Made by a program: the position numbers and the translations under genes
In this document: one piece after another, positions 1 to 64,000 of the stretch
Numbering within the stretch: the stretch's first letter is position 1
Layout: each line of letters opens with the position of its first letter
The notes under the pieces: model-generated
Database searches by the model: none
What the model saw: the letters and a program-made list of their open reading frames with translations, nothing else
Told to the model about the DNA's origin: nothing
From: Moniliophthora roreri
Lineage: Eukaryota; Basidiomycota; Agaricomycetes; Agaricales; Marasmiaceae
Length of the DNA stretch: 64,000 nucleotides
NCBI GenBank assembly: GCA_001466705.2
Contig: LATX02000181.1
Span: 558,001 to 622,000, forward strand
Reading direction: 5' to 3'

Positions 1-403
1 TTGAGCGGGTTGAGACCGATTCCGAGTGTTATCGATTTACCGGGGAGTTTGGGTGTTGAGATTGGGGACGAAGGTGCCATTGCGACGAATGTCTTGGGGA
101 ATGGCAATGGAAAAAGCGGCGGCTCGGAGATCAAGTTGAGAACCAAGTCGGGCAATGGGCAGGTTATAACGGAGAACCGTAAAGGGAGTGAAGAGGGCTT
201 TGAAAAAGAAATAGTGAAGCATTATGATGCGGAAGGTAAACGTGGCTTTTCGTCGCATGCTTTCATCAGACTGATCCATCGTGTTTGCAGTGTTGACAAA
301 GGTTATTGTCTACTCTGGTATTGCGGCCCTCGCAAGCGGTGCGTTACCCATTGCGTTTGAGGCATTTGGTTGGGGTGTTAGATCGATGCCTCCAGGAATG
401 TAG
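1..403 (+). CDS. C-terminal part of a membrane-anchored protein (5' truncated by window edge)
   Basis: Frame 1 is open from the first base and joins 1-235 to 291-403 across a 55-nt GT-AG intron (236-290); the splice restores frame as Glu-Val. The visible part has a Gly/Asn/Lys-rich hydrophilic segment, then a single hydrophobic stretch starting KVIVYSGIAALASGALPIAF and a short tail ending RSMPPGM, with TAG at 401-403. This looks like a tail-anchored or last-TM topology. I do not recognise the family: the conserved part of the protein must lie upstream of the window. If the intron is not removed, the protein instead ends in an unrelated tail at 360, which lacks the hydrophobic segment. Confidence 0.6.
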
Positions 404-738
404 AAAAAGTGCATTTTTGGTCCTCGAACGTTGACCCTGATATTTGGATACCTTACATGACTCCTCCACTGACGGTATTATTGGCTCGAACTTCCACTTG
501 ACTACTTTTCTATATCACACTACACCGGTTTCTTGTTACCATCGTATACTGTAGATTATAAATGGGACCCACGATTTCAGCTTTCTACTCCCTGAGCAAT
601 TTGAGTCCGGCCGGGCGGCAATAAGCTGAATCCGGGTTAGGGTTTAGACACGACGCGCGTCCCATCCGCGATCCCTCTACAAACTTTCTCTACTGTCATC
701 ACCACCACCATCACCTGCCACTCAAAAGGGATAGAAAT
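404..738. promoter_or_regulatory. Intergenic region: 3' end of the upstream gene and promoter of the proteasome gene
   Basis: No open frame of note. A pyrimidine-rich tract with CAC/CAT repeats (about 690-725) lies just upstream of the proteasome ATG at 739, as is common in 5' leaders of highly expressed fungal genes. I see no canonical TATA box. Confidence 0.4.
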
Positions 739-1446
739 ATGGAGTGCTCATTTGCTATGACAGGGAAGGGATATGTTATCGTTGCTGCAGACACTACAGC
801 TGCACGCTCCATCGTCAAGATGAAGATTGACGAAGACAAAATCAAGAACCTCAGCTCTCATCTACTCATGGCTTACTCTGGTGAACCAGGTACGTAGTCA
901 CCCGACAATAACCAAACCAAACCAATCGTATCGAACTCATCATCTTGATGTAGGCGACACCATCCAGTTTGCCGAATACGTCGAACGAAACATTCGTCTC
1001 TTCCAAATTCGTAACAATTACCCCCTCAGACCATCAGCAGCTGCCTCGTGGATTCGTCGTTCACTTGCGCAGTCTCTTCGTTCACGAAAACCATATGCGG
1101 TCAACCTTCTTATCGGAGGGTACGATACAGCGTCAGAAGAGCCCCATCTGTATTGGATTGACTACTTGGGAACGTCGACGGAGGTGCCGTTCGCGGCTCA
1201 TGGCTATGGGAGCTACTTTGGGCTGAGTTTGTTGGATAGGTGCGTTCGCGTTAGATTTGCATATCGGTAATGACTGACTTTTTTTTCGCCTTGTCTAGAT
1301 ATCACGATCCGAATGCTACCTTGGAAGAAGGTTTGGCTACGTTGAAGCGCTGCATTGATGAAGTAGCCAAACGGTTAGTCGTTAGCCCTGGGAAATACAA
1401 AGTTAAGGTGGTGGACAAGGATGGAACGCGCGAGGTAGAACTTTGA
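739..1446 (+). CDS. PRE1: 20S proteasome subunit beta type-2 (PSMB2/Pre1 family)
   Basis: Exons 739-889, 954-1239 and 1299-1446 join in frame to 194 aa, close to the usual ~195-200 aa. The start is MECSFAMTGKGYVIVAADT, as in PSMB2/Pre1, which lack a processed catalytic Thr and start directly on the beta fold. Family signatures are GDTIQFAEYVERN, the PSAAASWIRRSLAQSLRSR helix, PYAVNLLIGGYD, LYWIDYLG and PFAAHGYGSYFGLSLLDRY. The protein would be a non-catalytic structural subunit of the inner beta ring of the proteasome, in cytosol and nucleus. Both introns are short with clean GT-AG borders (phases 1 and 2). Nothing looks broken. Identity is firm; the yeast symbol is given by orthology. Confidence 0.95.
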
Positions 1447-1559
1447 TTTTTGCGGATCCAACACGTTGTACTTTAGCTGGAAATTTCCATCGTTTCTTTA
1501 AAACTCTGTGCGAGGCCTCTATCCTACAAGTTCTCAAACACTACCATCTTGTCGAGTCT

Positions 1560-2440
1560 GGGTCGCCGCCACAATGTCGCGCCACCGCGATTTCCAATCT
1601 ATAACAGGCATTCGGTGTCCACCCAAGAGCTTGAATATGGTCCAAGCTTAGATACCCCAATAGGTTCGCATTATTGACTCCGCTTTTCTCCAGGTAGTAC
1701 ACCCGAAGCCATTCGTCAGCTTTATCAGGTAAAGAAACATTTCGATAGACATGTCAGGATACACATACTCCTCTGGAAAGTACTTGTTCCCTAGCAGAAT
1801 CCATGTTCCGAGCCAAGTTTCCACTTCGTAGGATCATGAATTGACCGAGGGCGATCCGAGGAACGAACGGGGGCCCCAGCTGGTTTGTATTCTGGATGTA
1901 GTTGTCAACCAAGCATGCATGAACATCCTGATCGATATTGTATCGACGACATCATTCCGAGATCTCGACTGTTGCGGGTAAATCCCTCTTAGTCAGGTTG
2001 CCTGGAGGTGTCCCTTTCCGCTGCTTGACCCAGCCGATAGCAGCCGTGCTCTTTGAACCCTATCGCGGCTCCATGTGTTCCTTGCTCAACCAAGCCAAAT
2101 CTCCTGTGTCATGGACGACGTAATCCTTGAGTTTCTTGTTCATGGGGATGTTCAAGCATTCACTCAATGGGCATGCGATGAAATTGATAACCTTCGGAGA
2201 AGAAGGGGTTTACAAGCAGTACTTCATTTAACCACTTATCGGCGGCCACACGTAGAAAGAGCCATATGTACACCGAAAGAGAGGCCACGGAAAGATGCAG
2301 CCTGTTGCAACCTGAGAACTTGAAGGCCGCCAGTATCCTTGAGACCGAGGCCGAGAAGTGAAGTAATAAGAAGTTTGCTAACTCCATATTCTCAACGCCA
2401 AGGTATGGTATCCATCTCTTTGCTGTTCGATATTTCACAT
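1560..2440 (-). pseudogene. Decayed protein-coding remnant, family unknown
   Basis: On the minus strand, protein-like segments follow each other in changing frames. A stretch containing NPFFSEGYQFHRMPIE is followed by one with NIPMNKKLKDYV and DTGDLAWLSKEHMEP, ending in TAG near 2068. Next comes NQLGPPFVPRIALGQFMILR, then after a frame change TWLGTWILLGNKYFPEEYVY, then DKADEWLRVYYLEKSG. The composition and codon structure look like a real protein with several frameshifts and a stop, not chance frames. I cannot name the family. The segment order suggests one ancestral gene read right to left. Some apparent frame changes could be introns. Confidence 0.35.
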
Positions 2441-3189
2441 ATCCAAGGACGTAAAGGTCGCTTCGGGAGATCTGCTGGGAGAGGACTTTAAGGCGATAAC
2501 GATTGCACCCTCAGACGGAAATATCTCAGCTGTGTATGCTTCCTCCATCATCCCTTTCCCAACCTGAGAATCAGATTGAACGACCGGGGAAGGGAAATCG
2601 CACCATGAACTGGTGTGTTGTCTCTGTTAATAGGCGGATCAGCGCCAAAGAGAGTTAACTTGGTGGTGGTCACTATACACACCTTTGCTGGAGGTGCCGA
2701 CTTAGTTATTTTACTACCCATATCCTTGAGGATTCTGCTTAACCGGTGCGTATAAATATGCATTGAGAGAGAGGGACTACCATGCACTGAGACTACTCAC
2801 AACTTTGCGTAAACCGAAATGCGTTTCAGGGTATCGGTGATATCGCTGTAAGACCGAAAGGCGAATTAGGAGACGCGTTTCCATTTCATGACTCACCAGT
2901 TAACTTAAAGTTACAAGTTCATAATGGTGCCGCGAAAAGCATAATTTTGAGGGGGCTGTCTGATTGAGTACCGCTTTGCGAACTGATATAGGACATCTGT
3001 TACCGCTGAGTAAATGGTTACTAGCAGCGAAACGAGCAGCAGTACGAGAATGGCAAAGACATGGTTGTTATTGGTTGTGCCATCGCTGTGCTAGCCAAGA
3101 AGGGGGGCGACCGTGTTCTGAGGATCAGTGAGAAACGCGCACGAGTATTCCTTCCGGATAAGAAGAATCATGGACCGAGCAGTCACAAG

Positions 3190-3470
3190 CACTCAGAAGA
3201 ACCAGTGGGGGAACTTGCGGCGGCCTTGGCCACGAAGCCAGCAAGGGGAAGTAACTCCAGAGTGAGTATCGGCATAGGCGTCAAACCCGGGACCAATACT
3301 CGTTCTGCATCTCGATAACATGTGCAAATGCAGCGGTCCCATCTTCGGGAGCAAGGTATTCAACAGCGGGCGGAAAGCCGTTGTACTTTCCCTGCGGGAG
3401 GGGGACATGTTGTTGACATAACGAAGAAAGAGTACTGGTCACATTGACGGAAGACTGCTTAGAACTCAAC
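3190..3470 (-). pseudogene. Fungalysin (M36) propeptide fragment
   Basis: Two adjacent minus-strand frames resemble the propeptide end (FTP/PepSY region) of the fungalysin at 17421-19712. One frame has GKYNGFPPAVEYLAPEDGTA and AFAHVIEMQNEYW; the intact copy has LEYLALPDGSAALVHVFQVQN at the same place. The next frame has YADTHSGVTSP, matching AYVDAHSGELLSV. The match needs a frameshift, and no catalytic HEXXH domain lies nearby, so this is a broken remnant. Together with the copies at 13.2-15.5 and 17.4-19.7 kb it shows local spread and decay of this protease family. Confidence 0.6.
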
Positions 3471-3779
3471 TGTCCTTGAACGTATTGTTCGCGACCGCAT
3501 CTTGACCGCGCTCAGGCTGATGCTTTATGCTATCGAATCCCGTCAGCTTCGCGAAGACAGACCAATTGTAGGAAGGCCTCCTACATGATTCTACCACTTG
3601 ACATGGCGACTATATCTCACAGTGGAGACCCGAATAAACTTCAAATTCGAAGTTGCACCGCGAAGATGTGAGAGACTGCTTGATCCTCCGTTGCTCCGTG
3701 ACTCGGGACGATGAGCCTCTGTTCCGAGTCGCATACCAACAAGAAGGGTCTCCGTTCCAGATGTCATTCTTGGGAGTTT

Positions 3780-4072
3780 AATGCACTGACCTCCGAGCTC
3801 CTTGCAATGGAGCGAACAAACTTAATACGGTGGGAAAAATGAGTCAGAGACCGCCTGACTCTGAGCAGTTCCGGTGATCCCGAGCATAACGACACTCCTT
3901 CCCTGCGCTTCAACGTGACAAAGCAAAGAATTTCTGATATCTCTTGCTCAGAGCGTAATCCAATTCTTCTTTCCATAACGAATCTGGAGGACAAGTTATC
4001 TGAATTCGACACTGAAAACACCGAACTTGAATGTTGTATAGAAGAGCTACTGCACAATTACGAGCACATTTG
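3780..4072 (+). pseudogene. Possible N-terminal coiled-coil remnant of an F-box gene
   Basis: Plus-strand frames read ELLAMERTNLIRWEK, a stop, then ISDISCSERNPILLSITNLE and DKLSEFDTENTELECCIEEL, ending at a stop near 4072. The charged heptad pattern with EFD..N.ELE resembles the coiled coil that precedes the F-box in many mushroom F-box proteins. No F-box follows before the stop. A truncated remnant is my best reading; a chance frame cannot be excluded. Confidence 0.3.
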
Positions 4073-4489
4073 AATCCCAAGGTATTCACTATTCCCTTTA
4101 CTTACTCAGCATCTCAGGTCAAATTTTCACTTTCCAGTATACTTCATTTGAGGATGTAAATGAAAAGCTGTTGGACAAACTCACCCGGCTTTGGTTATTT
4201 CTCATTCATTTTTAGAGCTCATAGTCTGTAATGCAATGGCTTGGGTGAGTAGCTTATACCACTACAACGAACACTTACCTACTTCGCTGTCAGGCCCAGG
4301 CTGTTGATTGATATGTTCCTCCACCGCTCGATTGCATTGATCTCGAAATCCGATCTCCCTCAATCGCACACTGATCCTTTGTCCTGAGTATCCCGTTGAT
4401 GGAGACCGCCCATCTCCAGATGCTCCACGTCTTATCCTAGAAGCAAAGATTTCAAATCTATCGTTCTCTTAGTATATACTTCGGGCAAT

Positions 4490-4780
4490 CGTTGCACTTG
4501 CGCGTCTGCAAAGGAACTCTGGTAAATAACGCGGGTACAACTCTCGTACGATATACGCTTGCTCCACACAGTCGCAGGACGCTTCGTGGAGTTCTGACCA
4601 ACGGGCGTAGTTGGTGGTTTTTTATCTTTCGATGGGACGAAACATATCAGAGCGGTAGCTATATACATGGCATTCCTTTGATACTCAGTGAGTCACCTAG
4701 CACGGATATCGCGGACATAATAGGCGGCCTGCTATATATCTGGGTGAGTTTAGAGGCTTTTCGGTCGCTACAAAGTTGAT
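4490..4780 (+). pseudogene. Short remnant with a W/F-rich motif, unknown family
   Basis: A plus-strand frame contains RRTLRGVLTNGRSWWFFIFR, then DIADIIGGLLYIWV. The pattern GVLTNGR.W.F followed by an I..IL..W segment recurs in large uncharacterised families of mushroom genomes. The frame has no credible start and ends at a stop. I give no function. Confidence 0.25.
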
Positions 4781-6480
4781 GTACCATTTACAGGTCACCC
4801 ATTGCCACGACGACATTTCCAAAGATGATCAATTTTTCAGACTAGTCTGACTGGGCGGTGACCGAGTCTACCGACATCTTCCTATCTTTCAATTCACAGC
4901 ATGGAATTGACAGCAACGTCACCGGAAATTGCGACTGCTTCTACTGTACGTACATTATAGCCATCTACGAATCAGATATGCTATTCCTCGTGCTCAATCT
5001 ACTCCTCCGAGGCCGGTGCAACCATCCGTAGGTCCACACAGGGCAAAGAATCTATTCACATGTTCGCGTCACCCACTGGCTGTTGTACTTTACATCAAAA
5101 TTCACAAGACACCGCCGTGCTTCGCAAAGCAATATGATCCTGTTCCCAGGAAAGTCGGAGAACTGATTCAATTGTTCGTACGACATCTACATCTCCGTTG
5201 AGAAGTGCATAATGGATTCCAAGAGCGGTAACCTCGTGTGGATGCGAACGATTGAACCTTCATTAGGCGCCCGCGGCATGATCTACTCGGAAATACCCTT
5301 GCTCCAAACTTGACAATACTCGCGACCGCGCTGATGTGTCATCCCTATCGAATTCCTTTGACAGAGCAAACTATAACAAGATCTACATCTTAAAGCGGCC
5401 ATATCTCACATTGGCGGCAGTAGTACCGAGATTTGGAAACGTAACTTTGGAGCTTGTTACTTGTAGTCCGTAAAGACACAAAGGAGATTGTTTGATCTCT
5501 CGAGACTAGAGCTTTCCAAAGACGCTGGTATGGTAGATCCAGACCAACAACCAAATGTCTTATAGTACCAGGGTGCGTTAACGCCGCGGAGCTGAAGCTG
5601 AAGGTTAGGCGGCGTACATGGAACGCTTCGGACGCTTCGACGATCAACCCCACGACCAATATTCCTAAAGTAACATGACGAGGTGACACACCCATGAACA
5701 CAGTGTGGCTCCGCTGACACACAGAAAAAAAAAAGGCATACAACAACTATGAAAAACAGTCATGGTTGACAGAAAACCATTTACTTGCGATTCGCTGGCG
5801 AATCAGCAACTTATGCTCTGGTACCGATACAAGCTATTCCTTTATCGCACAAGGGCCTTTACTTGAATATATGCACACACGAGAAGGTTCGGTGACGTTT
5901 TCCATGATGACATGGCTCGAGTTTCGAACTACTTGCTATAGACTCGAGTTCCTGTACTTGCCGAGCATTGCTAGTTATCAGTAGAGGGAAAAAAAACATA
6001 CATACACACATACACATGTGTATGCCCCTCCAATGACCCGTAGAACTTCCGAACAGCGTGGAGTATCGTATCATTAAACAAACACGTTGACGAGCCCCAC
6101 ATACCAGGCCGGGTCCCAAAAGCAATTATCAATGATGGGGGGGGGGAGGCCGGGGGCCGCTAGAAGGACTGTTGCTGTAAAACAAACATCAGGAATTGTC
6201 GGGTGAATCAGGCTAGAAAGAAGTTGATGACTAGTTACGCTTTGTGTAATTTTTCCAGTAACAAAAGGCGCTTTGTCCGAGGAGGAGAGAGGAGAGGAGA
6301 GCATGGTAGTCTGGGTGCAGATTACTATTCAAATGAAAGCCTTCCGGGCCGAGTGGTGTATCGACAGCTTGCTTCATACACCGACCCCAGTGACGGGTCT
6401 GCCTTGATGATTGAAAATGACGACAAACCATGCTGGCGCGAACAAGGTAAGGATCTCCTCCCCGTGTGAGCTTGGTGGGT

Positions 6481-6928
6481 TAATTTTTTTTTCCGACATG
6501 GGATTCCACGGGCGAAATCATGGTTCGGTAGAACAGATGATGTGGCGTTGAAGTGTTCAAGTTGGAAAAGAGAGACAAAGTAAACACGTGGAACAAAATT
6601 ACGGGCGATCGGTAGAACAGATGGTGTGGCGTTGAACAGTTCAACGAAGTAACAAGCTTCAAGGCGCCAAGTAGTTGCATAGTGAAACTTAATAGACACT
6701 GCGTAGATACAAGATATAAATGATAATAAACAAGCCATCCAGGCAGTAAAAAAAGTACAAAAAGAAAAAAAAAAAAAAAACGTCCGTACGTACATTAAAA
6801 ATCGAATCTAGACAAAAAAAAAAAAAATCGATGAACAGAGCGCTACCAGTACAAACATTGCCAAGATGAAAAAAAAGAAAGAGTGAAAAAAAAAAAAAAA
6901 GAATCAAGAAAACCAAGCGCTCTAGAAA
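6481..6928. other. A-rich 3' flank of the MADS-box gene with a short direct repeat
   Basis: Several oligo-A runs lie between 6760 and 6900, downstream of the stop of the minus-strand MADS-box gene, and probably include its 3' UTR and cleavage region. A roughly 28-bp motif starting cggtagaacagatg occurs twice, near 6525 and 6608, with small differences. No coding potential is apparent; the frames here are Phe- or Lys-rich artefacts of the homopolymers. Confidence 0.4.
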
Positions 6929-8927
6929 TCACCGTCTCGTTCTACCACCACCCCTCTTCGATATCCGCGAAGATGGATCATATTCTGATCCACTATCATC
7001 ATCCTGAGGAGCGGGAGCTGAAGCACCAAATATATCACCCAACATGGATATGTTATCTGCACGATACTGCTGTTGAGAAGACGGTGGCGGCGGCGGCCCA
7101 GTAGGTTGTGGTGGTCCTGACAAAAAATCGAGCCAATTGTGCGAAGGATTCGACGCGGTCGCTTGTACATGTCTACCCGATGACTGTGACGATGGCCAAT
7201 CAACAGGCAAACTCACGTTACTTAGCGAGTACGGTGGCGGTTGTTGGTGTTGGTGTTGTTGTTGTTGTTGTTGCCCCCCTCTCTCGCTAAATATCGAGAA
7301 CAAGTCGTGCATAGTAGACTGTGTTTGTTGTTGTTGAGATTGGGCTTGCATTTGTTGGTCGAGTAGCATCTGTCGATACATCTTGACATCCAAAACTTCG
7401 CCGTTTGGTATGGTTATTCCGCCAATGACACCTACACCCCCGCCGCCTCCACCAAACACGGGTCGATTGGGTGCTTCAAAGACTCCACGATCTGGAGGGC
7501 CAAAGACACCTCTCGAGTCCATAATGTCGTTGAATGAACCGCCTCCTTGAAGGATGGCACTGGGGACTCCTCCTCCGGAAGACGGTGCCGGCGATGGTGG
7601 TGTGAAATTATAAGCCCCGCCCATGTTGGGTGGATGTGAAGCGCTTTGGTGGAATGCCGGGAACTGGTATCCATTACCGGATCCTTGATAGCCAGGACCT
7701 CCCATGCCTCGAGACCCGTAGTCAAAGCCAGGTCTAGATGTCTCGTGCGGTGAGTTGATGGATCCCCTAGATGGTAGCTGATAGTCATTGTGTTCCGACC
7801 TTGGAGTAGGGATCGAAGTTGGGAGACTTAGAGGGTTCGGTTCCCGTGCCCCCCGTCGAGGTGAACGTGCCGGTGATGATGATCGAGAACGAGATAGCGA
7901 GAGGGATGAGCTTCTGGAACGAGAGCGTTTGCGTTTATGTGAGTGGGAAGAAGAATGATGCGTGTGTCTGGAACTAGAGGTTGGGATGGTTGTTGATGAT
8001 TTTTGGGTTGTTGAGACGGTTGGTCTCCGCTAGACTCAGGGGGGTCAGCGACTGTAGTATGGGGTAGTCATGGTAAAACTCACATCGTCTTTATTACCCT
8101 TTCTGCCCTTTTTTGATACTGGTTCATCTTCCAGTTCTTCTTCGTCCGCTTCACCATCTTCGTCATGGTCATCCACTTTACTGCCTGCACCACCTTCACC
8201 CGAGAAATCAGATGGCACTCGCGAGTCTCGGTCGCCTATGTACTGTGCCGGAGTCAGAGTGGGGTATAGGGGGAATGAGCCACGACAAGAACATACCCTG
8301 ACATGCCTCTTTACAATATCCCTGATATTTGATGAACTATACTCGTAGAGTTTTTGTTGCTGGCCAGGTTTCTCGTCTATGGGAAATGTTGAGAATACAG
8401 GGTTTTAAAATAAACAGAAAAAAGCCGCTACTCACCAAAGATGATAACTGCAACATCCACACTACAGAGCACACCCAACTCGTACGCCTTTTTGAATAAT
8501 CCATTCTTTCTCTACTCGTGTTGTCAAGAAGCCCCACAAAATCACCGAGTTGGATGTTGGTTGATTATCGTCCCGTCGTTGAGTACCAATGCGAATCGCG
8601 GTCGTAGTCGTCGTGGTTAAACGGTTCAGAAGAATTTTTAAAAAAGAACAAAAATAGATGCCAAGGAAAAATGAGCACAAAAATAGCGTACAAGTTGCAA
8701 GGATACGTACCTTTAGGAATGTTACTGAACGATTTCGCTCGTGCTGTTAGTTATAATTTGTGATTAGTATCCTCAGCCAAGAGCATAAAGGCTATATAAA
8801 AAAAAAAAAGAGGCGGACAAGGAGGGAAAAAAGGTTCGGCAGACGTAATATGGGGAAGGGGTTGGAGGGTGGAAGCGAAGAGAAGGCTCACTGTAATGGG
8901 TTGGATTTCGATTTTTCTTCTTCCCAT
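6929..8927 (-). CDS. RLM1: MADS-box transcription factor, RLM1/MEF2 type
   Basis: Six exons join in frame to 494 aa: 8892-8927, 8711-8743, 8436-8511, 8297-8376, 8084-8242 and 6929-8029. The N-terminus MGRRKIEIQPIT, then HERNRSVTFLK, then RKNGLFKKAYELGVLCSVDV is a textbook MADS domain of the MEF2/RLM1 type, with ERNR and KAYEL in place. It is followed by an acidic segment (residues ~105-125), an Arg/Ser-rich basic patch, Gly/Pro-rich low complexity, and a polyglutamine/His tract. In fungi Rlm1 acts in the nucleus downstream of the cell-wall-integrity MAP kinase; the low-complexity tail is the likely activation region. The MADS domain is spread over three tiny exons, which is why no long frame shows there. 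Confidence 0.92.
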
Positions 8928-11900
8928 TTGTGAATGTGTTGAAAGGCAGAGAGATGGGTATTTAGGTCGAGGGGTCTGCGTTTAATGAGGAGGGGCAGAG
9001 ATGGTTGGGCGAGTTTTTGTCTCACAGTCTGAACCACAAATCGGAAACGGGAGCGTCCTTATTCCGGCCGAATTGTTTGCCGAAAATACAATCGCCGACC
9101 TGATTCCCTTTCAATCTCCAGGGATCTTTGAAAAATGCCAGCAGACACAGATGCGCAGTCTTTTCTGATCCTCTCTCCTCCGTGGACTTTCCACGTCAAG
9201 GCACCATGTCATCAGTCCACTCATTTTTAGCACCAATACTTATTTTTACCCTGTCCAAGCGAGCCCCGCTCGTCTTAAAATAACACTTACGCCCTCTGCG
9301 GTGTTGGAGGGTGATTCTGGGGTATATTTCGGTGAGAGTTTGTATACTCTAAATGATACACCGATATCTACAACAAAGCTCAACTGGGGGGGGGTTCCTG
9401 CTTTGAATTAACGACGTGGCAACACTCCGGCACTTGGTAGTTCCCTCGTGCGACCTTTACAGTCGTTTGTGGTCAGGAATTACGATATCCGACTTCCGAT
9501 GGTTATGAACCTTGACGATAGACATGAAGAAGGGGTTATCCTTCAACCCACGTCCATCGAACACGGACGCAGTTTACGACAGCATAGCCATCCCAAAGAC
9601 GTCACCAATATCCCTGAGAGTCCCGTTGTAAATCCTTGAAGGAGAATCCATAGCCACAGTCATTAGCGTTAGTGTAGCACTGAATCACGAAACTAATTAT
9701 GAAATGGCTAGCACGAATCGGACGGACATCCGGACAACCGTGGAATGAGAATTACAAGCTAATTTTCGAGTCTCGACTGGGTGCAAGCACATGAATTCTG
9801 GAATACTTCTTTTACTTTTGAGAAAAAGACGACCCACTTGCTACGAGTAGTCATAGGGATCTTCAATCGCTCCAAGAGACAACTGCTGCTCCTAACGACA
9901 TCAGGTAGGTAATTCAGAGCGCTTGAAAATCAGGGTCAACAACAGCAGTGTAATAATTGCATAATGTGAAACACCACGAGTCGTAGACAACCGTGGAAGG
10001 TATAGAAATATTTTAGCGCCTAGGTCAATCCCGCGAAGCGAATTGGAGGGAGAGAGAGAGAGCACATGAGCACATTCTTTCTTCTCAGAAAGACGGCCCA
10101 CCAAGTGCTATGTAGCTACAAGTATCCACAATGCAATTCCTGACATTCCCGCTTGTATAGCTGCGGGCCCCCTTCACAAACGACGCGGAGTTCGAGTTGA
10201 ATCTTGAAACCTTGAACTTCCCGATTTCAGAACGGGAAACACCGGTTGAAATGAAATGAATTGGTAGAATACATTTCCTCTGATGGCCCACATTGCAGGG
10301 TATCCACAGTAGAAAATTCTGCAATTGAAAGAAATGCTTTGGCATGGCATGGCATGGCAGATCGCAGGTTGATGCTTCACCTCTGGAGATTTCAAGTCGG
10401 CGGCTATATAATATACAGTATAGAGTCTTTTCACTCAAAGTGGAGGTACCTCCTCAGTTCGGCGTGAACGCGGAAACAGAAGAAGACGAAGATGAAAAGC
10501 AATTCTGCTGGACATGTGGACTCCCGCTTGTGATTATGCCTGACATGCATGAGGATTTAATATCCACAATCAAGTTTAAAACCTACGAGGAGCAGCAGCA
10601 GCAGCATCTCACTCACCGCCAAAAGGTGCTTGTTATTTCATCATTCCCGGAGATATGAGACTCAAATTGGACTAAAGGCACGAAAAAATTTATCGGAAAT
10701 AGTTTGGTGCGTTTCCTCTAGTCGGTCCTGAGCTCCCGGAGAGCCTAGCCTATAGCCAGGATAGTCAAGTCTCCTGGATTATCCTGGGACCCAGGTGTAT
10801 GTCGCGACGCGTATGATTATCGTGTTCCCGCGAGACCCGACATTAGCCGGAAGGTAAAAGTTCCCAAGAACCGTACAGCACTGTGCAATTCCTTGACCCA
10901 GAGTCCTTGATTCTCGGAAAGAAATAGACCCGTCTTTTCCCCTAGGGTGATAGCAGATGAATTACACTTGGTCATCGTGGCAAAGGAGGGATCAAGAGTT
11001 TGATTGGTGGATTTGAATCAAAAGTGACCTCGACGCAAGCTTCGTGTCAACCTCAAACGGAAGTGTAAATGCTTCGGATCCTCTCGTAGATGTCTTCTCA
11101 TCGTTATGGAGTAAGGAATTCAGCGTTCGTTGGACCTGATTTCGTTAACATGAAAGGGGAGGTTCGGGCAAGAGTTCGGGGATGAAGTAAATTCACGAGG
11201 GGTCAGGATCGAGGGATCGAGGGAAAGAAGCTGTGGGTCAGAATTCGGTAGAAGCGACGTGAGGTGAGTAGTTAGTACATAGGGTCGTCGATTTCGACTT
11301 TGAGCTCGATTGTCTGCATGATCTTGGGCCCCCGATACCGTAGTTGATTTTGCCAATCACGTTTTGATCACGTTTTTGAGTTATACCTTTTCAGGAATTT
11401 CTTGAATCTCACGCGTTGCACTCATAGTAAAATAACTTGGACGTGTATCACAGTATAATTTAGTGCCCCAGTGAGCTTAAGCACCATGAAAAGCACGGAG
11501 AAGGGACAGAAAGAGTGCAAAGTCCACCAGTTGGAGAGGCGCTAAACGTGGGAGGAGGTCATGGGTGCCGTAAAAGGGACAGGGTAGGGTTAGAAATAAA
11601 CCCAATCCCGCCTACCACTTTGGTTCCGAGCTGCTCAACGGCTCTCTCGTGACTGATTATGAGTTACCTGACTATTGGCTGCTCAATTAAAGCTGCTCGA
11701 ACTTGAACGGGACGATTTGGAATTTTTTTTGCGGGGTGTAGAACGCTCTTGTACGCAGGGAGAGCTGGTCATTCCACGTGCCAGAATTGCTATAACGGGT
11801 ATATTCGGCTAACAAGTCAACTACGGGTAACACGCCGCGAGACCAGGCAGACTCTATACAGCGAGGAACGAGCGATTGAGTCTGCTTACAGGAGACTACG

Positions 11901-13219
11901 GAAAACGAGGTCGTAAAGCGGTCGGAGTATGGAATTTTCGTCCCCCTTGGCTTTGTTCTTCCACCGTCCACAGGGCTCAAGTAACGAAAGACTCAAGAGT
12001 TAACGTTAAGCCCTCGGATCTTCTCTCTGTCTGCCTCATCATCTATGTGTCCTCGAAACTTATGGAATGAAACATTCGCTGTGCTAGAGTCGATTTAATT
12101 AAACGGGGTGTTGTGGGGGTCGTGTAGGAGAGGAATCGAGTAGAATCCATGCTTGAGATCTAGCACCGTGGTCATAAGCAAAACACGAGGTGAGGTGGTT
12201 TTGGTTACTCCTGTAAAAAAAAAAATAATGCTGATAACCCCTACTAGAGAATACGGGGGACCTCGGTTGAGCCTCACGCTTTCTTTCAGCTTAAGCTAGA
12301 ATGGGATATGCGGAAGCGAAAACAGATTGTCATGCGTTGTACAGCAGATCCCAGTGGAAGGAGAAATGCATTCAAAGAAATAACGCAAAGTGAGTATTGG
12401 ATCGTAATGTTTCACTGAAGTTTCCTGACACAGCTCTCTCCGCTCTGCCCATCCGATTCAAGGACAACACATACTCGGCAATCGGAAACAATCGCCCCGA
12501 AATTTACAACGTGGACTACTCAGAGTCGCAGCAGCTTTGTCGAGAAATCAAGACCTCAACACATGATTTAGTTGGGATTCGAACAGGGTCGGATGTTGAA
12601 GGCGATGAAGCGTCAAACATGATTTTCACTATCAGTAGGTGAGCCCCGGGTCCACGTTTCATGTTCTCCTTGCTCATGAATTCGGTTCCTTCAAGATCCC
12701 TTAGGAACGCTCGATGTCGACATCGCTCACGAACCATGTTCAAAAGATCTTTGATGTTCGACAACTCCATCAACCTTTGGATGTTCAGTATTCACTTCAT
12801 GAGAGACGCGGTTCAATGATGTCCCACTCGTGATATAGTCAAAGCCTCGCAACTCCTTGACGGTGAGTCAGTCCTTGGTCTTGGGTTCCAAAGCTCATTG
12901 AGTACATCCAGGGGGAATACGTCGTCCATGCTTCTTTCAATGTACTTATCGAAGCGATGTTGAAGCTTCTCGACATACAAAATTTCATGTGAACACCCGA
13001 AAGTGAGCATGCAGCCAAAACTTTACATGACCAAGGCTAACAACAAAAGTGTCAGGGCATGTCTGGAATCTGCAGTACTCAAATACGAGATAGAGAGAAA
13101 GATGCAGAGCCCTCAGAACCATGTTCAACTCCGACAGGATTTTCTCGTCTGTTGTCCTCGCTCTTCTCTTCGTGTCACATGGAGATGCGCTCTCTCCTTC
13201 CAGCCATTACGACACACAA
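8928..13219. other. Long intergenic stretch without a recognisable gene
   Basis: The first ~400 bases are presumably the MADS-box promoter. Beyond that only short frames occur, none with domain-like content. A pentamer run, four copies of GGCAT, sits near 10340. A frame at 12397-12642 (PIRFKDNTYSAIGNNRPEIY) has protein-like composition but no family I know and no start or stop context. I saw no tRNA or rRNA. Confidence 0.45.
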
Positions 13220-15525
13220 TATGAAGCACGTCAGCCGTGGTCTGGCCGTTGAGGTGTTCCATCCCAAGACTAACTACACGGTAGGCATAGCCCAGTTCTG
13301 TTTGCCCGTCTGTAGTCAACTGAGGCTTCTGGATTCACAGACTTCTGGTAAAGGTGTGGACTTGCCGAAGAGCCTCGTTCAGTCAAGTATAGAGGAGCAG
13401 GTGGTCCCCTTCCTCTCGTCTCAGCTGCAAGTAGATTCCGCCAACTTGGTCTTACACGTCTGATACTGCAAGCTACGGATACGTCAAACAATACCACGTA
13501 ATCAACACATTTGCCTATACTAGGTTCTCGTACTTACAGCTCCCCATGAACAGGATGGTGTTCCTTTCGTCAATGCGGTCGCCAACGTTGCTCTCAAGCA
13601 GGACAGGGTCGTTGCCTTTGGACAATCTTTCGTTGACACCAGTATGTCTTTAACAGTGCCAAGCCCTTTTACTATACTCATGCGCTCTTAGCCAACATCG
13701 CCGATTCCAAACCAAGTGTTGAAGTAGCCTCAGTCATTCCCAGAGTCGAGCAGGCACTTGATGGCAAGCATAATAGTGTTCAGCCTACGGTCGAGTATCT
13801 TACCCTGCAAGACAGCTCAATCGTTCTCTTTCATGTTATCCAGGTGCAGAACGAAGCAGCAATGACATGGCACGAGGCCTATGTCGACGCTCATTCGGGT
13901 GAACTGGTCTCTATCACCGACTTTGTGGCCCAGGCATCAGTGAGCGTTGACAGAGTCTTTTAACGCCACGCCTCCGTATGAATACGCACCTTACAGTATA
14001 AAGTCCTTCCCATGTGGAAAGAGCTACCCACAGAAGGATATGAGATCCTTGTGGATCATCAGAACAGCGTGGCTAGTCCCTTTGGCTGGCATAACGACGG
14101 AATTACGAATACCACCGTGACCGCGTAAGTACGCCTTCCGGATCCCTCAATTCATCCTCTGACGCGTGGAGATACGCAGAGGCAACAATGTCATCACCTA
14201 CATCGGGGCGGAGAGACCTCGACAACCTCTCGGTCAAGCAGCCCTCTCATCTTCGACTACACGTACGACTCCAATCGGCACCCTAGCGACCAACAGAACC
14301 CTGATGCGGCACGAACAGACGCATTCTATGTTATCAATTCCTTCCATGATGTCTTGTATCTATATGGGTTCACAGAGTCGACGTTCAACTTCCAGACCAA
14401 CAATTTCGATAAGGGTGGTCTTGGAAATGATAGGGTTCTAGTCAGTCTCGATGATTCTGCGGGTCAGAATAACGCTGATTTTGCCACACCGCCAGAGTGA
14501 ATGACTAGGTCACCTTTTACAGCGATTGAGTTTCTGACTTGACACATAGTGGGGCAGTCTGGGAAAATGCGGATCTTTCAGTTCGTTACATGGAATAATG
14601 TCCGTATACTCACTCTTTGCGTAGGACGAGAACATTTAGCTGATACATGAAATAGGCAAGGCGAAATGCTGCTATTGGAGAACGATATCCCAATACACGA
14701 GATGACGCATGGGCTTACCAACCGTTTGACTGGTGGAGGAACTGTCCGATGCCTACAAACGACAGAAGTTGCGGGCTTGGGTGAAGGATGGTCTGATGCT
14801 GTTGTCGAGTACGCATTTCATCTTTTCGCTTTTGTTCTCACCCGCATGCTTAATACGATGATAACTGGTTTGCCCAATCCGGAAACGCAGCTGTTCGTGA
14901 CTTTAGGCTAGGAACTTGGGCTACTAACGACCCTCCATGGGATTCGTTCAAATCCGTATTCCACTTCGACGAGCACTAATCCGCTTCGGTATTCCAACCT
15001 CGCAAGGTTATCTGAAGTTCATTGTATGTCTTATCTCGTCTTTCAGAGTCGTGAATTGTGACCTGATTTCATTCAAAGCTATCGGCGAGGTGAGATAACG
15101 TGAATATGCTGTCAACCTAATCGTTATTCTTATTGCGCTGCCCAATTTCTCTATTTATAGGTCTGGTATGTGCCCTTGTAACTCCTATGATCAATGACAC
15201 CCCCAACTGACATCCTCTTCAATACAGGGGGCCAATATACTACACAATATCTATGCCACTCTCGTAACTGAACGCGGCTGGTCATCCACCGTTCGTACAG
15301 ATGCGTCTGGTTCAGAAGGAAACGTTGTCTGGCTGCAACTGCTCGTCGGTGGACTTTCTCTTCAGCCTTGCAATCCTGATTTCACTTCTGCTCGAGATGC
15401 ATGAATTCAGGCTGACGAGAACAGGTACAATGGTGCAAACAGGTGTTTGTTGTGGAGGACGTTTGCTAGCAGGGGCCTTGGGGTCGGTGCTATCAATCAT
15501 GTTGACTCGTCGGAAGTACCAAAGA
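13220..15525 (+). pseudogene. Fungalysin (M36 metallopeptidase) pseudogene
   Basis: The whole gene order of a fungalysin can be followed: propeptide start (VEVFHPKTNYT, ~13245), IEEQVVPFLSSQLQVDSANL, NAVANVALKQDRVVAFGQSF, AYVDAHSGELVSITDFVAQA, DAFYVINSFHDVLYLYGFTE, DRVLVSLDDSAGQNNADFAT, the zinc site [17 protein letters not shown] (HEMTH at 14696-14710) and [10 protein letters not shown], then NILHNIYATLVTERGWSST near the end. Several breaks cannot be explained by introns: frame changes near 13455, in the catalytic domain near 14235, and near 14940, plus TGA at 15402-15404 where the paralogue at 17421-19712 has Trp. The product would have been a secreted zinc endopeptidase. Confidence 0.85.
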
Positions 15526-15724
15526 GGATGTCGGTGTTATTATGATATATATACCGGTGTTTCTATATTAGTATATGTTGTTTTCTTGGCTTGCCTTTTT
15601 GAGGATAAGACAAAAAAATTTGCCGTTTCGGGATTGGTACAAGTTGTCGCTTTTACATCGCTAGCTCTACTTGTGAACAAAATTTTCTCCCCAACTTCCC
15701 ACTCGCATACTCGCGTATCATCAA

Positions 15725-17081
15725 ATGCACGAGGAGCCGCTTGAAATTCATTTTCCTCAGGAATTGATTGACGAGATTTTGAGTGCCACGACATGGAGGA
15801 AACTGGATCTCAAGTCCTGTTCATTGGTTGGGAGGGCATGGCGTCCTAAAAGTCAAGCTTTGCTTTTTCGCAGTGCGTACTACTACTTTCACCGGGTTGA
15901 AAAGATAATAATATTCTCCTAATACTCAGGCCTTCACATCTCCGAACCAGAGCATGCTACCTCAATTGAGGATCTGCCGAACTATCTCTCGAATTCTGTT
16001 CACCACCTGGCTCTTCAGTTCATACCTCGGGAAGAAAACGACTACGAGCTTCTTCTGCGTTCCGCTTCAAAGCTGTTGCCCCGGTTACATCATCTGACTA
16101 GTCTCACGTTGCGGGGTCTTCAGGTCGTGAACGTGAGAGCTCGGCGAACACGGTTTTCACTGAGGAACGGGTTAGATTCGTTCATTCGGTCGCTGGTTAC
16201 GAGTCCAAACGACGACGATCAATCGGTCACTTCGCATCTGAATGAACTGACCCTGGACGGAGTAGTCTTCCAGACTGCTTATGACTTTCACCGATTTATG
16301 GCTCAAAGCCGCTTCCAGCACCTGGAGGAGCTGGTGGTTCGGGATGCATGGCTTGTATCACCAGAATACTTTATCGCATTTGGCGTACCCGCGAACGATG
16401 GCTATGGCTCGAATCAGGATGCCTGGTCTTGCCATTACAATTCATTAAAGACTATGACCATCTTGCATTCTCAGACCATCTACGATGCTCTTTGTGACAG
16501 ACGTTGCCCCTGCGACATCTCTGGTGTTGAGAGGCTGCAGTTTGTTGCGGATCGCGACAGGGAGTTCAAATCCCCACCACCTGGCAACTCGTTGGCTCAT
16601 CTCAGAACTCTAGGCAGCAGTGAGTTTACTCAATTCGTCTATCAAACTATGAATTCAGTGATCTCAATATCCAACAGGAATTGATTTCTCTGCTTCGCCA
16701 ATGCCAGCCATGCCGCACCTTACGCACTACTATATCACCGTGCCTGTGCGGGACATACTCGAAGAAGATGGAATCCTGTCGGAAATTGAAGAGCCTTTTT
16801 TAGATCTCAAAGACGCTGCACCGAAATTGCAGGAAGTTATTGTAGATCTAAAGTTGGTTTTTGAAGGTACCGACATAGAAATGACAAGCTTCATCACCCA
16901 AATACTACAACACGGACTGGATGGCATTCTAGTAAATGCTCCGCTACCGGATGGTGTAAGGATCGTTGTCATCGTGCCGCGTCAAGATGATGCGACGATT
17001 GAAGCGGTCCGCAACGCACTTCCATTAGTAAATCGAACTGGCTTCCTTCAAGTCGTCGGCGCTGCAGACTACCCATACTGA
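15725..17081 (+). CDS. F-box / LRR-like protein
   Basis: Exons 15725-15872, 15930-16619 and 16678-17081 join in frame to 413 aa. Near the N-terminus (residues 9-40) is an F-box of the mushroom type: FPQELIDEILS followed by LKSCSLVGRAW. The rest has leucine-rich-like segments (LHHLTSLTLRGLQ, HLNELTLDGVVF, FQHLEELVVRDAW) and ends without known motifs. Such proteins usually act as substrate adaptors of SCF ubiquitin ligases; the target is unknown. It sits between two fungalysin copies. The organisation is the same as in the F-box gene at 45498-47001 (exon 1 ends just after the F-box). Both introns are GT-AG. Confidence 0.85.
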
Positions 17082-17420
17082 AGGTGATGTGGGTCCCTGT
17101 GTGTTCATCTCGTAATGAAAAGGCGCTGACAGATTTGCAGTCAGAATACTTGCAATAGTCATCAACTAGAGATACTATGATACAATTATGCTTTTGTTTA
17201 ATGAAGATTAAAATCAAAGGCAAAAATGCACATGATCTATTCAGCAGCGACCCTCGCCCTCGGATGTCTTGCCAAAATTTGGGGGAGCCCTTCATAGTGG
17301 AACGGAGATCGAGAAATGTTCTTCATAAAACCCTATGAAACAAGTATACAAAGTTTGAATTGTCGTTACATCCGGAATTCTACTGTTCTTCTCCACCTCG
17401 CAACTTTCCGCATCAGCCCT

Positions 17421-19712
17421 TTAGCAGCCAGAAGGAACTGACGACGAGTCGACGTAGTTGGCAGCACTGGTACCAAGACCCTTGCTGGCGAATACTCTCC
17501 AGAGCAAGCAACGGTTGGCACCACCATAGCTGTTCTGGTCAGCCTGAATCCATGCGTCACGAGCAGTGACGAATGTCGGGTTGCAGGGTTGAAGAGCGAG
17601 TGCGTCAACGAGAAGGCGCAGAAAGACAACATTTCCTTGCGAGCCGCTGGCGCTTGTGCGAGCAGTGGACGACCAACCGTGCTCAGCGACGAGAGCAGCG
17701 TATATGTTGTGAAGTGTGTTGGCCCTAGATGAAAGCTCCGTCAGAAACTGCATAATTATCAGTAGTGGGATCGAGCGCCTACCAGATTTCACCAATAGCT
17801 GTAAGATAGGAAGTTGGGAGTCAGTATGTATATGGTGTCAATAAAATGGCTTGTGACGTACAGTGAACAGATGTCAAGCCGCGAACATTGGAGTACTTGA
17901 GATTGTTGGTAGTGGAAGAAGTAGAATATGGCCTGGAGCGAATGCCTACGGGATCATCGGTGACCCATGCACCAAGGACAAAGTCCCTGACAGTTGCAGA
18001 GGAAGTGTGCGAAAACCAGCTACCGGCAGTGTCAGTATCGAGTTGTTCGAATTTTTAAAATATAATACTTGACAACAGCATCAGACCAACCCTCACCCAA
18101 GCCACGGGATTCGGTGGTCTGCAAACAACGACCAGTACCACCACCGGTCATGCGGTTCGTGAGACCGTGTGTCACTTCGTGGATGGGAATGTCATTTTCC
18201 AAGGATCCGTCACGCCTCACCTATATTGATTGGGGGGGTTGAGTTTATGGCCGACCGGTGAAGCAGATGCTGAACTTACGCTAGTGAGAGTCCAGACATA
18301 CATACGGCAAGTTCCTGATTGACCGCTACAGAAAGACAGTCAGAGCCAGCATCAAGAGAGCTCGAAATGGCCTTACTCGGGGGGAGTGGCAAAGTTAGCA
18401 TTGTTAGTGCCAGAGGCATCTTGAACACTCATGAGCACCCGGTCGTTTCCCGCGCCACCTTTGCCAAAGTTGTCGTTCTGGAAGTTGTACGCGGATTCGG
18501 TAAAGCCATACAAGTAGAGGGTGTCGTGATATGCATTTATCACGTAGAAGGCATTTGTACGTGCTGCGTCAAGGTTCTGGCCGGAGGTTGGGGCAACGGA
18601 TGGATCGTAAGTATAAATGAAGTTGAGACCGCTGCTGGATTGAGAGGTTGTTGCGGATTGCGAGTCCTTGTAAGCAATAACATTGTTACCAGCAGTGACT
18701 GTGGTGCCGGAGTCATGCCATCCCTGGGGCGACCCACTGAGTGCGGGTTCAGTGAGCGTCTCGAGTCCTTGAGTTACATCCACTTTCTGAATAGGGAGAA
18801 CCTTGTACTGGGGGGATGTCTCGGTTTAGATCTCAGGATTCTCGAAAGAAGTGGGCAACACTCACCGAAGCATCAGCTACAAAGTCGGTGACCGAGAGTA
18901 GTTCACCAGAGTGAGCATCGACGTACGCCTCGTACCAGGTGTTCTCTTCTACGTTTTGCACTTGGAACACATGGACGAGGGCAGCGCTACCATCGGGAAG
19001 AGCAAGGTACTCCAAAGTCGGTTCAATCTCGTTCTTTTTGCCTTCGAGAGCCTCCTCAACCTTGGCGATGACTGTGTTTACATCAACTGTCGGCGTGGAA
19101 TCGGCAGCCTTGGCTAGTCACAGGAATACACGTTTAGCTATTGCCTGGGATAAGCAGAGTGCAGCAAGCGCACGTACAAGTGTCAACGAAGGAAGATCCA
19201 AAAGCGATGACTTTATTGTCCTTGAATGCGACATTGCCGACTGCATTCGCGAATGGGATACCGGCCTAATAATCGCGGAGTTGTAAGACGTATCTGTAGT
19301 AGTAAAGATCAAACGACTCGCATGAAACTGTTTGACATAACCAAATTCGGTTTGTTCGGTGGCGTAACCGGATTCGAATCCTAAGTTGGCTTCCTCGATG
19401 TTTAATTGCGACGCGACGAACGAGACGGTTTGATCCTCGATGGTGGGTTTTACAAAGGATGGAGGGAGCTCGAGTCCGCTTCCGAAGGTCTGAAAATAGC
19501 TCCTCAATCAGAGAAACAACAAAACTCTGACAACCATTTACCTTGTATTCGGTCTGTGGGTGGAAAGCCTCCAACATCAGACCACGTCGACCGATATTGA
19601 TCGTGTCGTGGGTGCTGTGCTTGGCCGAGACAGGCTACGGTGTAGCACTCCCGCAGGACGCGTACAGGATGGCGAAAAGAACAGATGAAAAGAGCTTGTT
19701 GAAGGCGGCCAT
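17421..19712 (-). pseudogene. Fungalysin (M36), complete except for a TAG just after the signal peptide
   Basis: Ten exons join in frame: 19542-19712, 19322-19489, 19178-19265, 18866-19113, 18377-18807, 18280-18325, 18069-18220, 17862-18019, 17783-17798 (16 nt) and 17421-17724, giving 594 codons, the normal fungalysin length. Order: signal peptide (MAAFNKLFSSVLFAILYA), FTP/PepSY propeptide, catalytic domain with HEVTH and GLGEGWSDA (zinc ligands), C-terminus ending SSVPSGC. Codon 26 is TAG (19635-19637), which would stop translation right after the signal peptide; the next in-frame Met (19577) lacks a signal sequence. The second intron (19266-19321) starts with GC. Everything else is open, so the gene is either a very young pseudogene, read through, or affected by one base error. 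If made, it would be a secreted endopeptidase. Confidence 0.88.
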
Positions 19713-22011
19713 GGTGTCGTTGAACGCGACCTGTATGCACAGGAATATTTGCGCAAACACAAGCACTTGGACGCTGAGATTCTGGAGAGACGATGTCTTT
19801 CACTTTCTCTTATATTTCACCCAATGGTGTTGTACATTGTGAGGTTTCTCTCGGCTAGGCATGGTTCCTATAGTATAGGAAGGCGTTATTCATCCACGCG
19901 ATCAGATCTTGGCGTCCTCACCTACCAGATGGATTAGTAATAGATAAAGTGATCGATGGCGTGTAGTAGAGGCTGTATTATTGAATCGCTTCGTCATGGC
20001 GAGTAAGCTCCTTTCGGGATAAATCGAGAATCGCTTACTTCATACGTAGCCCGGGGGGTTTTTGAGGCTGACTATCCACTGCCAATCCGAATAACTAGGA
20101 GTTAGGGAACGCCCGCCCGCCCTGTGCATATCCGGCCAAATGTTGTTCTCAAGAACGCGTTAACGCCTAGTAGAATTGTCCAAGGGAGCTGGAAGCACGG
20201 TCAAAAGTCTTGGAAGATGATATATTGAGAGCACATACCAATCAATGTTCATGGATAGCAAGATTATGCCCAGAGTGGGATAGAGTACGGAAGTGGTCTT
20301 GGTGAAGACCTTGGCTTTTCTTATCCGAAGATTGAGATGCCCGCTGATTATTTGAGGTGCATCGAAACACTGGCGATCCGCGCAATAAGGCATGTTAGAT
20401 GCGCATGTACAAGTTGAACGTAAATCAGCCGGAGCTCGAGCGAATGGTATGGCATGACCTTGTATCATTTCAGTCAGGTAAGGGACCGAACCGTGTGGTC
20501 GACTTACTTTGTCGCATGCTTCTTGTTGAATTCGTCGAGTAAAGTAATGGTAGCATTGTCGACACGTCATGTGGTCAACTCTAATCTACCGTATCAACAC
20601 GGAGATTTGGTCGTTCCACAGTGATAGTACGGAGCAAGTTTGATCAAGACCTAATCCTCATACGGGATTGCCGGCGTTGTAAAGACGCTGCTACCGCAGC
20701 ACCTGTAATTCCGTCTGGATTTATCAGTCAGCAATATAATACATCGAGATACGCAAGAACAAAGGTACCTTGAGTATTAAAAGTTGCATGTTGGAAGTTG
20801 TGATAATGGATGGTGCGGGGAAACTCGGTATCTCCGTGCCTGACCATGGTGCGACAGAGTGAGAGCGTGAAGGCATATCTACATCTTGTCAGCAATAATG
20901 GGCTATGGGCTGAACTCGCCTTTACAATTGAACCTCATCATCTCTCACAGGAAAATGACCATCTACCGTCACTCGCAATCCGAATCATCATCAAGTTTGT
21001 TACTTTCCATCGATAGGCCGTTGTCACCATCAACATTTATGATCAAGCTTCAAGATTCAAGTAGAAGAACAGGTTCGCCCCAGAGACATCACTTGAAGAT
21101 GGTGCACTGGCCTAACGGTTGTCATGCTTCAGTCGAGCTTGTTGGGTTCAAGCATCGTTGCCGATGTGACTCCACAATGGGATAGACAGGCCTCTGAGAA
21201 AAAGCATAGATATACGAGGTGTGAAGTACTTGAGCGTAGCAGGCTGTGACTAGACCTGTGACGACATAACGTGGTCTGTGACACAGCGCACAGGATGACA
21301 GGCTGATCGTTATCTTTGTCATCTGCGAGACTTCAATCCCAACGAGAATTACCTAGGCTGACGTCCCTGACCTGGGCTGACATGCACTGATGTTCGCTGA
21401 TGATGCTGCTACCAGTAGTTTTGACTGATTTTGGTCCATTGCATAGAAACAACAAAGGTGAGATCCAGTAAGAATTGAACAAGAACTGAGTCAAGTTGCC
21501 AAGATGCTTGTCATCATTGTACAATGTGATCTGTGTGAGCTGAGTTCACAAATACTGGTCCTCTGAAATCCAGCTGTTCCTTGGACCTTGCTTCCTCACT
21601 TCCCTTACGACTCACAGCCCACAATCCTATTCTTGTATCCCTTCTGTTTCCCATGTTCCTAGGTTTTGGACTCAGAATGTCAAGATATTCAATGAGATTA
21701 GATGTGTTGAGTTATTGAGAAGAGCTGGAGACAAGTCTCAGATGGTGTGTTGTGTACCTAATGAATGATGTTCCCATATTCACCTTATTTTTTCAAGGCT
21801 CATGATGCTCATTAGAGTTTGATACATGTCAAACTGGATTGTCTAATTGCATCTCAGTTCACACATGTACATCTCATAGCCTTAACCATGACATAATACC
21901 AGTCAGACTGGTCAGACATGCTCCCAAAACATAATTAAGCTTGGTATGTGTTATCCCACTGCTTTTGGCTCCAGAGACTAATATCAAAACCCACTGAGCA
22001 CAACAGAAAAA
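19713..22011. other. Intergenic stretch, turning AT-rich and CpG-poor from about 21420
   Basis: The fungalysin promoter would lie in the first few hundred bases. Frames at 20160-20570 (minus) and 20810-21185 (plus) are short, have no recognisable domain, and I do not call them genes. From about 21420 the base composition changes to the AT-rich, CpG-poor type that continues into the duplicated DUF6534 segment. Confidence 0.4.
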
Positions 22012-25000
22012 GTAGAAGCAGTAAGACATTGAAAAAGTGATATACAATAAAAGGGAAAAGGGCGAGGAGGGAAAATTCTTCTTTTTACTAGAGTAAGGAC
22101 TTACACATTATCAATGGATACAACTAATAGAACCATGTATCAAGAATAATAACAGAAAAAAGTAGAGCTTATTACACTGGACACAACCACCAGGGCAGTA
22201 GAACAGCACCTGCAATTTCTTACTCTGGACTCTGCCATATGTTGGTCTCATAGGTATGGATCCTGGGCTGCAAAGATTTAGAAGAGATGCAAAGGTGTTT
22301 GACAAGACCTTCAGAGAATGGCTGAAGGCTATAGACATAGCAAGAGAGGGATACAGATGATTTAAAGGTCTAGTAGAAGTATAATTTGAGTGTTTGATAA
22401 AGATTGGATCCTAATGCCATAAGGCTGAAAGGCATAGGTGCTGTCCTACTGCCCTAGTAGTTGTGTCCAGTGTTAGAAATGTAGAGAAAAAGTGTAATTC
22501 TATCTTACACAGAATATATGTAGGAATAAGCTATATTATAGTGAGATGATGATAGTACAAGAGAAAGAGAAAAGAATGTACATAAATAGATGTACAACCA
22601 GACATAAGGTGTGGCATATAGTAAATGCACATGGTAAGCTATATGTGGTATGCTTACAACAGACCATCTTGAGTCTGTGTTTAGAATTATCTACTATTAT
22701 TCTAAATTGACTTTCATATCTGACAACTCCTTTAATGACACCCATGAGCTTCAAAAAAGGTCCTATATAATACTTCACATACCATATCATTTTGTCTATA
22801 ATTATACAGATTTGACTGTCTTTCAACCAAAATTTGAATCTCAGGCTGTATAAGTTTTTAATAAGAGTGTATTAGTCTAGAATCTAGTATTTGTGTAGTA
22901 GCAAATCTTACCCTTGTGATACTTGCAGTATGAGTATCTGCAGTATATGTTGACCTAGTTGTATCCAAATTCCTGCCTGCTACAAAGCTGGTGCTTGAGG
23001 TATCAATTGTAGTAGGCAACATTGTCTGTCTATGGTATTGTCGTGAGTTAAGCCTAATGAAACCAGTTAATACAAGCTGAAGAATCACATTTAGAAACCT
23101 ACGTTGATAGAATTGAGTTGCTGTATACTGTAAAAGGCTCAAGGTCAATAGCACCAAGCTAAAAAGTAGTTAATAATACATACAGTTTCCAATGATTGTG
23201 AAAGTCCCAGTATATAGGAGATTCTTTTGTCTTGAAACCATCTGGAGAATGTGAACATGCTAGATATGTACCTATTTCACATGGAAATCACTGAAATATG
23301 ACATACCAGCATGAGAGAACAGATACCAGCAACACTATAGGCATCTCCAATAAAATTTATTGGCTGGTAAAATAATAAAAAGAAATACCTGGTCAATGCT
23401 CCATTGTTAATGGCATGGGCAATAAGCTTGTTGATAAGTGTGTCTGTACTAATAGCAAGCAGAACAAGAGTTAGAAATTGTATAAATTGATATCAGAGCC
23501 AGAAGTTACAAACCTTTTAATGCCTGAACGACCTCTATGCAGGTAGTATGAAATAGCTGAAGCACAGATAACATCCTCAGCAGCAGCAATTGTATGTGTG
23601 ACAATAGCCATTGTCTAGAGCCAATTTAAAACAAGTTAGATAAGGAATAAGACTGAAATATACCATGAATGTCTCATTCTCAAAATAAAGCATGTAAGAA
23701 TGCCTTTGACCTCTAGAAGTGTATTAGCATTTTTTTCAGCACCACAAGCTAGCAATGATTCATACCCTCCAACCATAACATCTGCATGATAGTAATTAGT
23801 CAGAATTTGCAGGAGCATTGTAAAAATACATACAAATAGAGGATGCTGCCCATTCCACCATTAGGATTAGAGTATAATCTTCTAGTGAAGCTGAGAACAC
23901 ATACCAAGTTGAACCATCTTCAGGAGACACTTAGAAGGTATCAGATATCAGTATAAGGAAATAGTATAACCAAACAAAGATTACACTTACCAATATAACA
24001 CATATCCACCAACCCTTTTTATTGCTGACTGTGAATACTTTAGTACTGCTAGTGTCAAAGTAGCCTTTATACTTACTTTTGTAAATTTGTGCTGTATAGA
24101 ATAAGTGCACAATAGTGTTCAGTGCATCCTATGACTATGCTTGAACTCTCAAGCACAACAAAGGTCCAATGAGATCTTACTGTTACAGCAATTAAACCCT
24201 TGAAAAGGCCTTTTAGTGAAAACAAAGCTGAAAATAATAATTCAAACTTACAATAACACTCCTAAGGAACAGCTAGTGATTAGCCCTGAACAATACAAAA
24301 GTAGAAGAACTGACCAGACAATATCCAATGAAGCAAGAGGATTGGCATAGTTTATGATCAAATAATAATATACTGCATGGATTGCCATAATCTCATGGAG
24401 TGTTTCAAGGATGCTAAAAGAAATGCAACAGTCAATTGAGATTTGATGCCAATGCAGAATCACAAACAGGATAGCCAGGACCTGAAGGGTCTTATCATCA
24501 GCAATGCCAACAAACAAGAGATACAGAAGACTTACAACACCTCGAAGCAACAATCGGTCATTGTAATGTCGAAAGAAGTACCATGTTTGAAGACAGGTGA
24601 CACCATATAGACTATGGAAGTAAAATGCACTGTTCAGAGTTTATGATGACTAAGGATAGGCGGGTACACACCATGATGATAGAATAATTGTCACCAGAAA
24701 AGAACCAAATGTACTTCCTGGGTCAGCGGTTATGGAAGATGTATCCATGTTCTGTAAACCTCTAACAGTCTCCAAGCCGCTAGTTTATATATGTATGACC
24801 GGCGACTAACCACATACACTTACTCCATTCTGATTTATATCCTCGGAGCTACTCAGATGGGACTATGATTCTAACATGCATCAAGTTCCATCATTTGGAA
24901 CATTCAAAGCGCGCCGGTCTGATGACAGTTACAAGTTCCAGTTATTTTGCGGGTGTCATGCCGTAAGGCTGCATGCGCGCTGAGGCTATACCGTAGTGTA

Positions 25001-26340
25001 CAGGTGAAGGGTATGGCGGGCAAGTATATGGTGTCTGACTCGGCCAACACTGCAAGTACCCCTTACCCTCATTTCTGACGGTGCTGGGCAGGTCTCCAGA
25101 AGGCCATGTTCTTGGGTGGTATTGGTGGCTGAAAACTAAGGTTACGGTATTAGCGGGTAAGGGTGCACCATCAATTTTTGAGCACCGTGATACACCCGTG
25201 TATAACTGGCTCCCGTGCTGATCGTGATCAACACGGGAAAGCTGGGGAATTTCGGCAAAGGCAACTTGTTCGGCCTGTCCCAGCGGCCCATCGATCGCAA
25301 CGATAAGAGGCGGCTCGCCCAGTTGTTGAGTACTCGGCAACTTGCGCAAAAGTGACGATTTTGGCGTATTTCCGACTGCAGAGTCTATCAAAGTTAGCTT
25401 CAGGTCCGTCCGTGGATGCACCAGCTGGGTTGGTTAAACGTTGAGGCCTGATAGTCAGGAAAAAGCGACAAGATGACAACACGCAAATGTGCTGTTGAAA
25501 GCAAAGAACCCCCGACACCTCGCGCGTTTAGGCGCTTTCAATTCCACGTGAATACAAGTGAGTTTAGAGTAGAATTGCGTAAGTGTTGGGCGGGCTCGGA
25601 CAGAAAACCGATGCGCAGGTTGCTGTGCGATGGTTTCACCTCCATCAAGATCTACGTTGACACATCACATCCTTTGGATATTGAGTAGGGTTGCCAAAAG
25701 TACCGTATTAAGATTACGGCGGTACGATTGTACGGTACTTGACATGTTAACAGTCTACGGGCGTACCTAGTGACAGCCGTTATACGGATTACGGGTGGCA
25801 AAATGTGATTTCTCTTGTATTCGTGTTAATAGGCTCTGATGCGATACAGGACCGGTGATGACAGAATCAAGTAGCCATGGGCGACGATGCAGTGGGTAAT
25901 GGAGGTGAGATTTATTCGAGTCGCATCTAAGAGCTTGACGGCATTAGTGGTAATTACTGCGAGAGAAAGTGAATCCGCACCTTTATTCAAAGCAACTTAG
26001 ATCACCAAGCAGCCTTGCGTGAAACCCCCCTTCTAATTCATTGACGGCGTGGACCTAGACTACCGCCCAAGATCGAACTACCTTTTATCGGACTTGTTAT
26101 GGGTGTCCTTGAAGTAATCTGGTGATGGAAGGTAAAGTGAATAGTTGAAACAGAAAGAAAATATGAAGGTTCCCATCGCCGAGAGTCAGAGTAGAAAACA
26201 TTGATCACGGTGGTCATGGCCTCGCGCGAGTCGGAGATATTTCCGACGTACATAACCGTCAACGGCTTTTCAAAACCTTCCTTCCCGACTGTCATCCGCC
26301 TGCTCATTTCGTCTGGTCTTATATGATGTATTCACACTCA
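22012..26340. repeat. Segmental duplication copy A (partner at 34531-38775)
   Basis: The sequence from about 22012 (gtagaagcagtaagacattg) to about 26340 (ttcacactcaacagtcaag) recurs in the same orientation at 34531-38775 with high identity by eye. It carries the DUF6534 gene at 22858-24748, a ~700-bp segment with protein-like but unrecognised minus-strand frames (24942-25421), and the ~450 bp ahead of the first CmcJ-like pseudogene. In the DUF6534 part most differences I sampled between the copies are C/T or G/A transitions. Copy B has small deletions relative to A (for example around 37690-37770). Confidence 0.85.
22858..24748 (-). CDS. DUF6534-family integral membrane protein, copy A (integrity uncertain)
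   Basis: Starts at ATG 24748 (MDTSSITADPGSTFGSFLV, ending in a TG|GT splice). Following exons show the layout of this mushroom-specific seven-TM-like family: YGVTCLQTWYFFRHYN, LETLHEIMAIHAVYYYLI with NYANPLASLDIVWSVL, VFTVSNKKGWWICVIL, EDVICASAISYYLHRGRSGI, TDTLINKLIAHAINNGALT, and a C-terminal Ser/Thr-rich tail after GFIRLNSRQYHR. The function of the family is unknown; it is predicted to lie in a membrane. I could not settle every intron phase, notably around 24430-24550 and 23840-23990, so the gene may be damaged. It lies in CpG-depleted DNA and has a close copy at 35393-37260. Confidence 0.6.
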
Positions 26341-27515
26341 ACAGTCAAGCCCGAAATGTCTTCCCAAGTTCTTGATCTGCCAGTCGGCATCAGGCATGCT
26401 GGTTATGAAGCAAAAATTCGTCTCATTATAGCTTTGTTGCTGCAAAAGGAGCCAAGCTTGCACTGAAATGGGCCTGTCTAGCTGAAGCAGAGAAAACATG
26501 AGCAGATGGAACTGCCTGTCGAGGTGAGCAAGAACTTGATTCGTCATACACTTGATTAATTGACTATGTCTTGTCATTTTGCTAGGTTCTTCCTTGACGG
26601 ATTCCCTAATCTGTCATAACCCTCTTCAGATATGCATCCTCGCACTTTTAGTTTTTGCTGTGGTCAGAGGAATGTTTTGGTATCGAGATCGGCAACCCCC
26701 AAATTTGACCTGGAAAACCTTGTCGAACACGCGTATCTCCCATACCTCGAACCCTTCTAGCCATCAAGTTAGCTTAGGGATTCATGATGAAGCCTCCTCT
26801 GGTCGTCGACATCCACTGGAACGTCTATGAAGGAGTTTCGGAAGTCAAAAGACATGTAATGGTGTGCAACGCTCTTTTCTCGCCCGACCCAATCTGATAT
26901 CAATCTAAAAAAAGGCTTCATCAGTTGGAACACCTAAGAATTGCTGTTTGAACTACTTCTCTTCGGCTCTCTTTAGCTGTCCGTTACCACAGCGGAGGCG
27001 ACAATGGCTTTTCATGCTCCGAAAAACGTGGACCTGCTTCATTGGCTCACGTCGACCAAACTCCCCTCACGAAGATGATGCCGCCGAGCACTTCTCCCGA
27101 ACTATCAACCTCTGGCGTCCCGTCTCGCATCCAGCGCTAGACTGACCGCTTACGATATGCGATTACTGTTTAGCTAACCGGAAAGAGGATGTGGTACCGG
27201 TGGATTTGATGTACCTGATAGAGCGGAGGAGACATTTGGTGTCGAGTATAACCCTGAACACAGTTGCGAGGGATCATGCTGGAGGTCATCTTGATCAAGC
27301 GGTTCGTTACTTGGTCTATTTCATGGGTATCGGAGCTGACACGGCTGAATCGTAGCTATGATTCTTTCGAAGACGGAAGTGTTGCGGTGCTTACACCTCA
27401 TACCACTTTCGAAAATACAACTACTTCCGAGGGAAGCCCTTTCAGAGAGTCCATTGAGCTCAGAGCTCTTGTCGTCCCAGTCCTCGATATGCAGCAGGAG
27501 AGATACTGCTAGTAT
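26341..27515 (+). pseudogene. CmcJ/AsaB-like hydroxylase/desaturase pseudogene, copy 1
   Basis: Plus-strand segments match the fungal CmcJ/AsaB (GA4-desaturase-like) oxygenase family in order: the GPASLAHVDQTPLTK region (~27040), INLWRPVSHPALD (~27100-27140), KEDVVPVDL (~27185), and near the end DGSVAVLTPHTTFEN and RESIELRALVVPV (~27375-27480). The frame changes after the HVDQT segment and again after VPVDL, and the INLWRP frame ends in TAG/TGA, so it cannot give a full product. Related copies are at 31722-32975 and 38776-40045. These enzymes are tailoring oxygenases or desaturases in secondary metabolism; the family call rests on motif patterns. Confidence 0.6.
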
Positions 27516-28525
27516 ATCTCTCAGTGTCGACTACCTATCCTTCAAGTTCCCGGAGGCACTGCTCGCGCCAAAGTCCCAAAGACAACGTGGAAAGGCAGCT
27601 GAACCGAAGCGAGGAGGTGGGATAGAGTCGTTTAGGAGTGGTGGAGTCAAGATGCCGGAGGAAGGGGACGAAGAATGTGATGGCATCTCTGGTGGTTGTT
27701 TTGGCGGAAGCGCCGCGACACGTTCGGGAAAGCTGATGAAATGGAACGAGTTCAAGTGGATTTTGTTCATTGTGAATGCTTTGGTGTGTCTATTGCCTCT
27801 TTTGACGACACGTTATTTATCGAGTTATGTTCGCAGCTAAGCATGTACTCCCTCACCGCACTCGTATTCTGCCTCCTCACCTAGTTTAACGTCTGGGTCC
27901 AAGCATACATCATCCGTGTCGGGAATCGTCCAGAACTCGTCGCGTCCACTACTGCTGCCTCTGCCGGGATTGGGGTCTTCTCTTTGGCTTGTACCTGCTT
28001 CGCGTGGCTCCTGTGTGGCCTCTTGACAAGCCAGCATGAACCATTTCGATCGAATGCCATTGGGGCGTGGAATGCCGAAATCACTCAAGGGAATAACTAG
28101 AGCAGTTCGTGTATTGGAAGAAAAAACATAAGGCTAGGGCTAGATTTATACTACAGACATGTTTAAGAATATAGAAAGGACACGCGCAAACACGGAGTTC
28201 TCTTGGTGTCTAGAATACAAGGCAGAAATGAGATAAGCGAAATTGGAGCATCCGAGACGCCTTGGCGCTGGAAGCTGCGCGGCAAACCCTGTCATTTACA
28301 TCTATCAAACGACTGCTCAACCGTGTGACAAGACATTTGTTGATTGCTTCTACTTACAAGGATGACGCCGCCCTATGTCAAGGGTGCCTATTCGTTAGCT
28401 TCGTAGGCGCTCTTCAGACGAAACTTACCTAGGCTCTTCACGTCGCTTCGATTCATTTCCATCAACCTGCAAATACGACCATCAATTTGTTGGTTAAGAA
28501 ACTCTTATTTGCTTGAAGCGTACAT

Positions 28526-29173
28526 TTATGAAGCATCCTATCGTGATGAATGTCTGTTCGTCAGCACGGCATGGGCACAGGGGCAAAACCAACTGACCTC
28601 TGCACGACGACCCCAGATAAATTCGTCAGTCTATACAACGCGTTCAGTTATGGAACAGTGCTCTTGTCTGAGTCGAACGTACTTCGATCAAGTTGCTGTC
28701 CTGCAGCAATATTAACATGTCAGCCACGCATGCGCTATACCATGGATGTAAAACCAACTGACTTCTGCACGACGGCCCCAGATAAATTCGTCAGTCTATG
28801 CAACTCGTTCAGTTATGGGACAATGCTCTTGTTTGAGTCGAACGTACTTCGATCAACTTGCCGTCCTGCAATAATATTAGCTCGTCAGCCACGCATGCAC
28901 TATACATGGATGTAAAATTAACTGACCTCTGCACGACGGCCCCAGATGAGTTCGTCAGTCTATACAACTCACTTAGCTATGGAACGGCATTCTTGTTTGA
29001 GTCGAACGTACGTCGATCAACTTGCCGTCCTGCAATAATATTAGCTTGTCAGTCGCGCACGCGCTACACATGGATGAGATTAGACGTACATGTGGCGGAA
29101 GATCGGATACATCTACAGGACTGCCGAACACGAGTGTTATGGCCGCGAGAATGACAGTAGTTTTGAGGTTCAT
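28526..29173 (-). CDS. Repeat-containing secreted RiPP precursor (dikaritin/UstA-like)
   Basis: Eight exons, all in phase 0: 29090-29173 (signal peptide; MNLKTTVILAAITLVFGS), then alternating 18-nt exons (29012-29029, 28848-28865, 28683-28700) and 33-nt exons (28927-28959, 28763-28795, 28598-28630), and a last exon at 28526-28537 ending in TAA. The 18-nt exons read DGKLID, DGKLIE and DSNLIE. The 33-nt exons read TDELIWGRRAE once and TDEFIWGRRAE twice. So three 17-residue repeats follow a signal peptide, each with a conserved Trp-Gly directly before Arg-Arg, a typical Kex2 site. This is the layout of UstA/PhomA-type precursors, and a UstYa gene lies divergently 1.4 kb away. An alternative 3' end uses exons 28429-28466 and 28378-28387. 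Expression and product are unknown; some dikaritins are mycotoxins, but nothing here shows toxicity. Confidence 0.75.
28598..29029 (-). repeat. Three tandem ~165-bp units carrying exon-intron-exon-intron
   Basis: Equivalent exon borders recur every 164-165 bp (28959, 28795, 28630). Each unit holds an 18-nt exon, a 52-nt intron, a 33-nt exon and a 60-62-nt intron. Unit 1 (28927-29029) and unit 2 (28763-28865) are most alike; unit 3 (28598-28700) carries changes in the 18-nt exon. A fourth, decayed unit can be traced at about 28460-28590, where the 18-nt exon has become Asp-Ala-Ser-stop. Confidence 0.85.
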
Positions 29174-30583
29174 TATCTTTATGAGGGTACTTGGGATCTA
29201 TTCGGATTCGCGCGCCATTTAAATACGTTCAGAATACATCGCTGTGGCGACATTTGTTTGAATTGTACCATACTTGCTACCGTGCCAATCGCTTGAGGTT
29301 TGTCAGCAACGGGTATCAGGTGGATGGATTTCGATGGACCGTCACCTAAATAGGGCCAGCACTTGTCCTGGTTCAGTCACAGGTTAAATAATGAAAGTGA
29401 AAAGAAGGCATACCATCGACATTAAACCATAATTGGAAGGTCATTTTGACGAGGTGGAACGCGACTGAAATGTTTTTTTCCAAAAGGATTATCCAGGGAA
29501 AACAATAGACTAGAGATGAAATAGAGATGTACGAGCTGTAGGGTTGCCCATCCCTGTCTTGATGGTCTTTGGAAGAGTGCCGCGTCTGGGCGCCTGATTC
29601 TCTCCTCAACTATCACTATCCACCAAACACAAGGGGTCTCACAACAGTCAGACAGTCTCATGTACACGTATTTGTGCGTAATGCAAACTAAAAATTTGAG
29701 GTGGGTTTGCCCCGGGGGGGGAAGAGATAGAGAGCAGAAAGTTGAGTGCGCGGTGCGTCAATAGTGCATTCTGATGAAATACACTGGATAACCTACTCAC
29801 AACTTCGGCCACTCGGTGGTTTTGAGGGCACACAGGGCTTGTGACGTTCGTCTCGAAGGCAATTGACGCAGAAGCTCGATACGCTCGAATGATGGTCACT
29901 CACGAAAGAGCTCGGGAAGAAAATCACAGCTGCTCAACTCAGATCTCTCATCACGGCTTCCCATGTTCCTACGCGCTTCATACGTCCCCCAGATCAGAGG
30001 TGGGAACTTCAATTCAGCAGTCAGACAGGAGTTTCTCAGACTCGTCTGTATCTGAGATGACCCGATAGACTGGATGTTTCCACCAGAGCATTCCTGTCTC
30101 CGCTGGCGAATATACTGCGACCAATGCTTTCCTAGCTTCTCGGACGCATGACAAAGGAATATGCTTCAGAGAGAGATAAGGATTACTCGAAACTTGTACG
30201 TTAAACCTGGGACATTAATAGTTATAATTTATCTTCTACGGGACTTTTTTCGCATCTCGGACTCTTGGTCAGCTCTTGCGCATTTTCAACTTCACCAGGA
30301 CACATGCTCGCCGTAGAAGGCCGGTTACAGGCCTACACCACCAGGGGTACATGCTGCCTTCAATCCTGGCGCAACGAGGGCGTGTTACGTATCAAGCTGT
30401 CTGTTCGGATCTGAGGAATGATAAACCTGGCTCGTATTTACGAAATGTGGGGTAGAATTCCTACTTATCTTGTGGCAGCACTAGCTATACTAACTATAAT
30501 CGGTAGTCAATTGTTGGTGTGCACATTAACCCAGACAGACCACGCACAAGTCTTTGCTCCTGCCCCCGTCATTACTGCCATTC
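29174..30583. promoter_or_regulatory. Divergent intergenic region between the RiPP precursor and UstYa genes
   Basis: 1.4 kb between the two start codons. The frames inside it (for example 29648-29899 minus and 29841-30068 plus) show no domain. It must hold both promoters, so shared control is plausible, but I see no palindromic site I would name. A hydrophobic frame at 30418-30603 is discussed under rejected items. Confidence 0.4.
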
Positions 30584-31590
30584 ATGGCTCAAGAAGCGTA
30601 TAAATCAGAAGATTACACTCCTCTCCTACAAAACGAACCAGACGTGGAGCTCAAGCCAACGATCTCTCGAGACCGTTACTCTCGAGTCAAGAACGTAATC
30701 ATCGTTATCCAGTTCATTGTTATTGCCTCGATGCTTTTGCTGGCATCGACTACTTCCCAATGCAAGAAGAGTTCACCTCTGCTTTACTGTGAGTTCATGT
30801 CGACGGTATTGCATTCGACAAATGTGCTTACCAGACCCACAATTCGGCTCAGCACCAGTGAATCACCTTCTTGAGGAGAAGATAGTCACGTTTCGCAACG
30901 CTATCGGTAATGACACCACGAAATACATGGGGGATCCATCTCCAGAATTGGATAAGGCATGGGATGACCTGTATGGATGTAAGTCAGCGTTGACTATGCT
31001 TGCTTGCTCGAGAACTCTTCTTACACGGTAAACAGTTGGGATTAACAAGATCTCGAAGGATGATGCAGACCAGCTCCCTGTCAAGACGGTCCGAATTCCG
31101 AGCGATCCCGACCATTATGTGGTTGCACTAGATGTGTATCATCAGCTGCACTGCCTGGTGAGTCTTCCTGTACGCAAGTGATCGACAATAACTCGACAGC
31201 CAACGATTTATTCAAAGAACCTGATTCGAAAGGCGTTTTATTGGGACTATTATCACAAGCTGCACCCTGGACCTGTGATCAATTCCAGCATAAGTGAAGA
31301 AGAGCATGTCCCTCACTGCATCGAGCATCTTCGACAGAGTATCGTTTGCGCATCAGGTCAGACAGCTTGAATTGCTGCGCATTGCTAGGGTGCTGATATT
31401 ACCTGTTATAGACGTCAGCGCTATCGTATGGTACTGGGATGTGGAAAAAAACAAGACCATAAGCCGTCCAGCTGTTCCTCATACGTGCAAAAATTTCGAC
31501 AAGATCAGCGAGTGGGCGAACCAGCCGGAAAATCGGATTTATTGGAATGAATTTGACTTGTATGTGAAGCCTCCCAGTGACGATGAGTAG
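30584..31590 (+). CDS. UstYa-family (DUF3328) oxidase, RiPP macrocyclase candidate
   Basis: Five exons join in frame to 262 aa: 30584-30788, 30835-30978, 31036-31157, 31218-31356 and 31412-31590. Residues 1-35 are a polar cytosolic tail, followed by one TM segment (NVIIVIQFIVIASMLLLAS, ~40-58) and a luminal domain. The two family signatures are present: HQLHCL (~152-157, ending exon 3) and HCIEHLRQ (~190-197) with Cys further on. The length matches UstYa proteins (~230-270 aa). Known members oxidatively cyclise dikaritin precursor peptides (ustiloxin, phomopsin, asperipin) in the secretory pathway. The divergent neighbour at 28526-29173 is a fitting substrate. No break was seen. The family assignment is strong; the reaction here is inference. 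Confidence 0.9.
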
Positions 31591-31721
31591 ATAGTTGGGA
31601 TAGAAAGGAAATATAAAGTTTTCATCTCCGAGAGTGCAAAGTAGAGAACATTGGCCATGGCGGCTCGTGGGAGACTTCGGGATCTTTCTTCTCGACTGCT
31701 ATCCGCCTGTTCGCTTCGTCT

Positions 31722-32975
31722 CGTCTGATGTATTCCTACTTGAACAGCCAAATCCAACTTTCAAATGTCTTTCCAAGATCTTGATCTGCAAGTCGACGAC
31801 AGCCGTGCTTACTGCGAAGCAAAATTCCATCTCATTATACTTTGCCTGCCGCAGGAGATAAAGAGGGGCAAGGCTCGCGTTGTGGGTCTGTGTAACTGAG
31901 CAGAGAGAACGGGAGCAGATGGGACTGCCCGTCGAGGTGAGCAAAAACTTGATTCATCATACACTTGATTTAAGTATTGACTACTTCTTGTCATTTTGCA
32001 AGGTTCTTCCTTCACGAATTCCCTACTTTGTCATATATCCATCCATTCTCGCACCAAAAATTTTGGCTGGGATCAGAGGAACGTTTCGGTATTATCAAGA
32101 TAGACATCCCTAAAATTTGACCTGGAAAATCTTGTCGAACACGCGTATCTCATGCGTGGGCACCTCACATGGCCTCGAACCTCCTCCAGCCTATAAAAAT
32201 AGCTTAGGGACCCATGGTGAGGCTTCCTCTGGTCGTCAATATCTGCTGGAACGTCTATAAAGTGGTTTCTGAAGTCAAAAGACACGTGATGGTATGCAAT
32301 GCTCTTTTCTCGCTCGGCCCAAGCTGATATTAATCTAAAAGAAAGGCTTCATCAGTCGGAATATCTAAGGAATACGTCTCTTCGGCTCCCTTTAGCTGTT
32401 CGCCACCACCGCGAAGGTGACAATGGCTGTTCATACTCCAAAAAGCGCGGACCTGCTTCGTTGGCTCACGTCGACCAAACTCCCCTCACGAAGACGAAGC
32501 ACGAAGACGAAGCCGCCGAGCGCTTGAAGCACCTCTCCCAAATCGGCAACCTCTGTTGTTCCATCTCGCATTCTGCGTTAGACTGACCTCTTGTGGTGTA
32601 CGGTTATTGTTCAGTTAACCCGAAAGAGGATGTGGTACCGGTGGATTTGGCGTACCCTGATAGAGCGAAGGAGACATTTGGTGTCGAGTATAATCCTGAG
32701 CACAAATTGAAGTATTCGCGAGGGATTACGCGATTACGCCGGAGGACATCTTGATCAAGTGGTTCGTTGTTTGTTCCATTTTGTAATTATCGGGGCTGAC
32801 ACGGCTGAATCGTAGCTATGATTCTATCGAAGACGGAAGTGTTGCGGTGCTTACACCTCATACCGCTTTTGAAAATACAACTGCTTCCGAAGGAAGCCCT
32901 TTCAGGGAGTCCATTGAGCTCAGAGCTCTTGTTGTCCCAGTCCTCGATATGCAGCAGGAGAGATACTGCTAGTAT
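31722..32975 (+). pseudogene. CmcJ/AsaB-like hydroxylase/desaturase pseudogene, copy 2 (directly downstream of UstYa)
   Basis: Same family as the copy at 26341-27515. Segments in order: RHHREGDN then KKRGPASLAHVDQTPLTK (~32410-32490), RLKHLSQIGNL with ISHSALD and a stop (~32525-32583), NPKEDVVPVDLAYPDRAKET and FGVEYNPEHK (~32617-32705), then DSIEDGSVAVLTPHTAFEN and RESIELRALVVPV (~32822-32940). The frame changes and stops between segments exclude a full-length product. Similarity to copies 1 and 3 ends near 33075. It begins 130 bp after the UstYa stop in the same orientation, consistent with a former cluster member. Confidence 0.65.
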
Positions 32976-33092
32976 ATACTCTAGTGTCAACTACCTGACC
33001 TCCAAGTTCTCGGAGGCACTAATCGCACCAAACTCTCAAAGACAACGTGGAAAGGCAGCTGAACCGAAGCGAGGACGCCGGAGGCACTTGTG

Positions 33093-34530
33093 ATGCATAT
33101 AGAGCGGGTTTGTAAGGGATGTCGTAGTCAGAATTGCTGTATATATAGTTATATTACATTTACTTTTAATACTTGGATGTACGCCTGTAGATTGCAATAT
33201 ACACAGTCTTCCTTATATTGTTTAGATATGTTACAAATCTGAGGCTGAGGCTGAGGCAATTACTAGTGTTATCTTTGGTAAAAATGACCCTAAACCATGC
33301 ATTACCCCCTTTACCCAGCATTACCGGTAATGGGTAGTTACAAGTTTGGATTTATCTGGATTCGTTCTTTATCCATTTTTCACTTGGGGGGATTTTTGGC
33401 CATCATGGAATTTTCTCCCATGAAAGTGAACATGATTCAATATATTCACTCTAGAATGAAATTCACCCATGTACATCTCATTTCATGGTAACCCTACTTA
33501 CATAAATGGCTATTTACGAGTCTGAGCTTACGAGGATTCGTCTTCTTCAGCCGGTTTTTTCCTTATATGGAAGGTATAAGATGGGTGGGAAAGTTGTGGT
33601 TCGATAGATGTCGATAGATCCTTTTGTTTGGTTCGTTCCGTCATCTGTCATCGCGTCGATTAGCTACAATGCCTGGACGCCAGAAAACGGACTTGTACTT
33701 GCCATCGGACCCTGATGGCCCACTGCGGCAAGTCTACATAGACATCAGTATGAGCAGTGGTAAATTTCTCAGTTTTTTATTCTTTCAACTTGAAAGAGAA
33801 ATATATGCTGCACCTTATTAATGTCATGTTCAGTTTCATAGGGAATTTTTCCATCACCTCACTTGGCTCAAAAAAAGTACAAGTTTTGCCTCATGGAAAC
33901 TTTTTCCATCAATTGCAGTAGCTCTTTCTCATCAGAGGCAACCACATATTCAACACTGACCTCAATGTAACATTATTGAATTTGACTACATGGAGACAAG
34001 ATTATAAGGCCTGCTTCACTCTGTATGCAGCAGAAAGTGAGACTTGAGTGAATATTAGCTGCACCTACTAATACATCCACATGTTTCATTGCACCCAGTA
34101 ACATCAGATCCACTCCATACTTTGCTGGCAGCAAATTTACTGGAGAGAATGATAAAGAAAAACCAGACTTATTCCCATCAGTGGCTCACAGTGACCCACT
34201 CCTGGCAAGTTATGACTCCACTAACTGGTCAATCACTTAGGTAACTTGTCATGATTTTCATTACAGGGAATAACATCACCAATCAGTTGTACAGGCAGTA
34301 ACTTATTATACCCTACTCATCATGAAATCCCTTAACTTATTATGATTTCATATTACCAGTCACCTCAAACTTAGAGGTTGCATCAAATCAGTGAGGAGTT
34401 GTAGCCAATAATAGAGGTTAAAACCACCCCTCCACCCTCTGTTATTGAACCTCTATTACCTGGCATTGTCCTGTTGTGGGGTGTCCTTGTGGGTGTTGGG
34501 GGTTATACTGACTTGACATTTTGTGTGATA
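33093..34530. other. Non-coding stretch; CpG-poor and AT-rich from about 33770
   Basis: No recognisable gene. A short frame starting at ATG 33669 (MPGRQKTDLYLPSDPDGP) looks protein-like for about 30 codons and stops making sense near 33765, where the composition shifts to AT-rich DNA almost without CpG. It could be the 5' end of a gene cut off by that segment. A triple GAGGCT run lies at 33241-33257. Confidence 0.4.
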
Positions 34531-37500
34531 GTAGAAGCAGTAAGACATTGAAAAGGTGATATACAATAAAAGGGAAAAGGGCGAGGAGGAAAAATTCTTC
34601 TTTTTCCTGGAGTAACTAATAGAATTATGTATCAAGAATAATAACAGGAAAAAGTATAGCTTATCACACTGGACACAACCACTGGGGCAGTAGAACAGCA
34701 CCTGCAATTTCTTACTCTAAACTCTGCCACATGTTGGCCTTATAGGTATGGATCCTGGGCTGCAAAGATTTAGAAGAGATGCAAAGCTGTTTGACAAGAC
34801 CTTTAGAGAATGGCTGAAGGCTATAGACATGGCAAGAGAGGGATACAGATGATTTAAAGATCTAGTAAGAGCATATTTTAAGTTCTTAATAAATATTGGA
34901 TGCTAATGCCATAAGGCTGAAAGGCATAGGTGCTGTTCTATTGTCTTTATGGCAGTTGGCATGCTACTGCCCTGGTAGTGTCCAGTATTAGGAACATAGA
35001 GAAAAAGTGTAATTCTATCTTACACAGAATATATGTAGGAACAAGCTATATTATAGTGAGATGATAATGGCTCAAGAGAAAGAGAAAAGAATGTATATAA
35101 ATAGGTGTACAACCACACATAAGGTGTGGCATGTAGGAAATACACATAGTAAGCTATATGCAGTATGCTTACAACAGACTATTTTGAGTCTGTGCTAGAA
35201 TTATCTACTATTATGCTAGGTTGACTTTCATATCTGACAACTCCTTTAATGACACCTATAAGCTTCAAAGAAGGTCCTATAGAATACCTCACATACCATA
35301 TCATTTTGTCTATAATGATACAGATTTGACTGTCTTTCAACCAAAATTTGAATCTCAGGCTGTATAAAATTTTAATAATAGTGTATTAGCCTCTAATCTT
35401 GTATTTGTATAATAGCAAACCTTACCCTTGTCATATTTGTAGTGTGAGTATCTGCAGTATATGTTGACCTAGTTGTATCCAAATTCCTGCCTGCTACAAA
35501 GCTGGAACTTGAGGTATCAACTGTAGTAGGCAACATTATCTGTTTATGGTATTGTCGTGAGTTAAGCCTAATGAAACCAGTTAATACAAGCTGAAGAATT
35601 ACATTTAGAAACCTACGTTGATAGAATTGAGTTGCTGTACACTGTAAAAGTCTCAAGGTCAATAGCATCAAGCCAAAAAGTAGTTAATAATACATACATT
35701 TTCCAACAATTGTGAAAGTCCCAGTATATAGGAGATTATTTTGCCTTGAAACCATCTGGAAAATGTGAACATGCTGAATATATACTTATTTTACATGGAA
35801 ATCACTGAAATATAACATACCAGGATGAGAGGACAGATACCAACTACACTATTGGCATCTTCAATGAAACTTATTGGCTGGTAAAATAAGAAAACAAAAT
35901 ACCTAGTCAATGCTCCATTGTTAATGGCATGGACAATAAGCTTGTTGATAAGTGTGTCTGTACTAGTAGCAAGCAGAACAAGAGTTAGAAATTGTATAAA
36001 TCAATATCAGAGCCAGAAGTTACAAACCTTTTGATGCCTGAACGACCTTTATGCAGGTAATATGAAATAGCTGAAGCACAGATAACATCCTCAGCAGCAG
36101 CAATTGTATGTGTGATGACAGCCATTGTCTAGAGCCAATTTGAAATAAGTTAGATAAGGAATAAGACTAAAATATACCATTAATGTCTCATTCTCAAAAT
36201 ATAGCATGTAAGAATGCATTTGAACTCTAGAAGTGTATTAGTATTTTTTTCAGCACCACAAGCTAGCAATGATTTATACCCTCCAACCATGATATCTGTG
36301 TAGTAGTAATTAGTCAGAATTTGCAGGAGCATTGTAAAAATACATACAAATAGAGGATGCTACCCATTCCACCACTAGGATTAGAGTAAAATCCTAGTGA
36401 AGCTGAGAACACATACCAAGTTGAACCATCTTCAGGAGACACTTAGAAGGTATCAGGTATCAGTATAAGAAATTAGTAAAATCAGACAGAGATTACACTT
36501 ACCAATATGACACATATCCACCAACCCTTTTTATTGCTGACTGTGAATACTTTAGTACTGCTAGTGTGAAAGTAGCTTTTATACTTACTTTTGTAAATTT
36601 GTGCTGTATAAAATAAGTGCACAATTGTGTTCAGTGCATCCTATGACTATGCTTGAACTCTCAAGCACAACAAAGGTCCAATGAGATCTTACTGTTACAG
36701 CAATTAAACCCTTGAAAAGGCCTTTCAGTGAAAACAAAGCCAAAAATAATAGTTCAAACTTACAATAATACTCCTAAGGAACAGCTAGTGATTATCCTTG
36801 AACAATATAAAAGTAGAAGAACTGACCAGACAATATCCAATGAAGCAAGGGGATTGGCATAGTTTGTAATTAAATGATAATATACTGCATGGATTGCCAT
36901 AATCTCATGGAGTGTTTCAAGGATGCTAAAAGAAATGCAACAGTCAATTGAGATTTGATGCCAATGCAGAATCACAAACAGGATAGCCAGTACCTGAAGG
37001 GTCTTATCATCAGCAATGCCAACAAACAAGAGATACATAAGACTTACAACACCTCGAAGCAACAATCGGTCATTGTAATGTCGAAAGAAGTACCATGTTT
37101 GAAGACAGGTGACACCATACAGACTATGGAAGTAAAATGCACTGTTCAGAGTTTATGATGACTAAGGATAGGCGGGTACACACCATGATGATAGGATAAT
37201 TGTCACCAGAAAAGAACCAAATGTACTTCCTGGGTCAACAGTTATGGAAGATGTATCCATGTTCTGTAAACCTCTAACAGTCTCCAAGCCGCTAGTTTAT
37301 ATATGTATGACCGGCGACTAACCACATACACTTATTCCATTCTCTGATCTATATCCTCGGAGCTACTCAGATGGGGTTATGATTCTAACAATATGCATCA
37401 AGTTCCAGTTATTTTGCGGGTGTCATGCCGTATTGTTACATGCGCACTGAGGCTATAACCGTAGTGTAGAGGTGAAGGGTATGGTGGGGAAGTGTATGGT

Positions 37501-38775
37501 GTCTGACTTGGCCAGCAGTGTAAGTACCCCTTACCTTCATTTCTGACGGTGCTGGACAGGTCTCCAGAAGGCCATGTTCTTGGGTGGTATTGGTGGCTGA
37601 AAACTGAGGTTACGGTATTAGCGGGTAAGAGTACAGCGTTGATTTTTGAGCACACCCATGTGCAACCTTTAGCTGGGTCTCGCCCACCGCAGAGGGATAA
37701 CCTCCCGTGTTGATCACGATCAACACTGGAGAGCTGGGGAATTTCGGCAAAGGTGACTTGTTCGGCCTGGGTTGGTTAAACGTTGAGGCCTGATAGTCAG
37801 GAAGGGGCGACAAGATGACAACACGCAAATGTGCTGTTGAAAGCGAAGAACCCCCGACACCTTGTGCGTCTAGGCGCTTTCAATTCCACGTGAATACAAG
37901 TGAGTTTAGAGTAGAATTGCGTAAGTGTTGGGCGGGCTCGGACGATAAATAAACAGAAAACCGACGCGCGCGTTGCCGTGCGATGGTTTCACCTCCATCA
38001 AGATCTATCGTAGACACATCACATCCTTTGGGTACACCGCTGGCAGGATATCGTACGATGGAGGTACGCCAGGAACGATCCGATGATGGACTTCATCCCA
38101 TTGTGTCCCCCATCGTATGTAGTCCCAGAGCCCTTCAGGAAGTCTTTTCTGTGTTTTGGCGCTGAATATGATACAGGACAGTTCTCCTAAACGTCGTTTT
38201 TCATGAGTAGTGACGGCCGTATACGGATTACGGGTGAGCAAAATGTGATTTCTCTTGTATTCGTATTAGTAGGCTCTGATGAAACACAGGACCGGTGATG
38301 ACAGGATCAAGTAACCATGGACGACGATGCAGTGGGTAATGTAGGTGAGATTTACTCGAATCGCATCTATTAGCTTGACAGCATTAGTTGCAATTACTGC
38401 GAAAGAAAGTGAATCTGCACCTTAGATCACCAAGCAGCCTTGCGTGAAACCCCCCTTCTAATTCATTGACGGCGTGGACCTAGACTACAGTCCAAGATCG
38501 AACTACCTTTTATCGGACTTGTTATGTGTGTCCTTGAAGTAATCTGGTGATAGAAGGTAAAGTGAATGATTGAAACAGAAAGAAAATATGAAGGTTCCCA
38601 TCGCCGAGAGTCAGTAGAAAACATTGATCACGGTGGTCATGACCTCGCGCGAGTCGGAGATATTTCCGGCGTACATAACCGTAACAGCACCCTTTTCAAA
38701 ACCTTCCTTCCCGACTGTCATCCACCTGCTCATTTCGTCTGGTCTTATATGATGTATTCACACTCAACAGTCAAG
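34531..38775. repeat. Segmental duplication copy B (partner at 22012-26340)
   Basis: Same order as copy A: CpG-poor flank, DUF6534 gene (35393-37260, minus), the 24.9-25.7-kb-type segment (37400-38030), and the segment ahead of the CmcJ-like copies (38280-38770). At about 38775 the similarity to copy A ends abruptly inside caacagtcaagc and continues as sequence resembling 31722 onward. The junction therefore joins two different source segments. Confidence 0.85.
35393..37260 (-). CDS. DUF6534-family integral membrane protein, copy B (integrity uncertain)
   Basis: Near-identical duplicate of the gene at 22858-24748, with start ATG at 37260 and the same segment order: YGVTCLQTWYFFRHYN, LETLHEIMAIHAVYYHLI, VFTVSNKKGWWICVIL, EDVICASAISYYLHKGRSGI and GFIRLNSRQYHK, with a Ser/Thr-rich tail. 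Exon borders appear conserved with copy A, and the same region of uncertain splice phase exists (36930-37060), so both may share the same defect or the same introns I misread. The difference from copy A is mostly scattered transitions. No function is known for the family. Confidence 0.6.
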
Positions 38776-40045
38776 CTCATCTGATGTATTCCTACTTGAA
38801 CAGCCAAATCCAACTTTCAAATGTCTTTCCAAGATCTTGATCTGCAAGTCGACGACAGGCGTGCTTACTGCGAAGCAAAATTCCATCTCATTATACTTTG
38901 CCTGCCGCAGGAGATAAAGAGGGGCAAGGCTCGCGTTGTTGGTTTGTGTAACTGAGCAGAGAGAACGAGAGCAGATGGGACTGCCCGTCGAGGTGAGCAA
39001 AAACTTGATTCATTATACACTTGGTTTAAGTATTGACTACTTCTTGTCATTTTGCAAGGTTCTTCCTTCACGAATTCCGTACTTTGTCATATATCCATCC
39101 ATTCTCGCACCAAAAATTTTGGCTGGGATCAGAGGAACGTTTCGGTATTATCAAGATAGACATCCCTAAAATTTGACCTGGAAAATCTTGTCGAACACGC
39201 GTATCTCATGCGTGGGCACCTCACATGGCCTCGATCCTCCTCCAGCCTATAAAAATAGCTTAGGGACCCATGATGAGGCTTCCTCTGGTCGTCAATATCT
39301 GCTGGAATGTCTATAAAGTGGTTTCTGAAGTCAAAAGACACGTGATGGTATGCAATGCTCTTTTCTCGCTCGGCCCAAGCTGATATTAATCTAAAAGAAA
39401 GGCTTCATCAGTCGGAATATCTGAGGAATACGTCTCTTCGGCTCCCTTTAGCTGTTCGCCACCACCGCGAAGGTGACAATGGCTTTTCATACTCCAAAAA
39501 ACGCGGACCTGCTTCGTTGGCTCACGTCGACCAAACTCCCCTCACGAAGACGAAGAACGAAGACGAAGCCGCCGAGCGCTTGAAGCACCTCTCCCAAATC
39601 GGCAACCTCTGTTGTTCCATCTCGCATTCTGCGTTAGACTGACCTCTTGTGGTGTGCGGTTATTGTTCAGTTAACCCGAAAGAGGATGTGGTACCAGTGG
39701 ATTTGGCGTACGCTGATAGAGCGAAGGAGACATTTGGTGTCGAGTATAATCCTGAGCACAAATGGAAGTATTCGCGAGGGATTACGCGATTACGCCGGAG
39801 GACATCTTGATCAAGTGGTTCGTTGTTTGTTCCATTTTGTAATTATCGGGGCTGACACGGCTGAATCGTAGCTATGATTCTATCGAAGACGGAAGTGTTG
39901 CGGTGCTTACACCTCATACTGCTTTCGAAAATCCAACTGCTTCCGAAGGAAGCCCTTTCAGGGAGTCCATTGAGCTCAGAGCTCTTGTTGTCCCAGTCCT
40001 TGATAATGCAGCAGGAGAGATATTGCTAGTATATCTCTCAGTGTC
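38776..40045 (+). pseudogene. CmcJ/AsaB-like hydroxylase/desaturase pseudogene, copy 3
   Basis: Very close to copy 2 in its first part (38776-39870) with the same segments: RHHREGDN, KKRGPASLAHVDQTPLTK, EDVVPVDLAYADRAKETFG, and DSIEDGSVAVLTPHTAFENP with RESIELRALVVPV near 39885-39995. Beyond about 40000 it continues with sequence like copy 1 (27500-27840), whereas copy 2 is cut short, so copy 3 is a mosaic or the more complete ancestor. It has the same kind of stops and frame changes and is not expected to give an enzyme. Confidence 0.65.
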
Positions 40046-40405
40046 AATTACCTATCCCCCAAGTTCCCGGAGGCACTGCTCGCACCAAACTCTCAGAGAT
40101 AACGTGAAAAGACAGCTGAATCGAAGTGAGGAGGTGGGACAGAGTCGTTTAAGAGTGGTAAAGCGAGGATGCCAGAGGAAGGGGACGAAGACTGATGGCG
40201 TCTCTAGTATTTGTTCTGGCGGAAGCACCGCGAAATTGCCGTGAAAGCACGCTTAGGAAAGCCAACGAAATGGAACAAGCTCAAGCGGATTTTGTTCATC
40301 ATGAACACTTTGGTGTGTCCATTGCCTCTCTTGACGACGTATTATTTATCAAGTTATGTTCACAGCTAACCATGTACTCCCTTGTGCGGCCTCTTGACAA
40401 GCAGT

Positions 40406-40858
40406 ATGAGCTATTTCGATCGAACGCCACTGGATTTGGTCTATCGTATTGTTGACTATTTCCAAGGCTCGAAAAAGTATCCTAAAGCCTGCTCCTTTCG
40501 TACAGTCATTAGCGCTTTCCTAGCCAGGTCAGGAGAAGCTTTCTAACAGTCATCGTAGGTGTTTCTGGCCATCTCCAAGAACAGTAATTTCTGAAATATT
40601 ATCAGTTATCAGTCAAAGTCTCAGGTGCTTAGACAGTTTACCAGAGCAGTTACTCCCTCTCCTTCATTGCTTACGTCTCGAGAATATCGCGATGAGCTCT
40701 ACTGGTACTTCATACGTGCTTTACATCCCACATTGAGCCGTTTCACGCGACTTCGAAGCCTTACTCTTCGTGATCTCACCGTTAGGTGCGATGCTGATTC
40801 CATCGCACTGCTACAGGCATTGGACAATCTGAAGAGGCACATTTTCCCTCTGCCGTAA
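40406..40858 (+). pseudogene. Truncated F-box gene remnant
   Basis: From ATG 40406 the frame reads MSYFDRTPLDLVYRIVDYF and continues to RTVISAFLA, an F-box-like start; after a probable intron and a frame change, LSRFTRLRSLTLRDLTV follows, like the first leucine-rich segments of the F-box genes in this window, and it stops at 40858. The remaining ~250 residues expected are missing. The first few codons also occur in the copy-1 block (near 28036), where they end in different sequence, so the duplication cut through this gene. Confidence 0.45.
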
Positions 40859-41453
40859 ACTTTCCTTTTACAATACTCACTACTCTTCCCGATTGCGGTA
40901 GACCGCAACCTTCTACACGTCGACAATACATACTATACACGCTTTGGAATCATCAACTCAATCCCCAAACTGTATATAAAGAATTTGATTGTATTTCTTC
41001 TTTGTAAACTACTACAGTTCTTCCTACTATATAATCCACAGGCTCTGTTCTGGCAGAGAAAACAAGGAGACTTAAATATATACACGGGTGCGAGACAGAT
41101 GAGATAAAGCTAGCTATTACGACAGGAGTTAGGGGGGATGGGTACGTTGTATCACTTAAATGGTCGGAGTTTAATGTAGCTTTTTGGTTTTCTTCTATCG
41201 AAGAGGCAGGCAGGGGGAAACGGAAGGGCAGCGAGATGGAGTGAGGTTGAGTGTAATGATGCGGCGACGCACAACGTTGAGCGGACGAGGAAGAAGAAAC
41301 GAACAGCAGACGGCAACGGTGACGAGAGAAAACAATATGACAAAGAAGGAAAGTGATCCGGGTCGTAGTTATAGCTAGCCCATGAATGCGATAACCCAAA
41401 GAAAAATGGTATCCATGAATGAATCAGAAAGGAAGGTGAGAATCGTGCCACAT

Positions 41454-44400
41454 CTAGTTCTTCTTCCCCAAACTCAACGTCTTCATTTTCTCCTCCAATA
41501 TCGACGATATGCACGTGCTGTCCTCCTTCATGTCCTCCTGCGTCTTCCTCGCCAACGATGGCGTTAGCACAGGTGCTACATCCTCCCTCTTCACAGGCAT
41601 AGAGGTATCCTCCAAGTCAACGACACGAACAACCGCCTTGCCCTCCAACACCTTACGAACCTTATCGGCATCCCACGTTCTACCATTACCATTACCGACG
41701 CCACCATTGAGCGCATGCGGTTTACCAGCACCTGCTGCCACAGGCGACGTAGATGAGCCACCAGAGAAGGCATCCCAGAATGCACTGCCCAGTCTGCCCA
41801 ACAATGTCTGGCTCGCGGTAGTTGCCAATGCAGCTGCGACCATCATTTGTTGTTGCTGAGCACGAACTTGTTCTGGTGTCTGCTTCTTACCAGCACCGGC
41901 GCCCGATGCAGAAGGTGATGAGTGTTTGCCGGCCAACAACGTGCTGAGAATACGAGGAGATGAAGGAGTAGGAGAAGAAGGAAGATTTGGCTTGTTGCTG
42001 TTGACAAAGTAGTGCGGCTTGAGCTGGCTGGCAAGACCACCAGCAATACCACCCAGTCTGGGAGCACCGAAGCTGTTGAAAGTAGGGCTGGGAAGCAAAT
42101 TGCCTTTTGGTCCCAGATTCGAGTATGGCAAGTGGGGCGAAGTGAGGTAAGGAGAAGGATATTGCGGATTGGAGTTGACGAATGGCGACGGTGAAGATAT
42201 TCTGTCGGGATGGTACTTCTCCTTGGGATTTGTCGACGTCGGTGAAGGGATAGAGGATATCGAGGACGCCGGTGAGACTGGTTTCGGTGCGACCACATTG
42301 TTGACCTCGTGATGGCGGTTGCTGTTGTTCTGGGCAGCCATCTTGGTCCAGAGCTGCATACGATACCTATTGAAATACAATTAGCCAGTGCCCAAATACC
42401 AATTGACAACGACAATACTTACGCATCCATACTTTTCATCGTGAACGCATTCCCTTCGACGAAGTTATCAAACTCCCCAACGGGCGGTCCCCTGCCATCC
42501 ATCTCAACATCTGAGTCGTCATCATTGAGCGTCGGGTTCATATTTTCCTGTAACCTTCGCTTCCTAACGATACCAGAAGCGGCCTCCGCCGCTTGACGTT
42601 CTGCAAGCGCAGCCTCATTTGCAGCAACGACATCTCTCACCCACTTGCTCACGCTCAGATCATCCTCCGTCCTCCTACTGGAACCGATGATATTTCCGAT
42701 CGAGGACAACTCTGGCATCAACACCGTATGTACAGGTGTAATACCCCCACCGAATCCAAATCCACCAAAGCCGACTCCACCCATGACTGGCGACATACCT
42801 CCCCAAAATGCCGCCTGCCCCGCGTTGGACACATCTTTCTGCGTATTGGGTGTCACGAGAGATGATGACGATGACGCTGATGGTGATGAAGCTGTGGCAT
42901 CCTTGGCAGTTGTCCTAGCAGCCAATTCTTCGGCAGCACTTCTTTCGGGTAAAGGAGCAGGCGGTGGCAAATTCAAGATCGGTACATCTTCGATGCTCAA
43001 GGGCTGAGCATTGACGGCATTGAGATTGACATTCATGCCTTCTCCAGCACCCTTCACCATTGTCGGAGATAACAAGGACGTAGTCGAAGCTGGTGAGTGG
43101 GGAGAGATGGCATGTTGACGACCTTCAAGAAGGGCTTTCTTGAGTGCGGCAATTTCTTGACGGAGGGCAAGATTCTCAGATTGAGTCGAACCCAGCTCGG
43201 ATCGGATCGCTTGAAGGAGCCGATCGCGCTCTGCAATGTCGAGTTCGAGGGTAGAAATGTATTCTATAAATGTACGCCATGAGTAAAAGACGAGGAACGA
43301 CAATCTAAAAAAGGTTACCTTTGCGCCTGACCCTAAAGTTTCTGGCACTGATCTTGTTCCTAAGCTGCCTCTTTTCCTTACTGGTCATCTTCTGGAATAC
43401 TTCTGGCGGGGGTCGCCAGTCAGCAGGTAAATCATCGTCATCCTTTTCGTCGTCGTCAGCAATGGATTCTGCCTTGCTGGCTGCAGCCTTCTTGCTAGCA
43501 GAGACATTCTCTTTGTTCTTCGTCGTAGGGGTAGCTGCACCCGCAGGTGCTGTAAGGAGGGATGAGGTAGATGTGACTGGAAGAGAGGAAGTGGTAGTTG
43601 ATAATGTGGCGTTAGATGAAGAAGCGTGTTTCTTGGTCACACCACCACTTTGAACGGTGCCTTTCCGGGATTTGCCATGACCACCGACCTTGACAGGTGT
43701 GATTGTCAAAGTAGTTGATTCTTGGGGAGGAGTAGAGGCCTTCTTCGCTGCACGTTTCTTCGTCGAACTGTCTGCATCTGCATCGGTGGATTCAGAGCTC
43801 TCGACAGCAACAGCATCTTGTGATTCTTTCTGCTCATCCTGAAGAGCGGAGTCGGCGAGTGTACCAACCAGCTGGGGGTCGATGGCCATCTGCTGGGAAT
43901 TTGATGCAGCGGTGACCGCCATGTCAACGTCAGAGGCAGAGTTTATCGCAGTCTGCGCACCAACTATCGAGCGGAGAAAGTCGTAATCACTAGATGATGT
44001 CGATGGCGCGAATGCATTTGTGCTGTAGGCACCCGAACCGAAAGAGAGCCCCATCCCACCTCCGCCACCTGTGCTCCCTCCAATGCCGAGTCCTAGTCCC
44101 AATCCTCCCAATCCATTCATACCCATGCTTGGATCCGTCTTCCATTCTTCATCCAAAAAGTTGAAAAAAGAAGACGAGGTAGACGACCCAAACGACCCAA
44201 ATCCATACGGATCATCCTGGATCTCAGGGAAAGAGCTTTGAAGAGGTTGCTGAGGTGGAGTGGTCAACATAGACGTGGGTGATGATGCTCTTGATGAGCT
44301 TGAATGGCCCGGAGAACCAGGGCCTGTGCTGCTGGCACTCGATGCCGCAGCAGGAGGTAGTGTTGACGATGAAGCGAAGAGCTCCGTGTTGAGGAACTCT

Positions 44401-44474
44401 GAAAAGTCATTATCTGTGTTGTTCATTGTCGCCGGTGGCGGTGAGAGAAAGGAAACTGGATTGTCGACGAGCAT
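41454..44474 (-). CDS. bZIP transcription factor
   Basis: Exons 43319-44474, 42423-43263 and 41454-42366 join in frame to 969 aa. Residues 1-350 are Ser/Thr/Pro/Gly-rich with NNTDNDFSEFLNTELF near the start. The bZIP spans ~361-430: basic region KRQLRNKISARNFRVRRKEY (NxxSARxFRxRR signature), split by the first intron, then a leucine zipper with YISTLELDIAERDRLLQAI and SENLALRQEIAALKKALLEG. The rest is Gly/Ser/Ala-rich low complexity and ends in KTLSLGKKN. It would bind DNA as a dimer in the nucleus. The basic region resembles a group of fungal MBZ1-like regulators, which I cannot confirm. Start chosen at 44474 (MLVDNPVSF); an in-frame upstream frame adds 18 residues without a better start. 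Confidence 0.9.
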
Positions 44475-45497
44475 GGTAATAGTGAAAGAGAGAGAAATGT
44501 GACAAGGAATGAGGCCGCAGGGTCTCACTCCGCCCCACTGCGCTGCCTTGACTTTTTTTTCCCACGATTTTCACACCGAAGACTGACGCGGCCTCGGCGT
44601 TGAAATAAACACGCTGACTCATTCTTGTTCTTCCACATTCCATCTCTTGATGCGCTCGGACTAGTTTTCTCCGACTGCCACGGCAAAATCGTCACTGGGT
44701 GGCGCTACAGACGTGGCTCAAGTCGCAGCCTTGCTCGATTTCCTGGAACATGTGTCGCGTGGTCCTCCGTAAAACCCCTCCGTTTCACCACTGCCGCCCA
44801 TTTCTTTACGTCTGGAAAAAAGCCTTCGTGTCACATAGAAATTTTTTGAAGGGATTCACTATTGCATCTTCTCGAGTCGATATATCCTTATATGGTCGTT
44901 GGAATTCTTCTGCTACCGGCACTTCGCCCTGGATCTGGGTAGCTAGAGGGCCTCAATAAGTCTAACCTGGTCTAAACTTCGATCTCGGAAACCCATAATC
45001 GACATCGACATCGATGCCTGGATGTCTAATCACCATACTTCACGGTTATCTTCCAATAATCTCCAACGCACCACGCTGACTGCTATATCCGAAGCCTCCT
45101 TTCAGGCCTTAGGCTGCCTCATTGTCGTGCATGAATCGTGCAAGACGCTGTACACATTGATGATTCTGCCCCACAGCACATCTGATACCTGCCTCGAGTA
45201 AGGGATCAACCAGTCAGCCATCAACCTGCTGACGTTGGATATACTCCGCTCTAGAACATTGCTATTCAACGACATCAACGATTCTAATCAACAGATCACG
45301 TTTCATGTCATTCGCCGAGCTACCGTGTCAATGCTTATTTCTTGAAGTGGCCACCCGTCCCGACCAATCGCCCCTCTTCTTCACGGTCACGAAATTTCTC
45401 CTCGAGGACGATTTCCAAGTCCGTCTCGCTCTTGATGCCCTTGGGTCGACCAACGAGTTTCAGACAGTAACATCATAGTATTACTTTATAAATACAA
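44475..45497. promoter_or_regulatory. Promoter/5' leader of the bZIP gene and 3' flank of the F-box gene
   Basis: About 1 kb. The part next to 44474 should contain the bZIP promoter and leader. Short frames at 44625-45480 show no consistent protein, though parts near 45150-45480 have codon-like composition and could be an old remnant. No RNA gene recognised. Confidence 0.35.
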
Positions 45498-47001
45498 CTA
45501 TGTGGACCCGTCATTCCAATGCTGTGCGTCCCGAAGATACATCTCCAGATCGAGCGTAAAGTGGCAAGGTACAACATATTCGGTATACCCATAAACTTGA
45601 AACCCCCTGGACTCACTTGTTATCGGCAGTAAATTACGGAAAAAGTCTTTCGTTTCTGTCAATCGATGATGCTCCACGAGTAATGGTAAACGTATGAATA
45701 TTCGTGCATCGTCCGGTAATGGTGTTTTCGCCAGAATCGGATCGATTGTCTGGAAGGATTGATTTCTGAACCTATTACTGATTTCGAGAATGAGGTACTT
45801 CAAATTGGGAGCGGCCAGCCCCAAACCACACAATCCTACAGAAAGCAAGTCTGCAGGCGTTTGGAGAGCCGCTGACCCCCAACTATCAGCCAGCGTGATA
45901 CAGTAGTGTGTAACATTGGGAAGACACCCCGGTTCTAGACGATCAAATTCTGTGACACTTCAGAGAGTATAGGAGTGAAGGAAGAAATACCAGCTTACGA
46001 GTTGTCCCGATTCGAAGGTGTGTCAACGAGTGTCCAATCATCGCCTCGACCGTCTCCAGCTGAGAGTCCAAGAGCTGAAGCCTTCTCAAACGGCGCATGT
46101 CCAGTGGACATCGTTCATCATATAACGCATCGAGATATTCATCTGAATCTCTTGCCGTAAGAATCTCCAGACAAGGCCGGTCTGATGTAACAGGAACAGA
46201 AGCGGCGCCTTCCAACTTTTCATACCCTGTCCTTGGCGGAAGCCCATCCTCAAGCGAGCTCCGTTCTTCCAGTATGATGGAATCCACAATTACAAGCTCC
46301 TTAAGGTGATGGAATCGACGCCTGCCGATGAACTCGTGAAAAGAACGAATGTGTTGGAATCCCGCACACTCCAAAACGAGTCGCTCTATGTTGGACGGTA
46401 GCTGCTCGGCTTCTTCGAAAGGTTTATCGAGGGCTTGAAAGAAGAACTCCAATGCTTGCATGGCATCCGACAATACTCGTATATTTCGATGGTAAATGAA
46501 GGTATGTTGAAACCGTTTCAATGTTATTCCCGTGAGGCAACGTAAATGGGGGATAAATTTTGATAGTGAATTAAGCAATTTCGAGTACGAGGACCATTCT
46601 TGCGAGTAGAAGCTGAGTGTGAGATGTCGGATGAGATGAACGAGTTTTGGAGGAAAGTTTGCCAAGTCTTGGGTGTTTTTGTTAATTTGTATATCTAGGA
46701 GAGGCCTTTTCATTCAATGACATAAGATAAATAAGCAGTACTCACTGTAGAAAAGCCTTTCCCTGCATCTAGGTAGCCATGCCCGACATACCAAAGCACA
46801 CGAGAGTAACCCAGCATTCGACTCCATTACATCAATCATTTCGTCGATTAATTCTTTGGGCAAACGACAAACCCCTTCTTCCTTTTCCAATGGCACATTC
46901 CGGCTACTGTTGAGGCCCTGACAATGACACGAGGTCATGGCAAAAGTGATGGTCGGAGGTAAGTAAATGATTTGGGATTTGGGCGCTTGCTGAGTCGTCA
47001 T
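45498..47001 (-). CDS. F-box / LRR-like protein
   Basis: Exons 46746-47001, 45999-46694 and 45498-45949 join in frame to 467 aa. After a poorly conserved N-terminus comes the F-box: CRLPKELIDEMIDVMES and LSCALVCRAWLPRCRERL. Leucine-rich-like segments follow (LRCLTGITLKRF, NIERLVLECAGF, FHHLKELVIVDS, MRRLRRLQLLDS), then a C-terminal part with LPDDARIFIRLPLL. A distant paralogue of the gene at 15725-17081, with the same three-exon plan and the first intron directly after the F-box. Likely a substrate adaptor of an SCF ubiquitin ligase. A later ATG at 46938 is an equally possible start. Confidence 0.85.
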
Positions 47002-47903
47002 TCTTAGGCGGCATCAGGACTTCCCCGGACCCTGCCACTTTTTCCCGTTTTTGGGCGCTTTTTGGGGCAAAAAAAAAAAAGCCGAAAACGGCAAAGAGGC
47101 CGGAAAAGGGGCAGGGTCCGTACGCGTAAATCCTGACGGTCCCGCCTATAATCCCGTTACCCCGTATGATACACACGTACTATCACCAGCACCAGGTTTC
47201 AAAACGGGTAAGTTTTTCAAGACAAAAGTTCAAGTTCTTAGCTCAAAATATATGCAGTTATCACGAAGGGAACCGAAATACTAGAGGTATACGAGCCCGA
47301 TCTTTTAGGTTGTCAAAGCAAATTTTGTGTTGAAATACATTTTGTAAGTTCCCCTCAATGGAAATCTGAAAGGGAAGAACCATAACATTTAGAGGACCCT
47401 TCAACTGATTAGTATGCCGATTATTGAGGCAGGAAGCGGGAGTTGGCTTCTATAGGACATGACAATAAAAGGAAGACGAGCGTGACAGAATACGGTCAAC
47501 TTCAAGATCCAAGTGAGGAACTGATTTTGATCTGGCGGCGAGCCGGGCAGACTCTGAACCCAGCATTGTGACATTCGTGCCGGATTTTTTGAAACACCCG
47601 CTCTCAACACCGGCAAGTCTCCCTCCCTTTCAGTCCCCTCTGTAGGTGCTAATATTCTTACATATTCATCCTTCATAGGGTATATAGAAATCCTAGTAGA
47701 ACCTGAGGGTGATACACGGAGGGAAAAACATTCTCCGAGAGCCACCTTCACAAATATTGAAACACCTGCGCCCGGCAGTATGAGAAGTATAATAAATGAC
47801 CTTGTATCAAGATAATGTAAAAGGAGCGAATGGCTACAAGTCGTGTTCAAGTTGCAGTGCAAGTGAATGTAAGCGGCGAAGGTGAATGAAATGAAGTCCA
47901 CAA
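47002..47903. other. Intergenic: F-box promoter and 3' flank of the membrane-protein gene
   Basis: No recognised gene. An A-rich run followed by AGCCGAAAACGGC lies at about 47070-47092. Minus-strand frames 47401-47907 have no domain and probably lie in the 3' UTR of the membrane-protein gene. Confidence 0.35.
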
Positions 47904-49896
47904 TCATGAACTAGCTGGAGACCAAGCGGGGTTGTACCCCGGAGGTAGAAGGATCTCATCCTGATTTTCGAGACGGTCAACAGGGACAGGACCAGCGTCG
48001 GTTTCTTGCCGCACGGTCGGCGTCCGGGTAGCTGCTGCGGGCGGTAACGTTGGTGACGATGACATAGCCGCTGCTTGCGCCGACTTCCCCAAAGGCGATC
48101 GGACGTGTGCTCTGCTATCCATTGCAGGCGGTAACGTTTGGGAGGAAAGAAGGGTACCAGCTTCGAAGGCGTGCGCTTGACCTTGATATCCGTGGGACTG
48201 GAATGAACCTGTCCCAGGAGCATACGCGGAGCTGAGGATACTCGAGAACGAGTTGAAGCGGGACCGAGACGGGGATAGGTCTGATTCTGAAGCGTGGTCT
48301 GGGCTCAGCGTGAAAGGTACAATACGACCAGCTATTGATAATGTCGTTACTACATTTCGGTGGTTCATGGTAGATAGGAATGAACTTACATGAAATGGGC
48401 AACTCTTCCATGTCTTGAAAAGCCGGGTATTCCGTGTCATCAAAAATCGAGGGATTGGGACGTCCTTTACTCCTGTACAGATTGGATGTCAAGGAAGGGA
48501 CGTGTGATTCGAGCAGCGACATACCTGCGTCTACAGCAGCGGAAAAGTAATCCCAGCACCAGAACTCCAAAAACCGCGCCACCAGCCTAGAAAGATAAAT
48601 TATTTACTGAGTTCATTATAGATATCATAAACCCACTCACGGCAATACCGGCGATAGCGCCCGTGCTCAATATCCGAGATGGAGAAGTGTTCGAAGGGTC
48701 GGTGTTGCCCATCCTGGCGGTATCGCCAAATCTGCCACCTTGGGTAGCAGGATAAGAGCCGCTCCCTGAATCAGTGTTGTTTTTTCCCGTTGATGTGCTT
48801 CCAAGATCTTTAAATCATCTGGTTATTGCAAGCAAACTATGCCTTACCTCCGTCCCCCCGCCGCATCCACCAAGTGAACCTAGTCCGGAACCATTGTTCA
48901 GCCGCACGCACGCACGCATAATTACGTGAATCTGAATGCATACCTTCGATATATCAAAATATTTGCCCTGTTCCAAATTCGTGAAAGACAATGTATACGT
49001 CTGCGTGTGATCAAGCCCGGTAGCCCAATAAATGATGCTATCATACACCATCCACTTTGATAATCCACTGAAAGTTCGCGGAGGGGATGAGTCGCCTCCT
49101 GATGAGCTCAACGAGACTGAATATTTGCCATGGTCGTGGTTGACGGATCCGTACACGAAAATAGCCGACCTGGACCAGCTTCAGAGGCATATTAGTAACG
49201 GATGAACAAGCGGGAACATACGCGTTTGTAGCGCGAAAATGAATGGTAGATCCCGCTGTAACTGTGTCAACGCGTGGATGCCTCTCATGATCGTGGATAG
49301 TGCTGAACTGCCCAGGGCCGTTTACCGAGAAGTATGCGGAATTTAGGGGAGGAGAATGGTCGCTGTTCGCACCAGGACTAACCGCCAGGATATCCATTTC
49401 CGTGATTGTAGCACTATAATATCCGGTGAGTAATGAGTTTCGATGTGAGAAGTTGTACTCACCCCTGGTTACCGACGCCTGCAGCTATCAGCGCAGAGCT
49501 CACGTTGAGCTGCTGGCCTTGGGTCAGCTTCAACGATAGTGTGTGCTCCTTGTACTCCAATCCATTATAACTTGCCAGCGTCGTGCCGCTAGGATTGCCT
49601 GAAACTGCTTCTCCTCCATCCAAGGTCGTTGTGTAGGCACCCGCTGTGCCAGAACCAGAGATATAGATGGATGTTCCTGTAAAGCTGATGTCGAAACTTG
49701 CCCCTTCCATGGTTGTGCTATGTAGTGACTGGCCCACGCCCACATTATCCTTTCGGTGTGTGGTATCGTATAAACTATCAGAACTTGCTGAAAAAAAAGA
49801 CTTCCATGATGAACCGAGATCTTCGCCTTCACGACTGGGGTGGTAGTCAAATAAAGGTGACGCGTCCGACACCGAAAAAACGTAAGGATTGGCCAT
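47904..49896 (-). CDS. Type I-like membrane protein with two jelly-roll-type extracellular domains
   Basis: Eight exons join in frame to 537 aa: 49463-49896, 49222-49413, 48944-49169, 48848-48879, 48641-48797, 48525-48586, 48390-48472 and 47904-48331. It starts MANPYVFSVSDASPLFDYHP, typical of mushroom surface proteins whose first domain (SFDISFTGTSIYISGSG, AYTTTLDGGEAV) resembles galactose-binding/discoidin-like folds. A second similar domain follows (AIFVYGSVNHDHGKYSVSL, HTQTYTLSFTNLEQGKYF), then a Ser/Thr linker, one TM (GAIAGIAAGGAVFGVLVLGL, ~279-301) with a basic stop-transfer stretch, and a Ser/Pro-rich cytosolic tail. Likely at the plasma membrane; role unknown. A signal peptide may come from an upstream exon at about 50000 (MALLIVIHCLPL) that I could not join cleanly. 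Confidence 0.85.
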
Positions 49897-51517
49897 AGCA
49901 GCGGCCTGCTAGTAATGGGGAGCAGAAGGGGATGGTGGTCACTGGACGGGGAAATGGGGTCGAGAGAGGAAGACAGTGGATAACGATAAGTAAGGCCATG
50001 ACACTGATGTTTGGGAAAAATGCAAGTAGCGGAACTCGGGTGTGCGGGCGGGTACAGAGAATTGCCGCTACTGGCGGCAAACTTTTTGAACCACCCAGGC
50101 ACAGCCAGGGGTTTCGGTGTATCAGCAGGGGAGACTCGATGCGTCGTGAACTCGGAGTATCAAACTGGTACCATACCCTTGACGTCACGCAGGTTCCTTC
50201 GCTGCTGCCATGTCGTCGTTTTTCCAGGAAAATTTCCTCGACTATTCCACAATTTCTTATACCGGATTGCATACAGAAATAGTATGAGAGAAAATGCATG
50301 CATTATCTGATTATCTGGTACTCCGTGGTGTAACAGCTGACGTGCTTTTTTGGCCGCTAGGTGAACTCGCTTGTTCGTCCAAAGAAACGAGCCGAGAGAG
50401 GTGTTCGGGAGACTCATCCAATGTCGCACAGGACACTGTTTCACTGGCGAGTATCGAAAACGATTTCACCCAAATGAGAACACTGAGTGCCCCTGTGGAG
50501 CTCCAATGCAGACTCGGGAATAGAATGCCCGCTGTATGAACAGCAACGTGAAGCCCTCCGAGACGTGTCACGCGACATTGCAGTGCCCGAGATAGTAGGA
50601 TCATAGTACAAACCAAGACGAGGGATGGGGACGACAAGCGTCGGCAACGAGAAGGTGGCGGCAATAACGGTAAGAGGTCGGAGACAACAGCGAAATGGAT
50701 GGGTGCGTAGGGGACCACCAAATATTTTCTCACAATCGGTGAGACACAAATCGCAAATATTTTCCTTTTTCATTTTTTTTCCTTTTCAAGCAAGCGCCCA
50801 TCACTCTCTTCACCAACATTCACGATGTCCAGCTTGACCTTCAACCTATAATCAGGTTAAGAAATGCCTTTCTTTTTTTCCGACTCTGGAGAGACATTTA
50901 GCAAGTATTGTTCGTTTCAGGTGTGCTACTCATATTCAGGAGATGCAGAACAGTCGATGACCAGCTGCTATGTTTAGACCAGTACAAGTTCCTAGACCTG
51001 CACGGAAAATCCACTATTAGGGTGAAGATGGGCTATCCCGGCAGTAATCGGTTAGAACGTTGGCCGTGTGGGAAGGACTCGGGAAGGTCAAGACGGGACA
51101 GAACATTTTCCTCCGGAGTACGTACTGAGAGAGTGCAGGAATCAAAGAATGATTCGGGATTTGTCTAGGATCGGTCTGTAGGTGCGTTTTTTGCGTTTGT
51201 CGGGCGCTAATTTAGAAATTCATGCCCAGTTGACTTCCTAGTCTTCTAGAAACAGTTTCTTCTCTACTGTCAGTAACGATTCCGGAACTAGGACCTTGGA
51301 CCGACGAATGGGTCTGCTGACGTACAGAGTGACTACCCCTGTTTGAACCGTCATCAACCAAAACCAGGTCTCGTCTCGCTTTCGGGGTTTGTCTCTTACC
51401 TCCAAGCATTGGACATAAATCACTGGATATTCCGATCCGTATCCCACTATCTCGAATCGTACTGGGCCTACCACAGTACAAACCTTCACCACCTTTCCTC
51501 CAGTTCCCTCATCGTTC
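49897..51517. promoter_or_regulatory. Divergent intergenic region
   Basis: 1.6 kb between the membrane-protein gene (minus) and the Ser-rich protein gene (plus). It may include a 5' exon of the former near 50000. Overlapping frames at 50294-51170 show no domain. Pyrimidine-rich leader sequence precedes 51518. Confidence 0.35.
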
Positions 51518-53431
51518 ATGTCCACGTCTACTCCTTGGATCCGACGCACCAGCACCTCGACAAATCATAGACCCGACGATAGTAGCATAGTGGTGCAGTC
51601 CAAAGATACTCAGCTTGCATCCGTCTCGCGCAGAAGGAGGACCGAAATGAGTACAACTGGCATACCATCCACCCAATGTGCTCAGATTTCTGCCTCAACC
51701 GCACAAGACGCCGTGATTTCCGCTGCGGGCCTCGCATCATCACTGTCGTCGTCTTTAGCAGTCCCAGCTCCAAGTCCGGTGTCTGAAATCCCCGACCCCG
51801 CACAGCTGCGCCCTAGGTCCCTCCTAGCAAAACCGACTACACACCCGATCAATCGCAAAAAGGAACGTCCCAGTTCCTATTACTCCTATTTCAGCTCCCC
51901 CGTCTGGGTCTCATCGGATGCTTACACAGCCAGCGGTGGAGTTACTCGCACCCGGTCTTTGTCTCTGAGCAGCTCCGCATCGGGACAACCCAAACCTCTT
52001 GATGGAACAGTCACCAATCCCACCTCTGACGTTCCCGAGTCACTTAATCAACCAATTCAAGCAATGTTTCGTCGTAGTCGTCGTGGGAGGCGCGTTCACA
52101 TGAACGAGCATTATACGCCGAGCTCAGTGACGCAAACTCCTAGTTCAAGCGCACCCCCTCTTTCATTAGACGTGTCCACATTCAGCGCTCCGTTAATGAT
52201 CACCGCACCGCCAGACAACAGGGCGCCGTTATCCTTTGTTGTAGACAGTGATTTGGCGGATGACCTGTTGGCTTGCTGGTCTAAAGGGGAACTCCGGGAT
52301 GTGTGGCCCACGTACTCGGCAGATGTATCTACAGCATCGAGTGGTCAGGGTTCTCTAGAATCCCTAGTTCCAGGTAGTATGAGATCCAGCTCTGGTTCCA
52401 GTACAAATTCGGTCAACTACCATTATCGCAAGAGGAGCCCTTCGTCGGTATCCCTGCATCCGGACTCGCTGGCACTTCTTAGGATGGTTGGGGTAGGGTC
52501 TAGTACTGGGTCAAGGAGAATGTCGGCCGAGGTGCAGCTTACTATGCAGGAAAGAGAGGAACATGAGATCAGGGATGTCCATGCTGATAGACAGAAAGGG
52601 AAGAGCGCCGCTGACAATACGATTGCGACAAATGGTCGTGACCGCACTGAGGAAGAAGCTGGCGAGCTTAACACTCAGTGTCTATCATCTGCTTTCCTCG
52701 CCGATGTCGTTTCCTTAAACGAGGATGACGATGACGATGAGACTGATGTTGAGCTCGAATTTGGCGAGTTAGCTGTCACCGATACTTCTGGTCCACTTTT
52801 ACCATCTTCATCACATTTCTGCTCGACTCGATCATCACGCTCATCTTTGGCATCATCTACACCGCCGATTTCACCTGTCGACCCCGTTCAAACTCATGTC
52901 CGCACCTACGCTGGAGACTACATGCCCATGTACCGCGCTCTGGATTCTACTCCCAATTTGCACTCGGAGGGCGATAAGACAACTGTTATCACACCTTTTG
53001 TATCACCCACCGCGTTTCTCAATCCCCGTCCGGCACCTAAACCTCCTGTCACCATCGACTCATCTCCCGAGGTCGCTGCATCACGAGCGGTGTTAGTTTT
53101 TGGACCTCGTTCACCTACTGGAGGAGCCGGTCATACATCTGGATCACCAGCCACGATCAGGAGCCGTTCTAATTCAACAGCATCCGCGTTGAAAAGGTTC
53201 AATAGTTTGAGGAGTCATCTAAGGACAAGGAGTAGTTTGGCAAACGGGAGTAGAGGTGCAAGCGAAGTACGGAATCAGGGAAGATTTGGGAGCAGCGTTA
53301 TGAATCTGAACGCGTTTGTGCATGGTGATGATCAAAGAGCTGACGCCAGATCTAGTTCTATTGATAATGAGCCGAAAAGACATTCTTTGCTTTCGAGGCT
53401 CAAGGTTGGTTTAGGATGGAAACCACATTAG
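51518..53431 (+). CDS. Large Ser/Thr-rich protein of unknown function
   Basis: A single uninterrupted frame of 637 codons, rare in this window. It is rich in Ser, Thr and Pro and mostly predicted to be disordered. Recognisable points are an Arg-rich patch (RRSRRGRRVHMNEHY, ~185), a more conserved-looking block APLSFVVDSDLADDLLACW (~232) followed by KGELRDVWPTYS, an acidic run (NEDDDDDETDVELEFGE, ~400), and a basic C-terminus (LLSRLKVGLGWKPH). A second in-frame ATG at 51647 is a possible start, since the first 43 residues are unremarkable. I know no family; a regulatory or scaffold role would be a guess. Confidence 0.7.
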   Translation: MSTSTPWIRRTSTSTNHRPDDSSIVVQSKDTQLASVSRRRRTEMSTTGIPSTQCAQISASTAQDAVISAAGLASSLSSSLAVPAPSPVSEIPDPAQLRPRSLLAKPTTHPINRKKERPSSYYSYFSSPVWVSSDAYTASGGVTRTRSLSLSSSASGQPKPLDGTVTNPTSDVPESLNQPIQAMFRRSRRGRRVHMNEHYTPSSVTQTPSSSAPPLSLDVSTFSAPLMITAPPDNRAPLSFVVDSDLADDLLACWSKGELRDVWPTYSADVSTASSGQGSLESLVPGSMRSSSGSSTNSVNYHYRKRSPSSVSLHPDSLALLRMVGVGSSTGSRRMSAEVQLTMQEREEHEIRDVHADRQKGKSAADNTIATNGRDRTEEEAGELNTQCLSSAFLADVVSLNEDDDDDETDVELEFGELAVTDTSGPLLPSSSHFCSTRSSRSSLASSTPPISPVDPVQTHVRTYAGDYMPMYRALDSTPNLHSEGDKTTVITPFVSPTAFLNPRPAPKPPVTIDSSPEVAASRAVLVFGPRSPTGGAGHTSGSPATIRSRSNSTASALKRFNSLRSHLRTRSSLANGSRGASEVRNQGRFGSSVMNLNAFVHGDDQRADARSSSIDNEPKRHSLLSRLKVGLGWKPH

Positions 53432-53566
53432 GAAATACCAAGGAAGTCACTTTTCTCTTCAAGATGGATTTCATTTGTATCATGGACATGGGCTTTTCAA
53501 TTCTAGTCTAGGGTTGTAGAGTTAGGTATAATGCGATACAGATCTTTCGCGTTAAAACAGTTCATA

Positions 53567-54846
53567 TCAAAGTGGAGCACGCTTGCGATGCAAGTACTCC
53601 TTCGCCTTCCTTTTAACATTCAAGAACCCACCCTTGGTCATCAAATTATTGAGGAAGTCCCGCAAAGCCAGGCCTTTGGTTGTTCCCGAGAGCGGGAATT
53701 CCTCGTCGAGATAGCTGAGGACTTTGGAGGGTGTCCAACGAGAGCCCTTCTGAGCACACAGTTCCTCGATAAGATGTGCCAGTTTCCTACGACGAGAGGC
53801 CTCTAGGGCAAAATCTACATACCAGGCACTCAAAACCGTTCCCTCGCCTTTCCACTGATACCACCGTGAGCCCCAGTATCTGTTTAGTTCCCTGCCAGAT
53901 ATTTGATTCCCAAATCCAACAGTGTATTCGGACCATATATCCTTCCGGGTAACTTCGCTGTCGACCAAGAGCCTTGGATCAACATCAACGAAGATGATGG
54001 GAGGTAGCGGATGCCCTCTAAGGATCACCACAGGGGTCCAATCCTCAAACTCATCGTCCCAATTCCAGCAGTGCGCTCCTATTTTGGATCGCCCGAGCTG
54101 GAATTCGAGGGTGGCCAGGCTGCGACGTTAAGTTTGAGAGAGATCTCGGGGGGCGCTACATGCGAGGCGGAATGGGAATCCATGACGTCCATCTGGAAGG
54201 CGAGATGGTACAAAGTACTGGACATTGAACTATTAGACCTAGTACATGGAGGGTGTAAGGGTGTACGCACGTCCTCTGGGTCTTCTTTACTGGTCGCGGC
54301 ATCTGCATAGGATTTTACCCGCAATGGATTGTCGCTCGTCAAGCTCAGGTATTTTTCTTCGCGGTTGAAGCACTGCAAAGTAGCGTGTGAGATGTGCTAA
54401 CTAGGACAACCATACAAACTCGCCTGAAGCCCTTCTAGCTTCTCTCCGAGTTCTTCCTTTTCGTGAATGAGAACAGCCATGTTGTCCTGAAAATGGGCGT
54501 CCTCGCGATCCCTGTCTTCGCAGATTCGGTTTTTCTCCTCTATGAGACGGTATATGAAGCGAGTGTTATCCTCGCAATGTTGGGTTTTCTTCTCGAATTC
54601 GGCCAAGAGATGCGCATTTTCCTTCGACAGACAAAGTCTATCTTCGCAAGCTTGTTGCTTCCCCTGCTTCAGTGTCTGGTTCTCAGCCTGTAGGTTCTGA
54701 ACCCGATGGGACTCGATTTCGAGTGGTCCTTGCAAATTTTTGACAGTCTGCAAATGTAGCCCCATCCCAGATGCGGAATTCGAAGAAAATTCCTTTTCCA
54801 ACGGCGCATGGCTCTGCGTTGGACAAAGTGGATCGGAGGTTGACAT
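53567..54846 (-). pseudogene. Coiled-coil + GCR1_C-like protein, copy with an in-frame stop
   Basis: Parallels the intact gene at 55196-56634. Exon 1 (54424-54846) has the start MSTSDPLCPTQSHAPLEKE and a long coiled coil; it ends at a GC-AG intron. Exon 2 is about 54267-54372. The third part contains RDLSQT, then TAA where the paralogue has Gln in QRRTMATLEALFGRSK, then LATLEFQLGRSKIGAHCWNW and an otherwise open C-terminal domain: DIWSEYTVGFGNQISGRELN, RYWGSRWYQW, ASRRRKLAHLIEELC. The W.EYTVG...L...WG..W pattern resembles the GCR1_C DNA-binding domain. I found no intron that would skip the stop in frame, so a recent pseudogene is likely. Confidence 0.65.
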
Positions 54847-55195
54847 GGAGCCTTTTCGAGGATCGAGGGAAGAAGACTATTGACGTTTGAGCCGAGATCA
54901 CGAGGATTGTTGACGGGTCCATAGCAAAGTTTTGCTGCTCGAGGAGTGAGCAGTATAATAAAAATCATCCGCGCCTTGTAGTATTTAAATTTCGACGACA
55001 AAAATTTTGCTGGACAGTTAGTTTACGGAGCACGTGAGCGCTTGAGCCAGCCAGTGACACAGCCACAACGTTCTTCTCCCCCAACTTTCTTCTAGATTTA
55101 TGCTTGTATTCTATACATGGATCGTAAGATTATGCTGCTAGATACAATTTGATATAAGTACTGTTTGACAAAACGCGTACACAAGAGACTCCATA
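54847..55195. promoter_or_regulatory. Short intergenic region between the two GCR1_C-like genes
   Basis: 349 bp. It would hold the promoter of the gene copy at 53567-54846 and the 3' end of 55196-56634. It contains one CACGTG palindrome near 55030. No coding potential seen. Confidence 0.35.
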
Positions 55196-56634
55196 TTAAG
55201 CCAGAGCTAGAGCGCGCCTCCGATAAGTGTACTCTTCCGCCTTTCTTTTAATTTCAAAACAGCCGTTTATCGTCATCAAATAGTCGAGGAATCCTCGTAA
55301 AGCAGGTGCAGTCCCAGATACAGGGAATTCCTCGTCAAGAAAACCGAGCGCTTCTGGTGGTGTCCAACCTAAGGAACCACAAAGCTCCTCAATCAAGTGC
55401 GCCAGCTTCCTGCGGCGCGAGAGTTCGTCGGCATACCTCGCATACCAATCACTAAAAGCCTTTCCAATGCCTCTCGACTGATACCACCGCTTTCCCCAGA
55501 ATCTGTCCAGCTCGCGAAGAGATATCTGATCTCCGAAGCCAACACTGTATTCGGACCATAGGTCTTCCCGAGTAACATTCGCTTCATTCGAAACGCTTGC
55601 ACCAATGATCAAGACCTTCGGTGGTGGCGGATAACCTCTGAGAGGGACAACAGGAATCCAATCCTCCAACTCGCAGTCCCATTTCCATTCATGGGCCTCC
55701 ACTTTTGATCGCCCAAATAAGGCTTCCAGGGTGGCCATGGTGCGTCGTTGCATATCGGAAAAATCTCGGGGTGTCACAACACGATTGTTGTCCGTCTTGC
55801 ACCTTGGCTTGCATGTGAGTTGGAATGAGGATCTCTTGGTATTAGGAAGATGAGATGGTGTAGACGACTACATAGTAGACTTTAACTTGACATGTTCACC
55901 ACGGGCAATGGAAAGAAGCACGCACGTTCTCAGGCTCAAAGCCTGTTGTTGCGATTAGCATGGCTTTCACCTGGCACTTTCCTTCGGAGACGTCTTCATT
56001 GCGAGCGGAAAACTGGACATCTATGAGTGAATAATTCATGTGGTAAAAACAGCAAACTCACCTCTCCCTTCGCCGTATCAATTATTCTGTGAACCGCTCT
56101 GCGCATTTCCCTAGTGAATTCTTGACCGACTGAAAGCCCACCGCTAAGGTCCTCGTCAAATGCTGGTCGCAGTTGCTCCTTCAGTCTCTCCACCTCTGAT
56201 TGCAATCCTTTCAACTTCGCATCGACATGCTCCTTTTCCAGGGTGATACGAGTCAACGTATCCCGAAGATGGACAGTTTCGTGACCCTTCTCTTCCGAGA
56301 GTTGCATGTTCATTTCGAAAAGACGTTGAGAGATACGACACTGAGCTTCGTAAGCGTGTTTCGCCTCTTGAAATTCGACCGAGAGACGCCCGCTTTCCTT
56401 CAAAACGCGAGCCATTTCTTCGTGATGCTCTTTTTTCTCCTGGAGAAGACCGGCCTTTTCGCTCTCCAGCCTCAGGTTCAGCAACTGTAATGCCTGAATA
56501 TTGTGGACCTCCCTATCGAGTGCCTCCTGCATATCCTTGAAATTCTGCAAAATTCGCTCCATTCCGGATGCAGAAGTTTCTTTTGCCAGCGGCATATGGC
56601 TCTGCGTTGGACCAAGTGGATTGGAGGTTGACAT
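55196..56634 (-). CDS. Coiled-coil protein with GCR1_C-like DNA-binding domain
   Basis: Exons 56062-56634, 55926-56012 and 55196-55834 join in frame to 432 aa. Residues 1-190: MSTSNPLGPTQSHMPLAKE, then a long coiled coil with heptads (for example EVERLKEQLRPAFDEDL). Residues 191-240 are a linker. The C-terminal domain has RRTMATLEALFGRSKVEAH, DLWSEYSVGFGDQISLRELD, RFWGKRWYQS and ELSRRRKLAHLIEELC. The W.EY..G.....LRELD..WG.RW pattern, followed by a basic helix, resembles the GCR1_C domain of yeast Gcr1/Hot1-type regulators, so a DNA-binding role as an oligomer is plausible. The tail KRKAEEYTYRRRALALA is basic. A tandem paralogue with an in-frame stop lies at 53567-54846. Splice sites are GT-AG. 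Confidence 0.75.
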
Positions 56635-56992
56635 GGTGCCTTTTCAAGCGAGGGAGAGTGTCGATGTTTAGATTGAAGTCACGAGAAATTCCCGAAACAC
56701 TCCATAGTATCAGGATAACTGCGTGCAAGTGCGCTGAGAGCTTGTACGAACCAGAAGAAACTAAAAAAAAAAAAAAAAAGGATTTAGGAAGCGGGTAAGC
56801 GACGATCCGGCGCTTGGCCGGTTTGGCGGCTGGCCGAGCGCGCGATACCTTTGGCGTTTCCTATCTTCCTTCCGACTCTCGTCATTTCTCAGTTGTGCGG
56901 TGTGCCCCTCAATCTAGCGTGATTGCTGCAACGGTGAACGTGCCCCTTAGTCATTTCCGCCCTATCTTCGCTCACACTTACCTGTAGTTGGA
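56635..56992. promoter_or_regulatory. Divergent promoter region
   Basis: 358 bp between the starts of the GCR1_C-like gene (minus) and the nucleotidyltransferase-like gene (plus). A run of 18 A lies at 56763-56780, followed by a GC-richer part with repeated GGC/GCC (56810-56850). No specific site named. Confidence 0.35.
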
Positions 56993-58205
56993 ATGGAGCC
57001 GATGCCAGAGACACCGAAACGCACGGACAAGGAGATATGGGAAGCAATTCTGGTTACTGCCTGTACTCTCGATGAGCTTGGCTATCATTATGCCTTCTTC
57101 GGAAGTGCTGCATGCTATATCTACGGCAACACACTATCATCTTATCGATACCTGGAGGAAGGAGTGCGTCTCCCTAACGTACGTCGTGTATATATATATA
57201 TCTCTTCTAACATTATAGACATTCTAATCTAGGCCGCATAGGATTTGGATGTTGTCATTAGCGATAATAGGAAACTTGACGCCGAGCAAATCAAAGTTCA
57301 GTTGACGGAATATGATTTCCGCTTTTACACGGTTGCCGCCAGAGATCCCAATGCGAAATACCGACCCTTACACTTCGCTCGTTGACTGCTCTATAAAAAT
57401 CGACATTCTCCTATACGGTGAGGGAAGCTCTCTTAGAATCCCGTACGTACCGTTCTTGGGATCTGTTACCCTCGAAATCAGTGGCGATCACCAAGTAGAG
57501 GTCATGCCGCCCTTCATGCTTTTGCTAATGAAGCTGAAGGGCTGGGAAGATCATCGAACGTCATCTGAAGCACGGTTCAAGCAAAAGGTTCCAAACGACA
57601 TCAGGGATATCTTGAACGTGAAACGGATTGCGGCTTTCCACAACGATACGGCCCGAGGCTGCACGAACTGGCTTCCAGGATGGTTCGTGCGGGACGGAAA
57701 GAATCGAGCAAAGGCTTTCCTAAAGTCGTATCCGACCACAGCGTTCAAGTATCACCTTCTCGATGAGTGGGTGCTCTTGGGGCTGTTCGACACCATACAC
57801 CAAGCTTCGACTGTGCGTGAACGAGGGTGGAGAATTCTGCGCGGGAATATTATCCAGGCTACGATGACTGCCCTCGAAAAGACACTTGTGTATGGATCCT
57901 CTCACGAGGGCCGCATCCACCCATGGATACGCCTAGAGGATATTACCAAGCTGATGAAGTACATCGATTACTTTGAAACGCTTCTTGCCATAGCTTCGGA
58001 TTCGGGCAGGCTTACCCCGAACGATTGGATGATGAACATTCTTTGTGTTTTCGAATCAGCCACGGTGGTACACAAGTTGTACGGCCGGGTGAGCAACCTG
58101 AAGCTCGATTGTCTACATACCTGCGACTTGTTGGAGCTTCTCATGGAACGCGTGAAACAACGTCTTGCAAAGATGGTCGGAGTCCACGCTCGAGAGCTCG
58201 ATTGA
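56993..58205 (+). pseudogene. Nucleotidyltransferase-fold protein gene with a probable frameshift
   Basis: Exon 1 (56993-57178) starts MEPMPETPKRTDKEIWEAI and contains GYHYAFFGSAACYIYGN; after a GT-AG intron (57179-57241) comes DLDVVISDNRKLDAEQIKVQ. FGSAACxxYG..R.PNDLDVV is the strand-turn-helix of MNT/AbiEii-like nucleotidyltransferase folds common in mushrooms. Frame 1 ends in TGA just after RDPNAKYRPLHFAR (~57380). The continuation VDCSIKIDILLYGEG is in another frame and then stays open to 58205 (C-terminal helices, ending MVGVHARELD). No intron fits the change, so a one-base indel, or a sequence error, is likely. Substrate unknown. Confidence 0.55.
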
Positions 58206-59557
58206 CCCCGCACATACAAATATCAACTCGGCTTTAGTGTACTTTCAATTTACGGAAATTTAGCATTACTCTTCTGTAGGCTGGTTCAAGGACCAATAGC
58301 AATGCGACCATTATTGGGAGAGCCACAGCTGCAAAAAAATCCAACTTATATGCAAAATCAATGTATATATGTCTGTGTTGGTAGCTCAATATTGCACAGG
58401 ACATTCATATAATGCAACTCATATTGGTTATAGCAAGATTCCAGGCCTGCCCCTCCAGCCGATAGAAGGACGGATGACCTTTATTCTTATCCTACTCCGC
58501 CATCTTGGGAATTGAAACGAGCTCTTATCTCGCTGTAAAGATGCTACTCCCGTAATTGAATTGAATCTCCACTTCTCCCCAGCCCCAGGGGGCGGTGGCG
58601 CAGCAGCCTGTACTTAGCTCCCTCGATAGCTGCCAAACCAAGACTCGGACCCGCGCCATTTCCGTTACCCGCTGGTCTACTCGATGTTCGACCACTTCCT
58701 CGTTGCTGGAGCGCATCCCCCTAAACGCGTGAAGAACACGTCTGGTCCACATTGTGGCACCGTTCAGTGGATGCTACACGTGCTGGGAAAGCAGGAACGC
58801 CGCTCGCGATGACGAACTCGTGTCCCTCTCCTTCTCCTTGATGGTCGCAGAATCGAATGAACCTGACCCCTCTCAGGTTCGTCAACGTGGCATCGTAATT
58901 CCCCACTCGACCCGGATATTCTCTGTGATTTGTGATCCTCAACAGATCCGGGAACAAACTTCAAGCTCTCCGACATTCAGTACGAGTCAGGAGGCCCCGA
59001 CGGCAGGCTATTCTATTGTAAATCCTGATGGAGAACAGTAAAAGTAGGAGGTAGAACGGGCTGCTGGCAAAACCTGGGTTTTTGGAACAGGTAATGTCCG
59101 ATTCTTTTCTTGCTCAATCCCGTACGCGCGCTGCTTCCTGCCAGCGTATGTGTTGCTAGCATGCTAACATGCTTTATCATTTACCCTCCCAACGAACCCC
59201 GATCGAGCAAGAATGATGAACCAATCTTGGACTTGTTCGCTCGCCCTACTTCTCACCCTTTATTCCTTGGATCCAAGCATCCATATCACGGAAGCTTACA
59301 TTGGTAATTTGGATACAAATTCTCCAAAGAAAAAGATTAAAGAACTCTTTGCAAGATTCCTTTCACAGGAATTTAAATGGAATACTCGGTCTTTGTACCC
59401 ACGCTATTGGTTCCGTAAAGCGGAAATAGTCGAGGTCTCAAATTCGACGTAACCTCCTCGTGCCCCGAGCATGTCGCTAATTTCGCTACAAACGTTATAT
59501 ATATATATTGCGCGATGCATTCTCCTTTTTCTCATCCTTTCGACGCCTTCCCGCCCC
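58206..59557. other. Intergenic stretch without a recognised gene
   Basis: Frames at 58754-59041 (plus) and 58721-58976 (minus) overlap each other and carry no domain I know. A TATA-like run (tatatatatat) lies at about 59497-59508, 50 bases upstream of the ATG at 59558, and probably belongs to that small gene's promoter. Confidence 0.4.
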
Positions 59558-60069
59558 ATGAACGCCTCCTTGCCTTCGACATCACATTCTTATCACACCG
59601 CTAGTGCAGACAAGACCATGACCCTGTCAAAGAGCACTCATTCATACACATGTGATTCCCTACCTCCATCAGTCGAAGACGGGCATTTTGCGTTTGCGAG
59701 AATAGGAGGAGAAGTACGACTAGTACAAGGTGTGTAATAATTACTTTTATCACCACCTCATATCGTGCTCATCATGAATATTCAGTCTCATCCTCAACGC
59801 CAATCGGAGCGTTAACCACCATTGACGTGAAAATCTTTCGTCATGAATTCATCACCATATTCCGGTTATTAGAAACAAAAACAATACACCCCGCCGACAT
59901 TTACATCCTCGAAACCATAGATGATCGGTCGAAATGCTACGAGGAGGAGAAGGAGATGGTATTCTTGTCAAAAGACGTTGTGGAACGCATGCGAAAGCTG
60001 TCATTACCCGTCTTTGCGCGACCGTATCCGTACCGACCGTCAAGGCGGATTTACTACACTTTGCGGTGA
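59558..60069 (+). CDS. Small protein of unknown function
   Basis: Exons 59558-59729 and 59786-60069 join in frame (Gln-Val across the splice) to 151 aa. It starts MNASLPSTSHSYH; the middle has SVEDGHFAFARIGGEVRLV, then IGALTTIDVKIFRHEFITIF and IHPADIYILETIDDRSKC. The C-terminus is strongly basic (YPYRPSRRIYYTLR). An upstream in-frame ATG at 59471 would put the TATA-like run inside the coding part, so I prefer 59558. I do not recognise a family; the intron and continuous codon structure support a real gene. Confidence 0.5.
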
Positions 60070-60632
60070 CATTCCTGGGAGGAGGAGGACTTGTGTGTGT
60101 GTTTTCTATGGTGTATTTTTAGTTTCGCGCAGTGTAATTCTATATGTAATACATGATTGACTCGAAAAAAAAAAATTTCCACTCCACTCCACCCCCGGTG
60201 TCAAAGCTTTGAAAGATTACAGACTCATGGCCCCGCAGTGTTCCCATCACTTGCTTATGAGCGCACGTCACACGACTGCAGTGCATTGACTCATTTCCGC
60301 CTCTGTTCCGGACTTCTATTCGCTTCTTGCACACTCATACTTCCATTCGGGACATCATAGGGCCCATACATGATACAGCTTATCCTCGCCTGGAATTCCA
60401 ACTCCATACGTATACGTTCTACATAAAGCGTTATCTGATCTATTTCATCGGAATATTGTTCTCGAGCGAAAATCTGATTTACATACTATATTATTCGACA
60501 AAAACATGATGTCCATCAAATGTGGTGCGAAAAAAAGCTTCTTTTGACGTTTAGGGAAGCATGCGTTGGAGAGCCTGAAAGGCATAGAAATCAACTGCTC
60601 TCCAACTGTACCGATCCTCAATCAAAAAAAAG
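60070..60632. promoter_or_regulatory. Intergenic: 3' flank of the small gene and promoter of the permease
   Basis: 563 bp without a convincing frame. T/A-rich parts lie at 60440-60540. An A-run (caaaaaaaag) precedes the permease ATG at 60633. Confidence 0.35.
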
Positions 60633-62859
60633 ATGCAGTCCCAAACTGCGCTGCCGCCGCGAGGCGTCGTCGACTTGAAGGCCGCGGAGAATCAAGATCT
60701 AGAGTCCGATGGAAAGAGCGTAGATGTCAATGTTGGAACCTCGGATGATTTCAAGCAATGGTCGAGCAAGTTGGGGATTAGCTGTACGATCGAGGTGCAT
60801 GGGTGAGTCTTACACTTTTATCAGTTGACTGATATATTCAACCCTTGGTTTTAGTATAACTCCTACAACGACAGCAGAACGCTCAGATCCTCGAATGTAT
60901 CAACTCTTCACTGTCTGGTTTTCGGCCATTTTGAATGTTACATGGTGAATATACTATACTTCTACCCTTCTCCATTACGGACAGACGGAATTCACGAAAA
61001 AAAAAAACTTACTATAGTTTGGCGACTGGCGCATTGGGCCCGCAGGTGTTTGAATTAGGTTTCAGGGACTGTTGTATCGTTCTGGTTGTCGCTGATGTCC
61101 TGTAAGTGGGCTTGTATGGTTGATCCACACTCCGAGGATCTGAGAACTCTTTAATAGGGCATGTCTGGTCCCAGGGTACTTGTACGGATATTCCTCTGGT
61201 TTTCTTGGGCAAACTTGGGCCCCTGATAAGATCATATAGTGCCGTTTTTGGCCCCAAGCTTGGGACGAGAACCATGGTCCAGAGTCGTTTTTCTTTCGGG
61301 TAAGTAAAGAACAATCCGCCAAGCTATTGCTTCTTTGACTGAAGACTTTTTCGGAAAATAGGTATTTTGGATCAATGTTACCGGCAATATTGAACGTTTT
61401 TTCCATGTTTGGGTTCCTTGTGTTGTCTTGTATAACAGGGGGTCAGCTCCTGGCCGCCGTGTTTTCGAACCTTAATGATACACTTGGTATTGTCATTATT
61501 GCTTTGATCTCTCTTGGCGTAAGGGCTTCCACTCAAACGATCTCCGCTCAAACCTTTGGGTGCTCATTTAAGCTAACGTCTTAGATCTCGTTCTGCGGCT
61601 ACAAAGTGCTACATTGCTTCGACACATACGCGTGGATACCTAATGCTGTTATTTACATCTGTTTACTTGCTGTCGGTGGCAGTAAGCTATCACTTCGCCC
61701 AGAACGGCCGACGCCGTCTGCAGCTGCGATAATTTCGTATGGGACTTTGGTAGGCGCTGCGTGTTTATCGTGGTGTTCTATGGCTGCGGATTATGGAGTT
61801 TACCATAGAGCGGACGCCTCGAGGTACGTTTGTGATCGTGTCTTCTTACTGTACGTTTGCCCATTAATAAATCTTTCTCTGCTTCTAGCTTCAAGATCTT
61901 CCTATACACATATCTCGGAGTTCTACTTTCCTCGGTCGGTTCTCACAACCTTTTTTTTTTTTTTTTAATTTGAAAGGTCGGCTCATGCTTATTTTCCCTC
62001 GGGAATGGTTAGTTTCCAGGCCACATAATAGGCGTTGCTCTTGCAGCAGCTGCGCCTGCCATTCCTGCCTGGGAAGCTGGTCTCGGTGATGGACAAGACT
62101 TTGGAAACTTTATAGCTACTATTCTCTCACCCGTCGGAGGCTTTGGGAAATTTCTCGTAGTCGTCGCTACTCTTACGCTCCCAGCCCAGAGCGCTGTCAC
62201 CATGTACTCGTTTGGTGAAGATGTCTTTTTTTTTTTCGTGCGAACACTTTGCAACTTGGTTTTAATTTCGACTCTACTAGGTGTCAGCTTGATGAGCGTC
62301 TCTTGGATTTTTATGAAGATTCCACGATACGTCTATTCTGTGATTGTTACCGCCATGTGAGCGCACATCCCTTCTCATGCCATTTCTCGGATCTAACCAG
62401 CCCTAACGATACCAGTGTCATTCCAGTATCCATCGTCGGTGCTATCCGCTTCTTTACTACATTCCAAGAAATCATCAGTAAGTTCTTGTCGTCGTCGTCA
62501 AGGACAATGCACAAGTCGATTCTTTACATATAGACATCATCGGCTACTGGGCGGCCTCGTACGCGTCCATTGTCCTGACGGAACATTTTGTGTTCCGCCG
62601 CAACGACTTTTCGAAATACAAGGTACAAGAATGCTGGAGAGATCCTTCAAGGCTACCTCTTGGCGTCGCGGCTGTCATGGCATTTGGACTGTCGTTTGCA
62701 TTGATTGTTCCTTCTATGAATCAGCCATGGTATACGGGGCAGTTTGCTCGAGCAGGGACGGGTGATATTGGATTAATAACAGGGTTCTTTGGTGGTGCAC
62801 TCGTGTATGTGGTGTTGAGGGCCTGGGAGATCAAAGTGGGGAAAGGAAGGGATGCGTGA
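60633..62859 (+). CDS. NCS1-family purine/cytosine-type permease
   Basis: Twelve exons join in frame to 510 aa, the usual size: 60633-60802, 60855-60944, 61018-61101, 61158-61181 (24 nt), 61240-61299, 61362-61518, 61585-61823, 61889-61938, 62020-62214, 62281-62356, 62416-62477 and 62534-62859. After a hydrophilic N-terminus come about 12 membrane segments with fungal NCS1 (Fcy2/Tpn1) signatures: RMYQLFTVWFSAILNV, LATGALGPQVFELGFRD, FGPKLGTRTMVQSRFSFG, PAILNVFSMFGF, GGFGKFLVVVATLTLPAQSA and YWAASYASIVLTEHFVFRR. It would import nucleobases or a related compound such as vitamin B6 at the plasma membrane by proton symport; the substrate cannot be told. The donor after exon 8 (gttctc) is weak. Confidence 0.88.
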
Positions 62860-63370
62860 ATTCAAAACGTGAATTTTTTTACATTGAAATTGTTAACGTA
62901 CATGTCATGGCAACGGGACGATCGATGTGTCGACGTCGGAGGCGGTTCGCCGAGCCGCTCCATTCCTTTCCCAAGGATCTGAACAGAGGGGAGAGACGAC
63001 ACGACAAGGAAACAGAGAGACAGAAACAGAGAAACAGAGAAACAGAGAAAGAGACAGAGACAGAAACAGAAACAGAAACAGAAACAGAGACAGAAACAGA
63101 GAAACAGAGAAACAGAGACATGTGTCTCGGTGACGTGTTGTGGTTGTGTTGCTACACGGGTGGTGTTTCAGGGCGGCAGTTTAGATTCGTGTGGTTACTG
63201 ACATCGGCAACCGGAATCCGACCCGCGGCCATTTTTTCTTTGTTGCTCGCCTAAAAATTATACAGCCATGCAACTTGTTACATTGTTACTGTGATACCCT
63301 TTCGTTTTCAACCCTCACCTCGTCTAGTTCTGGCTTCCATATTCATTATTTTTGTCCTAATTTGCTTGTT
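62860..63370. other. Intergenic region between the permease and the RIC8-like gene
   Basis: Holds the permease 3' end, the GA/CA-rich microsatellite listed separately, and the presumed promoter of the RIC8-like gene. No supported gene. Confidence 0.4.
63005..63122. repeat. Microsatellite of CAGAGA/CAGAAA units
   Basis: About 118 bp of imperfect six-base units (cagaga, cagaaa, cagagaaa) on the plus strand. It gives Glu-Thr repeats on one strand and Ser-Val repeats on the other, which explains the apparent frames there. It lies between the permease stop and the RIC8-like start. Confidence 0.9.
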
Positions 63371-64000
63371 ATGACCGATGTCTTCCGCGCGTACTCTGCT
63401 CTCTCTGCTTCGTCTTCAAGGGCCCTAGTTGCTGACGTTCTTCAGTCAATAATAGACGGTACGGTCCTTTTTTCTCAATTGAACTGTCATTTCGTCTGCT
63501 AATCGTTGCCTAGCACCCCCCTTCGCTATCGACCACTCGAGTCGTGCCGAACTAATTCAAGTTCTTCTCAAGGATATCAAGTTGGCTGGTTCCAAATCGA
63601 GATTAACCAATAAAGGTCCGTTGATACAGCGCGCTTTTCTTTCTAGTTTTGGTTCTCACTATTTGCCTTGTAATGTAGAAGCGTCACAAGCATTACTCGC
63701 AGTCAAGACCCTCGGAAAAGTCGGCCATGGTTCAGAATACCTCGCAACTCCATCAGGCTTGTCCAGCTTATTATCCATTTCGATTGGGTACAAAGACGAC
63801 GTGGAGGCCAACTGTGAAGCACTCAGATGTATCGCCAATGCCATGTTACTCTTTGATCAGGCGCGGGTCTTGTTTACTTCAAAAGAGGTTATGGGCGGAG
63901 AAACTGTGGTCACCATGCTTAGTGTGAGTTTACTTCTCTCTCGGATGGAGGATGTCGGAAGGAGTTTTGGATGGGTAACGCCCATGTGGATTTCATGCAG
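63371..64000 (+). CDS. RIC8: RIC8/synembryn-like G-alpha exchange factor, N-terminal part (3' truncated by window edge)
   Basis: Exons 63371-63458, 63514-63615 and 63679-63923 join in frame to 145 residues. The last visible intron (63924-64000) ends in AG exactly at the window end, so the next exon starts outside. It begins MTDVFRAYSALSASSSRALV. The pattern ALLAVKTLGKVGHGSEYLA, then EANCEALRCIANAMLLFDQA and GGETVVTML, matches the armadillo-like N-terminus of fungal RIC8. RIC8 proteins are chaperones and exchange factors for G-alpha subunits near the plasma membrane and cytosol. Assignment rests on this segment only. Confidence 0.7.

What the first reader, a model, noticed from the sequence alone, without database searches (positions are those of the whole stretch)
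28526..31590. Candidate new dikaritin-type cyclic RiPP cluster in a basidiomycete
Seen: a minus-strand gene with a signal peptide and three 17-residue repeats ending in IWG-RR-AE, and, divergent to it, a 262-aa protein with one TM segment plus HQLHCL and HCIEHLRQ. Known: UstYa (DUF3328) proteins with these motifs cyclise peptides cut from secreted, Kex2-processed, repeat-containing precursors (ustiloxin, phomopsin, asperipin). Inference: this pair is such a system with an unfamiliar core, F/L-I-W-G preceded by an acidic TDE. The conserved Trp and the Phe (two of three repeats) are candidate cross-link sites. I know of no described product with this core.
Basis: partly seen in the sequence, partly recalled or inferred. 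Interest (0 to 1): 0.93.

Follow-up and report, generated by a model that had tools for sequence, protein, structure and literature searches.

The report
Hidden repeat-peptide gene beside ring-forming enzyme
In the cacao-pod fungus Moniliophthora roreri, a predicted gene with no match in a search of 5.8 billion proteins carries, in very small exons, a repeated tryptophan peptide that is predicted to be secreted, cut apart and likely closed into a ring by the UstYa-family enzyme encoded head-to-head with it, and four other UstYa loci in the same genome carry comparable predicted repeat-peptide genes.

Summary
P1 (minus strand, 29173-28526) is an 82-aa precursor model in 8 exons; each of three 17-residue repeats lies on an 18-nt plus a 33-nt phase-0 exon. 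The divergent gene is UstYa (PF11807, E 2.6e-45); its annotated length is 256 aa (exact match to WG66_005458, M. roreri), not 262. A word-seeded search of 5.8 billion proteins found no relative of P1. In the same genome 5 of 11 UstYa loci have a predicted Kex2-type repeat precursor nearby, all head-to-head: four tryptophan type built from small phase-0 exons, one tyrosine type. Paralogues P2 and P3 lie about 33 kb away without UstYa. L036 repeats show in-frame purifying selection. Among 16 modelled Trp-type repeats Trp is near the end in 16; Phe occurs in 10, Tyr in none. So: a Trp-type variant of the ustiloxin/dikaritin kind. Secretion, Kex2 cutting and UstYa cyclisation are inferred. The small exons may explain why annotation-based surveys miss it. 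No transcript, product or second-species pair could be tested.

The parts
29090..29173 (-). P1 exon 1: signal-like N-terminus MNLKTTVILAAITLVFGSPVDVSDLPPH
   Evidence: hydrophobic uncharged 11-residue stretch, KD mean 2.75
29012..29029 (-). P1 exon 2, 18 nt, spacer DGKLID of repeat 1
28927..28959 (-). P1 exon 3, 33 nt, core TDELIWGRRAE of repeat 1
28848..28865 (-). P1 exon 4, 18 nt, spacer DGKLIE of repeat 2
28763..28795 (-). P1 exon 5, 33 nt, core TDEFIWGRRAE of repeat 2
28683..28700 (-). P1 exon 6, 18 nt, spacer DSNLIE of repeat 3
28598..28630 (-). P1 exon 7, 33 nt, core TDEFIWGRRAE of repeat 3
28526..28537 (-). P1 exon 8, DAS and stop
28416..28525 (-). stretch downstream of the P1 stop, similar in DNA to part of paralogue P2 that carries further repeats; taken as a remnant
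   Evidence: blastn of L031 against the window
29174..30583 (.). 1410-bp shared divergent intergenic region; parts (to 30193, and 30312-30456) are similar to the region upstream of P2
30584..30788 (+). UstYa exon 1, includes the hydrophobic (likely transmembrane) segment
   Evidence: exact match to P0001
30853..30978 (+). UstYa exon 2
31036..31157 (+). UstYa exon 3, HQLHC motif
31218..31356 (+). UstYa exon 4, HCIEHLRQ motif
31412..31590 (+). UstYa exon 5 and stop

Best explanation
A predicted eight-exon gene (P1) and the UstYa gene head-to-head with it most likely form a small pathway in which a secreted precursor would be cut by Kex2 after each RR and its tryptophan-bearing peptides would be oxidatively modified, probably cross-linked into a ring at the Trp, by UstYa. 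Shown by sequence: the repeats, the open exon chain with its splice signals, the dibasic sites, a Trp near each of them, the UstYa motifs, and head-to-head pairing of UstYa with a predicted repeat precursor at five loci. Inferred: splicing in vivo, entry into the ER, Kex2 and Kex1 trimming to about AEDGKLIETDEFIWG, and UstYa acting on the peptide. The bond is unknown; because P1 repeats have one Trp, no Tyr and no fixed Phe, I commit to the Trp side chain as one end of the link. The P1 repeats probably spread by tandem duplication of an exon-intron unit of about 164 bp, giving small exons that gene finders may overlook.
For: P1 splices cleanly with seven phase-0 introns. PF11807 2.6e-45. In the alignment of 10 UstYa relatives (two of them partial) H146, H149, C150, H184, C185, R190 and Q191 are invariant. 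Of 11 UstYa loci (my grouping of the 23 exon-level matches), 5 have a repeat precursor in the stretch read: window, L036, L041, L043 (scanner) and L038 (open-frame repeats with AAYVYTDNERR); all 5 lie head-to-head with UstYa (positions; the UstYa starts of L038 and L041 are read by eye). The scanner reached 2 or more in 0 of 300 simulated 10-kb sequences and 0 of 32 scans of 16 loci fetched by chance matches, in 0 of 28 reversed scans, and in 0 of 10 UstYa-free pieces of this contig other than L031, which holds P2. L036 repeats: pS 0.677 against pN 0.069 in frame (10 non-independent pairs), 0.062/0.217 and 0.093/0.169 in shifted frames; P2 cores pS 0.621, pN 0.301. Trp lies within the last six residues of 16 of 16 modelled Trp-type repeats, a dibasic site in 15 of 16. 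The window UstYa and the second UstYa of L036 are 76% and 66% identical over the two matched stretches, and both loci have Trp-type precursors.
Against: No transcript or product was seen. Six of 11 UstYa loci showed no precursor. P2 and P3 have no UstYa in the 30 kb read on their far side (L031, L032, L034); the only UstYa place on the contig is the one beside P1. P1 looks shortened relative to P2 and may be partly decayed. The 18-nt exons show no constraint, and the two-repeat genes L041 and L043 show no purifying signal (pS 0.100, pN 0.114 and 0.100); in L043 the introns (0.97) are even more alike than the exons (0.90). The scanner asks for W, Y, F or H close to a dibasic site, so an aromatic there is partly built in (that it is always Trp is not), and it was loosened once so that it recovered P1. 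No tyrosinase match on this contig (0 of 19) and no P450 match on it (0 of 115, but only 92 of 720 candidates were scored). No Tyr in the core, unlike ustiloxin, phomopsin and asperipin. In L043 the pair is about 3.1 kb apart with an unassigned 178-aa open frame between.
Confidence: 0.6

Rival explanations
1. P1 is a linear Kex2-processed signalling or pheromone-like peptide precursor, and UstYa is a neighbour without a role in it.
For: In the published survey only 103 of 1680 basidiomycete KEPs have a DUF3328 gene nearby (PMC7329392, passages). P2 and P3 lack UstYa in the sequence read.
Against: Five of 11 UstYa loci carry such precursors, all head-to-head. The Ste13 signature (X-A or X-P after the dibasic site; PMC6339444, passages) is not met: P1 has RR-AE.
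Confidence: 0.2
2. P1 is a decaying or silent copy; the working precursor is P2 or another gene.
For: P1 ends early relative to P2 and has similar DNA beyond its stop. The pair lies between segmental duplications. Spacer exons are unconstrained.
Against: All splice signals, the signal-like exon and the three cores are intact, core exons carry mostly synonymous changes, and P1, not P2, adjoins UstYa.
Confidence: 0.14
3. The P1 repeats are a non-coding minisatellite that resembles small exons by chance.
For: Tandem unit of about 164 bp; introns are also similar between units (0.79-0.90).
Against: Diverged paralogue P2 keeps the same phase-0 exons and W-G-R/K-R; other UstYa loci have the same kind of layout although a DNA search with P1 finds only P1 and P2; in-frame constraint in L036; 5 exact pattern hits in the genome, all here.
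Confidence: 0.03

Closest known systems
Dikaritins / ust-RiPS (ustiloxin, phomopsin, asperipin-2a) with UstYa (DUF3328, PF11807)
   Same: Signal-like N-terminus, tandem repeats ending in dibasic Kex2 sites, adjacent UstYa-family gene.
   Different: Trp-centred core without Tyr; precursor in 18/33-nt phase-0 exons; basidiomycete; no tyrosinase match on the contig; no product known.
Victorin and epichloecyclins
   Same: Kex2-type multicore precursors made into cyclic peptides; victorin is linked through Phe rather than Tyr (PMC9233826, passages).
   Different: Ascomycete; other cores.
Basidiomycete KEPs of the 2019 and 2020 surveys, including type P-3 with W accompanied by P and DUF3328 near some members
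   Same: Kex2 repeats, some with Trp and a DUF3328 neighbour (PMC7329392, passages).
   Different: The 2020 survey used annotated proteins. In its main text Moniliophthora appears only in a type without DUF3328, and the genera listed for P-3 do not include it; supplements were not seen.
Amatoxin/phallotoxin MSDIN peptides (Trp-Cys link)
   Same: Basidiomycete RiPPs with a cross-linked Trp (PMC9233826, passages).
   Different: Released by a prolyl oligopeptidase, not by Kex2; no UstYa (recalled); no Cys in P1 repeats.

Membership tests
dikaritin / ust-RiPS | ER signal peptide on the precursor | tested here: inconclusive
   Hydrophobic uncharged 11-residue stretch after an N-terminal K (KD mean 2.75); no signal-peptide predictor was available.
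dikaritin / ust-RiPS | tandem core repeats separated by Kex2 dibasic sites | tested here: met
   3 repeats each ending RR-AE.
dikaritin / ust-RiPS | UstYa/DUF3328 gene adjacent | tested here: met
   PF11807 2.6e-45, 1410 bp between the starts, divergent.
dikaritin / ust-RiPS | Tyr in the core as in the characterised ustiloxin, phomopsin and asperipin products (typical, not shown to be obligatory) | tested here: not met
   No Tyr in the 3 P1 repeats or in the other 13 modelled Trp-type repeats; survey: 65.6% of DUF3328-linked repeat sequences hold Tyr.
dikaritin / ust-RiPS | tyrosinase gene in the cluster (reported as needed for ustiloxins and phomopsins) | tested here: not met
   0 of 19 tyrosinase matches lie on C83.
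dikaritin / ust-RiPS | side-chain cyclised product dependent on UstYa | not testable with these tools
   No chemistry available.
alpha-pheromone-type KEP | X-A or X-P dipeptides for Ste13 after the dibasic site | tested here: not met
   RR-AE in all three repeats; signature as given in PMC6339444.
UstYa family | curated Pfam score, HxxHC and HCxxHxRQ motifs, N-terminal hydrophobic segment (motifs recalled as typical) | tested here: met
   155.4 bits against a cut-off of 25; motifs at 146 and 184, top 19-mer KD 2.58 at residue 38.

The most novel reading that the evidence does not exclude
Mushroom fungi hold a whole family of Trp-cross-linked UstYa peptides whose precursors are written one repeat per small exon and are therefore absent from protein databases; the reported scarcity of UstYa-linked precursors in Basidiomycota is largely an annotation artefact.
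Probability: 0.35. Interest if true: 0.82.

Novelty: new variant of a known kind. Interest (0 to 1): 0.64.

Why it matters
The 2020 survey of 1461 fungal assemblies reports DUF3328 genes beside 30.1% of ascomycete but only 6.1% of basidiomycete KEPs, and asks whether the cyclisation factor differs in Basidiomycota or cyclisation hardly occurs there (PMC7329392, passages). That survey read annotated proteins. Here one basidiomycete genome has predicted precursors at 5 of 11 UstYa loci; the two that I searched for (P1 and the L036 precursor) gave no match in the protein collection. This gives a third, directly testable answer: the precursors are there, hidden in small exons. It also suggests a Trp-based side-chain chemistry for UstYa, and a simple way for multicore peptides to grow, by duplication of exon-intron units.

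Tried and rejected
Protein searches with P1 (50 candidates) and the L036 precursor (7992 candidates scored) found nothing, so co-location in other species could not be tested by locus tags. Both searches need shared 5-residue words and lengths of 0.55-1.75 times the query, so a badly spliced or fused annotation could escape them. AlphaFold2 of UstYa gave mean pLDDT 55, too poor, so no fold search was run; the search of solved structures gave one chance match at E 0.92. One search is invalid (one N missing in my pattern) and was replaced. (first scanner) failed to find P1 and was loosened. (dibasic repeat comparison) is not used as statistics: reversed controls gave 42 hits and L033 is full of duplicated DNA. 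The tree uses rows pieced together from matches and has weak nodes (the one joining the window UstYa to L036b has 0.54), so no conclusion rests on it. Left out of the 16-repeat count: candidate exons of P2 outside the scanner's chain, P3, and the Tyr-type L038. Papers: PMC7329392, PMC6339444, PMC9233826 and PMC8893723 were seen as passages; others as listings only. That no relative is in print rests in open-licence papers; the lists of 28, 47 and 70 were cut to the best 20, 15 and 10.

Full report
What is there. The window is contig C83, 558001-622000, of a 59.4-Mb genome. Its UstYa protein equals, letter for letter, WG66_005458 of Moniliophthora roreri, whose contig has 794281 bases, the length of C83; so the organism is the agaric that causes frosty pod rot of cacao (disease recalled; taxonomy). 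P1 splices from 29173 to 28526 on the minus strand into 82 aa with eight exons, seven GT-AG introns and no internal stop. Each 17-residue repeat is one 18-nt and one 33-nt exon.

Is it coding? Summed over three pairs, the 33-nt exons differ by 6 synonymous and 2 non-synonymous changes (pS 0.277, pN 0.026), the 18-nt exons by 0 and 6, so the constraint lies on the core exon. The exon pattern has 5 exact genome hits, all on C83; with up to two mismatches there are 67 hits against 88 in the control, that is, chance. A word-seeded search of 5.8 billion proteins found no relative of P1.

Paralogues. DNA search finds P2 at C83:553188 onward, about 33 kb from P1. P2 has a closely similar first exon (MNLRTTIILAAITLVFGSPVDVGAHHQH; 66 of 84 bases equal) and the chain DGLIH/DDEIIWGRRAE, NDHIA/ADGSEWGRREE, DDIHEWGKRAE in phase-0 exons, with further candidate exons. 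A third start, MNLKTTFIFVAIMLCSAAFANPIDLLERSTSE, and an exon TNTQDWGRRST follow in tandem (P3). The ends of P2 and P3 are not modelled. P1 and P2 share upstream DNA (70% over 1366 columns, which include their first exons). The nearest frames with a Pfam match upstream of P2 are a Na+/H+ exchanger; no UstYa was found there. In the cores of P1 and P2 the Trp is fixed and the Phe is not.

Other UstYa loci. I grouped the 23 matches into 11 places and read 10 kb at each of the ten outside the window. A scanner for chains of phase-0 small exons with W, Y, F or H shortly before a dibasic site, loosened once so that it recovered P1, found three new precursors. L036: MRFSNLVPVLTLVVACAAAPTVDSIAAKRE followed by six repeats such as ADVDAADRITQWADDFKIWIKRD, one per exon of 45-75 nt. 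L041: two repeats (54 nt) ending AVDRFDWRAADWKRE. L043: two repeats (60 nt) such as PFFIDWKKDDKENSVAWKRG. L038 has an open-frame Tyr-type precursor with DVSLDGAAYVYTDNERR; its signal exon is read by eye. All five lie head-to-head with UstYa, with roughly 1410, 610, 450, 3150 and 850 bp between the starts for the window, L036, L041, L043 and L038 (the last three are approximate). L035, L037, L039, L040, L042 and L044 gave none. Controls: 0 of 300 simulated, 0 of 32 scans of 16 loci fetched by chance matches, 0 of 28 reversed scans and 0 of 10 UstYa-free pieces of this contig reached the score of 2; L031 did because of P2. L036 repeats show strong in-frame purifying selection with the opposite pattern in shifted frames; L041 and L043, with two repeats each, do not.

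Mechanism. For ustiloxin, phomopsin and asperipin-2a the literature states that UstYa-family proteins are indispensable for cyclising the Kex2-released cores (PMC7329392, passages). By analogy P1 would enter the ER, be cut after RR, and its 15-residue peptides (about AEDGKLIETDEFIWG) would meet membrane-anchored UstYa. In 16 modelled Trp-type repeats (P1 3, P2 3, L036 6, L041 2, L043 2) Trp is in the last six residues of 16, a dibasic site in 15, Phe in 10, Tyr in none; some aromatic near the dibasic site is required by the scanner, its being Trp each time is not. I therefore place one end of the likely link at Trp. This is inference; the bond, its partner and even cyclisation rather than another oxidation are untested. 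No tyrosinase match lies on the contig; asperipin-2a is reported with a single DUF3328 gene, so one UstYa could be enough.

Known or new. In kind this is the ustiloxin/dikaritin architecture: repeats with Kex2 sites and an adjacent UstYa are met, the signal peptide is likely but untested by a predictor, Tyr and tyrosinase are not met but are typical rather than shown to be obligatory. New are the Trp-centred cores, the small-exon layout (18-75 nt) recurring at four UstYa loci of one genome, and the consequence that surveys of annotated proteins could miss such genes. I found no paper describing this in my searches, which cover open-licence papers only. Relatives of the UstYa itself occur in Paramarasmius and Marasmius; whether the precursor goes with them is the main open question.

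Noticed in passing
L031:5194 onward and L031:6933 onward (C83:553194 and 554933 onward): Two further precursor-like genes P2 and P3 in tandem, relatives of P1, with no UstYa found beside them.
   Followed up: partly
L036:1888-2709 (-), L041:6074-6401 (+), L043:8604-9004 (+), L038:2073-2449 (-): Predicted Kex2-repeat precursors head-to-head with other UstYa genes; L038 is a Tyr-type repeat (AAYVYTDNERR). Only the L036 one was searched in the protein collection (no match).
   Followed up: partly
window 22011-27853 and 34530-40382; 31720-33075 and 38776-40132: Segmental direct duplications (about 80-91% in pieces, the last pair 97%) lie on both sides of the P1-UstYa pair.
   Followed up: partly
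window 27258-27512, 32787-32972, 39843-40241 (+): Three copies of a frame with GSVAVLTPHT.FEN..ASEGSPFRESIELRALVV (one copy differs slightly), which I recall as like AsaB-type hydroxylases; Pfam gave no match for the third copy, the other two frames were not tested.
   Followed up: no
window 18376-18825 (-): Fungalysin metallopeptidase M36 piece (2.4e-46), a peptidase family, about 10 kb from P1.
   Followed up: no
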